Position numbers and translations under genes: made by a program
Assembly: GCA_907163375.1 (NCBI GenBank)
Contig: CAJQUW010000917.1
Span: 175,116-239,115, forward strand
Direction: 5' to 3'
DNA length: 64,000 nt
Origin: Prostheceraeus crozeri
Taxonomy: Eukaryota; Platyhelminthes; Polycladida; Euryleptidae
Shown here: positions 1 to 64,000 of the stretch, one piece after another
How the letters are laid out: the number at the start of each line of letters is the position of its first letter
How positions within the stretch are numbered: the first letter of the stretch is position 1
The notes under the pieces: generated by a model
What the model was told of the DNA's origin: nothing
The model's database searches: none
Seen by the model: only the letters and a program-made list of their open reading frames with translations

Positions 1-1571
1 GAGTTCAACATCATTCCCCCGAGCAACAGCAATCCCAAGATATTTCCAGAGAACAAACCATCGGAGTATTCGGTTGAGTTTGCCAAGCCTCTTTATCTGA
101 GTGGCCCTCACGAAGTCGCATTAACTGAAGTCACATATTACAATGATATTAGTTTGTTAACGAATAATTATTTTGAAATACACACGGAAGTACGTGAAAA
201 GGATTATTGTTTTCGCCTATTTCAGAATGGTCTACATGGAACATGGGATTTTCATCATCTTACTTTACATCCTTTCTCACCATCGCTACCGTCTGTCAAG
301 AAGATGATCAAAATTGAAAAGGCATATGCAACGTCTTCCTTCAATTCTACAGTTCCCACACTCAGCTTGCAAGATACAGATAATGAAATTGGTAAAATGT
401 TCCGACGAATAAACGATCTCTTCACTCTCACTTTAAATAGATTCTTCAAGCCAGTTGTAAAAGGCTCAACTAAACTATTGAAAGAAGGGAGGAAGCATGT
501 TCTGCTAATATTAGGTAGAGATTTGGCACACACTCTAGGGTTTCCCAGAACTACATTTTCATCTCTACATTGGTATAATGGACTTGGATGGAAAGCTGAG
601 AGAACAGTTAGTGATTTTCAATGTTGAATTGCACCGTTGTATGCACTACAGAAAAGGAGTGTCCGCGTCAAGAAAAAATTTGAAGTTATTAAAAAATTGA
701 AGACGTTGCAAGAAAGTTTCAAGGATCAGTGCCAGAAAGTTTAATGACTTGTGAATATAAGAAAGAGAAAGTAACTCTTTTTACTGCTGAAATGGAGGTA
801 GAATTTCTTGTTTTCACTAAAAAGACACCTTTGGAAAAGTCTAATTCCGCTGTTATTGAATTCGGATCTGAAATTCAGAGACTATTCAAGCATCCGGATA
901 GTCCACCGTGTTTGACAGAATTAAATGATACATATAAGATTCAGTTGAATTCCAATAAACTAAAGACAGCAACAAACGACGCATGGCACATCAATGTATA
1001 TTCCGATAAAATACTGGGTGACGAATTGAGTACCTCAACTGAGCTAGTAAGGAGGGTCAATTTAAACGTTGAAGATCTAAACACACCATCGGAAATTTGT
1101 ACAAAACTGAATGAAAATGGTGCACACTACCTCAACGCAGATGAGTACTTCTTTTCATATGATCCCTTAAAGAAGCGAATGGTTTTAAAAGTAGGGAGAA
1201 ATTATCTCATTAAGCTCGACAAGATGTTGGCAACAATTCTAGGGTTCTCAAAATTCACAATAAATAAAGGTACAACCATTGGTAATTCAGCACCTTCATT
1301 AGAGAGAGACATCAGTAGCTTATATATTTACTGCAATATTGTTGAGTATACTAGAGTTGGTGACATCGAGGCTCCATTGCTACGCACATTTCCCCTATTA
1401 TCCGTCCGGAAGCAGTTAATCAATCGTGAATTCATCAACAAAATGTATTTACCGATCAATCGAAGTGTTATCAATAAAATCGACATTTCAATTCATGATG
1501 ATGCGGGTGAAATTGTTCCATTCTATGGTGGTGTCACTGTGCTGACAACACATATTAAGAATCGAGACTAA
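1..1571 (+). pseudogene. Polinton minor capsid (penton-like) protein, copy A, broken and cut by the window edge
   Basis: Second copy of the gene at 11195-12775. The first codons lie outside the window. The reading frame open from base 1 is lost near 545, where an extra G sits in a GGG run compared with the other copy; the C-terminal half is open at 729-1571 in another frame. The C-terminal half has the same conserved features as the P2 paralogue at 32946-34304, namely the D-I-E-A-P-L-L stretch and the D-I-S-I-H-D-D-A-G stretch near the end. Family assignment (single jelly-roll minor capsid of Polintons) rests on this synteny next to core, major capsid and protease genes in the other copy and is an inference. 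Confidence 0.65.
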
Positions 1572-2022
1572 GGCTTTACGCTATTGTGAAATTCTTCAGA
1601 ATTCAAAATTTACAATGACAGGCTTTTATAGCAGACCATCATATCAAAGCGGATATCCCGTATTTGCTGGAGGTAGGCGACAAGTAGGAGGAGGAATATT
1701 TGGTGCATTAAAGCGTGCATTACTTCCTGGACTTAAACGCTATGCGTTGCCAGTGATGAAACGCGTAGGAAACAGAGCTTTAGATTTTGGTGCAAATGTT
1801 GCTGCGGATGCACTCCAAGGAGCGGATATAGGAGAATCAATGAAAGTCCGTGCTCAGCAATCAGCTATTGATGCATTGGATGACCTAACAAAGTCGAGAC
1901 GACCTGTTCGTAAGAGGCGCACCAAGACAAGACAAGTTGGATCCGGTCGAGTTACTAAGCAAAGACGAAGAGTTAGGAAATCTAGATCGAAGCTTCCTGT
2001 GAAGAAGACAAGAAAGCGAAAG
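1..2022 (+). repeat. Polinton fragment, near-identical copy of 11207-13226
   Basis: By eye this stretch matches 11207-13226 in the same orientation with only a few substitutions and two single-base insertions (an extra G near 545 and an extra C near 1394, the offset going from 11206 to 11204). It begins inside the minor-capsid-like gene at the window edge and ends abruptly near 2022, inside the basic core-protein gene, where the sequence turns into an unrelated repeat. It is therefore the truncated end of another P1-type Polinton that runs out of the window to the left, or a segmental duplication. The very high identity implies a recent copy or an assembly artefact. Confidence 0.85.
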
Positions 2023-2061
2023 ACAGAAGAAGGACAAGAAGCGTTTGAAAAGACTATGTAA
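1615..2061 (+). pseudogene. Polinton basic core-like protein, copy A, 3' end replaced
   Basis: The first 135 or so codons equal those of the intact copy at 12819-13289 (start MTGFYSRPSY, then a glycine-rich GGRRQVGGG segment and Lys/Arg-rich blocks). Homology stops near base 2022, and the last dozen codons (acidic, EEGQEAFEKTM) come from the adjoining repeat. The loss of the strongly basic C-terminus suggests that the product, if made, would be defective. The truncation marks the boundary of the duplicated Polinton segment. Confidence 0.7.
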
Positions 2062-2495
2062 TATTCAAAGTCCGAAAACTTCTCCACCAGCCCTGTATGT
2101 TAACTTTTGGTACCAACTGCACCTTTACCATGTACATTTCAAATCTTTCCAAATGAATTTCAGACTTCTCTAGCTGAATTTTAGATATCTGTCACAGGCT
2201 CAACTTTGAAAAGATTTTAATTCAACTGGAGATCTCCAACTCATCTAGATCATATCTGAAATTCATTTGGGCAGATCTGAAATCGATTTGGAACTATCTG
2301 AAACATCTGAACTAGAAATGGAGGATGTGTATCCTCAACAAATATATCGGACACTACGCCGGAAGTTAGAAGCCATCATAGATATTCTTTTGCTCATCAC
2401 AGATATCTTTAGTTTCCAACTATCTCAGTTTACAGTCTTTATATCTTCCAATATGGTCGCTCATGAAAGCTGAGTGGACTGTGTGCTTTGGTGTG
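2030..2495 (+). repeat. Interspersed repeat, inverted partner at 46373-46860
   Basis: The stretch from GCGTTTGAAAAGACTATG through CCAATATGGTCGCTCATGAA is closely matched in reverse complement at 46373-46860. Internally it is built from many variants of TCTGAAATTCATTTGG and AGATCTGAAAT, spaced at roughly 15-30 bases. It contains a 68-codon open frame that also appears in the other copy, but the composition is explained by the internal repeats. It looks like a non-autonomous element or a dispersed host repeat; no terminal repeats or target duplications were identified. Confidence 0.7.
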
Positions 2496-2662
2496 CTTAA
2501 TTCACATGTTCATCAACACATGGAGAATTTGCATCACATGATCAACGCTGCATAAAAAAGCTTAACTTTCTAACTAACAATTAGCAAACTCCAAAATGAA
2601 GTATTTTATTTTGCTCCAGATCTTCCACATTGCATGAAATTATACCCCTATTGTAAAGCAAG

Positions 2663-2790
2663 ATTCACGTTATCCAAAACGGTGTCAGTGTGACAATTAA
2701 AAATGCTAACAACACAAGCCACTGGTATTCACGTTATCCAAAACGGTGTCAGTGTGACAATTAAAAATGCACAACAGCACAAGCCACTGG
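2663..2790 (+). repeat. Tandem duplication, 64-bp unit, two copies
   Basis: The segment beginning ATTCACGTTATCCAAAACGG and ending in AAGCCACTGG occurs twice in a row, at 2663 and 2727, with only small differences. An open frame of 89 codons (2703-2972) starts in the first copy and runs on. It encodes a Cys- and Arg-containing segment that I cannot assign and that is probably a fragment of a transposon protein. Confidence 0.85.
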
Positions 2791-3387
2791 TGGCAAAGGA
2801 ATGTTCAAAAATCCGCGGACGGAAATCGTATTGCTACGACCGCTTTAATCGAAATAATGATGAAATCAATAGTTTTAGACCCAATTCATTGGTACGCAGC
2901 TGCCTCGGCGGTGGAAGCGCTCAAATTATAGGACCTATGAGAAAAAATCAAAACTTTCAAAATTTTCCATAATTTTCCAATATTTTCCAAAATTTTCCAA
3001 TTTTTTCCATAATTTTCCACGGAAAATTTTCACCACTACGTGTGGGTCGAAAGATTGTGGCTGGAGAGTAGTATTAAGATAGCTCATACTGTCCCAGGAT
3101 TAGTACATTTTGAATTGGAACCTAAATGTACCGAACAGGATCAGTACATTTTGAATTGGAACCTAATGTACCGATTTGTTTTTAAACTTGATCTTGTGGT
3201 TGTAGTCGTCTGTTATTTGAAGTGGTGATTGCGAACACAAGTGTACTGTTTTGTGTTAGTTGTGAAGAGAATAGTGTAATGTGTTGATGATGTGAGTTCG
3301 GTTAGGTACATTTAAATGTTCTAGACTTGTTAATTTGAACATGAATGGCAAAGTGTGAGGATTGAAACGTTGAGGATTGCTCTAATT
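2791..3387. other. No supported gene; AATTTTCCA-rich stretch and duplicated segment
   Basis: At 2950-3035 the motif AATTTTCCA recurs about six times with short spacers; a related AATTTTCC pair occurs at 46900-46930. At 3105-3170 a short segment (GTACATTTTGAATTGGAACCTA) is present twice, about 37 bases apart. I see no coding region, RNA gene or transposon ends here. Confidence 0.6.
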
Positions 3388-3669
3388 GTGTTGAGGATGA
3401 GTACGTAATGTTCTAATTGTGTTGATGATGAGTACGTAATGTTCTAATTGTGTTGAGGATGAGTACGCAGATGTTCTAATTGTATTGAGGATGAATACAT
3501 AATGTTGTAATTGTGTTGAGGATGAGTACGCAGATGTTCTAATTGTATTGAGGATGAGTACGCAGATGTTCTAATTGTATTGAGGATGAATACATAATGT
3601 TCTAAATGTGTTGAGGATGAGTACGTAATGTTCTAATTGTGTTGAGGATGAGTACGCAGATGTTCTAAT
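3388..3669 (+). repeat. Minisatellite, 31-32 bp unit, about nine copies
   Basis: Units read GTGTTGAGGATGAGTACG followed by TAATGTTCTAATT or CAGATGTTCTAATT. Two unit lengths (31 and 32) and two internal variants (GTGTTG/GTATTG and GAGTACG/GAATACA) alternate, indicating expansion by unequal exchange of already diverged units. The repeats are directly adjacent, with no spacers. Confidence 0.95.
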
Positions 3670-3699
3670 GCTGAACTTGTTATTTTTTGAATGATTATG

Positions 3700-3925
3700 T
3701 TGAACAGCTATCTATATATCTATACATATATATATATTATATGCATGGAGAATTGTTTATTATTATTATTATGGTTTGTGTTCGATTGAGACAATTGTGA
3801 CCATTGTGACCATTGAATCCTTCATTTCTAATTTGTGTTCTTTTGTCAAATTTCTATCACACTCTATATATATATATATATATATATATATCTATATATC
3901 TATATCTATACATATATATATATAT
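3700..3925. repeat. AT/TA microsatellites
   Basis: A short TATA-type tract at 3710-3745 and a longer one at 3864-3925 (TA repeats, then TATC/TATA variants). They lie directly before the start codon used for the RING gene and would place an AT-only sequence in its promoter or leader. Confidence 0.9.
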
Positions 3926-4510
3926 ATGATGAATGGTCGTCCAACATCATGGATTGTTGCAAGAGATCTTGGTTTTTCATTGCGAGCTATAAAAACAGTT
4001 ACAAACTTAAATGAAACCATCCGAGCTGGCGAACTAATTGAGCGGTTAATGGATTTACTTGAAAGTACTACAAGACTAAATTTAGATCACAGTTGGATAG
4101 AAGATTTTTCGCCATCAAATTATAATGAGATACCTGAATTTAAGACAGCAATTTTGAAACAGCGAGACGTGACTGGGAGATCAGAAGAGAGACATTCGTC
4201 AAAAATTATTTCTCCAAGTTCTTCGGCAGACCGTGGAATTCATTTGGATGAGAGGCGAAAATTGGAAAACGAGACATTTAAATTGCTGTGCGAAGTGAAC
4301 TGTGTTGAATGCTTTGAACGACCAAGGTCCATTCTCTTGGTCCCATGTGAACACTTTGTTTTATGTTCTCATTGTTATCATAAACAGAATAATTATATAA
4401 AGAAATGTCCTCTTTGTCAAGGGTTTGTAACATCATATACGAATGTGTATACAGTCTGTTTCAATTTACTTCTCACACCACATATTTTTGCAGATTCATG
4501 CAAGTCATAG
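3926..4510 (+). CDS. UBA/RING protein resembling the C-terminal half of an inhibitor of apoptosis; 3' end altered by Tc1 insertion
   Basis: Start taken as the ATG at 3926 after the AT tract; an upstream exon cannot be excluded. Residues about 5-45 (RDLGFSLRAIKTVTNLNETI) resemble a UBA three-helix domain. Residues about 125-170 form a RING-HC finger: C-V-E-C, then VPCEHFVLCSHC, then KKCPLCQ. This UBA plus terminal RING order is that of IAP-type E3 ubiquitin ligases, but no BIR domain is visible. A Tc1 element begins at 4452, so the final codons are transposon-derived. In the uninterrupted locus (joining 4451 to 6249) the frame would stop two codons later, the usual distance from the RING to the end of an IAP. 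The gene is about 50 bases upstream of the first P1 promoter, so it may be a P1 end gene, or a host gene. Predicted role: ubiquitin ligase, possibly anti-apoptotic. Confidence 0.6.
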   Translation: MMNGRPTSWIVARDLGFSLRAIKTVTNLNETIRAGELIERLMDLLESTTRLNLDHSWIEDFSPSNYNEIPEFKTAILKQRDVTGRSEERHSSKIISPSSSADRGIHLDERRKLENETFKLLCEVNCVECFERPRSILLVPCEHFVLCSHCYHKQNNYIKKCPLCQGFVTSYTNVYTVCFNLLLTPHIFADSCKS

Positions 4511-6246
4511 TATCTAAACATATCTAAACTATTCCTGGAAGTGTGAGGCGCTATTATGGTGTTTTATGTCGACAGACAAGTAAAAAAAAAGAGCTGATCT
4601 AACTCATGTATTAAAATTAAATGCTACAAATTGCTGTAAATGAAAAAATAGACTCGAAGGTAGAACAGATTTCAAGCTAAAACCGGGTATGTCCTCCTCG
4701 TACTTTGATCACTGCTTGAATTCTTTTTTGCATGGAATCTACTAACTTTTCACATGTTTCGGTAAGGGAGACATCATGATGCCACAACTGTACAATTTTT
4801 GCAATTAATGTCTGTTTAGTAGGCAAATCATATTCACAAAGTCTCTGTTTCAGTATCTCCAAAGTGTCTCCAGAGGATTGAGGTCTGGCGAATTTCCAGG
4901 CTATTTCAAAACATCCAGATTGATTTGATTCAGATAATTTGTGCACAGTCTAGCCTTGTGGCACGGTGCCGAGTCGTGCATAAAGATGTTAACCCCAGCA
5001 GAACTCCATTGCTCCATTTGAAGTCTCACACGAGACTCCAAGACGTGCTGATACGAATGTTGATTCATGCTCCCCTCGCATACGTGAAATCGTCCGGCTC
5101 CTTTAGCACTCATAATACCCCACATCATAACTTTGACTGGATGTTTCAAACGTGGTTCTAAGGGAGTCTTCGATGAGGAAGCTGTCCAGACTCTCCTAGG
5201 ACGGACTGACGAGCACTCAAAAGAAGATTCATCGCTAAAGGCCACCTGTAAAAAAAAAGAAAAATAATAAAAAAAGGCGAAAAATTGGAAAAATGACTCA
5301 AGTTAATAATATTTCTCATGAAAATTCAGAACAAAATGAATTCAGACATTCACTTACCCTTCTCCAATCCTCAGAAGTCCAACCAGCGTGGTCAAGAGAA
5401 AACTGAAGTCTCTTTTGTTTCATCGCTTTGGTAAGTAGAGGGACCTTTCTGGGCTTCTTGGATTCGCACTTCATTTCCTTCAACCTCCGCCACACAGTTG
5501 TTCGAATGACGTTGGTCCCTGCATCTTGTAACCGCTTTCGAAGCTTGGCAGTTGTAACACCATAGTCTTTCTTTACTTCACGAACTAAGAAGCGGACATC
5601 TGCACTACTAGTGGCTTTTTTCTTACTACACCTTCCTTTTCGATGGCCTACATAATGTCCGTTGGTCTTCATCCTAGCAATTCTCGACACTGTAAAATTG
5701 CTACTTCCTGTTCTACGAGCTATTTCTCGGTGTGAATAGTCCGTATTCTTCGACAAGGTCGTTATTTCAGCAACTTTGCTGTTTGAGAATTCCTTTCCTT
5801 GCGGCATTGCTACGATCAGGTAACAACCTGTCTGAATCACCAGTGTTATGAGATTTTTCTGAAATCTCCCCACTGAAGAGACATCAAATCAAAATTGACC
5901 AATCAGCTTGGAGTACGATTACCGTAAACAATCACGTGAGCCAGATTGCAGACAAGATAACAAGTCGAAACAGTGTTCGAGAACAGAGCATGTTAGCACA
6001 GTATGAATAAACATTTTCACGTGCCCATCTTGGAATCTCGCATTAAGTCTCCATTGGAAAAAAGTGCTCTGTAAGGGCCGATATCTTCATGCACGGCTCG
6101 CCACCTTACCACAAGGCTTGACTGTGCACAATTTATCTTAATCATATACGTTTGAGTTCCGCTAGATGACCTGGAAATAGCTTTCATACTATAATTCGTT
6201 TTAGCAACAAAAATATTGAGTGTGAGAAGTAAATTGAAACAGACTG
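4452..6246 (-). mobile_element. Tc1-like DNA transposon, complete ends, TA target duplication
   Basis: The element starts CAGTCTGTTTCAATTTACTT at 4452 and ends with the exact reverse complement at 6246. The perfect inverted repeat is about 27 bp, and weaker pairing extends to roughly 90 bp. The dinucleotide TA flanks both ends (4450-4451 and 6247-6248), as expected for Tc1/mariner. It carries one transposase gene on the minus strand, which is broken. Insertion is into the RING gene close to its stop. Confidence 0.93.
4677..5807 (-). pseudogene. Tc1-type transposase with one intron, inactivated
   Basis: Exon 1 (5807 or upstream to 5358) encodes paired-type helix-turn-helix domains (SHREIARRTGSSNFTVSRI and the TSADVRFLVREVKKDYGV region). 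The donor GTAAGT at 5352-5357 and acceptor TTTACAG at 5246-5248 define a 112-bp phase-0 intron. Exon 2 (from 5245) opens with the first catalytic Asp (AFSDESSF), continues with the second (MHDSAPCHK) and the DD34E glutamate region (NSPDLNPLETLW). A TAG precedes the last block (a Trp codon in relatives), and the frame shifts again shortly after, near 4870-4900, so the product is cut before the third catalytic residue. Spliced Tc1 transposases are uncommon, but the intron call is supported by both splice sites and frame continuity. Confidence 0.85.
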
Positions 6247-6304
6247 TAGATCATGATGACTCATCAAGCTCGCTTTTCATTGGTCATTAATGCTTTAGCC
6301 TGGC

Positions 6305-6310
6305 TATAAG
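6305..6310 (+). promoter_or_regulatory. TATA box of the first P1 gene
   Basis: GGCTATAAGAGAG lies about 65 bases upstream of the ATG at 6371; the sequence TCACTCATTCATTC about 30 bases downstream is a plausible initiation region. An inverted CCAAT motif (CATTGG) sits at about 6280. Confidence 0.6.
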
Positions 6311-6370
6311 AGAGAGAGAGATAATGGTTCTCGTTTCACTCATTCATTCATTCATTGAACAAGATTGAGC

Positions 6371-6982
6371 ATGACCTTCAGCAGCTATATCCCTGTATCA
6401 CTTGTTCATCAAGGCAAGAAATTCAAAGGATTTATATTTTATTGTAGTGACGACGTAACAGGTTACAAAGCTGACTTAGTAGATTTGATGGATGACATTG
6501 TAAAATTCTTCAAGTGTGAAGACAACGTTGAGGTGCAGAAAATCCTAATGAACGCATTGATTGAAGTGCTGACAAGAGCGACCAAATTTTGGCTTGAAGA
6601 AGTGTTCCAACCACTAAGTGGAACTGAGACAATTCCTGCTCACTCTCGCTGTTATTGCTATAACAGAGCGCGATATTTCAACACATGCCTGCATGACCTG
6701 ATAACGTTCAGCCATTATGAAGAAGATGGTGTAAAATTGAAAGTTGACGTATTTGCTGGTCCACCATCCGTCAGCATCAACGTGGCGGCGCTGGATCGAG
6801 ATGACACTGCTAAGTTTCGAGCACACTATGCGAATCTTCTGCGTTTGTACGCCCAAATGTCATGTTGTAGGTGTTGTCCCCTCTCGATGGACTTAATGAG
6901 TGATCTTAAACAGTTGATAATTGCAACGAAGCAAACCTTAAGTGACATTGATGACTATAAACTACCATCTGTCAATGTTTGA
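6371..6982 (+). CDS. Uncharacterised P1 end gene
   Basis: Intact frame of 203 codons starting at the ATG at 6371, behind a TATA box, and ending in TGA at 6980-6982. The sequence is mixed alpha/beta, without signal peptide or membrane segment. It contains two cysteine groups: C-Y-C-Y-N at about residue 95 and a CCRCCP cluster at about 167, which could bind metal or form disulfides. I do not recognise it and found no counterpart in P2 by eye. Its position at the outer, TATA-driven end of the element suggests an early or accessory function (host interaction), but that is only inference from location. Confidence 0.6.
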   Translation: MTFSSYIPVSLVHQGKKFKGFIFYCSDDVTGYKADLVDLMDDIVKFFKCEDNVEVQKILMNALIEVLTRATKFWLEEVFQPLSGTETIPAHSRCYCYNRARYFNTCLHDLITFSHYEEDGVKLKVDVFAGPPSVSINVAALDRDDTAKFRAHYANLLRLYAQMSCCRCCPLSMDLMSDLKQLIIATKQTLSDIDDYKLPSVNV

Positions 6983-7111
6983 AGTGACATCGTGTATTAC
7001 ATGTATGTATTGAGCAACAATGCTATTTGTAGTTTGAATTATCATCATTGTATGTATTAAGCAATAATGTTATTCGCTTTCTTCTCATTCATTGTTGTAA
7101 AAAAAAGAAAT

Positions 7112-7505
7112 ATGGTTGTACAAAGAAAACGACGGTCTTTCCCCCGAAAGAAACGGTCATTTAAACCTTCAAGTCAGTTTAAGAAAGCATTGCGGAAATT
7201 GAATAAAATACAATAATCGGAGGAAGTGTGAATTAATTCAAAATTCAAGTGATGACTTCATACGTGATTTGGCCTTTACAATTCACAAGTGTCTTCCAAT
7301 ATACAAGCCTTTGTTGAATCTTTCGTCCATCAAAAACATTCGCAAATTTTCGAATCCTAGGGGTAGTGATAAAGTCAGGAGAAATATGATTCAACATGGA
7401 GGTGGTGGCTTTATGGATATGCTAAATGACATCAGTAATAGTATTTCCAAAGTGCTTGACAGTCCTCTAGGAAGAATTATTACATGTGTTGCATTGCTGG
7501 CATAA
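7112..7505 (+). pseudogene. Small basic Polinton protein with hydrophobic C-terminus, one frameshift
   Basis: The 5' part starts at ATG 7112 (very Arg/Lys-rich: VQRKRRSFPRKKRS) and the 3' part is open in another frame to 7505. The two pieces together match the layout of the intact P2 gene at 40485-40835: basic N-terminus, helical middle, Gly-rich hinge (QHGGGGFMDML here, QKGGFLSAIL in P2) and a short hydrophobic tail. The frame changes near 7200-7212, at AAAATACAATAAT. The architecture resembles a DNA-condensing or membrane-lytic minor virion protein. The position directly upstream of the packaging genes agrees with a virion role, which remains an inference. Confidence 0.55.
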
Positions 7506-7562
7506 AGCCAACAAATCAGAAGTCAACACGTCATCGATTTCTCATTGACATTGATTGAAGGC

Positions 7563-7591
7563 TATATAAGATAGGCGTGCGAGCTTTCAGT
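7563..7591 (+). promoter_or_regulatory. TATA box and TCAGT initiator
   Basis: TATATAAG at 7563-7570 is followed by TCAGT at 7587-7591, the spacing (24-25 bases) and initiator expected of arthropod core promoters. It sits 58 bases upstream of the ATG at 7649. This is one of the clearest core promoters in the window. Confidence 0.75.
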
Positions 7592-7648
7592 AGTCATTTT
7601 CAAGTGATCATCCGTCAGTGTGAGTACAACAGCAACAACAACAACAAA

Positions 7649-8424
7649 ATGTTTCTTAAAATGCACATAATTAAAGAAGAGGGCGACGCTGTTGATCGCG
7701 ATCTCTTGAAATTTAGACCAACGCGAAAGGTTCAAGGAATCGGAAACACGTTTTATTTTCAAACGCTTAATTATGGTGATGATGGATTATATTTACAAGT
7801 TCCATTTTTTTTCATAGCAATGGGATGTCATCGTCTAGCTACAGAAATCTAAGACAAATGCGTGTCACATTTCCTAAATGGCAGCAAACTATACTAAAAA
7901 TGATTGATTCATTCGCAAAGGAATGTGTCGAACTACCTGACAGTGCTCCGGTACAATGGAAGAAGAAGTTGGAGGAAGGGAGTGGATTCAAAGATCTACC
8001 TGAGTTTGATACTCTCTTCTTAAAATTATCTGACCATTTCCAAGCGTTTGATGTGCTGTCAAACCCAATGGATTGTGATGATCTCAAGCGTGGGCGATAC
8101 ATGGGCTTGGTACACGTTACTGGACTTTACATTGGCGCTCATGGTTCAACTGGTAAATTGGCTTCTCTTCAGATGAAGGTTCTACAATTGGTTTATGAAC
8201 CATTACCAATTGACAAGTGCTTAATTCATATTGAAGACATTGCTACACCAAGTGAGCCGAAAGAATCAAACGATGGAAAAGAAGCCAAGGAGGTTGATGA
8301 AAGCAAGAAAAGGACGCGCAAATCGAGGGACAGCATGAAGCTAAAACTGAGGCGACAGGATGCACAAACTGACTTGAAGAATTCCTTCGATTCTACTCTC
8401 GATGAAGACACTCAAATGTGGTAA
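7649..8424 (+). pseudogene. Putative single-stranded DNA-binding protein of Polinton P1, one frameshift
   Basis: The N-terminal part (from ATG 7649) and the C-terminal part (open from before 7825 to 8424) are in different frames; the switch coincides with a run of eight T at 7805-7812. It pairs by position and pattern with the P2 end gene at 43878-44653. Shared features are an N-terminal strand block, a helix ending in a Trp-Lys/Trp-Glu pair, a Cys-Asp-Asp/Glu-Leu turn, a strand ending in GLY(I/Y)GxH, a further strand, and an acidic or Lys-rich disordered tail. Size, fold pattern and tail fit an OB-fold ssDNA-binding protein serving the polymerase, but no family motif proves it. An AATAAA lies at about 8449. 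Confidence 0.5.
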
Positions 8425-8517
8425 ATTAAAACAATTGTTTATCGTTTCAATAAAACTTGTTTGGAAATAATTTACATGTTTTAAGTTCTAACTAAGCAAA
8501 ATAATGGGTGTTAGTAA

Positions 8518-9180
8518 ATGATGATGATATTGAATGACTCTGAAATGACAGATTTTCGACTATTCACTGACCGCACAATGTGTGTGGCCGGACCAAGTCA
8601 GTCTGGTAAAACAACTTTTGTAACTCAGCTACTGCAATACAGAGATGAGATGTTTAATAAGAAAATAAAACAGGTTAAATGGTACTACGGTATTTTTCAA
8701 CCAGATCTGCATTCTGCACTTCGACAGCAGGGATACGAAGTAAAACAGGGGCTACCACCAACTGAGGATATCCGAGCAGGTGATTTGATCGTGTTGGATG
8801 ATCTACTTCGCGAAAGCAAATCTTCAAAAGATGTAACCGAAATGTTTATTCAAACAGCACACCATAGACAAGCTTTTATCATCTACATCACTCAAAATAT
8901 CTTTGATGGAGGAAAAGAGCAGAGAACTGGAAGTCTTAATACACACTATTTGGTGGTTTTCAAGAATCCAAGAGATAGTAGTCAGATACATCACTTGAGT
9001 CGACAAACATTACCTCAGCAGCCTAAAACTCTTTCGAAAATATATGATGAAGTGACGAAGAAGCCACATGGCTACCTCTTCATTGATTTAACGCAGGAAT
9101 GCCCAGAGCGATTTCGATTTCGAACTAATATTATACCAAACTCTGGAGATGGAATGATAGTATTCACTGTTAACAGTTAA
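8518..9180 (+). CDS. Packaging ATPase (FtsK/HerA type)
   Basis: Intact, 220 residues. Walker A is GPSQSGKT (residues about 25-32) and Walker B is LIVLDDLL (about 91-98). A conserved block of the family, KSSKDVTEMF followed by a helix and YITQN, contains the sensor-like Gln. It is about 50% identical by eye to the P2 protein at 39845-40501, including the C-terminal GYLFID-TQECPERFRFR stretch. Polinton and adintovirus-type ATPases pump DNA into the procapsid. It lies in the same order relative to the next two genes as in P2. Confidence 0.9.
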   Translation: MMMILNDSEMTDFRLFTDRTMCVAGPSQSGKTTFVTQLLQYRDEMFNKKIKQVKWYYGIFQPDLHSALRQQGYEVKQGLPPTEDIRAGDLIVLDDLLRESKSSKDVTEMFIQTAHHRQAFIIYITQNIFDGGKEQRTGSLNTHYLVVFKNPRDSSQIHHLSRQTLPQQPKTLSKIYDEVTKKPHGYLFIDLTQECPERFRFRTNIIPNSGDGMIVFTVNS

Positions 9181-9244
9181 TTAATTGGACCAATGACAGT
9201 TTTAAGCAATACATATGTGCTTCAGCTACTATGACATTTTCAAT

Positions 9245-9895
9245 ATGAGTTTTTCAAAAATGGTTGTCATTCCTCAAGAGGAATATCTACAGCTATCAAT
9301 GACAAGAAATATTCAGGAAGTTAAAAATGTGGATCAGCCGGTTACAGATCAACTTAAGCAATTATCTCAACAGGATAGGGAAATTCAAAAGATTGAGGAT
9401 ACTTATCGACGAATTCAGTTACAGGCTGAGAATTTAGAGGAAAGACGACATATTAGGGAAAAGCTGCACAAATTCATAACTCTTTCAACTCCTCGAGCAT
9501 ATCGCATGCGAGCTGAAAGGTTGTTTGATTTTATTGATCCCCACGTAAAGTTCAATAAGCGAGGAGAAATAATAGAAGAAAACGGTGATGTAATTAGGAA
9601 CAGTCACATTGATGATCTTCTACAATATGCTGTGAGAGATGTAAGGCGAAAGCTGGGTGCTCCACAAGGATGGGAATACTTTCAAAAAGTGCTATCTAAT
9701 CACAACGTCCCCAATAATATAATCGGAGGACCAACTATAAATGAACTGAATAAAGTGTTGGCAACCGATTCTTCAAAAGGAAAAGTATTTACCACAGTCA
9801 AGCGAGAACCCATTGTTTCTCCTGCTACGTCTCCAACTCCGAAGAGAAGAGGGAGACGTTCAACACGAACACCGAAAAGTTATAGCAAATATTAG
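9245..9895 (+). CDS. Conserved Polinton protein of unknown function (coiled coil, basic tail)
   Basis: Intact, 216 residues from the ATG at 9245. It opens with a VVIPQEEYLQL motif shared with the P2 counterpart at 39147-39839 (MIVIPQDEYVQL). A predicted coiled coil covers residues about 30-85, then comes a conserved central domain with the sequence PQGWEYFQKVL-NHNVP, and finally a basic, Ser/Thr/Pro-rich tail (SPTPKRRGRRSTRTPK). It lies between the ATPase and the integrase in both elements, so it belongs to the core gene set. The basic tail suggests nucleic-acid contact, perhaps in the virion; no function can be assigned. Confidence 0.75.
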   Translation: MSFSKMVVIPQEEYLQLSMTRNIQEVKNVDQPVTDQLKQLSQQDREIQKIEDTYRRIQLQAENLEERRHIREKLHKFITLSTPRAYRMRAERLFDFIDPHVKFNKRGEIIEENGDVIRNSHIDDLLQYAVRDVRRKLGAPQGWEYFQKVLSNHNVPNNIIGGPTINELNKVLATDSSKGKVFTTVKREPIVSPATSPTPKRRGRRSTRTPKSYSKY

Positions 9896-9925
9896 GCAAA
9901 TAACAGTGAAATTGCTTCCCATATC

Positions 9926-10240
9926 ATGTCTATGCAGAAAATTTGCTGCTGTTTGAAGTCTGCGCTCGATAGTAAAGGAGAAGAGGGTATAGAAGTTGAT
10001 ATCAATTGCGTTAGCAGTTGCTGTGCAAGTAATACTCGAGCGAGTCGCCAGAGTAAGGAAGATGAGCGCAGCGGAAAAAATGAGACAAATCTACTACGAT
10101 ATCAATCATCCCGCAAGCTTCAGTCGTCCGACCGTTTTAGCCCGTGCAGCAGGTGTACGAATAGAGACAGTGAAGAAATGGTTGAAGAGTCAACCAACCT
10201 ACACGCTACACAAGGATGCGAGGAAGCGGTTTCCAACTAG
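9926..10240 (+). CDS. Cys-rich overlapping frame at the 5' end of the P1 integrase
   Basis: The segment from ATG 9926 encodes MSMQKICCCLKSA and then NCVSSCCASN. The P2 counterpart at 38930-39145 starts MKQMCCLPC and contains CTCCASS. In both elements this Cys-rich frame is placed so that the integrase frame is +1 relative to it. Only the first 50 or so codons are likely meaningful; the rest overlaps the integrase N-terminus. It may be a separate small metal-binding protein, or a zinc-binding N-terminus joined to the integrase by frameshifting or splicing. Confidence 0.5.
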   Translation: MSMQKICCCLKSALDSKGEEGIEVDINCVSSCCASNTRASRQSKEDERSGKNETNLLRYQSSRKLQSSDRFSPCSRCTNRDSEEMVEESTNLHATQGCEEAVSN

Positions 10241-11150
10241 GAGATATGTTGTCAATAATATTGACAGTCAATGGCAAGCAGATTTGGCTGATATGCAGCA
10301 GATATCTCAATACAATGACGGTTACAAGTACATCCCAACCGTAATAGATATTTTATGACGATATGCTTGGGTTCGCGCCTTGAAATCCAAGAGAGGAGCA
10401 GAAGTTGAGGCGGCTTTTCAAAGTATTCTAAATGAAGGGAGGATCCCACAAAGAATACAAACAGATCAAGGAAAGGAAATCGAAAATTCCTACGTTCGTG
10501 GTCTACTTGAGCGATATGACATTGAACTGTTCAGTGCTAAAAGTGCTTACAAAGCTGCGATGGTTGAGAGGTTCAATCGTACATTTAAGACAAAGATATG
10601 GCGGTATTTCAGTGCTAAAAATACACATGTCTGGATAGATGATTTACAGAAGTTCGTGAGAAATTACAATGAGAGCTATGATCGGATTATAAAGATGCGT
10701 CCAATCGACGTCACTCGGGATAATGCTATGGATTTGTGGCTTCGTCTGTATGGCAAGGCACCAAAAGCAACTACCGATAAGAAGAAAATCAACGTTGGTG
10801 ATAGAGTTCGCATCTCTAAAGTGAAGTCTACATTCGAGAAGGGCTATCTACCAAACTGGACCGAAGAAGAATTCTTTGTTGATGAAGTAAATAAAAAATT
10901 CAAACCAACAATGTATAAGTTAATAGACTATCATGGTAATCCAATTGAAGGGAAATTCTACTCATATGAATTACAGGTTGTTGATCGGAGTGAAGAAGTG
11001 TATATGATAGATAGAATAGTTCAGAGGAAAGGACATGGTAATCATAGAAAATATCTCGTCAAATGGAAGGGATATCCTGACTCGTTCAACAGTTGGATAG
11101 CCCATCAAGACTTGAGAAATGTGGAAGTAGGAGACATTAGAGGCTTTTAA
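9996..11150 (+). pseudogene. Retroviral-type integrase with chromodomain, one nonsense codon
   Basis: The frame is open from 9996 (first ATG 10062) to 11150, interrupted only by TGA at 10356-10358 in the VIDI-RYAW region, where P2 has a serine codon. An N-terminal helix-turn-helix-like block (KMRQIYYDINHPASFSR) precedes the catalytic core, with Asp in WQADLAD, Asp in QTDQGKE and Glu in AAMVERFNRT, the D,D35E triad. A basic C-terminal domain (GDRVRISKVKSTFEKGYLPNW) is followed by a chromodomain, with YLVKWKGYPDSFNSW near residue 365. Integrase inserts the linear element and makes 5-6 bp target duplications in this family. Confidence 0.9.
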
Positions 11151-11194
11151 GCTAATATTGGTGAAGGACAACTGATCCCACATTATATCCAATA

Positions 11195-12775
11195 ATGTCG
11201 TCTGCTGAGTTCAACATCATTCCCCCGAGCAACAGCAATCCCAAGATATTTCCAGAGAACAAACCATCGGAGTATTCGGTTGAGTTTGCCAAGCCTCTTT
11301 ATCTGAGTGGCCCTCACGAAGTCGCATTAACTGAAGTCACATATTACAATGATATTAGTTTGTTAACGAATAATTATTTTGAAATACACACGGAAGTACG
11401 TGAAAAGGATTATTGTTTTCGCCTATTTCAGAATGGTCTACATGGAACATGGGATTTTCATCATCTTACTTTACATCCTTTCTCACCATCGCTACCGTCT
11501 GTCAAGAAGATGATCAAAATTGAAAAGGCATATGCAACGTCTTCCTTCAATTCTACAGTTCCCACACTCAGCTTGCAAGATACAGATAATGAAATTGGTA
11601 AAATGTTCCGACGAATAAACGATCTCTTCACTCTCACTTTAAATAGATTCTTCAAGCCAGTTGTAAAAGGCTCAACTAAACTATTGAAAGAAGGGAGGAA
11701 GCATGTTCTGCTAATATTAGGTAGAGATTTGGCACACACTCTAGGTTTCCCAGAAATACATTTTCATCTCTACATTGGTATAATGGACTTGGATGGAAAG
11801 CTGAGAGAACAGTTAGTGATTTTCAATGTTGAATTGCACCGTTGTATGCACTACAGAAAAGGAGTGTCCGCGTCAAGAAAAAATTTGAAGTTATTAAAAA
11901 ATTGAAGACGTTGCAAGAAAGTTTCAAGGATCAGTGCCAGAAAGTTTAATGACTTGTGAATATAAGAAAGAGAAAGTAACTCTTTTTACTGCTGAAATGG
12001 AGGTAGAATTTCTTGTTTTCACTAAAAAGACACCTTTGGAAAAGTCTAATTCCGCTGTTATTGAATTCGGATCTGAAATTCAGAGACTATTCAAGCATCC
12101 GGATAGTCCACCGTGTTTGACAGAATTAAATGATACATATAAGATTCAGTTGAATTCCAATAAACTAAAGACAGCAACAAACGACGCATGGCACATCAAT
12201 GTATATTCCGATAAAATACTGGGTGACGAATTGAGTACCTCAACTGAGCTAGTAAGGAGGGTCAATTTAAACGTTGAAGATCTAAACACACCATCGGAAA
12301 TTTGTACAAAACTGAATGAAAATGGTGCACACTACCTCAACGCAGATGAGTACTTCTTTTCATATGATCCCTTAAAGAAGCGAATGGTTTTAAAAGTAGG
12401 GAGAAATTATCTCATTAAGCTCGACAAGATGTTGGCAACAATTCTAGGGTTCTCAAAATTCACAATAAATGAAGGTACAACCATTGGTAATTCAGCACCT
12501 TCATTAGAGAGAGACATCAGTAGCTTATATATTTACTGCAATATTGTTGAGTATACTAGAGTTGGTGACATCGAGGCTCCATTGCTACGCACATTTCCCT
12601 ATTATCCGTCCGGAAGCAGTTAATCAATCGTGAATTCATCAACAAAATGTATTTACCGATCAATCGAAGTGTTATCAATAGAATCGACATTTCAATTCAT
12701 GATGATGCGGGTGAAATTGTTCCATTCTATGGTGGTGTCACTGTGCTGACAACACATATTAAGAATCGAGACTAA
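11195..12775 (+). pseudogene. Polinton minor capsid (penton-like) protein, copy B, frameshifted
   Basis: The gene starts MSSAEFNIIPPSNSNPK at 11195, ends TAA at 12773-12775, and sits immediately before the core and major capsid genes. The N-terminal motif FPENKPSEYSVEFAKPLYLSG parallels FPKNKPSDYRVELNRPLHLEG of P2 (32906 on the minus strand), and the C-terminal half parallels P2 32946-33800. At least three frame changes are needed: near the A-run at 11877, near 11950 and near 12600. The copy at 1-1571 has the last of these compensated by an extra C. The Polinton minor capsid protein is thought to form the penton vertices; the assignment here rests on position and on its two P2 paralogues. Confidence 0.7.
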
Positions 12776-12818
12776 GGCTTTACGCTGTTGTGAAATTCTT
12801 CAAAATTCAAAATTTACA

Positions 12819-13289
12819 ATGACAGGCTTTTATAGCAGACCATCATATCAAGGCGGATATCCCGTATTTGCTGGAGGTAGGCGACAAGTAGGAGGAGGAA
12901 TATTTGGTGCATTAAAGCGTGCATTACTTCCTGGACTTAAACGCTATGCGTTGCCAGTGATGAAACGCGTAGGAAACAGAGCTTTAGATTTTGGTGCAAA
13001 TGTTGCTGCGGATGCACTCCAAGGAGCGGATATAGGAGAATCAATGAAAGTCCGTGCTCAGCAATCAGCTATTGATGCATTGGATGACCTAACAAAGTCG
13101 AGACGACCTGTTCGTAAGAGGCGCACCAAGACAAGACAAGTTGGATCCGGTCGAGTTACTAAGCAAAGACGAAGAGTTAGGAAATCTAGATCGAAGATTC
13201 CTGTGAAGAAGACAAGAAAGCGAAAGCGAAAGCGGAAATCGAAATCAGTTGGAAATAAGTCGAAACGAAGGAGATTAACGTATTTCTAA
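12819..13289 (+). CDS. Basic core-like virion protein
   Basis: Intact, 156 residues. The N-terminus GFYSRPSYQGGYPVFAGGRR followed by QVGGGIFGALKRALLP matches the P2 protein at 37382-37837 (FYSRPSYVSGGGQIYIGARR). An amphipathic stretch lies in the middle, and the last 60 residues are nearly half Lys/Arg. The Gly-Gly sites and basic tail resemble adenoviral core and minor proteins cleaved by the virion protease, so processing by the protease encoded downstream is plausible. It stops 10 bases before the major capsid gene. Confidence 0.75.
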   Translation: MTGFYSRPSYQGGYPVFAGGRRQVGGGIFGALKRALLPGLKRYALPVMKRVGNRALDFGANVAADALQGADIGESMKVRAQQSAIDALDDLTKSRRPVRKRRTKTRQVGSGRVTKQRRRVRKSRSKIPVKKTRKRKRKRKSKSVGNKSKRRRLTYF

Positions 13290-13299
13290 ACTGAGCGAA

Positions 13300-14586
13300 A
13301 TGCAATCGACTATCAATTCAGCTTTGTGCTTTTTTGATACATCACCCCAGCAAACTGACATAATTTCGTCGAGAATTGTTGACTATTTTCCCTCAACAAA
13401 TATTGTGAGTAATGACATACCTATTCAGTTTGATGTTACTGCTAATGCTGACGACTACATCGACTGTCAGTCTATTGACTTGAAATTGTGTGTACAAATT
13501 AAAAAAACTGATGGTACTAACATTTATTCTAAGGACAAAGTGGGGTTGATCAATCTCCCAATTGCCAGTCTCTTCTCAGATGTCACTTTATCACTAAATA
13601 ATAAGCAGATTGAAGAAGGAGATTCATCACATCCATATGGAGCTTAATTATATACATTGACTCAGTTTCAAAACCAGGCCAAACAAACGCACTTACAAGC
13701 TGCTGGTTGGTTTACAGATCAGTCTGGTAAGTTCGATGATTTCGCTAATAATGGTTTGAAAAAGCGTGTGGAATTAACTGCTGATTCAGTTGAACTACAT
13801 CTAAAAGGTCCTGTCTATCTTGATTTTTTCCGTCAATCGAGATACCTCCTATCTGAAGTACAAATGCGATTGACATTTGTTCGTGCTAGATCAAAATTTT
13901 CTTTGATGTCATTCGGACCTGCTGCATCCTATGATGTACACATAACGGAAGCTGTCCTCAATGTAAGGCGAGTAAAAATGAATCCCACAGTCATCAATCA
14001 ACATGCTGTAGGACTGAAGAACCACAATGCTATATATCCAGTCAATCATAGTGTACTAACCACTTTTACGATTCCGGCGACTACCTCATCTTTTGATTAT
14101 CCCAACCTCTTTCCAATTGCCCTACCGAAGGCAGTGTACATCGCGTTTGTAGAAAATGAATCATTCTGTGGTAACTTTCAGAAGAATCCGTTTCATTTTC
14201 AACATTTTGGTGTCACGAAACTCGGTCTATTCGCAGATGGCAATTCAGTTACTTGTAAAGCCTATCAACCGAATTTTAAGGAAAACAATTTTGTTCGCGA
14301 ATATTGCTCTACTTTCATGGCACTAGACATGTTCAACACTGACGATTCAAATGGTATTACGATGGATATGTATAAGAATGGCTACTTCTATATATTATAC
14401 AACCTCAAAGCAGATTGTGATATAACTGGGGAAAATGTGGATGTTACAAAAGCTGGTAACCTTCGATTGGAACTCACATTTGCGGATCCTTTGAAAGTTC
14501 CTGTAACCGGTTTACTTTACGCAATCTATGACAGCAGCATTGAAATTACTAGATTGAGAGACGTCTTGGCCAACTATCAGAGATGA
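13300..14586 (+). pseudogene. Major capsid protein (double jelly roll), one nonsense codon
   Basis: 428 codons from MQSTINSALCFFDTSPQQTD. A single TAA at 13645-13647 interrupts the frame after HPYGA, where P2 has an ordinary codon in YPYKSYF. Conserved blocks shared with P2 (36102-37379) include the TDI-SSRIVDYFP start, GLINLPIASLFSDVTLSL, the LDFFRQSRYLL block, NPFHFQHF and the FNTDDSNGITMDMYKNGY motif. Length and block order are those of the Polinton major capsid protein. Its stop overlaps the protease start (ATGA), and it follows the core gene closely. Confidence 0.9.
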
Positions 14587-15044
14587 ACAATCTCAGTAAT
14601 GTGGAAATCTTAAACTTAATGAAGAAAGCTCATCCCTATTCCAAGAAATTGTTTCTCAATGTATTCCCAAGAGATGAACTACCTACATCAATTCAGTCAT
14701 ATCCCCGTTCTCTGATTATAAATACAGACACGGTTAATCTACGTGGTAAACATTGGGTTGCCGTGTACATAAATCGCAATAGAGTAGCTGAATATTTTGA
14801 CTCTCTCAATCAGCCGCCATTACATGATATATCAATATGGATGAATAGATTCTCATGGACTAGAAAGAAAGTGACATCGTTCCCACTCCAAAGTAATAGA
14901 TCCCTCATGTGTGGGGGCTACGTACTATATTTCGTTAATGAACGACCTTTGAAAAGTGACTATAAAAGTGTTATTCGATTATTCTCTAGAAATTGTGCTA
15001 AAAACGATGTACTTCTCAACAATTATATGAACTCAGTCTTGTAA
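14583..15044 (+). CDS. Adenovirus-type maturation cysteine protease
   Basis: Intact, 153 residues. The catalytic His is in GKHWVAVYI, Asp in YFDSLNQPP and Cys in MCGGYVLYF, the order of the C48/C5-type virion protease fold (the Ulp1/adenain clan). It starts on the ATG at 14583, overlapping the last bases of the major capsid gene by four. A polyadenylation signal overlaps the stop codon (AATAAA, 15043-15048). Expected role: cleavage of capsid and core precursors during virion assembly. Confidence 0.92.
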   Translation: MNNLSNVEILNLMKKAHPYSKKLFLNVFPRDELPTSIQSYPRSLIINTDTVNLRGKHWVAVYINRNRVAEYFDSLNQPPLHDISIWMNRFSWTRKKVTSFPLQSNRSLMCGGYVLYFVNERPLKSDYKSVIRLFSRNCAKNDVLLNNYMNSVL

Positions 15045-15077
15045 TAAATTCATTATATATGCAAAATTCGTTTTATT
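15043..15077. terminator. Convergent polyadenylation signals between protease and TBP-like gene
   Basis: AATAAA on + at 15043-15048 overlaps the protease stop. On the - strand, AATAAA at 15077-15072 lies after the TBP-like stop at 15155. The two transcription units meet tail to tail here, as they do in P2 at 35610-35645. Confidence 0.7.
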
Positions 15078-15154
15078 TCCCAGAGCGTAATGTTTAGAGG
15101 AGAGCAAAGTTTGACAATTGAAATGTATATTTACAAACTATTTACAACAGTCCA

Positions 15155-15700
15155 TCAACTTTTTACAAAATAATTTTTCAAATCACTTATTATTTGGGAT
15201 ACAACTTTCAAGTCTTTAATGCAAGTTATCACAACTTTCCCATTGTGGAACACGTGAACGTGATAAGGATGCCAATTTGTCATTTGCGCAGCAGGAAATA
15301 ACTCCACCTCATTAGTAAGATTGGACGTAGAGGAAACTTTGCGAAAGCCATAGCGATAATTCAATTCGCATAACACTGTCATGGTTTTTATTTTCCAATT
15401 AGGTAATTTATCCCGTAGTAGTATTTCCAACACGGAGTGTAAGTAATTGAGATCACAATCATCGAAGCACCCAACACACTGCACTGTTCCATTAGGAAAG
15501 AAAAGGACAGTCATGGATTTCTCCTTCTTCAAGATTCTCCATGTCAACATTGTGGGTCGCCCCAGATACAAACTCGTCATCGGCTTTAGCCTCTTCTTCA
15601 ATATTAGCCATTGATTTCTGTTGGGTATGTCTCGCTCGATTTGATGTAGATTGAGTTTTGAGTTTGCTTTTGTAACCACCATGCGATTCACCACTTTCAT
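15155..15700 (-). CDS. TATA-binding-protein-like protein of Polinton P1
   Basis: Intact. The start is taken at 15700 (MKVVNRMVVTKANSKLNLHQ), although the frame is open from 15718. The protein has two similar halves, as TBP does. Half 1 has an N-terminal strand, then a Y-x-G-R-P turn, then the strand pair MTVLFFPNGTVQCVG. Half 2 ends with VELFPAAQMTNW, then the strand pair HVHVFHNGKVVITC and a helix. The E-x-E/V-L-F-P-x-x motif and the I/V-F-x-x-G-K-V-V-I-T block are hallmarks of the TBP saddle, which bends TATA DNA. It overlaps the PC4-like gene upstream by 209 bases in a +1-shifted frame, and the P2 copy does the same. Role (element-encoded initiation factor) is inferred. Confidence 0.8.
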   Translation of the reverse strand: MKVVNRMVVTKANSKLNLHQIERDIPNRNQWLILKKRLKPMTSLYLGRPTMLTWRILKKEKSMTVLFFPNGTVQCVGCFDDCDLNYLHSVLEILLRDKLPNWKIKTMTVLCELNYRYGFRKVSSTSNLTNEVELFPAAQMTNWHPYHVHVFHNGKVVITCIKDLKVVSQIISDLKNYFVKS

Positions 15701-16076
15701 CTGACTTATGTCGTCCATCTCTGACGAATGAAATTATACTTAGTAGAATCTCCTTTATAAAGGAACCCCATGTGACGTCACTAAAACGAAAAAATCGATG
15801 ATCAACATCTTTCCTCTTGGATGAACATACGTAAAGTTTGACAGTTGAATCATATTTTATCCATACCTTTTCATCCAGAGGAATCTTCATCCGAGTATCA
15901 TGTCGCTCAATCAGATTAGCAAAATCTTTAAGTGAGGGCAATGCGTCACTACTAATAGAAACACCACGATGATTTCTACTATTTGTTACAGAATGTCGAA
16001 CAACTATTTTGCTTGAATCTGTTAGGTGAATTTTTTGTCTGTCACTTAACTTCCATGTTCTGATATAATGAGGCAT
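15492..16076 (-). CDS. PC4-like putative DNA-binding/transcription cofactor of P1, acidic tail
   Basis: Intact, 194 residues (MPHYIRTWKLSDRQKIHLTD). It has two repeated beta-beta-beta-helix-like modules: the first ends HRGVSISSDALPSLKDFANL, the second starts around EKVWIKYDSTVKLYV and ends in SFIKEILLSIISFV. The strand-strand-RGI/V-S/T-L-helix pattern recalls the ssDNA-binding domain of the general coactivator PC4/Sub1; similarity is weak and an HMM search is needed. A low-complexity tail finishes with LEEGEIHD, a motif also present in the P2 homologue (MEEGEVCD) even though this tail overlaps the TBP-like gene in another frame. Confidence 0.55.
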   Translation of the reverse strand: MPHYIRTWKLSDRQKIHLTDSSKIVVRHSVTNSRNHRGVSISSDALPSLKDFANLIERHDTRMKIPLDEKVWIKYDSTVKLYVCSSKRKDVDHRFFRFSDVTWGSFIKEILLSIISFVRDGRHKSDESGESHGGYKSKLKTQSTSNRARHTQQKSMANIEEEAKADDEFVSGATHNVDMENLEEGEIHDCPFLS

Positions 16077-16282
16077 ATTCTGAAGTTATTCTTAATGTAA
16101 TTATTATAATCTGATAATTGCCTAAACTTAGTTTATGTTTGCAAATCAACATATCGGAAGGATGCTGAATGCTGTTATGTATTCAAATTCAATTTCTACA
16201 TATCGGAAAGATGTAGAAATGTACACTCGAATATTTACTACCTACGTGTTATTTTTTATTGATTCTACCGTTGTTCTATCCG

Positions 16283-19200
16283 CTATTCTACATCACCTGC
16301 TGTGGGAAGACATTTTCGCCTTTTTGACGGAGGAGGAAGTCCAAGGCTATAGTGTCCATATGGTAAAGATAAGTTCTTTCTTATCCAGCAGCGCTTATCT
16401 TCCCAAAGTGAGAGACCTCGCTTTCTAAACGTTTTTGTTTCAACTATGTGGTTTTTTGAATTTATGACGGTTATTTGCTCATTGGTATCTTTCTCAGTAT
16501 AGTAAACATTTCTATAGTCACTATGTTCTATGCGTCTAGCCACTGCTCTCTGTATACCCTTTGCTCGCCTAATGCTATGATGTGTTGAATCTAGAAATTT
16601 CATTGAATACATTTTTGGTTTCAAAAGAAACATCTCCTCAAGCAACTTTCCCGCGCACTCATCCTTAAAACAACCGAGTCTAGCCTTGTTTGTAATTGAA
16701 TATAAACGGTGATTCACATCATAATTTGAGGAATCAAAATTTTCACCGAAATACAGGAGTATATCCTCTAGACGAACAGATGGTGAGGTAGATAGACAAA
16801 GGAAAAAGCTATCGGTATCACCTCCACACTGACGTGCTCTATTTATCAGTGGACATCTAATTAAATCTTTATAATACAACTGGTACATTTCTAATTTACT
16901 ATAGTCAAGAACTTCTTGACCAACATAAATTAGTTTATTTAGAACTATTGAAGGTTTATACAGTTCCATACCAACTAAATCTTCATCGAATATCTTATGC
17001 TGGACATATAGGGGATGATTGGCCAATTTAGATAGTTGCAATGTTGTATTTACTAATTTGAAGTTCCTCCGACGTCTCACATTCTCCATAGTCTTACCAA
17101 ACAGGGAGTTGTTTTTTCATTTATAAAACGCTTTTTCAAAATCAGATTTTGATTGAGCTCTTTTCTGCGAATTCATATCAATATATTGTCTCAGCCAAGA
17201 TTTTTGTGTGAACTGGATTCCAGCATGGACCTTCTCTATCTTCATTCCCATAGAGAGGTAGAATTTTAGAATCGAGTAATGAACAACATAATTTTCTCCA
17301 TCGAACTGATGAAGCAACAGTTTCTTTGTGCTTGTGAAACACATATTTGGTCTTAAAGTTTCATACAAATTTTTCTCATATGTAGAAAACATTTTTTGCT
17401 CTACCAATTGCATTTCTGGAGTTAATGGAAAATCAGCCGTGTCATCGTGAATGTCTGAAGGATATTCTAAATCCAAATCAAAGACATAACCTATATCAGC
17501 CTCATTATCAATATTTTGAATGTTTTCCTCATTTGAGAAATACACTACTTGACCTTCATCAAGCCATTTGAAGTTTGAATGTGGGAGATTCTCACTTAGC
17601 GACGAACCGTAAAGGTTGTTGACGTCTAAATATGCTAAATGACGGCTCTCTTGTGAATTGTTTTGCAACTCTGAAATACGAGCACGCGCTCTATGAATAT
17701 TTGTAAACGTCATATCTCCTCGGATCCCCCTCTCAAAAAGATTATACATGCTCTCATCTTGAATGTAGTGTGGGGGATCATTCGAAGCAAAATTCAATGC
17801 TGATGTGAAGCTAAGGTGAGGAAGGCTAACAAAATGAACTGGATCTACTTGATCTTCATCTTGACTTAATTTCCTAAATGTCTCAAAAATGTCTGCCAAC
17901 AGCAAGACATCTAACTTGAGGAATGCAAGCATGTAGTCTCCAAATGTTTTGCAATTAAACGCATTCCATGCTTTTTTTGCGTGCTCATAATCTATATCGT
18001 TGCAATGCTCAAGAGTAAGATCGTTGTAAAATTCCCTTTGAGGAGGAAGACAGAGCTCCGTTAGAGTTGCCAAACTACTAAAATATGAGTACGGAAACAC
18101 TCCTTTTTCGTAAAGAATATCATCAGTTAATTTTGGAAATTCATTTCGCAGCGCTTCTACATGTTTGTAGACTTTCAGACTTTTGGCTAATTCAGCAAGC
18201 GATGCACTCAGAAATTGATATGAGTCCAAAAATTTCAATTTAAAATATACAGGCTTTCCATTATATTCGCTTACTGGAATTTTTGATGATAGAGTAATAT
18301 ATTTCTCAGCAGTAGCTGCAATAACATCTAACTTCCAAGATTTCTTTTTACCAATTGCTTTACAACAAACAATATGGCTGTCATAGTTTTTGAAATTGGG
18401 AAAGAAAACAGGAAGCTCTCGTCGATTCACTCTTAATCGCAAATTGCACTTTGAACATAATGCTTGCCTGTACTTTCCGGTTATGTGATCGTGATCACAA
18501 ACTTTTGATATATCTTCACTAAATTTTATCTTACATTTATTGCAATTTTCTGCATTTTTATGAGCAATATCTTCCACTGCTGTCAATCGCATCGGCATTC
18601 TCGTCATGACATTTTGATTATCATATAAATTTTGAACAACGTCTTCTAAATGATTTAGGAACTCAGCGATGCAATTTTCCCCTTCAAACAGATAATAGGT
18701 GTTATTATAGGTTGACTGAAGTGCCTCATGCCAGACGTGGTACACACCTACAGCCGCAGGTTTATGAATTTTATTTTCTATTAAACACTCGATATCGGCG
18801 TATATGACTAAAGGTGGACTGAGTTGGTGCTCAGTACTACTTATCTGAACTTCTAAATGTTTGGGCATTTTTTCTATTTGCGCCTTACCACGGCTACAGA
18901 ATTGAAAATGTCGTTCTAAAACGCTTCTCTTTGAAAAGGATTGAGTGCATCTTTCACAAAAAATCTTGCGACTTGTGTAAAATTTGCTATATAACCTAGA
19001 TAATTTTCGTATGCCGCAATAATGGGCAAAACCGTTATGTAGCACTAGCAAAATATTAACGGTTCTTTTGCCAATGAAATTGCTATTGTATCTTACTCCC
19101 TTGAGACCATTTTCATACAAGTGGATATTTACTTTTATATCATTGTTTTTCTCAAACTTAGGAATGTCCTTTATTGACACTGGTGTGGAAATGCCATCCA

Positions 19201-20143
19201 TAAACAATTCAGATGTCCACTTTCTATATGAGTTTACCTCGTTTATCTTTGAATGAGTAACTTCATCGTAGTGAATGATTGACAAGATAGAATACATGAA
19301 GCAGTCATTTGAATTTAAATTTACATTTATTACAGCTTTAGAACTTCTTAACTTTTTAGGTAAAGTATTCATTTTACCACCAGATAGTAGAGGAGTTGAA
19401 ATTAAATTGAATTCTATATTTACTACTTTATCAACAACCCAATTGCTTCCTCTATTTGCAAAAGTTGAAGCATGATTTGATAAACTATTTAAATTATCCT
19501 GAAACCATGTGTCAAAGTCATATATATAATTTGATGATAATGAGGTGAAGTGCGCGAGAAAAGTTTCTTCCTCTTGAGGATTAGAACGGACATAGCGAAT
19601 TTGAGCAATTAATCGACCACGTAGTTGAAGACTAGTTCGCAAGTTACTAACTAAATTTTCTAGTAAGGTTCGCATGTTGAATAAAAAAGATGTTACATCT
19701 ATTGTTTGAATGGTTGGTGTAATGTCATACACGCGAGCACGTCCGCTGAAGGCGCTTTCACTAAGGGTGAGTGTTCCATAATTATTGTGACTACTCATTT
19801 CAATGTTCATATCATGTATATTATTGTGTTGACGGAATCTACTTGTGCTATTATATTTCTTACCACAGTGAGAGCAGCAATGCCTAAAAGCTTCATCATT
19901 ATTTAAAGCGCTATCTGGAATGTCTCTAACATGACTACTACAAGTTGATAAATTAGTATTATTTGTTCCTATTCCTTCTTGACTGCAACATATGAGATTG
20001 TGTCTTTTTAAATTATCTTTCCTACTGGTTTCATATGGACAATTACTACATTTATGCTTTATTCCTAGCTTGCAAAATTTTTCATGACGCGTTAAATTGC
20101 TAACAATTGTAAACTTCTTTCCACACTTAGAGCAGACAACCAT
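16283..20143 (-). pseudogene. POLB: Protein-primed family B DNA polymerase with C2H2 fingers and endonuclease VII-like motif; one nonsense codon
   Basis: About 1285 codons from ATG 20143, interrupted only by TGA at 17117-17119. The N-terminus carries three Cys2His2 fingers (CSKCGKKF, CSNCPYET, CSHCGKKY), then a helical domain, then a block with NDCFMYSILSIIHYDE and later FAHYCGIRKLSRL that may be a papain/OTU-like fold, and a fourth finger (CERCTQSF). Exonuclease motifs follow: ExoI VIYADIECL, ExoII NFKNYDSH, ExoIII LKLDVLLLADIF. CDHDHITGKYRQALCSKCN is the endonuclease VII-like His-Cys motif typical of Polinton polymerases. Polymerase motifs: A LDVNNLYGSS, B KNNSLFGKTM (just beyond the TGA), C GGDTDSFF. 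The TGA removes motifs B and C unless read through. TATA box at 20177-20183. Confidence 0.92.
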
Positions 20144-20176
20144 GATGATCGTTGAGGATTAACAATTTGCGTCTAC

Positions 20177-20183
20177 TTATATA
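20177..20183 (-). promoter_or_regulatory. TATA box of the P1 polymerase gene
   Basis: On the minus strand AGTATATAAGTAGACG lies about 34 bases upstream of the ATG at 20143, predicting a very short leader. The hAT element is inserted only about 10 bases further upstream, so any upstream elements (CATTGG box and a TGACGTC-like motif, found after the hAT at about 23020-23050) have been displaced by 2.8 kb. Confidence 0.65.
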
Positions 20184-20193
20184 CTGTCTACAT

Positions 20194-22998
20194 CAGGGGT
20201 TCCCAAACTCCGGACCGCGGTCCGAATACGGACCGCGGCATCATTTTCGCGGACCGCAAGGATCTTGTGATGAACGAAAGTATATTGTTGTATACTACCA
20301 CTGAAACAGCTCTATTGAAACAGCATTGGAGTAGCGGCAGTAGCGTATATGAAAACCGTGCGAATCAAACATAGATCTAGGAATGTGGGATTAAAGCTAG
20401 CGATGACTCATTCAGCTTGTCACTGCTTTTCTGATAATAATAGACCGCTGTCGCAAACACACAGCGCAGGTAAAAATAGCTTCATCAGAAAGTCTGAAGT
20501 TCTTCGTTCCCTGGCGGTGCTTTCTATTAATAACTCTTACGCCTGCTATTGATTGTTCCCATACCAACCCGGCATAATTAGTACTCACGCTCTCTCCAGC
20601 AGTTCACTCTTTTGTCATTGGTTAGAGAGGCTTAAATTGTTCCTCTAGTGTTCAAATTATCTACACGTCATAACTTTCATTTAGTTCACGTCTTAACATT
20701 CACTTAGTCATCGTTTTTGCAATAGTGATTTCAAATGGCTACTACAGGGAGAAAGCGAAAAATCGACTGTGAAAATCGTTCCTTCAAAGAAGAATTTACC
20801 GAACTTTTTTTGTTTATTTTACCTGACAATTCTTCAAAACCCGTTTGTTTAATTTGTCAAGAAACCGTTGCAGTGATAAAAGGTGGCAATATGAAACGGC
20901 ATCATGAAACCAAGCATTCAGGGTTCGCAAAAAATTATCCAATATCCAGTGAGTCTCGCTTGTTAAAGATTGACACTCTTCGCAAAAGTTATGAAAAGTC
21001 TGCAAAAGTTATGAGGAACTCTGTCACACAACAGCAGCGATGTTATACAGCTTCTTTGAAAGTTTCGTGGATTCTTAATAAACATATGATACCTCTTACA
21101 CATTCCGAAATTGTCACTAAATGCATGGTTGAAGCATCTGAACTTCTCTTTAACGAGAAAGAAAAAGAGTTGGTTGTGAATGCATTCTCGTCGGTTCCTT
21201 TATCGAATAATACCAATACGCGTCGTTTGGAAGAATTGGATTGCGATATCAAAAAAAAATCATTACAGGTATCAAAAATTCCAGAGGATTTAGGGTATCT
21301 CTGGATGAGTCTGGTGATATGAATGGAATTGCGCAATTAGGCGTCTATGTTCGGTATTTTACTGGAAACAGTTTTCATGATGATTTACTGGAACTTATTC
21401 CTCTGACTGGGCATACAACTGGTAAAGACTTTTACAATGCTATACAAGAATTATTTCAGATTAGTGACATTGACATAAACTAAATGAAGTGCGTTGTTAC
21501 GGATGGTTGTCCATCCATGATAACTCCACGGGTTGGTTTGGTGCATCTACTACGAACAAATAATCCACAACTAATATCTTATCACTGTATCTTGCATAGT
21601 TCAGTATTAACGGCAAAGTTATGCGGTGAACTGAAAGAAATCATGATAACTGTTACACATCTGGTCAGTGTTCTTCGATCAAAGTCTCATCTACAGAGGC
21701 GTTTGCTACGTGCATTTCTACAGGAAGTTGAAGCGGAACACACAGATTTGTTACTGCATAATGATGTGCGATGGTTAAGCAGAGGAGCAGTGCTTCAAAG
21801 ATTGTGGTCTATTCGGGTTGAAATTATTGATTTCCTGACTGAATCAACGAGAAAAGGCTGCGACGAGTATTTGAACTTTTTGAAGAATGATAGGAATACC
21901 GTATTATTCGCATTTCTCGTTGATATTTTTCAACATCTTAACACACTAAATTTGAAATTACAAGGAAAGTCTTCATCTGTGTTTCAACTCATTCATCACG
22001 TTTGTGTATTTCGAAAACGCCTCAAATTATTCCGGGATGATATAAAAGACCAGGACTTTACACACTTTGAGACTCTGAAAGAACTTACTACTCTCGGTGA
22101 AGTTTCTGACTCTGACGCTCTTATTATTTGCAGTTACTTCTTGGACAAACTTTCTGCTGAATTTGCAGCTCGGTTTAGTGATGTTGAAGAATCCTGCAAG
22201 GAAGTGGCTAATTTACTACAATCTCCGTTTGACGTAGACGTGTGGGGAAATTGGAAATCAAAATTACCATCCTTTTCTACATCGTCGATCGGTAAATTAC
22301 AAATGGAGTTAACAGACCTACAGGAAAATATGGAATTAAAATCAAAATTCATGAATGCGTCCTCATTGGCAGTCTTCTTTGTCGAAAGTCTTCCAGAACA
22401 AAGTTATTCGGTGTTGCGGGAAACAGCAATAGATTTGTTTACTTTTATTGGATCTGTGTGGATGTGCGAAAGTGGATTTAGCAAGATGAATTTTATCAAG
22501 AATAAATACAGAAATAAAATGACACAAAGTCATCTGTCTGCCATACTCCGCTCCGCACAGACCACATTAGAACCAGATTTGGTTTCTATTTCTTCGACGC
22601 ATACCCAATTTCATGTCTCTCATTAGTTTTTCCCCTTGTATCTTTTTTATCGGAATATTTCATAGCGTCATTTCAGTGTATTTTCTATTGAAAGCTAGAT
22701 CTCAATTTTGTTAGATATGTAATAAAATTGTGTGTAGTTCTAAAAGTGAATCAAATGTTAATTTTTGTACATGTAACTGACATTAAATTGAAATATTTGA
22801 GATTTAATGGAACTCTTAAAGAGAGCGTTAAATTACTATCGTACAAGTAAATTAGAAGATTTGTAATATCTTAATTATATTCCCTATTACATTGTTTCTT
22901 GCAATTTACCGTGCTTATTAAATGTAAAATTGGACGGACTTCAGTCTTCGTTAAAAACTTTAATCCGGACCGCGACCAAAAATGTTTGGGAACCCCTG
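20194..22998 (+). mobile_element. hAT transposon, complete ends, 8-bp target duplication
   Basis: The terminal inverted repeats are CAGGGGTTCCCAAAC at 20194 and its reverse complement ending at 22998; the subterminal CGGACCGCG motif is also inverted at both ends. The 8-bp duplication GTCTACAT flanks the element at 20186-20193 and 22999-23006. The size is 2805 bp. Ends, duplication length and the encoded BED/hATC transposase all fit the hAT superfamily (ZBED/Charlie-like group). Confidence 0.96.
20735..22626 (+). pseudogene. hAT transposase (BED finger, hATC domain), frameshift plus nonsense
   Basis: It starts MATTGRKRKIDCENRSFKEE. A BED zinc finger (CLICQETVAVIKGGNMKRHHETKH) covers residues about 45-70. 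The frame changes at a run of nine A near 21251, just before the first catalytic Asp (VSLDESGDM). A TAA at 21481-21483 follows ISDIDIN; then the frame continues with the second catalytic region (CVVTDGCPSM) and the C-terminal hATC dimerisation domain (MCESGFSKMNFIKNKYRNKM). Two lesions make it inactive, although the termini are intact and could still be mobilised in trans. Confidence 0.92.
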
Positions 22999-23146
22999 GT
23001 CTACATATTATATTACGTAACCAGTGACGTCGACCAATGGAATTTGTTCTCAACCTCAGACTTATATTTCCACTTAAATACATAAATAAAAAGACATACA
23101 AAGTGTACAAGTAATTTTTTAAAGAAGAAAAATTCAAAAAGAGAAG

Positions 23147-24893
23147 TTACAGCGATTGACACTTAATGATATCACTAAGCGTCACTTTGACGTGGGCACA
23201 ATGTCCATGACACCTTGAGAAGTCATCGACATGTGTCATGCGCACTTTCTTAATGACTGCCGCTTTCGATAGCTCAACGTGCATTATTGTTTCACGCTTC
23301 GCTATCGATTGCGACAGTTGCAGGTTAGCCTGCGATATGTTGCGGAACGACTCAAGCAAAGACTTGTAGTCAGCGCGAAGAGCCGTCTCGCGTTCCTCCT
23401 GTTGGCGCAACTTACGTTCAAGGTGACGCACTTTGTCCTCCGTTGGCACAGTTTCGGGAACCTCATCCACTGCCTCAATTGTCTCGTCGAGGTCGACGTT
23501 GAATAACGGATCACAACTTGGTAGAGGATCACAGTTTGAGAGGATTACCGTGGGTGTTGGGCTATTGGGTATCGGTGTAGGAGCAGGTGGGGACGATAGG
23601 ACCCAGCAGTCATCAAATGGAGGTAGAGTTGGCTGAGGTGGACTTGACGGAGGTGGAGTTGGGACGCGGTGTAGAATTGGAGAGGGTGGGAAGCTGACCT
23701 CAATGCTGGGTGAGGCTCGAATTTGGGAGAAGGGGATCTCCTTTTCAGGAACAAGTGTCATCTGGTGCTGAAAAAGAAACAGAGATATGAATTAACGAAA
23801 GGGACATAACATTATAGTTGGGATTATTAGCCTATTCCTATGATTGACACTTACGTTTTCTTCATCTGAAGAAGACTCCCGGATGGAGTAGAGGCGCTCC
23901 TCATTCTCCACCATTGAGGTGGTTGTTGCCGGAGTTAATCCGAGGAGATTCGTTCGCCTGCTCTTCTTTAAGGAGAGCGATCGGTAGCTCTACAAGGGAA
24001 AATACATTTTAAATTCCTCCCGAATTTGAATGTATGCATGTGTCCTAAGTTATTAATCTAATCATGTTATTTTATATGACTAAAATAATTGTCTATTACT
24101 TACTCTCTGTGAAGGCGGCGTAGGCTTCGCAACCCAGCTGCTACTTGCGGGCGTACTAACGACTACCTGTGGATGGAAATGAAACATAGTTAAAGTGTGA
24201 AGAACGGAAAATACATACGAATAGATAAATTGCTGATTTTGATATTTCAAACTTACATTCCTTTCCGGAACTGATGGCTTCCACTCGACTTTCACTTTCT
24301 TAAGTGGTGGCTTCTTGATCTGAAATGGTGACAAGACGTGCACATTATTTTGTGTGATAAAAAAACAAAACAGAAGTCAACTTTCCCTATACGTTTTGAA
24401 ATCTAAATATTTTCTTTAACTGATGTTACTGCTAATATTCTAAATATGAACTCACCTCAACATCATTATCCGAGGAGTCGGAATCGGTGTCGATGTATTT
24501 GCGGGACTTTGGTCTAGGTTTCGGCTTTGGCTTGGGCATCTCAAGCGTGGACTCCTCCTGAACTTCGCTGAGGATGCCCTCAAGAGTTCGCTCCTTGGTA
24601 AACAGCTTCTCAACTCGCTTTTTCTCCTCAAGGCAAGTGAGGTTTCGGCCTTCCCGTCCGTTGCGTAAAGCACATTTTGTGTGCGTTTTTATGAATCTGT
24701 TAGGATTCTCTCCTTTAGCCTCCATATCGGTTTTAACATAGCTCTTACATGATAGGCAGTAAAGAAAACTGCACTCTTGACGAAACGTGCAGTCTTTATG
24801 CTGACTTTTCATCGAATGTCGGACCGCCTGTTTGCAGGTTTCACAATAATGGAAGATTAATCGCTGACGTGGCAAGCAGCTTGGACGAGGCAT
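23147..24893 (-). CDS. Five-coding-exon gene: Cys-rich N-terminus, proline-rich middle, coiled-coil C-terminus (unknown)
   Basis: The coding exons on the minus strand are 24893-24456, 24319-24257, 24166-24104, 23989-23855 and 23767-23147, each bounded by GT(A/G)AGT and CAG/TAG. All four introns are phase 0, and the joined frame of 439 codons has no stop. A fifth intron splits the 5' UTR. Residues about 15-75 hold two Cys/His clusters (CETCKQAVRHSMKSQHKDC and YCLSCKSY) that look like zinc fingers. A Lys/Pro-rich acidic linker follows (SDSSDNDVE), then a proline-rich region and a coiled coil (RHLERKLRQQEERETALR). No enzyme motif. It lies between the hAT-split P1 polymerase promoter and the P2 left flank and may be a P1 accessory gene; a host origin is possible. 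Confidence 0.75.
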
Positions 24894-24895
24894 GT

Positions 24896-25314
24896 CTGTA
24901 AGAAAAATTAAATCCATACTTAAAACATAAAAACTTGAATGTAAACTTACTAAATTTAGGTTTTAGAACATATTGATGTACCTACTTATAAAGTTTGAAA
25001 AAGTAACATGTAAATTGTTCCAAGTCACAACGTGGTAGTGAGTATTATACCAAAGAGAATAGCTAAAGTCTTTAGTAAATTTCATAAGCACAACTTTAAT
25101 TCTATTAATTTTGATCAAGTTATTTTCTATCTCTTTAGGTTTAGAACTTATTAATGTACCTACTTATTAACTTAGAAAAAAGTAACATTTAAATTGTACC
25201 AAACTCACTTTAGAATATTGATTAAGGTCTGAAAGATCGGAGCTGACGTCTTGCTAGGCAGGCTGATAATTCAAAAATGAGTGAAGAACTGGCTTCAACA
25301 CTTTCTTTATATAT
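24896..25314 (-). promoter_or_regulatory. TATA promoter and 5' UTR intron of the five-exon gene
   Basis: On the minus strand CATATATAAAGAAAG (25314-25305) is the TATA box. The 5' UTR exon runs to 25209, where CTAAA is followed by the donor GTGAGT. The matching acceptor TTTTCTTACAG ends at 24896, two bases before the ATG at 24893. The intron is thus about 313 bases. A near-duplicate sequence (AACTTATTAATGTACCTACTTA / AACATATTGATGTACCTACTTA) occurs at about 25145 and 24967 within it. Confidence 0.6.
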
Positions 25315-25396
25315 GAAATACACAAAGCAACTACGAACAAAGACCTACTGACGTCATGCCATTGAGATGATATAGTTAAACAAGTTGGAAAACTAG

Positions 25397-26234
25397 TTGG
25401 AAGATTTGTTTGGGGATATAGCGGATTTGAAGGAAGAGTGGGAGGGGAAGGAAGTGGCTAAGCCGATGGCAGCGCCATCGCCACGGCAGCAAGAGGCGTA
25501 TAATACGGAGGTATTTGTGAGGATGAAGGATCGTGTGATGGCTTTGGAAAGTAATAATAGAAAATTTTTGACGGAGAATGAAGAGCTGATGGTGAAGGTT
25601 GAGGGGTATAGGGCAACGAGGGAAGAGTTGGAGAGCTTGAGAAAGAAGGAGAAGGAATGGATGGCGGAAAGGAGCGAGTTGATGAGGAAGGCAGGTTTGG
25701 TGGAGAGTTTGCAGGCGAGTGTGTCGAGGAAGGATGAAGAGATAGAGCGGATGCGAAGCGTGGTGAAGGAGACGGAGGATGTGAAGGCTATTAATAAGAG
25801 GTTGTCGGGTGAAGTGGAGCGACTGCATGAGCGTTTGAGGTGTCGAAAAAGGAGAGTATATGAAGTTCATCTTCCCCTCTTTGAGAATAATATATGTGAT
25901 GTCCCCACAATCTCCAGCGATTTGAATGAAACACAGTTGTGTTACGAGGGGGATGGAGTTCGCTGCCTCCACATGACGATGAACATCAATGGAGAGCTTG
26001 ATGACTTCGTCGTCAGAAAAGTTAGAAAGAAGGTTCCCAGTAAGTCTATTCAACATAATCATTTTTGTAGCTCATCTAATCTCCTATTATTTTCCTTTCA
26101 GAGTGTTTGCAGTAGTAGTGTCGGTGAACGGAGAACGACCCATGGGCTCTTTTAAGCAGCTTCTAATGCAGCTAAAGCGGTCCCAAGCCCGCCACATATC
26201 CTCGGATATGGAATGCAGAGGGGAAGAAAAATGA
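25397..26234 (+). CDS. Coiled-coil protein, 5' end missing, probably spliced (unknown)
   Basis: Open from 25397, right after a TAG, with no ATG at the beginning: the first codons read LEDLFGDIADLKEEWEGKE, so the 5' part appears truncated or lies in an unseen exon. Residues about 40-150 are a long heptad-repeat coiled coil (ESNNRKFLTENEELMVKVEG and on). After it comes a compact domain (EVHLPLFENNICDVPT). A donor GTAAGT at 26040 and the acceptor at 26102-26103 join in frame to a second exon ending at 26234. The truncation at 25397 may mark the boundary between P1-derived and P2-derived sequence. I do not recognise the family. Confidence 0.5.
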
Positions 26235-26549
26235 TGAATGGAATGAAATGGGAGGACACTCATGCGCCACACGCAACATAACACACTTCTCTCTTCCGTA
26301 GTCTAACAAGCTCTTTACACATTGATTGCAGTCGATTGCTATCCCTGTATCAGAAGTGTAAGCTATCTTAATTTTATTTAACACTATTTCAACTACCATT
26401 ATCACCCATATGAAATGTTATAAGATTTGCAAGTTAAACTAAGCGTGCTACTATTTCCAAATGAAAAAGTATACATGATTAAATCATCCACTGAAGCCCC
26501 ATTCAAGTAAGTCAGTATGAAAGCAAAGATAATACGAAATAAACATTTA
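26235..26549. other. No supported gene
   Basis: An AT-rich spacer between two convergent genes. An AATAAA on + lies at 26538-26543, and there are no transposon ends, tRNA or repeats that I can see. Confidence 0.5.
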
Positions 26550-26999
26550 TTATGGCATGTATTTCAAAAGGTTTTCATCGTCAATATCGTCCCAGAGTCT
26601 GGCTTCACATAGATCACAAAAACAGTTCACTTGTTTCAATCGTTCTTCCACTGCGAGCCTCACTTTGTCGATGTACTCCCACTCCGCCATAGTTCGTGGC
26701 TGGGAGTTAGGGGTGTACCATTCCCATAATTGGTGGAGGAATTTGGTGCTGGTGATCTCCATCACATCATCAGTATCGTACTGCAGATACTTCCACCTCA
26801 CGCCTGTTAAGTCGGGACACTCCTTCTCACATTCACTCTCCTCTTCGTCGTCCGCTGGCAATGACAACTTTCTGATATTGTCGAGTTGGTATATTTTCTC
26901 CACCTTCCCCTTCGTTGGAGCGTTTGGTGCAACGAGCGCCTTTGGTGTTAAGCATGGAGAAGAGAATTTTGTGTTCGGTGTTGTCGGAGGGCTTGTCAT
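26550..26999 (-). CDS. Uncharacterised acidic protein divergent from the P2 polymerase
   Basis: Intact, 149 residues from ATG 26999 (MTSPPTTPNTKFSSPCLTPK). The N-terminus is Pro/Ser/Thr-rich and likely disordered. An acidic stretch (DDEEESECEKECPD) follows, and the C-terminal half looks helical with CFCDLCEARLWDD near the end, a possible metal-binding pair. It shares a roughly 200-bp divergent promoter region with the P2 polymerase, which contains two CCAAT motifs at about 27057 and 27074. It probably belongs to P2, but its family is unknown. Confidence 0.55.
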   Translation of the reverse strand: MTSPPTTPNTKFSSPCLTPKALVAPNAPTKGKVEKIYQLDNIRKLSLPADDEEESECEKECPDLTGVRWKYLQYDTDDVMEITSTKFLHQLWEWYTPNSQPRTMAEWEYIDKVRLAVEERLKQVNCFCDLCEARLWDDIDDENLLKYMP

Positions 27000-27096
27000 G
27001 TTGACTGTGAATAATAACTTTGAAATGTTTTCTAATTCTTAAGTTTAAACAAGCAACCAATCAGAATGAACAGCCAATGAATGATGAATATGAAAG

Positions 27097-27103
27097 TATA
27101 TAT
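27097..27103 (+). promoter_or_regulatory. TATA box of the P2 polymerase gene
   Basis: AAAGTATATATGTAAAG lies about 28 bases upstream of TCATTTCACTC (a likely start region at about 27121-27131) and about 115 bases upstream of the initiator ATG at 27216. Two CCAAT motifs lie 20-40 bases further upstream. Confidence 0.6.
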
Positions 27104-27215
27104 GTAAAGTGACATCCGTGTCATTTCACTCTGTCTTTGAGACGTGTAAGTAAACTGTTCTCTAGTGAAGTCTCTATCTTGTTGAAGAATCAACCTTAAA
27201 CATAATTTCCTTGAA

Positions 27216-30200
27216 ATGGTAAGTTGAAGATTTCCTCTCTCATCTCCCTCAAACGTGTGGCTAATAGCATCTTCCTCAATTTCAGGCATCTACTTCATCA
27301 CCAACGCCCTCCCTTCTCGAGGAAAGTTTAGAGTTGTTGAGTGAAGGTAGGTTGTGACAATACACTGAGACTTTAACAGAGATGATAGAATGATTTCTCT
27401 TTCAGGTGATACCAGTCCCATCTCGAGCGAGTCCATGTCAACATTGTCGCGGGAATGCAACGATCGGGAATGTGCTGACTGTGGGCACATCTTCACGAGG
27501 AAGCGTGATCTCGTCCGACACATCAAGCGAGGTGTTTGTAGACCTAAGTCAGCATCAATCTCCGAAGGTGGGGATGATTCTGTTAACGATGTCTCCTTTT
27601 CTTGCGATTTATGCATTCAGTCTTTTGAGTCACATTTTGAACTATCTTCACATAGACTTCGACATACACACAGTGACGATAGTTATACTAACAGCACCTC
27701 CTCTATCCGACTCTCTGAAGTGTCGATAAATAATTTAGTGAGGAACTACCAGATGGAATCGTCAGAAACCATTACTGACTTTGAAGAATGGTTTCATCAA
27801 AATTCATCTTTGATTGGTGCGCTCCTCAACAATTTAATCAATTTTAGAATGAAGGCGCTCATCTATCTCAAAATAAAATATGTAAAAATCGACCACCATA
27901 CTGGTCAAATAGTAGAGAGGTTGGAGTTTCACATACCCTCCTCTCCTGCAACCGAAGTTGTAGACTGCGAGTCTTGGATAAATTTTCATATCCAAGGGTT
28001 AAAATTAAACATAGATAAATTTAACGAGCGTGATAGTGGACTCGTTTTTGATGGTATTGAGACCGCCATGATTAAAATCACTTTATTAGAGAACTACTCT
28101 GGACGAGGCTCCTTTAAACTTCCGAAAAATTTAAGAAATAAAGCAGCAGTCATTTCTGTAGATTGCGAATCGCAATGTTTTAAGTATGCCGTCCTCTCCA
28201 TTCTCCACTATAATGATGTACAGAATAGCCGATACCGTAAGAGTAAGTATCAACAGTGGGAGAATGAATTAAAGTTTGATGACTGCAATAGTGAAGATAT
28301 GAAAATTAAAGATATAGAAAAATTTGAAAAATTGAACAATATCGAAATAGTTCTTCATGTTTGGGAAAAGGGATTGAAGGGTGTCGGCTACAACTCGCGT
28401 TCGAGTTGTTATGACCACGTTGTCAACCTTTTATTAGTAAGACAGGATGATAGTGAGGAATGGCACTACTGCGGTATTCCCAAAAATGTCTCGCTTATAC
28501 CACCACCTAAGAAATTCTAGCTCATCAGAGATTTATTACTGTGACAGATGCATTCGGAACTTTAGGAGTAAAAACAAATTTGAAACTCATTACGAATGGT
28601 GTAAGCGAGGTAAACTACAAATGGAGCGCATGCCCAAAGATAAGGAGTTTTCATATAGAGAGAATGGCGATGAACTAAGTCCTCTTCGTGTCATCTATGC
28701 TGACATCGAATGCTATATCGATGATATCATCCACAAGCCAGCAGCCATATCCTGCTATGAAGTATGGCATGACCATTTCCAAAATAGAAAAAATAAAATG
28801 CACATCTGGCAAGGTGAGGATTGTATTTACCAATTCCTACAATTCCTCGAACAGGCTGTAAAATTTCAACAAAAGTATGATGGTGAACTCTATCGCAGAT
28901 CATTGCATATGACAGCAGATGATCAAGCAAAATTTGATAGTTGCAACGTTTGCCTCAAATGTAGGAAAACATTTGATGATGATAAGATTAAGAAAGTGCG
29001 CGACCATGATCACATCACTGGTAAATTTAGAAACGCACTATGTTCAAAATGCAATTTTTCACTTAGGATCAAACGGCGTACATTACCCGTCATTTTCCAT
29101 AATTTCAAGGGCTACGACAGCCATATGATAATAAAAGGAGGTTTAGGTCAAATGAAAGAGTGGAAGCTTGATGTAATAGCACAAACGAGAGAGAAGTTTA
29201 TGGCCATGACAGCAAAAGTGCCTGTCGATAAAACTAAAGAAAATAAGACGGTCTATTTTGATATAAAATTTTTAGATTCCTACCAATTTATGACTGCATC
29301 ACTGGCCTCTCTCGTACAAAATCTAAAGTCTCTTCCACTAACACAAAATCTTAAGAAACAATATCCAAATCTAACCGATGAAGTCATCACACGGAAAGGA
29401 GTCTTTCCATATGCATATTTTGATGCGATTAGTAAACTCGGCGAGACTTCTCTTCCACCCATAGATAAATTTAAAAATGATTTGACCGGCGCAGAATGTA
29501 AGACCGAAGATTATGATCATGCACAAGATGCATGGATAAAATTTGACTGCCACACATTTGGCGAATATATGATTGCCTATCTTAAGTTAGATGTATTTTT
29601 GCTGGCTGATGTATTTCAGGAATTTCGACGAGTGGCATTAGAGGAAGATAAGTTAGATCCCGTCCACTTTGTCAGTCTGCCAGCCTTGTCCTTTAAGTCT
29701 GCTTTTAAAATGACTGGTGAGACCATTAATCTCTTACAAGATCCAGAGATGTATAGTTTATTTGAGCGAGGAATTCGCGGTGGTCTCACATTTGTAAATA
29801 AACATTGGTTAAAATAAAAATTAGTAGGCGATGATCAGACTCATCTTAAGTATTATGACCAAAATAATTTATATGGTAGTTCACTATCCAAACCACTCCC
29901 TCACTCTGAGTTTAGCTGGTTAGATGATAGTGAAATTCAGCATCTCTCCAACCCTTCCAACATACTAGCAATTCCAGATGAAGGTGATTGGGGATATTAT
30001 TTTGAGATAGATCTAATCTATCCAAATAATATTAAACATAAAACCGTAGATTTCCCACTCGCGCCCGAATCAGGTGAAGTGACCAAAGATATGTTTTCCG
30101 ACTTTATGAGACAATTTCATAAAGATTTAGAATCATGCGGTCAGCCCGACTATAAGCCTTGCCGCAAACTTTTACTCACCCAATATGATAAGGAAAACTA

Positions 30201-31206
30201 TCTAGTTCACTTTAGCATCTTAAAATTTTATTTAGAAATGGGCATGATTTTAAAAAGAGTTCACCGCATTATTAAATTTAGACAGAAAGCCTTCCTCAAA
30301 CCATATATTGATAGCAACAGCCAGAAACGTGCACTAGCCCAAAATAATTTTGAAAAAGATTTTTATAAGTATAAGAATAATAGTCTATTTGGTAAGACGA
30401 TGGAGGATGTTAGAAAACGTGTAAACTATAAACTAGTCAATGATGTTACAAAATTTAAGAAATTGGTCTCATCACCTCTATTCATCGATAGAGACATTAT
30501 CGATGACGATCTTGTAGGTGTTAAAATGATAAAATCTGAAGTTGAGTTGTGCAAGCCCATCTATATTGGCCAAGCTGTACTAGATTACTCTAAGCTTGAA
30601 ATGTACCAACTCTTTTATGAAATACTAAAACCATGTCCTCTCGTAAAAGAGGTTCGTTTGTTGGGTGGTGATACAGATAGTTTCTTCTTAGGTATTACCA
30701 CTCAAAAAGATTTAAATTTCAATGAAGTAGGAAAATCTTTAGAAAGATATTTTGATACATCAAATTATCCTGCTGATCATCCACTCTACTCCATACAGAA
30801 TAAAGCCAAACTTGGCTGCTTTAAAGATGAAACAGCAGGAAAGGAAATCGATGAAATGATTCTCCTCCGCCCAAAAATGTACAGTATGAAATTAAAGGAT
30901 AGCGACGATAGTATTAAGCGCGCTAAAGGCATATCAAGATCATTGGTCTCTAACATGAAACATAAAAATTTCAGGGAAGCCTATAGAAATAAAAATATAA
31001 CGTTTGTCAATATGACAATCTTAAAATCTAAGTCGCATGAGATCAAAACTCATACTTTTAGGAAACGGGCGCTTTCAGCATGGGAGGATAAGAGGTGCTG
31101 GTTAGAACATAGCATATCTCTTCCACATGGACGTCCTGATACAGACATACCACCACCCAAAAGAATTAAACTCACACTACCACATTCAGGAGACGTCTTA
31201 GCATAA
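27216..31206 (+). pseudogene. POLB: P2 protein-primed DNA polymerase B, two 5' introns, one frameshift and one nonsense codon
   Basis: Exon 1 contributes only the ATG (27216-27218), followed by GTAAGT. Exon 2 is 27286-27346 (ASTSSPTPSLLEESLE) and exon 3 starts at 27406. Two C2H2-type fingers (CADCGHIFTRKRDLVRHI; CDLCIQSFESHFELSSHR) precede the same helical and DCES-QCFKYAVLSILHY blocks as in P1. The frame shifts at an A-run at 28481-28485 within the HYCGIPK region. The exonuclease motif VIYADIECY, endonuclease VII-like RDHDHITGKFRNALCSKCN and LKLDVFLLADVF follow. A TAA at 29815-29817 interrupts just before motif A (DQNNLYGSS). Motif B is KNNSLFGKTM and motif C GGDTDSFF. Expected role is replication of the element from protein-primed ends; this copy needs two repairs to be functional. 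Confidence 0.92.
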
Positions 31207-31356
31207 TCATCCTTAACTTAGTATTTTCATGTTGATTTCTGTAGATAAACATTGCTGTTTTATGTATCGCATTAGATCGTTTCTTCCTTGCGAATATATG
31301 CCTACAGTCAGCCCATTCCCCCTATATCTGTGAAAAAACTTTTTCATACACATATT

Positions 31357-31370
31357 TTTATTTCAATAAA
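31357..31370. terminator. Overlapping bidirectional polyadenylation signals
   Basis: AATAAA on + at 31365-31370 serves the polymerase transcript; on the minus strand AATAAA at 31362-31357 would end... the capsid-side transcript after its stop at 31386. The two hexamers are only two bases apart. Confidence 0.65.
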
Positions 31371-31385
31371 CATATCACAATGACT

Positions 31386-32936
31386 TCACTTTGTTTTCCG
31401 AAACACTAAAGTTACGAGGGATTTAGTATCTTTCACATGGATGCACTCTTGTAAACCATTGGTAATTTTGATAGCAATAGAGGGTATAGTTTGTTTGACG
31501 ACGGGATGATAGAAAATAGATTGAAACATCTTCTCGACTATTCCATATGAAGCGTCTTTATCATGAATGAAATCACGTAAAATGTATTCTTTTTTCTCAT
31601 CAACAGAAATAGGTAGAATCAAATCACTTTGAATGTAAAGGTGCTGTTCATGTTTATCAAGTGTCATTGGTGTTTCTATACCAATCGTATGCGCAGCAGC
31701 AAACACAGTTTGTAGCATTGAAAAACCAAAGAGTTTTTTCAAATTTTTACTCAATTGACATTGAATGTCATCACCCAGTTTCAGAACAACGCGTTGATTT
31801 TCAATTGAAAACGAAATGTGGTGTGTCTTTACATCATATTTACTTTTCATCACATGCTTCAACTTCTGTTGTATATAAGGATTTACTACATGAATGAAGC
31901 TTTCAACTGTACGATATAGACGCGGCATTATATTGATAGCAACTTTAGATTCTTCATAAGACTGGTAAATTTTCTTGATGCGATCGCCATAGATGTCTAC
32001 TCACCATTCATCATTAACTGAATCAGCTTTAGTGTGATGTTCATGAGAAGCATACACCACACCGCTTCCAATAATAGGTGTATAATGTCTTACAAAATGA
32101 CGCAAGGTTGGAGAGAAATAAACTGTAAGTTTGACATTATATTTCTGAATAACCAACTTATTTTTGTCCGCCATAATTTTCTCTCCATACTTCTTACCCA
32201 CAGTCTCATTCCATCGTTTTACTAACTCAATAAGTGATAAAGGTTGAACACCACGCTTTTTCAAAATGATGCGTTCTTCACATTCTACAACATCTTCATC
32301 AAATATTTTAAATGTATAATGAAATTTGTTGATTCGATTTGAATAAACTTTTTTAACATTTGCAGTAGCAATTGACGTTAGATGTAGTCCATGGCCAAAA
32401 CCGAGATGTGGATAGAATTCATTATCCAACCTCAGTGTAAGACCTTTAGTAAAAGAATGAAAGCGAAGGAACTGTCTCCCACTCCAATGATAGATAGTAA
32501 ACTCATAAGCTTTCTGATTTTCATTCTTCATGATGAAAGTATTACCACTGTTGAATGCCTTAATAATTTTCTCATTCCCAAATGGATCATAAGAATCTGA
32601 TTTTATCTGAATCCATTTATAGTTCCACTTTCCATCTGACGTTAAATTGTATGGGAACTGGAATGCATTATTCATCGCTATTCCATCATGGGTGCGAGGA
32701 GTCAATATCATTTCTTCCAAATCATTCACATTCTGAATATTGCTATCATAGCAAATACTAGAAACACCAACCTCCCATTCACCTTCTAAATGTAGTGGCC
32801 GATTTAATTCTACTCGATAGTCTGATGGTTTATTTTTGGGAAATTTATTCATAGAAGCATTACTGGGTAAGTAGATTAGAAACGAGTCCTTATTTTCACT
32901 TTCCATATTATTCACATTGGAAAAATATATTAGCAT
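31386..32936 (-). pseudogene. P2 minor capsid-like protein a, one nonsense codon
   Basis: A single frame of 517 codons, interrupted by TGA at 32001-32003 after SVNDEW. The first in-frame ATG matching the family start is at 32906 (MESENKDSFLIYLPSN). The N-terminal block FPKNKPSDYRVELNRPLHLE and the Trp-Glu-Val-Gly-Val motif are shared with 11195 and with paralogue b. The C-terminal half (MPRLYRTVESFIHVVNPYI) is shared with b at MPRIITSVKLVVDYLNE. Likely single jelly-roll penton-like protein. It ends tail to tail with the polymerase and starts about 10 bases after the stop of paralogue b, so the two look co-transcribed. Confidence 0.65.
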
Positions 32937-32945
32937 ACTTTTGCA

Positions 32946-34304
32946 TTAACTCTTCATTCGGAAATGGAGTGTGATACTTGTCACAGCATCTTTATGAAAA
33001 GGAATCAACGCACCAGCATCGTCATAAATGGCAATATCAATTTGTGGGATGTATTTTGACTTCAGCTTTGTATAATGCACTTTCTTGAAAGTATGCTCAG
33101 ATAAAATACTGCAGCTTTTTGGCTGGTATGGTATCATTGCTAGCAATGGAGCTTCAACATCTCCCACACGTACATCTTCACCAATATTGGAATATATCTG
33201 AAAATAGTTAATACGACGCGATAGCGACATGTCTGCGCTAGCTTTGGTTACAGTACCACTTTTAAAGATATTTTGATCAAAACCCAAAATGTCCATTAGA
33301 GTTTTATCCATAATTAGTTCAATACCTTTTCCACTTATAGTGAGAGACAAAGTACCTTCTTTTTCAGAAAATGAAATATGTTGCTCATTAATCACTTCAT
33401 TTAAATAATCTACAACCAATTTAACCGAAGTAATAATGCGAGGCATCAACACTCTTGTTTCATGTAAGATACCACCTAAAGGCTCTACACACTTTCTGTA
33501 TAAAGATATGGTCCATTCTGTATCAAATTGATTTGACCTTTCACATGGTAAATGTTGCATATCAAATTTTCCATGAACAGCTGCAGAACGATGTCGTAAG
33601 AACTGTTGAAAATCTTTTGAACAAACTAATACTAGATCATCATCATTTAATTTACTTATTGCAATATGATTAGATGATTTGATATAAGTCAATGTTGCCA
33701 CTTGTTTACCATCAACTCGAAGGAGATAATTAAATTTCTTCAATAATGTTTCAGGAGTCATGTTTGTCTTTCTTGGCTTAATCACAATCTTCTTCACCAA
33801 CGTCTTCTCATTTTTTGGAATAAGATCTACATAATAAGCCTCCTCTCGATATATTAACTGTTTATGACCACTTGGGTGGTAATTAACGTTAAAATTATCA
33901 TAGCTTGTTAAGGCGCTAGCGAGGTAACCTAAATCATTTCTTAAACTTGGACTTAAACCAACAATCCAATCTTTCTCAACTACATGATGTACATAATTAT
34001 GATCATCATTGTGCGGAGTAAATTGGACAATATGTTTACACGCTTTATTCAGGAAATCATATATAAACTTTTTACATGATAAGAGATTTTTCTTTGGCCA
34101 CTATACTCGGCAGCCCTTTTCACATTGGTAAGCAGCTGTACGTCTCATATTAATAGTCATCACCTCATGATCAAAAGTATATACACAGTTGCTATAAACA
34201 AGTTGAGTGACACCCACTTCCCAATTTCCATTTAGCTGTTGTGTATGATCAATGGGAGTAGAAGAGTGCGGCTCGATTACTAGCAAATCTCTTTGTAGCC
34301 GCAT
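32946..34304 (-). pseudogene. P2 minor capsid-like protein b, one nonsense codon
   Basis: 452 codons from ATG 34304 (MRLQRDLLVIEPHSSTPIDH), interrupted by TAG at 34101-34103 after EKGCRV. The N-terminal GNWEVGVTQLVYS motif matches WEVGVSSICYD of paralogue a. The C-terminal half carries VGDVEAPLLAMIPYQP and IDIAIYDDAGALIPF, the closest match to the P1 protein (VGDIEAPLL and IDISIHDDAGEIVPF). It seems to be the orthologue of the P1 gene, with paralogue a an additional, more diverged version. Its 5' end faces the PC4-like gene only about 60 bases away, implying a compact divergent promoter. Confidence 0.65.
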
Positions 34305-34367
34305 TGCTAAGCAAAATATGATAAAACGACATTTTTATATTGCTGATCTGCGGCTTTGCATAACATC

Positions 34368-34724
34368 ATGAAGACTTGGATTTTGGACTCTCTACAATAT
34401 ATCAGAGTTGATCGTGATGAAAACGTACATTTCAGAAATTCTCATGGTCATACATCAAGAGGAATTACATTAACATGGCGACAATTTGTCAACCTCAATG
34501 ATATCATGAGGGATTTGGAATATTTTGAAACATTAAGATTCATCTCCTTGGGTGATCAAGTTTGGCTTCAACATTACAGAAATGAAATTCAAATCTGCCA
34601 TTCTCATTCCGCAAACTGTTTCTCATTTCGCAAATACAATTGGGAGAAGTATAGAAGATACATACATCGCTCCATCATGACATTTATTCGTCGTGAGTTC
34701 ATCGCCCTACTATGCAAATCTTAA
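34368..34724 (+). CDS. PC4-like protein, short paralogue (P2)
   Basis: Intact, 118 residues from ATG 34368 (MKTWILDSLQYIRVDRDENV). It has the two strand-plus-helix modules of the family (SRGITLTWRQFVNLNDIMRD; then GDQVWLQHYRNEIQICHS and a C-terminal helix) but lacks the acidic tail. It is followed after 22 bases by a longer paralogue. It is about 40% identical by eye to that protein over the shared part. Tandem duplication in P2 and a single copy in P1 suggest that gene dosage or heterodimers matter. PC4 kinship is an inference from the pattern. Confidence 0.55.
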   Translation: MKTWILDSLQYIRVDRDENVHFRNSHGHTSRGITLTWRQFVNLNDIMRDLEYFETLRFISLGDQVWLQHYRNEIQICHSHSANCFSFRKYNWEKYRRYIHRSIMTFIRREFIALLCKS

Positions 34725-34746
34725 TCAGACATGACTACCACACATC

Positions 34747-35397
34747 ATGAGTTGGAAATTAGATTCCCTACAACGCATTGAAACGGATCATGATCGAAAC
34801 GTCTATTTCAAAGATTCAACTGGAAATGTGAGAAGAGAGTTTGCTTTATCTTATCGTCATTTTCAATCTCTACATCATATCATGAAGGATTTGAAATACT
34901 TCTATATGAAAAGACATTCACGTATTGGAAATCGCATCTGGTTGCGCGTCAACAATCGGCGAATTCAACTCTATCATTCCCAACTTCATACTAACTTCAC
35001 ATTTCATCAAGGTAGTTGGGAAAAGTATAAAAGTAAGGTACATCGCTCAATTTACTCATTCTTTCATCATGAAGCGCCATCGCTACACCATCGTCAACAT
35101 TCTCCGTCGCTTCAGACTCTACACCAAAATCCATCTCACAACATTACACCAACACCTTCCAAACAGCAAGTATTACCCGGGCCGACCTCAAATGTTAGTG
35201 GTGAAGATGAACAATTCACGGAATCTTCAACTCTTCCGAAATGGGACTGTACAGATTCTCGGCGCCCTTTCTCATTCATCGGCGCAGTCAATGCGCTTAG
35301 AGCTACAAAGACTACTACGTCGGATATGGAAGAGGGAGAGGTGTGTGATGTCGAATCTGACTGTGGACAATATGGTAATCTCTACTCAATTGAGTGA
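34747..35397 (+). CDS. PC4-like protein, long paralogue with acidic tail (P2)
   Basis: Intact, 216 residues (MSWKLDSLQRIETDHDRNVY). Two beta-rich modules, each closing with a helix (RREFALSYRHFQSLHHIMKD; and SWEKYKSKVHRSIYSFFHHE), are followed by a His/Pro/Ser-rich linker and an acidic end containing MEEGEVCDVES. The last 329 bases also encode the first 110 residues of the TBP-like protein in the +1 frame. The P1 gene at 15492-16076 has the same layout, with the same short acidic motif and the same relative frame. Confidence 0.6.
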   Translation: MSWKLDSLQRIETDHDRNVYFKDSTGNVRREFALSYRHFQSLHHIMKDLKYFYMKRHSRIGNRIWLRVNNRRIQLYHSQLHTNFTFHQGSWEKYKSKVHRSIYSFFHHEAPSLHHRQHSPSLQTLHQNPSHNITPTPSKQQVLPGPTSNVSGEDEQFTESSTLPKWDCTDSRRPFSFIGAVNALRATKTTTSDMEEGEVCDVESDCGQYGNLYSIE

Positions 35398-35614
35398 AAG
35401 TGTATCATTTTTGAAGATTCGTACCAGCAGTTACAATTTCTGTTATGAACCCGAACTTTTTCCTGCAGCTCTCATTAGTTGTTGGTTACCTGTGCATGTT
35501 GCAATCTTTCATAATAGTAAAGTGATCATTACTGGACTAAAATCTCATGTACAAGCAAATGTGATCCTAGACTATCTCATCGAGTATGTACGTACCCAGC
35601 GGATTGTAAAATAA
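35069..35614 (+). CDS. TATA-binding-protein-like protein of Polinton P2
   Basis: Intact, 181 residues from ATG 35069 (MKRHRYTIVNILRRFRLYTK). Half 1 carries IVN near the start, an N-x-x-Y-x-P/G-R-P turn, LQLFRNGTVQILGA and a helix. Half 2 carries NLTVDNMVISTQL, then YEPELFPAALISCW, HVAIFHNSKVIITGLK and a helix. YEPELFP followed by I-F-x-S/G-K-V-V/I-x-T-G is the best known signature of the TBP C-terminal repeat, and the half-1 pattern LFxxGxV--GA matches repeat 1. Length equals that of the TBP core (about 180). It overlaps the PC4-like gene by 329 bases. Role (recognition of the element's own TATA promoters) is inferred; the DNA-contacting Phe pairs should be checked by modelling. Confidence 0.87.
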   Translation: MKRHRYTIVNILRRFRLYTKIHLTTLHQHLPNSKYYPGRPQMLVVKMNNSRNLQLFRNGTVQILGALSHSSAQSMRLELQRLLRRIWKRERCVMSNLTVDNMVISTQLSESVSFLKIRTSSYNFCYEPELFPAALISCWLPVHVAIFHNSKVIITGLKSHVQANVILDYLIEYVRTQRIVK

Positions 35615-35645
35615 AAAACAATTTTTCCAACATGATGTTTTTATT
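35610..35645. terminator. Convergent polyadenylation signals between TBP-like gene and protease
   Basis: AATAAA on + at 35610-35615 overlaps the TBP-like stop. On the minus strand AATAAA at 35645-35640 overlaps the protease stop. The arrangement mirrors that of P1 at 15043-15077. Confidence 0.7.
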
Positions 35646-36102
35646 TCAAATCATGATAGAACTTACAAATCATTTTTTCATTAGAGGATGGATTACATGA
35701 AAAGTTTTGAATAACAGATACAAATCGAGATACATGTAAACGCTTTAAGATGAAGTACAGTACAAAAGCACCACACGTTGATGAAAGTGGATGTTGTAGT
35801 ATGCGTTCATTACGCTGATATTGACGCGCATGTTTTCTCAACCACTGCTGTGTTGGTATATTGGGAGGTTGAGCAAGAGAGTCAAATAGTTCACCACGTC
35901 GGTCTTCTCCAATAAAGATCGCTTTCCAATGCTCACCGCCTAAATTTTGCGAATGAGTGTTTAGCACAATAAAGATGGGATAGTGATTTACTGCAGGTGG
36001 TAAGGTATCGAGTGAATAGACATTATCGAAAGCTTTCAACGTCGCTTCGTCTGCATTACGCTGCACTTTAGTCTTAATATCGTCAGCAGTCAACCAACTC
36101 AT
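35641..36102 (-). CDS. Adenovirus-type maturation cysteine protease (P2)
   Basis: Intact, 153 residues, the same length as in P1. Catalytic His is in GEHWKAIFI, Asp in LFDSLAQPP and Cys in TCGAFVLYF. Its ATG (36102-36100) shares one base with the TAA of the major capsid gene (TAATG), so translation may depend on termination-reinitiation. Expected to process virion precursors. Confidence 0.92.
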   Translation of the reverse strand: MSWLTADDIKTKVQRNADEATLKAFDNVYSLDTLPPAVNHYPIFIVLNTHSQNLGGEHWKAIFIGEDRRGELFDSLAQPPNIPTQQWLRKHARQYQRNERILQHPLSSTCGAFVLYFILKRLHVSRFVSVIQNFSCNPSSNEKMICKFYHDLK

Positions 36103-37379
36103 TAACGATTATACTGAAGAATCACGTCACGATACTTTGTAATTTCAATATTTGAATCGAAGACTGCATAAATTAATACATTGATCGTCTCAGGTAGTGT
36201 TCTTTTGAACGTCAAATCCAAACGAATATTATGAGGCACGTTCGCTTGACGATAGGGTGCACTAATATCGCTGTCAGCAGTCAAATCAAATGCATAAATA
36301 GTATATCCACTCTTAAACTGTTTCATAGTCAGTCCGTTGGTGTCATCCGTATTGTAAAAGCCAAAGACATCCATAAAATCAACATAACTGCGCATAAATT
36401 GATCCGCAGCAAAATCTGGTTTGTAGGGTGGACCAGGATGACTCACACCATTTACACGTAAAGCAATTTCACTTAACTGATTGTGTTTAAAATTGAAAGG
36501 ATTCTTCTTTATATTACCATTAAATGCATCATTTTCAACCATTGCCACCATGAGGAGCTTCGGTGCTTCCCATGGAAAGAGGCCATCTTTCATGAAACTC
36601 TTTTGATCTTTCGGAATTGTAAAGGTGAGAAGCTTTGTATGCTGAACGGGGTAAATGGCATTTTGGCGGTTAAGACCTTCAGCATGTCCTCTAATGACAC
36701 TTGGATTCGGTACTACTCGACGAATGTAAAGTGCAATATCTTCCACATGAATTCTAAAATTGTCAACTTTAGCAAATGCATTCAGCGCAAATTCAGGCTT
36801 ATTCAATGTCAGCTTGAGTCGCATGCTGGTATTACAGAGTAAAAACTTTGACTGTCTAAAGAAGTCTAAATTCAGCGGACCATATAGCTGACATACTTTA
36901 CTATCTTTAATCATAGCAGATCGCTTTACAAAGCCACTGTTTGTTTCAACATCAAATTTTCCTGCTTCATCTCTGTACCATCCCATGGCTTCCATATGAC
37001 TTTTTTGTGCTGCTGGATGAAACTGTGATACATGATTGAAATATGATTTATAGGGATAATCGCTTTGACCACCTTCCACCTGCTGCTCTCCAATCGTTAG
37101 AGAAACATCACGAAGTAATGTAGTCAATGGTAAATTGTTCAGTCCAACTTTATGTGCATCGTCAATAGCAGTTCCATCTGCTTGCTGAATTCTAAACCTC
37201 AAATCAAGCATCGCATAACTCAAATCTATGTAGTCATCACTACCACCAGGAATAACAAATTCAATGGGGCCAGCATTCTCAGCTGTTCGAGGATGATAAT
37301 CTACAATACTTGAACTAAGAATATCTGTCTGTATGGCTTGTTGATCAAACAAACAAAAACCGGAGGTTTTACACTCCAT
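36102..37379 (-). CDS. Major capsid protein, double jelly roll (P2)
   Basis: Intact, 425 residues (MECKTSGFCLFDQQAIQTDI). It shares with P1 the TDI-SSSIVDYHP start, NNLPLTTLLRDVSLTIG, the LNLDFFRQSKFLL block, IRRVVPNPSVIRGHAEGL, KNPFNFKHNQL and FYNTDDTNGLTMKQFKSGY. Length and conserved blocks match Polinton major capsid proteins, which form trimers with pseudo-hexagonal shape. Only two bases separate its start from the stop of the core gene. Confidence 0.92.
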   Translation of the reverse strand: MECKTSGFCLFDQQAIQTDILSSSIVDYHPRTAENAGPIEFVIPGGSDDYIDLSYAMLDLRFRIQQADGTAIDDAHKVGLNNLPLTTLLRDVSLTIGEQQVEGGQSDYPYKSYFNHVSQFHPAAQKSHMEAMGWYRDEAGKFDVETNSGFVKRSAMIKDSKVCQLYGPLNLDFFRQSKFLLCNTSMRLKLTLNKPEFALNAFAKVDNFRIHVEDIALYIRRVVPNPSVIRGHAEGLNRQNAIYPVQHTKLLTFTIPKDQKSFMKDGLFPWEAPKLLMVAMVENDAFNGNIKKNPFNFKHNQLSEIALRVNGVSHPGPPYKPDFAADQFMRSYVDFMDVFGFYNTDDTNGLTMKQFKSGYTIYAFDLTADSDISAPYRQANVPHNIRLDLTFKRTLPETINVLIYAVFDSNIEITKYRDVILQYNR

Positions 37380-37381
37380 GA

Positions 37382-37837
37382 TTAGAAGTTATAGCAGCGT
37401 CGTCGTTTAGCGCCTGATGAATGATTAGAACCTCTGTGACGTTTGCGTGAATGCCTTTTGACTAAAGATCGCACCTTACCAGCTCCGCGATGTTTCCTCC
37501 TTCCTTTATTCATTCGTTTAGGTGATTTCTTTCCTTGAGTAACACCAGCAAAAGTCTGCTTCAATGTTTTTAAACCGCGTTCCTTCCCACGATTCAACAA
37601 ACTGCTCTTAAAACTTCTACCTCTGGAAAGATCACTAGCAATATCACCAGCAAAGCCAACGGCATTACTTAAAACATTTCGTTTTAAAGATCTACCGACA
37701 TTGGATATGAGAGGTGCTACAACAGATTTCAGTGCACCAAGTATGCTACCTCCACGTTGGCGGCGAGCGCCGATGTAAATTTGTCCTCCACCACTTACAT
37801 AGGAGGGTCGTGAATAAAATGAGACAGTTGGATTCAT
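37382..37837 (-). CDS. Basic core-like virion protein (P2)
   Basis: Intact, 151 residues. The N-terminus SFYSRPSYVSGGGQIYIGAR is followed by RQRGGSILGALKSVVAPLI, a hydrophobic/amphipathic middle, and a Lys/Arg/His-rich C-terminal third ending in AKRRRCYNF (P1 ends SKRRRLTYF). The shared terminal aromatic after the basic cluster indicates true orthology. DNA-condensing virion component by composition and position. Confidence 0.75.
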   Translation of the reverse strand: MNPTVSFYSRPSYVSGGGQIYIGARRQRGGSILGALKSVVAPLISNVGRSLKRNVLSNAVGFAGDIASDLSRGRSFKSSLLNRGKERGLKTLKQTFAGVTQGKKSPKRMNKGRRKHRGAGKVRSLVKRHSRKRHRGSNHSSGAKRRRCYNF

Positions 37838-37878
37838 AGCTCAAACCCTAAACATTGTTAGTTACAACTTTGCATGAA

Positions 37879-39099
37879 TCACTGTCGATCACTTAGATGA
37901 AAGATGTCGGCACGACGCATCCAAGAGTTCATACTTGAAGGATAACCAGTCCATTTAACAAGACACCATTCTTCACCTTGCCGTTTTTTACATCGAATGA
38001 TTTTCTCTACCAAATATGTTTCACTTTCAGTGACTACCTCAATCTCATCGCGGTAAAAGCTACCCTCAATTTCTTCATTATCGTAATCTTTCAACTTGTA
38101 GGTGGTTGGAGAGTCTTTTTGATTAATCCTTGATACTGTAAATATCTCCTCTGTCCAATTCGGAAGGTACCCTTTAGCAAAAACACTTTTCACTTTTGAG
38201 ATACGAACTTTATCACCAATTTTCACATCACTTTTCACATGAGTGCGTTTACGTTGGAATGATTCGCGCACTTTATCTACATTGTCAGCATTTACATCTA
38301 CTAGTCTGAGTCCAATAGAACGATGGATAGAGTGATTGTAGGCATGGAGTGTATCTTGTAGAACCTTTGTCCAATTTTGTGTCAAGTTGGCAGTAAAATG
38401 TCGCCACAAGCGATTTTTTAATGTGCGATTAAAACGTTCAACGAGTGCAGCTTTATAAGCACTCTTTACACTAAACAACTCAATATCATGCCTCTCAAAT
38501 AATCTTCTCACATGCTGATTTTCAAACTCTTTTCCTTGATCACTCTGAATTCTTTTTGGAATGCGACCTTCTCGAAAAATTGTTTGGAATGCTTTTGCTA
38601 CTCCTTTCCCTTCTTTAGTTTTTAAAGGTTGAGCCCACGCATAACGCGAGAAGATATCAATGACGGTAAAAATAAAATTATTGCCCGAGTTATGTTTTGA
38701 AATGGAGGCGACATCGCGCAAATCTGCTTGCCACTGTTCATCGATGTCATGAACAATATAATGGCGGGTGCGGTACTTCTTTTTCGCTTGTTTGTGGAGT
38801 GTATAGGTAGCCTGACCCTTTAACTATCGTTTCACTTGTGATTGTGGAAGACCACTCGCTTTTGATAATTTCTTGATAGATGCAAATCCTGCCGGATGTT
38901 TTACATCATAATAGATTGACTTCAAACGTTCAGTCGATGACGACTGACTCTTTTTCCTCCTTCTCATCTTTTTGTTTTCTTGCCTTTCTACATTTACAAC
39001 AACTGCAGCATTTAGCTTTAGCGGTTTTGCGATCGTGTTCACATTGCTTGGGGGTTTCATTATGAGAGCTGGCGCAGCAAGTGCAAGTGACAACGACAT
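37879..39099 (-). pseudogene. P2 integrase with chromodomain, one nonsense codon
   Basis: The frame is continuous from 39099 to 37879 except for TAG at 38824-38826, where P1 has a Trp codon (VKKWLK in P1). Catalytic residues: Asp in WQADLRD, Asp in QSDQGKEFEN, Glu in AALVERFNRT. The basic domain (KIGDKVRISKVKSVFAKGYL) precedes a chromodomain with WCLVKWTGYPSSMNSW. A single lesion in a helix-turn-helix region upstream of the core would abolish function unless suppressed. Confidence 0.9.
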
Positions 39100-39145
39100 T
39101 CACCTCTGGCGGCTCATTACATGGCAAGCAACACATCTGCTTCAT
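38930..39145 (-). CDS. Cys-rich overlapping frame at the 5' end of the P2 integrase
   Basis: 71 residues from ATG 39145 (MKQMCCLPCNEPPEVNVVVT), with about a dozen cysteines in pairs (CCLPC, CTCCAS, CCSCCKC) and a Lys/Glu tail. It starts one base after the stop of the preceding gene and overlaps the integrase frame, which is +1 relative to it, exactly as in P1. The pairing of cysteines suggests zinc or iron binding. It is either a stand-alone protein or the zinc-binding N-terminus of integrase reached by recoding. Confidence 0.55.
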   Translation of the reverse strand: MKQMCCLPCNEPPEVNVVVTCTCCASSHNETPKQCEHDRKTAKAKCCSCCKCRKARKQKDEKEEKESVVID

Positions 39146-39146
39146 A

Positions 39147-39839
39147 TTAATAGTCTGAGAACATGTATTTCCTGGGAGGAGCTGTTTTACGTTTTCCTTT
39201 TACTAGTTTTAGTGGTGATGTAGATCTACGTCGAGTTCTTCCTCTTCTTTGCTTATTGAGTGTGGGAGGGGATGTAGCAGGTGACGTCTTAAACCAATTT
39301 GTTGGCATTTTCATCGTCTGAAGCATTGGAGCAGTAGCCACTGTTGAATCAAGTTCTTTCAATGTCTCATTATTCAAAGCAAATTTTGGCACATTATGCT
39401 TTTTCAATAGTTTAAGAAAGTATGACCAACCAGGTGGAACATAGCCCTGACGGCACTTTCTACGTGTCGCATACTGAATCAAGTCTTCATAACGTGAAGC
39501 ATCAATCACTTTATTTTCATCTGTAATGATTTCTCCTCTATCATTTACATTGAGATGGGGTTCAATACTATTGAAAAGAGATATGGCATTTGCGCGAGAT
39601 GCTAAAGGTGTAGCAGTCGATACAGAGTCACGCATCTTATTCTTCAAGTTTTTCAATTGCTCAACAGTTTCCGATTGTAATAATACAGCACGATGTGGAT
39701 CTTTGATGTGAACATTTTGCTGATAATCTATTTCTTTCCTATACATTTGATTTGCAAGAGGTTGCTTTACTTGCTGCATGGCAGTCAATTGTACATATTC
39801 ATCTTGAGGAATAACAATCATGCGAGAATAAGAACTCAT
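39147..39839 (-). CDS. Conserved Polinton protein of unknown function (P2)
   Basis: Intact, 230 residues. It shares MIVIPQDEYVQL, the central PPGWSYFLKLLKKHNVP block and the basic tail (KQRRGRTRRRSTSPLKLVKG) with P1 9245-9895. It lies between ATPase and integrase, with gaps of five bases and one base to its neighbours. See the P1 entry for the domain description; the conserved Trp-x-Tyr-Phe and His-Asn-Val-Pro are the best candidates for functional residues. Confidence 0.75.
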   Translation of the reverse strand: MSSYSRMIVIPQDEYVQLTAMQQVKQPLANQMYRKEIDYQQNVHIKDPHRAVLLQSETVEQLKNLKNKMRDSVSTATPLASRANAISLFNSIEPHLNVNDRGEIITDENKVIDASRYEDLIQYATRRKCRQGYVPPGWSYFLKLLKKHNVPKFALNNETLKELDSTVATAPMLQTMKMPTNWFKTSPATSPPTLNKQRRGRTRRRSTSPLKLVKGKRKTAPPRKYMFSDY

Positions 39840-39844
39840 AGTTT

Positions 39845-40501
39845 CTAGATAATCATGGGAGTTTTCAAAATATCACTTCGAAATCTAAATTCTTCCGGAC
39901 ACTCTTGCGTAAAGTCAATGAATAAGTAACCGTATGGTTTTTCAGTAGCTGCTTGAAAAATTTCAATTAAGGCTTTTGATCCTCTAGGTGCAACTTGTCG
40001 CGCTAAAATTTCAAATTGACTTTTATCTCGCGGATTCTTGAAAGTAGCATAATAGTGTGTATTCAGGTTTCGTGTACGAGCTTCTTTTCCATCAGGAAAC
40101 AATTTTTGTGTGATATAGATGATAAAGCACCTTTTATGATGTGCTGCGCGAGTGAACATATCTGTAACATCTTTTGAATTCTTACTTTCTTTTAATAAAT
40201 CATCCAATACAACAACATCATTAGACTGAAGTTTATCCACTGGAATAATTCCTTCATGTCGAATAAAGTTGCGACTCTGCAATTCCTGAAACAGCGACGG
40301 TTGATAAATACCATAACACCAAATCACTCGATTGATAGGTTCCTTAAACAACTCCCTTCTTTTATCCAATAAATTCAGCGTGAAAACAGTTTTACCTGCA
40401 TGAGATGAGCCTGATACAGTCAGAACTTTATCGCATTGAAGTCTGAAATCCATTTTAATACTTTGAGATTCAACATTTGCATAATTAACGCTTAGAGCCA
40501 A
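39845..40501 (-). CDS. Packaging ATPase, FtsK/HerA type (P2)
   Basis: Intact, 218 residues. Walker A GSSHAGKT, Walker B VVVLDDLL, then ESKNSKDVTDMF and YITQKLF. The C-terminus PYGYLFIDFTQECPEEFRFR equals the P1 motif. Its first 17 bases overlap the end of the preceding small basic gene, in another frame. DNA-packaging motor of the presumed virion. Confidence 0.92.
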   Translation of the reverse strand: MALSVNYANVESQSIKMDFRLQCDKVLTVSGSSHAGKTVFTLNLLDKRRELFKEPINRVIWCYGIYQPSLFQELQSRNFIRHEGIIPVDKLQSNDVVVLDDLLKESKNSKDVTDMFTRAAHHKRCFIIYITQKLFPDGKEARTRNLNTHYYATFKNPRDKSQFEILARQVAPRGSKALIEIFQAATEKPYGYLFIDFTQECPEEFRFRSDILKTPMII

Positions 40502-40835
40502 AGATATTACCCAATAGGTTACCCACGACAGGAGCTAGCATCGGAAGTATTGCTGAAAGGAAACCGCCCTTTTGTGTTAGAGTTTTCCTCTTTCTTTGAA
40601 GGGTGACTTTAGGATTGGAGATGAAACGCAATTTCGTAGCATATCGCTTAAGTAACTTTCGTTGTTTTGGTGCTAATTTCTTCGTCCTCAACTTTCTGAC
40701 ATGAGAAATAATTTCACAAATGAATTTATCGTTAGCATGTCGTATAGCATTGTATCGCTGATTTGCTTTCATTCGTCGGAGAGCTTGAATGGCTGAAGAA
40801 AACTTTGAAGACTTTTGACTTTTACGTTTCGCCAT
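40485..40835 (-). CDS. Small basic protein with hydrophobic Gly-rich C-terminus (P2)
   Basis: Intact, 116 residues (MAKRKSQKSSKFSSAIQALR). The N-terminal 85 residues are very basic and helical. A QKGGFLSAILPMLAPVVGNL segment near the end could insert into a membrane, and the final residues are basic (IFGSKR). The P1 orthologue (7112-7505) is frameshifted. It resembles adenoviral minor proteins that combine DNA binding and membrane disruption; this is analogy, not proven homology. Confidence 0.65.
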   Translation of the reverse strand: MAKRKSQKSSKFSSAIQALRRMKANQRYNAIRHANDKFICEIISHVRKLRTKKLAPKQRKLLKRYATKLRFISNPKVTLQRKRKTLTQKGGFLSAILPMLAPVVGNLLGNIFGSKR

Positions 40836-40863
40836 TTTCCGTGTTAGTCTTTGCTAAAACCTA

Positions 40864-42285
40864 CAGAGACCGCAAAAAGTTTACGAACACCTTCTAAAAA
40901 TAGATGAAATTTGACTGCCTGGTTGAATCGCTTACCAGAGCCGATAGCAATGCTGATTTTCCCTTCATGCAGCGTAACTTTAGACTATTGGCTGTCTGGA
41001 TGTCCAATTAGATACACCAGATACACTATTGAATATTGTCTGCCTCTCATTGCCTCCTCATTGACGTAAAAAGTCACACACGAGTGTGAGCCGTCAGAGT
41101 TAGTATTGGTCGAAAACCGCAGCTTTCAGTCGCTGTGCGCTCGAATATATTGCTTTTATCTGAAGAAGGTTACAGCCAGCGACAGATCTCCAAGCGTCTT
41201 AAGATTTCTGTTGCATCAGTCAACAAGTTTCTGAAGCTGAAGGACGCAGGAGAATCACTGGAACCTAAGAAGAGGACCGGGAGGCAGCGCAAGACTTCGT
41301 CCAGGACTGACATGCAGATCAAGCGTCTAGTGTCACAGAAACCGTTTTTGTCAGCTGCCCAAATCAAGGCCGAACTCCCAGGCATCTTGGACGACGTCAG
41401 CTGTAGGACAGTCCAACACCGGTTGCACTCGGAGTTGGGCTTCAAGGCCAGAAGACCAGCTCGCAAGCCATTTCTCACAAAGAAGATGAGGAAGAAGCGC
41501 CTGGAGTTCTGCAGGGCTCACGCGAACTGGACAGCTGAACAGTGGTCCACCGTCATGTTCAGTGACGAGTCTGTGTTTCGGCAGTTCGGGAACTTCAAGA
41601 CCACTGTCCGCCGGCCGCCCGGATCGTCTGCCTTCTCTCCTCAATACGTGGTGCTGACGGTGAAGCACCCTCCATCAGTGATGGTCTGGGGCGCCTTCAG
41701 TGCTAGAGGACGAGCTGGTCTCTACTTCCTGGAGAAGAACACAACGATGAACGCCAACCGGTACATCGATGTGCTGGACAACCACCTGTTGCAGTTCATG
41801 GAGATCCAGGGGTGTACGACATTCCAACACGACGGTGCTCCTGTCCACAAGGCTAAGAAGGTGAGCTTGTGGCTCCGAGAACACCGCATCACTCAGCTCG
41901 ATTGGCCCGGGAACTCACCCGATCTCAACCCAATTGAGAATCTCTGGGTTCTCTTGAAGAAAAAGATGGCGGAAAAGAATTGCAGCAATGTGGAGGAACT
42001 CAAGAACCACCTAAAGATGATCTGGGTGACTGATATTTCGGTGGAGCTGTGCCAGAGTCTGGTCATGTCTATGCCACGCCGCATACAGGCCGTTCTGAAG
42101 AACAAAGGTTATGATACAAAATACTGAAATTTTTTCATTAAAATGCTTTGTTTGTATCAAATTTGATGTGTTTTCTTCACTAATCATGTTATATGTGCAT
42201 TAATACGTCATTCAACACATAGTTTTACTGGACAGACAATTCTCTTGAATTCTGAGGGGTGTTCGTAAACTTTTTGCGGTCACTG
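40864..42285 (+). mobile_element. Tc1-like transposon nested in P2, intact ends
   Basis: Inverted repeats CAGAGACCGCAAAAAGTTTA at 40864 and the reverse complement (with one base difference near the tip: CAGTGACC) ending at 42285. TA duplications lie at 40862-40863 and 42286-42287. The size is 1422 bp. GC content is visibly higher than that of the host Polinton, consistent with recent arrival. It separates the small basic gene from the P2 end genes. Confidence 0.96.
41135..42127 (+). CDS. Tc1 transposase, DD34E, open throughout but without an in-frame ATG at its start
   Basis: 330 codons. Helix-turn-helix motifs (GYSQRQISKRLKISVASVNK) are followed by the catalytic Asp in MFSDESVF, Asp in FQHDGAPVHK and Glu in SPDLNPIENLW, a complete DD34E triad. 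Length is near the usual 340. The natural start codon seems changed: the expected position reads GTG CGC TCG, and no in-frame ATG occurs between the upstream TGA (41087) and residue 57 (ATG at about 41310). All else is intact, so this is probably a very young copy with a start-codon mutation. Confidence 0.9.
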   Translation: MRSNILLLSEEGYSQRQISKRLKISVASVNKFLKLKDAGESLEPKKRTGRQRKTSSRTDMQIKRLVSQKPFLSAAQIKAELPGILDDVSCRTVQHRLHSELGFKARRPARKPFLTKKMRKKRLEFCRAHANWTAEQWSTVMFSDESVFRQFGNFKTTVRRPPGSSAFSPQYVVLTVKHPPSVMVWGAFSARGRAGLYFLEKNTTMNANRYIDVLDNHLLQFMEIQGCTTFQHDGAPVHKAKKVSLWLREHRITQLDWPGNSPDLNPIENLWVLLKKKMAEKNCSNVEELKNHLKMIWVTDISVELCQSLVMSMPRRIQAVLKNKGYDTKY

Positions 42286-42310
42286 TATCTTTACCACATT
42301 TGCATAGGTA

Positions 42311-42634
42311 CTAACTATTGCGACATAAGTGACACTCGAAATGAGCAATGTCACAGTGGTTACATTGGCAAAGTTGAATGCAATTACGTATGAAACAGCG
42401 TTGACAAAAAGCATGCTTACATCTCTTGAAGATGCGCTTTTCATTTCCATCCTTTCGCTTACATACATCGCAACACATAGTTTCACCGTTACTGATGTCT
42501 ATAGCAAGTCTTTTTGAAGATATGAATTTGCTAGCCTTTTCTAAATAATAGACGCATGTACAGAAGGAATATACTTCGAGAGTGAGCAGACATAGCTCGA
42601 AAACCAGTTGTGCTACAATCAAGTACCACTGCAT
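42311..42634 (-). CDS. Membrane-anchored RING-like protein (P2)
   Basis: 108 residues from ATG 42634 (MQWYLIVAQLVFELCLLTLE). The first 30 residues form a strong hydrophobic segment (signal anchor). A Cys/His-rich domain follows: CCDVC, then FKRCKHAFCQRCF, then CQCNHC and CHLC, compatible with a RING or RING-variant finger. Its start lies three bases beyond the stop of the preceding gene. A viral membrane-associated ubiquitin ligase is a reasonable guess; proof is lacking. Confidence 0.6.
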   Translation of the reverse strand: MQWYLIVAQLVFELCLLTLEVYSFCTCVYYLEKASKFISSKRLAIDISNGETMCCDVCKRKDGNEKRIFKRCKHAFCQRCFIRNCIQLCQCNHCDIAHFECHLCRNS

Positions 42635-42636
42635 TT

Positions 42637-43047
42637 TCAATTTTTCTTTATGGAAAGTTGAATGTGAATATCTGAAATCGCTTCAATCACTAGACTGCTA
42701 CCATGATGGTTAAATGCGTTAAGACGTTCAGCAATTTTTATCATATGTCTTTTAAAAAATGCTTGGGGGTGATCTACCACTTCCATTGAATAAGAAGCAA
42801 AATGGAAAGAGCGACTTTCCACCTCTTCCTTTCCAAAATGACTAAACTTAATTTTCGCAACTAATCGCGCCATGATAATGCTATCAGAGAATGTATTCAT
42901 TAACTCTAGAAATAGAGTGCTAGCATCATCGACCACTGCTTCGATGTCGGTCTCATCTTTATGAAAATTTATCACATAATCTTGAACAGCTCCTTTTAAA
43001 CTTTGCCTATGAAAATGTAATGTTCCGCAGTCGTTTGAGAAAGACAT
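42637..43047 (-). CDS. Free-standing copy of a polymerase N-terminal domain (P2)
   Basis: Intact, 136 residues. From residue about 30 it has the same pattern as the segment that follows the zinc fingers in both polymerase genes: a helix (FLELMNTFSDSIIMARLVAK), a strand with IKFSHFG, a block with FHFASYSMEVVDHPQAFF, a helix (KIAERLNAFNHHGSSLVIEA) and a final strand ISDIHIQLS. The corresponding P2 polymerase segment has LKIKYVKID and FHIPSSPATEVVDCESW. Its role as a separate protein is unknown: a polymerase regulator, dimerisation partner or terminal-protein-like factor are possibilities. Confidence 0.6.
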   Translation of the reverse strand: MSFSNDCGTLHFHRQSLKGAVQDYVINFHKDETDIEAVVDDASTLFLELMNTFSDSIIMARLVAKIKFSHFGKEEVESRSFHFASYSMEVVDHPQAFFKRHMIKIAERLNAFNHHGSSLVIEAISDIHIQLSIKKN

Positions 43048-43137
43048 GATCGCCCTTTATCTAACCCATCCATTGCATGAAAACAACAACTCTTCTCATA
43101 GTAACATTTATTGAATAACGGTAACAAGCATGCATTA

Positions 43138-43683
43138 TCAATCAATGGTTTGAAAGAGATAAAATAGATACAACTGGTAACTATCATACAGCGAGCAATG
43201 ATAACCATACAGGACTTTGGCAGTGTTGAGGTAAGGAGGAAAGAAGCATTGGTTATGAACGTAGCTACTACAACGAACAGACAAAATAGGAACACACAAA
43301 TACTTAAAACGTTTCGTGACTTCATGATAATGTTGATTCACTCTACTATCCCAAGGCGGGAGCAAAATATCATCAATGATTAGATTGGGAAATACTTTCC
43401 TCTCCTTACCAGGATTATTACAAAAGATGCGTATAACATTGAAAGCAGCTAACCATCGTTTAAAGTCAATAAGAAGAGCACTCTCACAAGAAAAGTCATA
43501 GTCTTGCAAATATTTCAGATTAAGTCCATGAATGTGTTTTCTCGCCCATTGATCAACATTGGGATCGCAGTTGGCATGTTGATGATAGACACTAACAATC
43601 TGATATGTCCAATTGTTCATAGCAATAGCACTGAGCTCCTGTACAGGTTCACCCTCACAATCCATAAAAATGATGATAGAAGC
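43138..43683 (-). CDS. DEDD-type 3'-5' exonuclease-like protein, first exon elsewhere (P2)
   Basis: The coding exon begins after the acceptor CCGTTTTAG at 43684. Its first codons give ASIIIFMDCEG, where IIIFMDCEG is a beta strand ending in the Asp-x-Glu of the exonuclease I motif; using the internal ATG at 43665 would delete this strand. Downstream, KHIHGLNLKYLQ followed by a helix and LIDFKRWL supplies the second acidic motif region. A hydrophobic C-terminus follows. No ATG-plus-donor is seen close by; the nearest is the initiator exon at 44653-44651, implying a long alternative intron. Proofreading or end-processing nuclease by family; the third motif is not clear. Confidence 0.5.
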   Translation of the reverse strand, partial: ASIIIFMDCEGEPVQELSAIAMNNWTYQIVSVYHQHANCDPNVDQWARKHIHGLNLKYLQDYDFSCESALLIDFKRWLAAFNVIRIFCNNPGKERKVFPNLIIDDILLPPWDSRVNQHYHEVTKRFKYLCVPILSVRCSSYVHNQCFFPPYLNTAKVLYGYHCSLYDSYQLYLFYLFQTID

Positions 43684-43717
43684 CTAAAACGGAAATTTAC
43701 ACATCTAAGGAAACGTT

Positions 43718-43966
43718 CTATAACATATTACAAAATGAAGAATTACATCGATGCTTTTCACGACAAAATACACAAATGATATGATGGCAGCGAAGAAGTA
43801 AAATGTATCTAATAAGACCACGTCTACGACACTCAAAGCACATAAGCGAATTGTCATAGGGTAGAGTTAGGAAAGGACTAGTAATTCTCCTTCTTTGATT
43901 TGCGTTTTGATGCAGCATTCTTCTCCGACTTGCGCTTCGTACCACTGCTGTTAAGGATTTGATCAA
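43718..43966 (-). CDS. Short RING-like zinc-binding frame overlapping the ssDNA-binding-like gene (P2)
   Basis: 82 codons, of which the last 41, from the ATG of MCFECRRRGLIRYILLLRC, contain C-x2-C, then C-x-H, then C-x2-C and C-x5-C spacings (CHHIICVFCREKH). It overlaps the C-terminal end of the gene at 43878-44653 in another frame. The motif is short of a full RING but resembles the terminal RING of the P1-side gene at 3926. It may be real (compact viral coding) or partly spurious. Confidence 0.4.
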   Translation of the reverse strand: MIKSLTAVVRSASRRRMLHQNANQRRRITSPFLTLPYDNSLMCFECRRRGLIRYILLLRCHHIICVFCREKHRCNSSFCNML

Positions 43967-44653
43967 TTATGTCATCCACGTTGGGTGGTTTTGGAATATA
44001 TAGGATGGATTCCATATGCATGGAGAGAGAGACTATTTTATTATCCTTGTGCCGACCATAATATAGCCCATTCACTTTGAAAAGGATATCCCAAGTACCT
44101 TCTCCGAGCTCATCACATGTGATGATTGTTGATTGATCTCCATCCTTCTTATAGTAAGTACACCAATGTGATACCGGTAGGCAAATGTGATTACCATCCC
44201 AAATCTTTCTATAGGGAGTATCCTTGTCATCTCTCGCCTTCCACTCTTGAGCAAGAGGAGTAGGAATGTCCATATTTAATGTCACGTACTCCTCAATAAT
44301 ATTAAGTTGGCGGCGAATATACGGACTCACGGGGATAAGTATGTAGTCCCCATACTGATTGCGCATTATCTTGACATCCGTGGAAGGGAGCATTCCCGTT
44401 TGGAGTACTACGCTATGATCGCCATAACGCAAGACTTGTTTAAATTTACGCTGTAGCGGTGTAGGATTATGTACCTTGGTTGTTTCTTCCACTGACCTCA
44501 GTTGTAGATGATCTGATCGGAGCGAACCTTGTAACGTTTGACCGTCATTTTGTCCTACTAGTGCAGCAGATGGAGTAGATGCCTGAAAATGAAAAAAGAT
44601 TGTATTAAGTTTACGTTCAAGGGAGGAGAGGGAGGGAAGTAGCGACTTACCAT
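43878..44653 (-). CDS. Putative ssDNA-binding protein of P2, split initiator exon
   Basis: Exon 1 supplies only the ATG (44653-44651), followed by GTAAGT at 44650. Exon 2 begins at 44582 after TTTTCAG and is open in frame to 43878, starting ASTPSAALVGQNDGQ. The folded core (residues about 45-190) shows a strand-rich pattern with HICLPVSHWCTYY, then CDELGEGTWDILFKVNG and LYYGRH, similar to the P1 protein at 7649-8424. A Lys/Ser tail (KRKSEKNAASKRKSKKENY) closes it. Likely OB-fold replication protein. It is driven by the outermost TATA promoter of P2. Confidence 0.6.
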
Positions 44654-44748
44654 TTTAGTTGGATAATAGAATAGAGAGAGAGAGAAAATGTGCGTCCGTC
44701 ACTCGTGTGATTCAACGATGGAATGATTCTCACTGTGGAAGGCTTGCT

Positions 44749-44755
44749 ATTTATA
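44749..44755 (-). promoter_or_regulatory. TATA box at the right end of P2
   Basis: On the minus strand CTTTATAAATAGCAAG lies about 100 bases upstream of the initiator ATG (44653); the sequence CCACAGTGAG about 20 bases further down is a possible start region. An inverted-orientation CCAATGAG box is at about 44776. Confidence 0.6.
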
Positions 44756-44760
44756 AAGAA

Positions 44761-45257
44761 ATGCTTGATTCTCATTGGACAATAACATCAAGCTGATTCC
44801 AAATCTGAAATCCGTTTTCCCATCCGATGCTTCGTTTTGAAGCTACAGCCCAAAACGTCCAAAATTCTAACTCTGTCGCTTTTCGACAATCTCCCAAAAT
44901 CTTAAATGGCGTCTCACATCTAAACGAAGACAGATATGAACAAGCCGATTCTTTCAGTGAATTTGTCTCACTCTTAGCTTTCAAACGAGCTATTGCACGA
45001 CAAAATCCGTCCACTAGAAGCAAAGTTGGAAGGTCGGTGCCGGGGGGGGACGTCAGCGAAACTTTTTCTCTCCAATTGACTTGAAACTCACCATACCGAT
45101 GCAGAATTTCACGCTGAATCCGAATCTGGCCTCCGTTTTCCCATCCGAGCACTGTTTCCACTCAAAACAGCCCATTTTCAACCCAACATTCATCAGATTG
45201 CACGAAAAACATCACACACTATAGCCTCAAGACAAAACCTGGCGGTCGCCCAAGTCC
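44761..45257. other. No supported gene; diverged direct repeat
   Basis: The segment near 44791 (CCGTTTTCCCATCCGATGC) recurs in diverged form near 45122 (CCGTTTTCCCATCCGAGCA) together with about 25 flanking bases. This suggests an old tandem unit of roughly 320 bases. No coding region longer than about 85 codons, and none with protein-like features. Confidence 0.5.
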
Positions 45258-45300
45258 ACCACGACACTCTGTCGTTCCAGAGGGGGGGGACGTCAGCGAA
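45042..45300 (+). repeat. 19-bp direct repeat of a G-run plus ACGTCAGCGAA, 240 bp apart
   Basis: A run of eight G followed by ACGTCAGCGAA occurs at 45042-45060 and again, identically, at 45282-45300. This is either a recombination junction or part of a larger decayed tandem array. Confidence 0.8.
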
Positions 45301-45417
45301 CCTGTCGGACCAACTTGGCCGGCACACCAGGACACTCTGTCGTTCCAGAGGGGGGGAGTCAGACTCGAAGCACGACGGCGGCCGACCACGACACTCTGTC
45401 GTTCCAGAGGGGGGGCG
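45258..45417 (+). repeat. Three direct copies of a G-run motif with short palindrome
   Basis: ACACTCTGTCGTTCCAGAG followed by seven or eight G occurs at 45264, 45332 and 45391 (spacings 68 and 59). The word ends are partly self-complementary (CTCTG/CAGAG), so each copy could form a hairpin next to a G-run, with G-quadruplex potential across the three. They lie immediately upstream of the DD41D transposase fragment. Confidence 0.85.
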
Positions 45418-45447
45418 CCGGTCGAGTGTTCGCCGTTTTCTTACTAC

Positions 45448-46269
45448 TTGTGTGAGGTGCATAAAAATCCTACAACATCAACTCGCCGAATATCTGACGA
45501 GCTTGACATTTCACAGTCGACCGTTTACCGCATTTTGAAAGCCAGTGGAATGCATCCCTACAAGCCAATGTACTCACAGTTTCTGATGGATGGAGATAGT
45601 GATAGGAGAAAGCAATTTTGTGAAATAATGCTGAATAAGATCAACACTGACCCTGCGTTTCTACGCAAGATAACTTTCTCCGATGAGTGTGCCTTTGCAT
45701 TGAATGGGACAGTGAATAAACACAACGTGCACTTTTGGGCGGCAGAAAATCCGAAAACGCGACTCTTCATCTTCAACCCTGGAAGGACTGCTACTCTCAC
45801 CGTGTGGGCATGTGTGAGTTTTGCGGGTGTGGTGGCCTATGACATCAGTACTCAGACAATGAATGGGGAGAGATACTGTACCAAACTACAGGAAAAGGTA
45901 GTCCCTTTTTTAAAAAGAAGACCGCAGATGCTATTCCAACAAGACGGGGCATCTCCTCATTATTCTCTGAATGCCCGACAGATCTTGGATGAACAATTAA
46001 CGAACCGGTGGATTGGGCGACGCGGGCCAATCGAATGGCCAGCAAGGTCACCAGACCTAACTGTGTGCGATTTTTGGCTGTGGTCATTCCTACGTCAGGA
46101 AGTGTACAAGCCTGCGGGAGTGATGTTTGATTCCTTGGACCAACTTCGAAATCGAATCGATAGTGAGTTGAACTCTATTCCTATCTCAATGTTCCGTCAA
46201 GCTTTCCGAGATTTCACCAAACGTTGCGAGCAATGCAAGAACAACAATGGAGATCTGTTTGAGATGTGA
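45448..46269 (+). pseudogene. DD41D mariner-type transposase, 5'-truncated, otherwise open
   Basis: 273 codons without a stop. A helix-turn-helix (STRRISDELDISQSTVYRIL) is followed by the first Asp in TFSDECAFALNG, the second in LFQQDGASPHY and the third in SPDLTVCDFWLW. There are 41 residues between the second and third Asp, the spacing that defines the DD41D family of IS630/Tc1/mariner elements, best known from arthropods. No ATG is found at the N-terminus and the first DNA-binding helices seem missing. The right end (GGGGACTTTTAACTCACCC, about 46346-46371) has no inverted partner on the left, so the element is 5'-truncated or rearranged. Confidence 0.8.
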
Positions 46270-46372
46270 GTCGTGTCACCGGGTTTGGGATGCATGTATT
46301 TTTAATTTTTCATTGAAATACATGTATGATTTTTAACTGCCGGGGACTTTTAACTCACCCTGTATAAGCACA

Positions 46373-46860
46373 CAGTTCACGCAGCATTCATGAGCGACCA
46401 TATTGGAAGATATAAAGATTGTAAACTCGTGAGACATTTGGAAACTAAAGATATCTGTGATGAGTAAAAGAATCTATGATGAGTATCTATGATAGCTTCA
46501 AACTTCTGGAGCACTGTCCGATATCTTCGTTGAGGATACACATCCCCCATTTCTAGTTCGGATGCTTCAGATATGTTCCAAATCGATTTCAGATCTGCCC
46601 AAATGAATTTCAGATATGGTCCAGATGAATTGGAGATCTCCAGTTGAATTAAAGATCTTTTCAAAGTTGAGCTTGTGACAGATAGCCTATCTGAAATTCA
46701 GCTAGCGAGATCTGAAATCCATTTTATGTCTGAAATTCATTTGGAAAGATCTGAAATAGACATGGAATAGGTGCGGTTGGTAAGAAAGAGGTACACAGGG
46801 ATGATAGAGAAGTTTTCGGACTTTGACTATTACATAGACTTTTCAAACGACCATAATAAG
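46373..46860 (-). repeat. Interspersed repeat, inverted copy of 2030-2495
   Basis: In reverse complement this follows 2030-2495 from end to end, including the repeated TCTGAAATTCATTTGG words, with moderate divergence and small indels. The DD41D right end abuts it at 46371. See the first copy for description. Confidence 0.7.
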
Positions 46861-47470
46861 TCTCCAAAACAAAAAAGAAACGTGAATCACCGAAAAATAA
46901 ATTTCAAAATTTTCCGGAAAATTTTCCATTTGCATCACTAACCACATGTAATAAGCAATAACAATACTCAGATGATGAAACTTACCTAGATTGAGTCCAC
47001 TGAAGGTCGATTTTGTAAATGTAGACATCGGGATTCAGGTTGATTGTACCTCAAACAAGTTTAAATCTTGAACCCAAGTAGCACAAACTCCTAGCATACG
47101 TTGGTCCTGCATTGGTCCTTTGAATGTTACATTGGCTTTCAGTGGCCTTCGTTAGCCGACATAAGCCAGCATTGGTCCAACGTTTGTATCTTTCCATTGG
47201 TTTCGAAAATTGGTTGGCTTGGAGTTGGCTTACGATGGCCATCTTAATCCTTTAATGAACCGATGTAAAATGAAAATGTAGATACCCATGTTCGAGCCAA
47301 TGATGGTCCATTAATGGTAATTTTGTCTGAAAGGCTAGATGACAGTTGAATAAAGTGCATAGGAAGAAAAACATTGTCATGGAACATACTCTATTAGCGT
47401 TACCCTATTATTGTTTTATTACAATATTTTAATGGAAATATAATTCTGAATCAGATTAAATTATCGATAA
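46861..47470. other. No supported gene; TTGG/CCAA-rich repeat-like stretch
   Basis: 46880-46935 repeats the AATTTTCC words seen near 2950. 47085-47320 contains many short TTGGC, CATTGGT and GGCCTT words, resembling the last 150 bases of the window in style. It probably represents dispersed repeats. The gypsy insertion site ATAA is at 47467-47470. Confidence 0.5.
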
Positions 47471-48098
47471 TGTAGGGCTCTGGACCAATCAGAGAGCGTA
47501 GAAGCAGTGAAGGTCACCCTCGATTCTTCTAGAATAAGACTTTCAGTTTCATTGAGTGTGCTCGTCCTGTGCAGACAGCGAGCAAACCGGTTGTGATATA
47601 TATTTTGAGTTATATTGAGTTTCAAGTGTATGCACGGGTAGAGTATTCCCGTAGCAGTTATTACGGCTCTAGCTATTGTCACTCTCACAGAAGGGAGAGT
47701 GATAATAGGACATTTTAGTTTCTTGAGTTATATACGTCAGTATATTTGGGTAAGCATTTAATCCGCGCGCGGGTGGGGCTTGCCATACTAGTAATAGAGC
47801 CAGAGACACTCTGAGTGGAGATTATTGACACAATAGCGCAGAACGCCAGTGAAGCGTTTGCTAGGGAGAATTCCCCTTAAATGGGGAATTATCCAGCCGT
47901 AACATTATCGACGCAGTTAACACAGGAACCGTGCGGGTGCGCTACCGAAGTCTTCCCTTCTCTGAATCGGAGCAAAGGCGAGGAAGAAGGTGAGTTTTCC
48001 CTTTCCCCTATCTTCCTGTGGGTTATAATTATATTGTCTAGTTGGTTAAACGCTACTGTGATCTCGGTGAGGACTAGGGCTCAGGGCCAGGTCTTACA
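47471..48098 (+). repeat. 5' LTR
   Basis: 628 bp, TG...CA boundaries. It contains a CCAAT motif near its start (47483) and a small open frame (47881 to just beyond the LTR) with a hydrophobic segment. It also has a good splice donor (GAAGGTGAGTTTTCC at about 47985), which could generate subgenomic mRNAs. Confidence 0.95.
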
Positions 48099-48100
48099 AC

Positions 48101-48112
48101 TGGTGGCAACGG
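48101..48112 (+). other. Primer-binding site candidate
   Basis: TGGTGGCAACGG begins two bases after the LTR. TGG is the complement of the tRNA CCA end. The tRNA species was not identified. Confidence 0.6.
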
Positions 48113-48190
48113 AAAGGATTTAAATTAAATCCAGGGGCTCCGGTAGGCAATTAGCCAGAAGTAAAACGCTACTGAGAGAGTAACTAAAGA

Positions 48191-49237
48191 ATGCCGGGAA
48201 AAAGGCAAAGGTCACCGGAAGGGGTAGACCAAATGTTGGATCAACTAGAAAATTTCAACCCGTCACGTACGGCGTGGAGAATTTGGAGCAGTAAATTTAA
48301 ACTGCTAGCCAAAAACCTGCCTGGGGAAATCAAGAGGACAGTTCTAATTTTGAAGTTGCAGGGAGAAGCTGCAGAAACGTTGACTCAGGCAGAAGAAGAA
48401 GATACATTTGAGGATCTATGGCAGAAAGTGGATGAGGAGTTCAGAGAGAGAGAAATAGCGCTAGAAGAAGCAGGAAGAGAAGAAATGGAATCAGCTTTGA
48501 AGCTGATTAGAGTTTTTAAAGGAGAAAAAGAAGATTGGCCATGCTGGTCCCAGCTCTTCTTGAATATAGTGACAAATTTGACACCAGGTCAAAAATTGAA
48601 AGTGCTGATGGCTCGGCTTGAAGGCAAAGTAGCCCAGCAGGTGGCCGAGGAAGGAACTCCTTGGGAATTCGAAGAAGTATGGACTCTCTTAGTCCGTAGA
48701 TATGAAGTGAAATTAGATAGACATGACTATCTCGCGTTGTTCGACCGGCGCCGCAGAAAAGAAGGAGAGGATTTGCGTACATACGTGTACGATCTAGTGC
48801 GCCTGGCGAAGCGGGCTGCTCCATTGAGCCAGCATCTGAAGAGGAGAAAAGAACGGTGGGGTTATTGGTCACGAGGGAGGAGGATCTTAACGTTAAGAAC
48901 CACCTCATGACTATCCGTCCGGAAACGGCGGAAGAATATCTCCAGTATAAGGAGATGGTCGAGAAAAACAAGGCAGCTCACAAGGAGCAGATTTTAGAGA
49001 AAAGAATGAATAAATCCTCCAAAGGGGAGCCAAAGTCCCCCGTAAGAACCCGTACCGTCGAGAGAAAAGTAACATAAAATGTTACCGGTGCGGAAAGTTA
49101 GGCCATATGAAGAAAGACTGCTATGTCAAGATTGAAGGGCCAGTCTCCGAAAAGGAGAAGGAGTTGAAGGAAACAATCCCAAAGACTAAGTTGGGAAACG
49201 AAGAACGGACGCCGCGCGACCCTCCGCAGTCGTCCGG
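48191..49237 (+). pseudogene. gag: gypsy Gag with zinc knuckle, two frame changes
   Basis: It starts MPGKRQRSPEGVDQMLDQLE at 48191. The helical capsid-like region (residues about 15-220) includes FEEVWTLLVRRYEVK and the family-typical EDLRTYVYDLVRLAKRA. The frame changes near 48850 and again near 49070, after which CYRCGKLGHMKKDC (CX2CX4HX4C) appears at 49080. Two shifts within 250 bases in a copy with identical LTRs may be sequencing indels in homopolymers (a C-run and an A-run are nearby). Gag forms the particle and binds the genomic RNA. Confidence 0.85.
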
Positions 49238-49240
49238 CAA

Positions 49241-52200
49241 TTGACGAAGAGGGTCAAGACAGTGAACACCATCAAAGCAGAGATAGGGGGAAAAGTGATC
49301 ACTGGAGTGGTTGATTTTGGGGCAGACACATCAGTTCTCCACCCGAAATTCATAGAGGCGGAAGCCCTCACGCCCTCCACGCGGATGCCGATGGCAGGAA
49401 ATGCCACCCCGTATGAATTGATGGGTGAAGCAACGGTTAACGTAACCATTGCAGGAATTACTTACCCGATGGAAGTAATTGTTCCCCTTGCAGAGCAGTG
49501 TACCGATGAGTTATTAATCGGGGCAGATTTCATTAATGGAAATCGATTGATAATTGACACTGACCAAGGACATCTGAGGACGCCCACGGATGGTTGGGCA
49601 GTGCCGCTTTTGCCAGCTCAAGGCTACATCGGAGTTCGGAGGGTTCACCTTAAAGAACCAGTAGAACTGCAGGCTCGGGAGGTCAAATGGGTCAAGGCAC
49701 AAGTCAAAATGAAAGGTTGTGCACAACGCCAAGTAGTGGGCGTGGTCGAGGAATTAGCTCGACGGATTGATGCCGGGATTCGGTTGCCAGATGCGCTGAC
49801 AGTGGCCCAAGAGGGTAAATTTTCGATACCGGTGGCTAACCTTTCGGAGGACGTGCAGTACTTATCTCGAGGAGCCTGGGTGGGGACGTTTGAAACACCC
49901 CAGTGGGTGCGGGATTATGCACCAGAGACTGAAAAGGTCTTGAGAGTAACCACAGAGCGTAGGTCGCGGCTAAGCAAAGAGCAAGAACAAGCCTTGCAGA
50001 CTGTACTCGAAGAGTACGAAGACACTCAGATGAGGGAAGGGCGACAGTTGAGTCGTACCAGTCTGGTGGAACACCAGATACCTACGGGAAATGTTATTCC
50101 CGTCAAGCAGCATCCTCGTAGATTACCCCCTTTTAAAAGGCAAGAGGTAAAAGCTCAGCTGCAAGAAATGCTGCAGCAGGACATTATTGCCGAATCGGAT
50201 AGCCCTTGGGCTGCGCCCATTGTGCTGGTTGCCAAGAAGGACGGGGGTACGAGGCTATGTGTGGATTACCGCAAGTTAAATGCGGTCACAAGAAAATGCG
50301 CTTATCCGTTACCTCGGGCTCAAACAGTGATGGAAGCCATGACAGGAGCCAAATACTTTTCGGTCATTGACTTGAAAAGCGGGTACTGGCAAATCCCAGT
50401 AGCCCGGGAGGACCAGGAGAAGACTGCTTTTGTATGTCCTGAGGGCCTTTTTGAGTTCAAGGTTATGCCCTTTGGGTTGGTATCGGCCCCGGCCACCTTC
50501 CAGAAACTCATGGATAAGGTGTTGGCAGAATTGACAGGCAAATGTTGTTGGGCTTACTTGGATGATATCATAGTGTACAGCCCGGATTGGCAAAGCCATT
50601 TGAAAGACATTGGAAAGGTGCTGCAGAAGATGAGAGAAGCAAAACTGCAGATAAATCCAGAGAAATGCCAGTGGGCATTAGAGGAGGTCCGATATTTGGG
50701 ACATATTGTATCGAGACATGGAGTAAAGACGGACCCTCAGAAGGTAGTAGCAATCAAGGAGTGGCCTACTCCACGAAAGGCCAAGGAGGTACGCTCCTTC
50801 CTGGGGTTGGCGTCCTACTACCGGAAGTTCATTAAGGATTTTGCGAAGATCGCTAGACCACTGCATGCTTTGACTCAGAAGCAGGCTATATTTAACTGGA
50901 CCCAAGGCTGTCAAGAGGCGTTTGAAACCTTGAAGCAGAAGCTTATGAGCGCTCCTATTTTAACCATGCCAGATTTTTCGGAAACTGGAGGAAGATTTAT
51001 CTTGGACTGCGACGCTAGCTTGGACGCGATAGGTGCGGTACTATCGCAGATACAGCCAGACGGGTCGGAAAAGCCAATATTATACGCCAGCCATTGTTTG
51101 AATAAGGCTCAACGAAATTATGAAGCCACCAAAAGAGAGATGTTGGCCCTAGTGGTGTTCGCGCGGGAGTTGCGACACTACTTGTTGGGCAGGAAATTCA
51201 TGGCTCGTGTGGATCATAGGGCGTTGATTTGGCTGAAGAGTTTTAAAGAGCCACAAGGATTGGTGGCCAGATGGATTAACATTCTCGAAGAATTCGACTT
51301 TGATTGTGTTTATAGACCGGGCCGGGCACACATAAATGCCGACGGAATGTCAAGGAGTGAAAGAATGACCAGCGAGGTCCGTTCACCAGAACTGGATGCA
51401 CCGGAGTTTGTGAGGTCCGTGACTCTCACAACGGACATGAGAAACCAGTTGATCGAAGAGACGAGGCAAGATGAAGACATCAGTCAGCTTAAAACTTGGC
51501 TCCGATCATTGCCGGAAAAACCGCACCCTAGCCGATTGAAAAATAAGTCGAACGAGCTAAAGCGACTTTGCAAGGAATGGGATCATCTGTCGGCGGATGA
51601 GGATTTAGTTTATTTGACCACCCCGGGGTCACCTAAGCGTATTGTGCTGCCAATGGCAGTCAGAGAACAGTACATCTATGAGTTGCATGCGGGAGTAGGA
51701 GCTTCCCACGAAGGGGAACAGAAACTTTTGATCGCGTGAAGGATCGATTTTGGTGGCCGCGTATGCGAGCCGATGTGAGTGTATTCCTGAGTGACTGCGT
51801 GGTGTGTGCGCAGGTCAAGGGACCTAACCCACGGCATCGGTCGAGTCTGAACTCAATTTTGACGGGAAAACCGATGGAATGTATCGCGGTGGACATAATT
51901 GGTCCGCTAGCGCCAACGCAGAGAGGAAATCGGTTTATTCTAACTATCATAGATATGTTCACGAAATATGCGGAAGCAGTTCCCTTGGACAATCATTGTG
52001 CCACGACAGTGGCTTCCGCTATAGTAAATGAGTGGATCACACGGCATGGAATCCCGAATAGGCTACACTCGGATAACGGGTCTGATTTTAGATCAGAATT
52101 GATCGAACAGTTATGCCGACAGCTGGGAATACACAAGACGTTTACGACTCCATATTGGCCACAGGGAAATGGACAAAATGAGCGGTTCAACCGAACCCTA

Positions 52201-53336
52201 AAGACAGCTTTGAGAACGCTAACGGAGACAGAGCGAGATAATTGGGACACGGCTATCCCTAGCTGCCTCTATGCCTACCGTAACAGTAAGCATAAGTCTA
52301 CAGGATTCACTCCGGCTGAGGCTCTGTATGGGCGTAAATTACAAGTACCGCTGGACTTTGAACTGGACGTAGAAAGAGGCACGTCAGAAGAGGTCATCAG
52401 CTATGTAGAGGGATTGACCCAAACGATGAAAAAGACTTGGGAGATCATAGAGGCTAACGAAGAGGAAGCTGCGCGGCAGCAACGAAAGTATTATGACCAA
52501 AAGGTAGCTGGCCCGGCACCTATAAGGCTGGAGATCTAGTTATGGTAATGAATACGCAGGTAGGACCACACAGGAAGTTGACGCGACCCTGGGATGGGCC
52601 GTTTGAAGTGGAAAAAGAACTTCCCCATGGGGTGTACCTGGTTCGTAGCAAACAAAACCGGAGGAAGCGCCATACAATCAATGGCGATCGACTGAAACCA
52701 TACCGAGCCCGAGAAGAGACGGTTATCACCGATCAGCCACTCATTCAAACCACAGAGGTCGAGGAGGTGGACCAGAGCTCAGTTCCTCCGGTCGCTCAGG
52801 AGGTCACAGTACGAGTAATGACTGACAATCCCAAAATAAAAGAATTTCCTTTTTCGTTCCAGGAGATGACCGATACGGAAGATATCGTGAGCATGATGGT
52901 GGACTTTCTAATGGATGGGGTAGACATGACTCCGCAAGTGCGAGAATTGTTCTTCCAAAATACTGAGAGAGCACGTCAACTCAGGCGGACTGTAGCCACG
53001 GAAGCGGGTTACCTTACAGTATTTAGAGGAGGTGGTATTACGCCAGAGCAGAGACAAAGATTGCGAGGGCTCTCGGAGTCAGACCGACAGCGGGTAGAGG
53101 ATGCCTGGCAATATAACATAGAGGCAGCCACAAACAGAGAAAACCCCCCAGTTGTGCCACAGAAGGGCAGGTCTAAAGGGTCCGCCAGAAACGGTGGGCA
53201 AGGTATCGAGCACACGCCATACAGAGGTATGAAGACATCGTTAAAAGATACCAACAAAGACGCCACGCGAGACAACTCTGTGACAAGGCGAAAGGAAATC
53301 GGAAGAGGTCGTGGAAAACGGAAAGGAACCCTCTAA
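49241..53336 (+). pseudogene. pol: gypsy Pol: protease, reverse transcriptase, RNase H, integrase; frame changes in integrase
   Basis: The protease region has VVDFGADTSVL, in which the usual Asp-Ser/Thr-Gly reads Asp-Phe-Gly (a single-base change from Ser). Reverse transcriptase: LCVDYRKLNAVT and YLDDIIVYS. RNase H: LDCDASLDAIGAVL, NYEATKREMLAL and VDHRALIWL. The frame shifts near 51720, just after the HHCC histidines, and resumes with FWWPRM, DCVVC, VDIIGPL, HSDNGSDF and GQNERFNRT, the D,D35E core. A second shift near 52520 precedes a GPF-type C-terminal domain (PWDGPFEVEKELPHGVYLVR). A further 150 residues of unknown function follow to a TAA at 53334. Confidence 0.9.
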
Positions 53337-53426
53337 CGGTAATACCGGAAGAACACAGACAGAGGTTGTCTCCCAGTAGACTGGGAGAACTTTCAACCGG
53401 ATGCGGGAGCTCAATCGAGTCGTGCT

Positions 53427-53669
53427 ATGACCCCTCCGCGGAAGCCGGAGGAGGCCGAAACGACCGATCCGCTCCAGAACGCTAGCGAGCCATTACGCCA
53501 GTTAATAGCTATGGGTGGCGAAGAAGCTAGGCAGTGCCCTATCTTGCGCCAAATAGCCACAGAAAGGCCGGTCGAGAGGCCTGTTACTAGAGGATTACTG
53601 ATCCGTAGAGTAGGCAGGCCATCTATATGGAAAGATGGACAGAAAGAGCATCAATGGCCAAGACGATAA
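53427..53669 (+). CDS. Linker reading frame between Pol and TatD region (unknown)
   Basis: 80 codons (MTPPRKPEEAETTDPLQNAS) in the same frame as the preceding part of pol, open upstream to the TAA at 53334. It overlaps the first 43 bases of the TatD frame. It is hydrophilic, without recognisable motifs. It may be part of a longer ORF that joins pol or the nuclease by readthrough or frameshift. Confidence 0.35.
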   Translation: MTPPRKPEEAETTDPLQNASEPLRQLIAMGGEEARQCPILRQIATERPVERPVTRGLLIRRVGRPSIWKDGQKEHQWPRR

Positions 53670-54586
53670 GACTGACGGAGACTACGGTCCATCAAGCAAC
53701 CCAAACTGATGAAGGCTCAGATAACACGATTTGGGATTCGCATTGCCATTGGAGAGATGTCCTTATACAGACTCCCTGGGCGGATTTAATCACGAAAGAT
53801 GGAGGGTACAGTACCTCCATGGCCGGGGTAGTTAATGTTATGAGCCAACCATTTATATGGCAGGATTTATCAATAGACGCGGATCCAGCGGAAAACAGTC
53901 CGATCATCCCAACCGTTACGGCCATAGGATGCCATCCTACGTACGCGTCTATGCTAACAGCTAACCGGTTACAAGCCCTGTTTCAGAGGGTGAGAGCATG
54001 GCCGTCCGTGAGGGCTATTGGGGAATGTGGATTGGACTTCGTTCGGCGGGAGCCGACGGAGCGCCAAATTCGCATGCAGACAGTAACCTTCATTCATCAA
54101 GCGACACTGGCTAGTCAGACCAGGCTTCCCTTGGTTATCCACTGCCGGGGTGGAGAAAATCAACAATTCGCGTTATCACTGTTATGGGAAGTCCTGGTAG
54201 AGTCGTTACACATGTCTAGACACCCAATGCATTTTCATTGCGCGGTAATGTCGCCGATGCAGTTGAGAGCGTTTGTGGACGAATGTCCGCACATGTATTT
54301 CGGAGTGACGCCGAAGACCATGGCATGGCATGAACAGGGTCAATTCCCTGCTCTTCGGCTAATCCCAATAGAGCGCCTCCTGGTGGAAAGCGATGCGCCG
54401 TATTTGGCGGACACACCGTGGTCTACAGTTAGCTTAGTCGGAAGACTAGCTAGGGCGAGATTCATGCCCGAAGAGGCAATCGCCAGAATTATCAACGACA
54501 ACACACAGCGGTTGTATAACCCTGAGCCGGCGCGGCGGAAGTCCGCCCGGTTGGGTGTATGCTCTTTTCAGTTTAGCGCTAGTTAG
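53627..54586 (+). CDS. TatD-family metal-dependent nuclease carried by the gypsy element
   Basis: Intact, 319 residues. All metal-ligand positions of the TatD amidohydrolase-fold family are visible in order: H-x-H in WDSHCHWRD (about residue 38), AIGCHPTY, Glu in AIGECGLDF, His in LPLVIHCRGG, His in HFHCAVMS, and Asp in LLVESDAPYL. The C-terminus has an RF-x-P-E-E-A-I helix and an NTQRLYN ending typical of the family. TatD proteins are 3'-5' DNA/RNA exonucleases or deoxyribonucleases. It lies between integrase and the polypurine tract, where some gypsy elements have env or other extra ORFs. A spliced mRNA from the LTR donor could express it. Confidence 0.85.
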   Translation: MERWTERASMAKTIRLTETTVHQATQTDEGSDNTIWDSHCHWRDVLIQTPWADLITKDGGYSTSMAGVVNVMSQPFIWQDLSIDADPAENSPIIPTVTAIGCHPTYASMLTANRLQALFQRVRAWPSVRAIGECGLDFVRREPTERQIRMQTVTFIHQATLASQTRLPLVIHCRGGENQQFALSLLWEVLVESLHMSRHPMHFHCAVMSPMQLRAFVDECPHMYFGVTPKTMAWHEQGQFPALRLIPIERLLVESDAPYLADTPWSTVSLVGRLARARFMPEEAIARIINDNTQRLYNPEPARRKSARLGVCSFQFSAS

Positions 54587-54624
54587 TGGTATCTATTTGA
54601 TATTTATTTGCTGCGATCTCCCGA

Positions 54625-54675
54625 GAGGGGGAGGGGCCCGAATTTGGGGGCAAATTCTTTAAAAAAAGGGGGTAA
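54625..54675 (+). other. Polypurine tract region
   Basis: GAGAGGGGGAGGGGCCC and, directly before the 3' LTR, AAAAAAAGGGGGTAA. The latter is the plus-strand primer site of the element. Confidence 0.8.
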
Positions 54676-55303
54676 TGTAGGGCTCTGGACCAATCAGAGA
54701 GCGTAGAAGCAGTGAAGGTCACCCTCGATTCTTCTAGAATAAGACTTTCAGTTTCATTGAGTGTGCTCGTCCTGTGCAGACAGCGAGCAAACCGGTTGTG
54801 ATATATATTTTGAGTTATATTGAGTTTCAAGTGTATGCACGGGTAGAGTATTCCCGTAGCAGTTATTACGGCTCTAGCTATTGTCACTCTCACAGAAGGG
54901 AGAGTGATAATAGGACATTTTAGTTTCTTGAGTTATATACGTCAGTATATTTGGGTAAGCATTTAATCCGCGCGCGGGTGGGGCTTGCCATACTAGTAAT
55001 AGAGCCAGAGACACTCTGAGTGGAGATTATTGACACAATAGCGCAGAACGCCAGTGAAGCGTTTGCTAGGGAGAATTCCCCTTAAATGGGGAATTATCCA
55101 GCCGTAACATTATCGACGCAGTTAACACAGGAACCGTGCGGGTGCGCTACCGAAGTCTTCCCTTCTCTGAATCGGAGCAAAGGCGAGGAAGAAGGTGAGT
55201 TTTCCCTTTCCCCTATCTTCCTGTGGGTTATAATTATATTGTCTAGTTGGTTAAACGCTACTGTGATCTCGGTGAGGACTAGGGCTCAGGGCCAGGTCTT
55301 ACA
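54676..55303 (+). repeat. 3' LTR
   Basis: 628 bp, same boundaries and length as the 5' LTR and identical as far as checked by eye. It is followed by the target duplication ATAA. Confidence 0.95.
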
Positions 55304-55882
55304 ATAAACACATGGGTTATAGATGAAACTGAATGTTTCATGCAATATTCACGAATTTAGTTATTAGAATTCGTCAACTGACAAGCACAACAAGGCAACA
55401 GATTTCTCTACTTCTCGTTGTCAACATTAAGTCTGTAATTTTTGGGAAATTTGTATCTCAAAACAGGCAAATCAACCTATTGTAAACTTTGCTTGATTCA
55501 CACTAAAGACCTGAATTATCAATTATCTGATGATCTATCAACCAGCACTAATTGGCTTGTCTCTTTTGTAAATAACATTTACCCTCCATATATAGATGTC
55601 AGTAGACATTGTGAAAGTTGCTCGTGATGTGAAATGTGTTTGAATTAAGGAAAGACTTACTACATCACCATTCTGTTTGTTTTACTCTTTTGTTTTAAGT
55701 TTTCACTTTCAAGCAATGAGCACAAGATTGGAAGAAACCACAAAAGTAAGAGGCGTATTCAGTAACGGCTAGAGTGAGAAATAGATTCGCTTTGATAATA
55801 TTCGAATTCCTGATTGAGATTGGCCATTGTTACAGTTTAATGACAACAAAACCAGACTATGGTCACGATGAGATCTCAGAAT
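55304..55882. other. No supported gene
   Basis: AT-rich flank of the gypsy insertion; short frames only. Nothing recognisable. Confidence 0.5.
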
Positions 55883-55957
55883 GCGAATCGTGCATTAGAT
55901 TGTTTAGCGCACAGGTCTAGTTAACCTTGGTCGTAGGTTCGAATCCTACCAGTCGCA
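55883..55957 (+). tRNA. Degenerate tRNA-like sequence (Thr, AGT anticodon) or SINE head
   Basis: It folds as a cloverleaf with imperfect acceptor pairing (GCGAATC with the 3' strand CAGTCGC, two mismatches). The D-stem is GTGC/GCAC, the anticodon stem AGGT/ACCT has a seven-base loop CTAGTTA (anticodon AGT), and the T-arm GTAGG-TTCGAAT-CCTAC is perfect and contains a consensus B box. The mismatches in the acceptor suggest a pseudogene or a tRNA-derived SINE rather than an active gene. Confidence 0.4.
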
Positions 55958-56826
55958 CAACTTTTGCATGGCAATCTGATCTATCGTGTATTTAATCTCG
56001 TTGTTAATTCTCAGACTACGATTCATTTCCATGATGTTTTATCAACATGTTGGCATGTCTTTCCAAATATATCACTGCCAGTTGAGCATGTTGTCAGTCG
56101 CAATGTGTGTGAGACCCCGCTCGTCAGGGTTTGAGTGTTCAGGTTAAGGTCGAAACGAACCAGATGAGCACCTGCAGCATTAGTACGTCCCTTGGTCAAT
56201 AGGTTCAGTATTGGTAGAAATTGATCATCAGTAGAATTGTGGCATAAATGTTGTATTCCACTACTATGTAGAAATGTAGAAAAAGAGTAGTTATTTATTT
56301 TGTGTATTGTTACTTCTAGTGTGTAGCATTATTTCTATTAAGTTCTAGTATACGCCTACACATAGCTCTATGTCATAGTCGGCTGCCAATCTTCCGCCAT
56401 CTGGCTGAAATTCGCCAAAAAAGGGTCTGAAAAGTCGACTATTTTTCATCCACGGACACGGACGGCTTGCTCTCTATAAATTCAGTGAAATCGTTAATGT
56501 TACATGCTTCAAACTGATTCAACCTGATAACTGCAGGCCTGTGATTACTCCTCAAATTTGTTTATTACTCCTCAAATCCTCAAAAATTCCTCAAATATAG
56601 CTTAAATATGAGAAATTCCTCAAATACACTTTACAGACTAAATGTCGGATAATGTATTGTTTTTTGGCGAATGGTGATGATGTGTAAACTTCCAAACAAG
56701 AAGCTAAGATAGAATCCTGTAACATGTACCCTACATCCATGCTGCTAATCATGAATCACTCATGATTTGTTTCCTTTCTTTTTCTTCTCTCATGATTTAT
56801 AACTAAATGATTTTTCTCTCACACAC
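55958..56826. other. No supported gene
   Basis: At 56545-56625 the word CTCAAA with CTCCTCAAAT variants recurs about seven times; related words occur at 58742-58770. No other structure was recognised. Confidence 0.5.
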
Positions 56827-56840
56827 TTGGTAGATTTTAG

Positions 56841-57031
56841 ATGGCGTAATCCCGCTGTGCTAGCTAGATCTGATATTTTGATTGAAAACAGACCTGTCCT
56901 TTTATCATCTGAATGGGCAGACTGTCAAAAAGAATCTTTTCAATATATAAGTGATAAACATAATTTTGAAAAGAGCGACTTACTCACCAATTCATTCCAC
57001 ATGAGGAGAGGAGAACCGTTGCTTGTCCTTC
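56841..57031 (+). CDS. Possible host exon
   Basis: An open stretch preceded by TTTTCTCTCACACACTTGGTAG, which is a good acceptor, and followed by the donor GTAAGT at about 57032. It encodes a plausible globular segment (RWRNPAVLARSDILIENRPV, then SSEWADCQKESFQYISDKHN). I do not recognise the family. If real, it is one internal exon of a gene whose other exons lie in the adjoining non-coding sequence or outside the window. Confidence 0.35.
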
Positions 57032-57129
57032 TAGTAAGTATTTTTAAATTTCTAGACATTTTAGGATATAATGATTTTCTTTTAGCCATGTCATATTTAG
57101 CACATCAAAAATTAACCAGTCGTTAGCTT

Positions 57130-60100
57130 GTTTTTTTTTAATTTTGTTACCTTGACGCACTTTGTTACGTTGAATGTCGTTTTCATTTCTGCAAGCTACA
57201 GGGCTGCAGATGTTCCGGTTCGTCTGGACTTATTTTGCTAAGCAGAGAAGTTGTCCGAAGTTATTGTCTGTCGAACTCACTCATTAAATGCTTTCACGTA
57301 TTTAATGAGTGAAACACTGCGATCAACCTACAGAAATTGTATATTTGAACACTGCAATTTTTTACTTCTTACTTCATAATATTGCTTAGAATTCCAACAA
57401 TAAAATGCACATTCAATTATTTTCATTAATTATCTTGACCTTTGTCACAACCTTCTTTATATGTTTCTGCGACTATATGGCTGCTAAATACATGCCTGTA
57501 CTTCTTAAAGAACTTAAGGATATCGATCTTCCATATCCATTATATGATAACATATAGGTAGCCCAGCCCACTTGGATTTCAGTGCTCTTATCAAAAGCTC
57601 TTATCTGAAGCGTTTGTTTCACTCACTCTCTTTCATTTTATTTCCGCTCAACACGAACACATCCGACGGGGTAAAGCGGATGGTCCCTAAATTTAGTGTC
57701 TACATGCCTCCTGATCACTAGCGTGCGGGGGTTGGAAGCGTATGAAGCTCTGCTATCTCATGAGTCTTTTTGCAGCTACATTTTCCAGGGTCTGCTGATC
57801 GACATTTATCCTGGATGAATTATTCACTTATAGATCGTTTTCATAATTTGCTAAACACAGGTTGGTGTGAAATTAGTGCACACATTGCTTATCGTTGCAT
57901 GTGAACTTAGATTAATTAAGACATTGAACCACATAGTACTGGATTGGTAGATTTCCAACCTGGGTTTACTGCAAGATGTGGACGTCAATATCTCGGCGCA
58001 ACTTCATGCGAATAGAGGTGATAATTATCACCTCCAAAGATTATAAATCTCTCACTCTTTGCCTGTATGAGACCAACAACTCAACTGGCAAGCCTGTTCC
58101 CGACGCTTGTTTTGTGTTGTATATGAGAGAATTTATGTTCATTTGAATGTGGATCGGAGCGATATGATCAAACGCTAACAAGTAAACAAAACCCGCCAAA
58201 ACTTATGTAGCATAAAGTAAAATTAATAATTTAGTGTGCAGTGTGGCGTATCCTTCATGATAAATTACTGACTTTTTTAAGTCACAGGCATTCCGTCAAC
58301 GATTTTAAGCTTTCTATACTTATGGGTTACTCTCTCCCAAATTTGTTTTAAGTCCGTAAAAATTAATCGTTGCAAAGCCACAGATGCATGTGGTTGAGGA
58401 TATATCTACATTCAAAAAAATTACAGCATACAAATCTGACAAGCATCATTGAATTGGAGGACGATAGCGTGAAGCAGAGCGATATCAGCAGCTTGATTTG
58501 ACATCCTCTGTTCGACACATTCTAAGCAGATAATACTTGAGGCAACAAATTGATTTCGTAACAACGCGGGAAGTGATTATGACCAAGTCAGTATTCCTTT
58601 GCAATATACTTCAAAAAGTGGGGTGTGGTCAACCCTTGGGTTACCTTCTTCGTTGTGACTTTCATGATTTGAAGTTTGGCCCAAAGTCCGTGCTTAAATT
58701 TGTAGTTTTTCTTGCAATTATCATAGTAGGCTCCGTTTCCATTCCTCAAATTTTTCACAAAAAATCCTCAATTTTTTTTCATAGGCTAATCACAGGCCTG
58801 TAATTGTCTACAATGGCTCTCAGATATTGGTTGTATCGTGACTCTGTCGTCTAACATAATTTTGGAGATTTTATTATCCGGCCATTCGACCTTTTGATGT
58901 TTAAAAAAAATTTCCGCCAAAACGACTTTCTTCTGTTGGCAGCTATGCATCTAGTGTCATTGCATTTTTTGCTTCCACTATCTATTTTTGTTACTTTCAA
59001 TCGGCCTTATCTTGTTTCGATCATGATTTTCTTGACTATCGCGACAGCAATTTGTAATGCTTCATAGAAAAAGTGAGTGCAATACTGTGTATCACCAACA
59101 GGTTGAATTACGCAGATTCTTTGTCCATTCTCGTTTTGATTCGATCACAATTTTAATTCTTTTCCACATGTGTATGTTTCCTTGATTTCTTCGTCATGAT
59201 ACCACATCATCAGGAAAGTTGAGACCATCTGTTGCTATGCCTTGCGATATTTTTTCGATAGCCAGTAAATTTTTTGATTGGTTCAAGGCCTAGTTGCGGC
59301 ATTGATTCCCTTCGAAAATGTTCCATGCATTTCCGACTAAAGTGACAAGCAGCGTTGCATTGTTGAAGAAAATTGCCATCATACTTAAGAAATTACGCGA
59401 TGGTCGATGATTCGACTCTGACATGGAAACCGGCCGGGATGTTGGTGTCGGTCGGGCTCGCGGCCGGCCTAGATCGAACTTCAGACCGGGATTTATACCG
59501 GCTTCAGGTAGATTTTATCCAAGATTCAGCCTATTTTAGCTCAGTTTCCTGTTCTCAAGGCCTTTTTTGGACCGGCTTCGGGCAATCTGCCTCACGTTGA
59601 ATGCAATTTATTTGAGAGCAAATTCAGTTCGACGGCACTGATCGAGCCAGACCACAGAGAAATAAACGATATGCTCTTTACAATGGTGAAGTTAATAATA
59701 TTCATCAATTTTTGAATTACTCTTTTAATCGTAGCACACGTTAAATATCCAATCAGACTGCTCGAATGATCCGTCAGGAATTCGTCTGGCCAGTAAGTCA
59801 ATAAATGTTTCCAATATCACCGGAAGGCAGAAACATTTAACTACAACCTCATTTAATTAGTGACACTGTTTATTACGGTCTCCCAAAAGTAATCGCGTAT
59901 GAAACTACCCACTAATGTTTTTCCTTTTGGATTGCTTATGAAAATGAAAGTGATTTCAGTTTGATTCAAATTTTATTCTTAAATGAACAGAAGCACGTTT
60001 TTATGATTCACATTGCAAATGCCTTGAACTTGAGAGATTATTCTTGTCACATCAGTCGTTATTTTTTCATTCGCTCAAGAGATCAATTGTCCTCGTTGCC

Positions 60101-61040
60101 ACTGCTATCGTCAAAAATCCTTGCCTTAATGACGTCTGCATCTACTAGACTCTTGATCCCTTTATTCACTTAGTGTTGTTTAAACATCCACATCAGAGTC
60201 TATACGTGTGGGTTTCATGATTTCATTTGTGCAATTCTTCATGATTGACGGCATCTACCTTACAAACCACTAATTTCAGGCCTGTTCTTGAGCAAGTCCA
60301 AACATTTGCTGCCTCAGAAACTCGTGTTGCTGAAATTCTGAGCAAATTGCGCGGCTTGTCTTGAGTGCCATGCCTTACTCGAAAGCCTAGACCATATCGG
60401 TATGGACACGACAATGACCCCAAACGACGTTTACTTACGCAGAAATTTCAGATAGTATTGTCTGTGTATTTCATTGTCTACGTTTGATGTCCTTTGAGTA
60501 AGAGTAAATATATACCCATGCAATACACAGATAATGCTGTCTTGAATTCCTACAAAAGAGTATGACGTTAGGGGACCTTATGCCCATGCAGACATGTCTT
60601 CGAGTAAGACATGGCACTTAAGACAAGCGGGCGTCCGTAGCAACTTGTTCAATGTATGGGCTACATGTGAGACTAAGTTCAAATCGCTTAAATCGTTGCT
60701 GCTTCCGGAATATTAGTCCATTATGAATTATAAATAATTCCCTCATTTCATTTTTCATCACGCTAGTAATGTGCGTATAAATTTGTGCATTTTCTTGTAT
60801 GTTTACAGTCAGGTTTGTATCTCGCCAAAATTTTGATAAATATAATACAATATAATACAGTGCATTCCATATACATGCGATCATAAAATAGCACATATTT
60901 TTTCTTTTAGCCGAAACTTTATTTGTCACTTAAATATTATACAGACTGCTCGAAGTGGTTTCAGCAATCAGTGCTTTTGTCAATACCTAACCAAAACTAT
61001 GTTTGCATCTTAATTATATCTTCGTGTTGTGATTCAATTC
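57130..61040. other. No supported gene; AT-rich sequence with a GC-rich patch at about 59425-59480
   Basis: No open frame over about 90 codons has protein-like composition. A local GC- and CpG-rich patch at 59425-59480 (several GGCCGG/CCGGCC palindromes) stands out against AT-rich surroundings. The GGCCTGTAATT/GGCCTGTGATT words near 56535 and 58795 hint at a dispersed repeat. Confidence 0.5.
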
Positions 61041-61047
61041 CCTGCGC

Positions 61048-61673
61048 TCATGATTCAATTCTTACTCATCAACATCTTTATTTCTTTGTTATTATGTCCT
61101 TGTATCTAATGTTTCTAATTAGTTTTCAGTCAATTTTGCTAAAATTCAGAGCTATAAGTGATTATGGTGAAGTGTTTGCTATATTGCTCATCATTTTCAC
61201 GAAATATTTGAATTATTTGGCATAATCATCTGAATTGGCTACAGATCAGGAGTTCCAACACATTCCGGTAAGACAAGAATCGGGATTACGAATTGGAGAA
61301 ATTGAGATATTTTTAAAGTACACAACTATGGGTTTACTTTGTAGATGATGAAGCACTGCGTCATGATTCAATTTTACTAATCAACATCTTATTTCTTTGT
61401 TATTATGTCCTTGTATCTAATGTTTCTAATTAGTTTTCAGTCAATTTTGCCAAAATTCAGAGCTATAAGTGATTATGGTGAAGTGTTTGCTATATTGCTC
61501 ATCATTTTCACGAAATATTTGAATTATTTGGCATAGTCATCTGAATTGGCTACAGCATCAGGAGTTCCAACACATTCCGGTAAGACAAGAATCGGGATTA
61601 CGAATTGGAGAAATTGAGATATTTTTAAAGTACACATCTATGGGTTTACTTTGTAGATGATGAAGCACTGCGC
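61048..61673 (+). repeat. Tandem duplication, 313-bp unit, two copies plus start of a third
   Basis: The unit starts TCATGATTCAATT and occurs at 61048 and 61361. The beginning of a third copy (TCATGATTCAACTTCACCAA) is at 61674. The copies differ by a few substitutions and 1-3 base indels. No coding potential is conserved between them. Confidence 0.92.
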
Positions 61674-62032
61674 TCATGATTCAACTTCACCAACATCCAA
61701 ATGCTTGCTGCAGAGGACAACTGTTTCTCGTAGAAGATTTTATGAGTTCGAAGTAGGCCAGTGGTATGACAAGGTAAGGAGACACTGAAATTCGAGTGAA
61801 TTTAAGCCTACTGACACACTCGATATCATTCATCAAGTATGTTCCTGATTTTTCAGTGATAACAGACTCGCTTTATTCTTGCATTGTTGCTCATCGGTAT
61901 GTATTCGCACGGTTAATTCAGCTTCTACTTGATAGGGAAAATGCATGAACAGATTGTTTCCGGAAATGCTGTTCTTGTCTATTCATGGAGTTTTCGAGCA
62001 GCGCGACTTTGACGTATGGACGAAACATCATG

Positions 62033-63275
62033 TACGAGTGTACGGTCAAAACAATTCATTAATGCTCGAGATGTCTGCGCCACTTTCCGTGTACGGTCAA
62101 AACAATTCATTAATGCTCAAGATGTCTGCGCCACTCTCCGTCAGCACCGAAGAAGAACAGCGAGCTGTTATCCGCTTCCTATGGTCTGAAGGTGCTCCGG
62201 GAGCCGACATCCATCGCAGACTATCGATTCAATATGGCGACAACTGCTTAAGCAAAAGAAGTGTTTACCACTGGATTGATCACTTTAAGGCTGGTCGCAC
62301 AAGTGTATCGCACCAAGAAGGAGCCGGACGTCCTCGAACATCGACAGGGTCGGATAAGATCGAGCAAGCTGAGGAGATGGTAATGGAGGACAGAAGAGTT
62401 ACAGTCGACATGGTGGCCGTGAAGCTAGGAGTAAGCCATGGATCTGCTCACAATATTCTTCACAACGAACTTGGGTTCCAAAAAGTGAGTGCCAGATGGG
62501 TGCCCAGACAGCTTACTGATGCATACAAAGACAATCGACGAACTATCAGTCAACGGCACCTGCAACGCTATGAGAACGAAGGCGAAGATTTCCTGAAGCG
62601 AATAATCACCGGTGACGAAACGTGGGTCCACCATTTCGAGCCGGAGAGTAAACGTCAATCAATGACATGGAAGCCATCCAAAACTCACCGGTCCCGAAGA
62701 AATTCAAGAGTCGGCATTGCTGGAAAGCTTATGCTCATCTGTATTTTGGGACTCTCGAAGGCCAATACTTGAGCATTACACACGAGCGAGGATCAACGGT
62801 CACCAGTGACGGATACTGAGAAATGTTGCGTCACAGTCTTCTACAATCCATTCGAACTCGGCGCCGTGGATTGCTGTCGGGAGGTGTCATCCTACTGCAC
62901 GATAATGCACGTCCTCATTCGGCGGCGAAGACTGTGGAAACTCTTCAAGATCTCCGTTTTGAGGTCCTGGAACATCCTCCTTACAGCCCAGACCTCGCAC
63001 CTTCCGATTTCCACCTCTTCGGACCCTTGAAAGAAGCTCTGCGAGGACGTCGGTTCTCGACAGATGAAGAGGTGAAAGAGGCGGTGCATGAGTGGCTAGG
63101 TTCCATGCCCGAATCCTTCTTCTCTGAGGGCATTAAGCAGCTTGTGCGTCGGTGGAACAAGTGTTGTGAACGAAATGGTGACTATATTGAAAAATGATGA
63201 TGTTATTTCTGTTGTAATTGTAAAATAAATGTAAATTGGAACAAAAGTGCAAATAATTTTTGACTTGCCCTCGTA
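62033..63275 (+). mobile_element. Mariner-type transposon (DD34D) with duplicated left end
   Basis: The left end TACGAGTGTACGGTCAAAA and the right end TTTTGACTTGCCCTCGTA are inverted with a few mismatches, bounded by TA. A 51-bp segment next to the left end is present twice in tandem (from 62041 and from 62092, the first copy also carrying the initiator ATG region). The element is about 1.24 kb, the usual mariner size. Confidence 0.85.
62122..63197 (+). pseudogene. Mariner transposase, one frameshift and one nonsense codon
   Basis: It starts MSAPLSVSTEEEQRAVIRFL at 62122 (the second of two tandem ATG contexts). A DNA-binding domain with GDNCLSKRSVYHWIDHFKAG is followed by TGDETWVHHFEPESKRQSMT, with the first catalytic Asp. 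The frame shifts near 62680, and a TGA at about 62818 follows before the second Asp (ILLHDNARPHSA) and the third (SPDLAPSDFHLF). The last part is open to 63197 with the usual NGDYIEK-type ending. Confidence 0.9.
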
Positions 63276-64000
63276 CAATCATATGTTTAAAAAATCTTGG
63301 AAATACTTATAAAGCAATACTACATGAACACTAAATATTACAAATTTTTTGAATTTATTATTGTTGAAATGCTTCGCACATGTGTCAAAGTCGTGCTCAT
63401 TCTCGATAACTCAATTAACAGGTAAAGACAGCATTTTTCATAAATGGAATAACTGTTCATATGTCTTCATACTCATGCAGCAGTTGAATCTAGCTGCGGG
63501 ACACATCAGAAAGAACACAATGTTGTATGAATAGAACGGAGTCAGATATCGCCGCAATATTAGGCAACTACGCCCTCAATCGAGTTCGAAATTTAATGTA
63601 ATCACGCTTCTTCGCTCTCGATCAAGAGCGATGTATTGACAATCACGCTTAATTTGTGCTCGATCGAGTGCGAAAAGTACAAAAATCGGCGTTTGATCGT
63701 ACATTAAGTCGACCTAATGTTTGCTTAATTGGGAGCTACGGTGGGATTAGGTTGACCAATATAAGCTATCGGCGGCGGTCTCGAAGGTTTACGTGGGCTT
63801 AAAGAGGTCAATTAAAGTGGGATAAAAATTGGCGTTTGTGGGCATAAGGGATGGCTAGAGCGGGTATCGCTTGTGATGGCCATCGCACGAAACGTATGTT
63901 GGATTGACGTTGGTTGGAAGACCGGTTCTAGGTTGGATTGCCTTCATTAGAACCAAATGTAGGCCCGCCTGTATCATTTCCAACTTTTGACCATTGTAAA
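63276..64000. other. No supported gene; TTGG-rich repeat at the end
   Basis: 63600-63720 has short inverted words (CGCTCTCGATCAAGAGCG). 63840-63960 repeats GTTGG, GGTTGGA and TTGGATTG words at about 10-20 base intervals, similar in style to 47085-47240. No gene or transposon end was recognised. Confidence 0.5.

Follow-up and report, generated by a model that had tools for sequence, protein, structure and literature searches.

The TATA-binding protein gene of Polinton P2 and its surroundings

The window, that is, the whole stretch of 64,000 nucleotides analyzed here (Prostheceraeus crozeri, assembly GCA_907163375.1, contig CAJQUW010000917.1, positions 175,116 to 239,115 of the forward strand), contains two Polintons, P1 and P2. 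The open reading frame (ORF) at 35069 to 35614 (+) encodes a 181-amino-acid protein (P0001) that is the TATA-binding protein (TBP) homologue of P2. An earlier note on this DNA had pointed to a 181-residue protein with a YEPELFP...KVIITG stretch and the internal twofold repeat of TBP, and both the length and the stretch were found in this ORF. The Pfam TBP domain (PF00352) matched P0001 in two stretches (72.8 bits, E value of 2.1e-20, cutoff of 22.9), and the N-terminal and C-terminal halves of the Polinton TBP family aligned with each other (E value of 3.7e-6, 87% probability), which bears out the repeat. A PDB search with P0001 matched 35 distinct TBP sequences (best E value, 1.6e-12). With a profile built from 55 relatives, the E value was 4.5e-25 for the TBPs of PDB and 9.5e-22 (99.4% probability) in a comparison with the profile of five cellular TBPs. 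The AlphaFold2 model of P0001 (pLDDT, 95.3; pTM, 0.85) has the predicted order S1-H1-S2-S3-S4-S5-H2 twice, with ten strands, except that helix H1' in the second repeat is unformed. The saddle fold, judged by the order of strands and helices in this predicted model and not by superposition, is thus not absent from a confident two-repeat prediction. P0001 is a bare TBP core without an N-terminal extension. Homology, predicted fold, and genomic context back the proposal of an element-encoded TBP, and we regard it as practically certain that the P2 ORF is a TBP homologue and belongs to the Polinton.

The TBP ORF is overlapped in another frame by a 216-amino-acid ORF, PC4b (34747 to 35397, +), which has a short acidic tail in common with its 194-amino-acid P1 counterpart (15492 to 16076, -). 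A 118-amino-acid paralogue of this ORF lies at 34368 to 34724 (+), and its AlphaFold2 model (pLDDT, 85.2) consists of two tandem four-strand-plus-helix units, a predicted topology that may resemble that of PC4/Sub1. None of eight members of the overlapping ORFs had a Pfam PC4 match (one had a weak Nudix match), the best PDB E value of 0.073 was not credible, and a profile comparison gave a 1% probability (E value of 0.052). Since the predicted topology alone fits PC4, the PC4 identity was rejected as an assignment and left as a lead.

Convergent with the TBP gene is a protease candidate (35641 to 36102, -), whose matches to Peptidase_C48 (0.0012) and Peptidase_C5 (0.045) are under the curated cutoffs. 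Adjacent to it is ORF 36102 to 37379 (-), which we take, from the gene order, to encode the major capsid protein; this candidate had no Pfam or PDB match and one weak, unrelated PHROG match. A packaging ATPase candidate lies at 39845 to 40453 (-), with a weak Pox_A32 match (0.015) and a P1 counterpart matching AAA_14 (3.5e-6). The polymerase-type gene of P2 spans three ORFs (27390 to 31206, +), in which a C2H2 finger and endonuclease VII were detected. Its PolB part was presumptively recognized from characteristic motifs; searches of PDB, Pfam, and PHROGs gave no polymerase match. The Pfam scan, which covered part of the window's ORFs, detected no RNA polymerase.

P1 has its own TBP gene (15155 to 15718, -), encoding 187 amino acids (P0003). 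Its product matched the Pfam TBP domain in two stretches (35.3 bits, E value of 1e-8), is more divergent than the P2 TBP, and grouped with P0126 in the phylogenetic tree (support of 0.94). The P1 copy and the ORFs overlapping both TBP genes were missing from the earlier note. In both Polintons, the TBP gene is flanked by the polymerase-type gene on one side and by the protease and capsid genes on the other. A search of the 2.05-Gb host genome with the P2 protein revealed at least 150 near-identical open copies of the P2 TBP, all aligned over 181/181 residues with 98 to 100% identity and without stops. In a TBP profile search of the same genome, 150 of 10,982 candidates were scored, the host's own genes included; the host's own TBP is encoded in separate exons on contig C9306 (L093 and L095). 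All five of the more distant copies examined (L096 to L100), which represent two lineages, adjoin homologues of P2 genes: protease and capsid genes in three (L096, L097, and L099), a polymerase gene in two, and the overlapping ORF in three. The region L131, which adjoins L097, encodes an integrase with rve (1.5e-13) and Chromo (1.5e-7) domains and also contains the ATPase gene and the beginning of the capsid gene. A Chromo domain was also found in P1 (2.6e-9), and no integrase was identified in P2.

Searches for protein database relatives of the P2 TBP returned 53 sequences at first and then 213 with E values of 1e-5 or better. All 120 of the 213 relatives that were listed contain the Pfam TBP domain, and in 15 of these 120, the longest contig measures 10 to 25 kb, which fits element-sized DNA, as judged without gene context. 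By the patterns used, neither the P2 TBP nor the P1 and P2 ATPases had relatives in IMG/VR, and the P2 TBP had none in the phage collection. Purifying selection on the genomic TBP copies was considered and set aside. The N/S ratio of distinct variants was 0.05 to 0.09 for TBP versus 0.43 to 0.59 for flanking genes at the same 29 loci, and by counts, it was 0.16 to 0.29 versus 0.17 to 0.60; stops occurred in flanking-gene copies (four in the protease and two in PC4b). Because the copies were selected by a ranking on TBP protein score, the low nonsynonymous rate of TBP is biased, and these ratios were not used as evidence.

The reading that we prefer, with a probability of about one half, is that an early, element-specific TBP retargets host RNA polymerase II (Pol II) to the presumably late internal genes of the Polinton. 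The gene order bears on a different role. TFIIIB guides some retrotransposons, and the Polinton TBP could likewise serve target-site choice rather than transcription, by tethering the complex for integration or replication to promoters of the host. Such a role agrees with the presence of an rve-plus-chromo integrase in these elements, but the TBP gene sits with the protease and capsid genes and not with the integrase, and we consider tethering very improbable, the least probable of the readings weighed here.

Residue pattern and origin of the Polinton TBP family

In total, 122 family sequences were aligned with cellular TBPs and compared in Arabidopsis numbering. The family is asymmetric, with a conservative C-terminal repeat and an N-terminal repeat that is rebuilt in a fixed manner. 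Apart from the Phe positions, the status of the positions considered here as groove contacts is our assumption. In the C-terminal repeat, T173 is kept in 120/122, N117 in 119/122 (119 of 121 ungapped), and V119 in 119/122, and the acidic residues of the stirrup that contacts TFIIB are nearly invariant (E144 in 120/122 and E146 in 122/122). In the N-terminal repeat, N27 is kept in 102/122, with 19 gaps (102 of 103 ungapped), and three positions have changed almost uniformly, namely L72 to Q (117/122), V80 to Q (122/122), and T82 to L (108/122). A one-residue deletion precedes F165 in the family, and position 163 thus could not be judged. The P1 TBP departs further, with T at both N117 and V119.

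The earlier note had singled out the intercalating Phe residues for comparison with cellular TBP, and the comparison divides them. With the Phe labels of a figure legend in PMC10005294, three of the four are kept (F74 in 121/122, F148 in 121/122, and F165 in 122/122), whereas F57 is replaced by Pro in 117/122, or 117 of the 119 ungapped sequences (three gaps, one Q, and one L). Since no family member has Phe at this position, the Polinton TBP is not simply a second host TBP. According to PMC3142196, the kink in the TATA box at its 5' end is made by the C-terminal Phe pair of TBP and the 3' kink by the N-terminal one; therefore, one half-site contact appears to be kept and the other changed.

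The same residues bear on whether the protein works at promoters through DNA at all. As a decoy, it could bind TFIIB or other partners of TBP and depress host transcription, in line with the preserved TFIIB-contact residues and with the replacement of E51, presumably a residue on the TFIIA side of TBP, by K in 92/122 family members. However, a pure decoy would need neither the three intercalating Phe residues nor N27 and N117, all of them nearly invariant, and a decoy role is accordingly improbable in our estimate. Equally improbable is a factor of the TRF2/TLF type, blind to the TATA box, that recruits TFIIA and TFIIB to promoters picked by other factors. TLF, which is counted in the TBP family, binds TFIIA and TFIIB without binding TATA (PMC3142196), and the Polinton TBP has lost one Phe. 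Against this stand the YE.ELFP stretch of eukaryotic TBP in the Polinton family and the replacement of groove residues in a fixed, nonrandom way. Moreover, what we take by its motifs to be the TRF2-like gene of the host is a separate locus (L094, on contig C3829). We count the residue pattern of the family in favor of a retargeting of Pol II.

The phylogenetic tree included three eukaryotic TBPs, 16 of 80 archaeal loci, and 11 TBPs from IMG/VR, with the IMG/VR locus L009 left out on account of its short matching frame and three short family rows (P0009, P0053, and P0117) also omitted. The 119 remaining family members formed one group, the support of that node alone being 0.17. Their nearest neighbors were the three eukaryotic TBPs, with a joint node support of 1.0, and the stem branch of the family is very long (2.29 substitutions per site). 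At position 147, the family has L in 108, I in 13, and V in 1 of the 122 sequences, and the three eukaryotic TBPs have Leu, whereas 16/16 archaeal and 11/11 IMG/VR TBPs have Q. The IMG/VR TBPs, 10/11 of which retain F57, fell outside the Polinton clade. From the residue at position 147 and the tree position, we infer that the Polinton TBP probably descends from a eukaryotic TBP separately from the viral TBPs sampled, with long-branch attraction as a possible influence on the tree.

TATA/initiator promoters and a candidate motif of internal genes

The 34 kb of P1 and P2 was scanned on both strands for TATA(A/T)A followed, after 17 to 25 bases, by TCA(G/T)T(C/T). Five matches were obtained, three in P2 (both ends and the TBP gene) and two in P1 (the TBP gene and an end gene), versus averages of 0.45 and 0.54 and a maximum of 3 in shuffled-sequence controls; the 19 kb outside the elements contained no match. 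The promoter pattern of the P2 TBP gene (35026 to 35061, +) comprises a TATA box at 35026 and the initiator TCATTC at 35056 to 35061, and it lies inside the overlapping upstream ORF. That of the P1 TBP gene (15726 to 15759, -) has the first T of its TATA box at 15759 and its initiator TCATTC at 15731 to 15726. At the left end of P2, TATATA at 27097 and the initiator TCATTT (27097 to 27126, +) stand upstream of the polymerase-type gene, and at the right end, TATAAATAG is followed by the initiator TCATTC (44721 to 44755, -). The two end promoters are 17.7 kb apart, and their initiators lie 26 to 31 bases downstream of the TATA box. The P1 end-gene match (7563 to 7599, +) is upstream of ORF 7825 to 8424, which is homologous to the P2 end gene 43878 to 44393 (E value of 4.4e-10). 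Outside the scan pattern, weaker boxes are present, among them those at -40 of the P1 polymerase ORF (TATATA) and at -66 of P1 ORF 6371 (TATAAG).

The arrangement before the TBP gene recurs among the elements. In seven sequences (P2, P1, and L096 to L100), which represent four lineages with proteins 27 to 47% identical to those of P2 or P1, all seven have a TATA box at -41 to -47, and all but L100 have an initiator, TCATT, located at -13 to -16. Among 30 near-identical P2 copies, 29 had the exact start context and were counted, and the TATA box was kept in 28/29 and the initiator in 29/29. The nonoverlapped paralogue at 34368 to 34724 has TATAGA at the place corresponding to the TBP-gene TATA box.

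The two ends of P2 also share an inverted pair of 74% identity and 87 nucleotides (27214 to 27299, +, and 44569 to 44655, -), with a score of 57 versus at most 30 in 20 shuffled controls; outer terminal repeats of P2 were looked for and not found. Its left member contains an ATG and GTAAGT...TTTCAG, which we read by eye as a start codon and a first intron of 67 nucleotides, apparently common to both ends. Because the inverted stretch carries the same ATG and apparent intron borders, the P2 end genes probably give spliced Pol II transcripts. The earlier note had placed TATA boxes at the P2 end genes, and both are present, no more than a few bases from the stated positions (TATATA at 27097, +, and TATAAA at 44755 to 44750, -). 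The note also suggested that a TBP of its own would let the element redirect host TFIID or free itself from it. Because the end genes have host-type TATA promoters, we consider the boxes before them to be less likely sites of such redirection.

Better candidates are the internal genes, which have no TATAAA and have a motif of their own. Twenty-five internal genes were chosen from the ORF list, a set without ORF 3926, the polymerase ORF of P1, the end genes of P2, and both TBP genes, and TATAAA was absent from the 80 bases upstream of all 14 P2 genes and all 11 P1 genes. This absence bears on another use of the protein, along the lines of the earlier note, in which a second general TBP would bind ordinary TATA boxes (TATAAAAG) and act by feed-forward on the element's own TATA promoters, which would be boosted or become independent of host TFIID. 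Such a loop has in its favor the preserved C-terminal repeat and the TATA boxes of both TBP genes and of the two ends of P2. Against it stand the lack of TATAAA before all 25 internal genes and the changes in the N-terminal repeat: the almost family-wide replacement of F57, L72, V80, and T82 is expected to weaken binding to the canonical TATA box. We regard the loop as unlikely, though as less so than a decoy or a TATA-blind factor.

De novo motif searches yielded similar motifs that were separately found in the two elements, T-T-A-T-G-C-A-A-A in P2 and T-T-T-A-A-G-C-A-A in P1. The P1 motif scored on P2 genes with a P value of 2.6e-6 and the P2 motif on P1 genes with a P value of 0.005. The likelihood of the P2 motif was barely above the best of 24 random sets (33.46 versus 33.34), and that of the P1 motif alone was not above its null (22.2 versus a mean of 21.8). 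For the P1 genes, the strand control gave a P value of 0.05, and 2 of 100 column-shuffled matrices were equally good. A TATT-type late box was found before 2/14 P2 genes (P = 0.19) and 3/11 P1 genes (P = 0.036).

At a score of 4.5 or more, the TTANGCAAA motif is present before 18 of the 20 window genes counted, every one of which had served for training, and is missing before two. The eight hold-out genes come from two other lineages (seven from L131 and one from L132), and four of them have the motif and four do not. The 20-gene count omitted five of the 25 training genes, of which two had earlier shown a site scoring at least 4.5 and three had shown none. Two start codons had been moved by 30 bases before the sites were counted, on the basis of the P1/P2 comparison or the sequence. 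Against the matrix trained on P1 and P2, the hold-out genes gave a P value of 0.017 without a position restriction. Sites scoring at least 4 stand at -38 to -36 in 4/8 hold-out genes. Only 2.5% of background windows have a site at -40 to -31 (P = 8e-6), a window chosen after seeing the hold-out sites, and with the same post hoc window, none of 200 column-shuffled matrices was as good on these genes. The positions scatter from -76 to -20, and 14 of 25 sites before window and hold-out genes fall at -50 to -30, with 7.3 expected under a uniform distribution. No site was present before the four TATA-class genes looked at. The candidate late-promoter sites include TTATGCAAA (40476 to 40484, -), 31 nucleotides before the ATG of the ATPase; TCATGCAAA (37869 to 37877, -), 40 nucleotides before that of ORF 37382 to 37837; CTATGCAAA (34710 to 34718, +), 37 nucleotides before that of ORF 34747; and TAATGCAAA (32940 to 32948, -), 42 nucleotides before ATG 32906, the second in-frame ATG, taken as the start of ORF 32001 to 32936. 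We take ATGCAAAT to be the octamer of host POU factors as well, which counts against a late-promoter reading. On these sequence comparisons, a non-TATA motif common to the internal genes is moderately supported.

A proposed element-specific promoter code and its parallels

Homology, predicted fold, occurrence in several Polinton lineages, residue pattern, and TATA/initiator layout were computed, and the retargeting mechanism proposed from them would run as follows. The Polinton TBP would be made early, like the genes at the element ends, from a host-type TATA/initiator promoter. The C-terminal half of its saddle, with the 5' kink and the TFIIB contacts, would be kept, and the N-terminal half would be rebuilt with conserved minor-groove glutamines; therefore, we propose that the half-changed saddle binds a hybrid site, T-T-A-N-G-C-A-A-A. 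Before the internal genes that have no TATAAA, among them the ATPase, integrase, core-type, and other genes, this site is often present at about the distance expected of a TATA box. The unchanged stirrup would engage host TFIIB and so bring Pol II to these genes, and the presumed outcome would be an early/late switch. More tentative, and less likely than not, is a split code in which the canonical C-terminal repeat reads the T-A-rich upstream half and the glutamine-bearing N-terminal repeat reads G-C-A-A-A, having evolved from a eukaryotic TBP separately from the herpesviruses.

Several known systems resemble the Polinton TBP in part. It is like cellular eukaryotic TBP in length, its two repeats, predicted fold, the YE.ELFP stirrup, the TFIIB-contacting acidic residues, and three of four Phe residues, but it differs in F57P, L72Q, V80Q, T82L, the deletion before F165, and its long stem. 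The beta- and gammaherpesvirus proteins BcRF1, ORF24, and UL87 are viral TBP mimics that use non-TATA late promoters through host Pol II, and PMC12529657 and PMC4893493 describe a polar groove interface in ORF24; the corresponding role of the Polinton protein is the one proposed here. Unlike the Polinton TBP, ORF24 is described as having further domains and all four Phe residues, without the TFIIB-binding acidic residues, and the herpesvirus mimics read TATT rather than the candidate T-T-A-N-G-C-A-A-A site. TBP genes also occur in eukaryotic DNA viruses such as giant viruses and mirusviruses (PMC10132985, PMC12768974, PMC12085832, PMC11464507, and PMC4602308). They are reported as well from an alga with Polinton-like viruses, where the elements that carry them are integrated and putatively derive from mirusviruses (PMC10675990), whereas the TBPs from IMG/VR differ from the Polinton TBP in F57, Q147, and tree position, as noted above. 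Poxvirus VITF-3 is likewise a virus-encoded, TBP/TFIIB-like promoter factor (PMC12917281), but it works with the poxviral RNA polymerase, and the Pfam-scanned ORFs here include no such enzyme.

TBP is among the most conserved eukaryotic proteins, and giant viruses, mirusviruses, and some herpesviruses were already known to encode versions of it. Here it is carried by a transposon of about 18 kb, although the host also encodes a TBP. If true, retargeting would account for the ability of Polintons, which would need no RNA polymerase for this, to carry out a timed virus program in the nucleus. The split code, if true, would make this an animal transposon with a private core promoter and a virus-like early/late program on host Pol II. 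With more than 200 natural sequences of a TBP whose halves have diverged in DNA-contact residues, the way in which TBP reads DNA could also be tested directly.

The elements share with Polintons and adintoviruses a chromodomain integrase and, as candidates, an adenain-type protease, a packaging ATPase, a capsid protein, and a polymerase-type gene, besides the inverted sequence pair near both ends of P2. Their TBP had no published counterpart in these groups among the matches listed. The earlier note knew of no described Polinton gene of this kind, and none was found for Polintons, Mavericks, or adintoviruses among the matches listed from the open-licence PMC literature, a coverage that excludes the founding adintovirus paper (Starrett 2021), or in the available parts of PMC11071308, PMC10675990, PMC10132985, and PMC12220804. 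Single relatives have nevertheless been labeled before, since a JGI record names one of them, P0073, as a TFIID TATA-box-binding protein.

Copy number of the Polinton sequence

At least 150 near-identical copies of the P2-type gene for the TATA-binding-protein homologue (TBP), all without stop codons, are present in the host genome; this is a lower bound, as 150 is the number of copies scored. Such an abundance of near-identical, stop-free copies suggests that Polintons recently underwent a burst in the host. Within the window, a stretch of P1 genes occurs twice (1-2061 and 11207-13289), 11.2 kb apart, with identities of 98 to 100% over the three repeat pairs reported.

A small duplicated protein beside TBP

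In P2, a small protein is encoded in duplicate on the plus strand, by an ORF upstream of the TBP gene (34368-34724) and by one overlapping it (34747-35397). The P1 counterpart (15492-16076, minus strand) likewise overlaps the TBP gene of that element. Structure prediction (pLDDT 85) gave two tandem units, each composed of four strands and a helix, and the modeled protein may resemble a single-chain PC4/Sub1 dimer; at the sequence level, comparing its profile with that of PC4 gave a probability of 1% (E 0.052). The tail of the protein that overlaps TBP closes with an acidic EEGE[IV] motif, which is common to P1 and P2.

Ends of P2

The two ends of P2 share, in inverted orientation, a start codon and an apparent first intron of 67 to 68 nt (27216-27285 and 44653-44583, with borders read by eye), and the same short exon probably opens both end genes. 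Cysteine-rich C termini that appear RING-like by eye occur in two short ORFs, 3926-4510 near P1 and 42311-42634 close to the right-hand end of P2; a Pfam scan of ORF 42311-42634 lent the RING-like C terminus no support.

Other mobile elements and repeats

Inverted 30-base arms (83%) at 20179-23013 enclose two ORFs (20735-21322 and 21484-22626) that adjoin the P1 polymerase gene, and we take this segment to be a hAT insertion. Inverted arms were also found at 4450-6248 and 40857-42292, presumably marking Tc1/mariner-like elements. The element at 40857-42292 sits within P2, with the ATPase side on one flank and the right-end genes on the other. At 47468-54972, identical direct repeats of at least 300 bases, 7.2 kb apart, lie around large ORFs, a layout that suggests a young LTR retrotransposon. 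A 311-base tandem repeat (2.1 copies, 97% matches) occupies 61042-61684.
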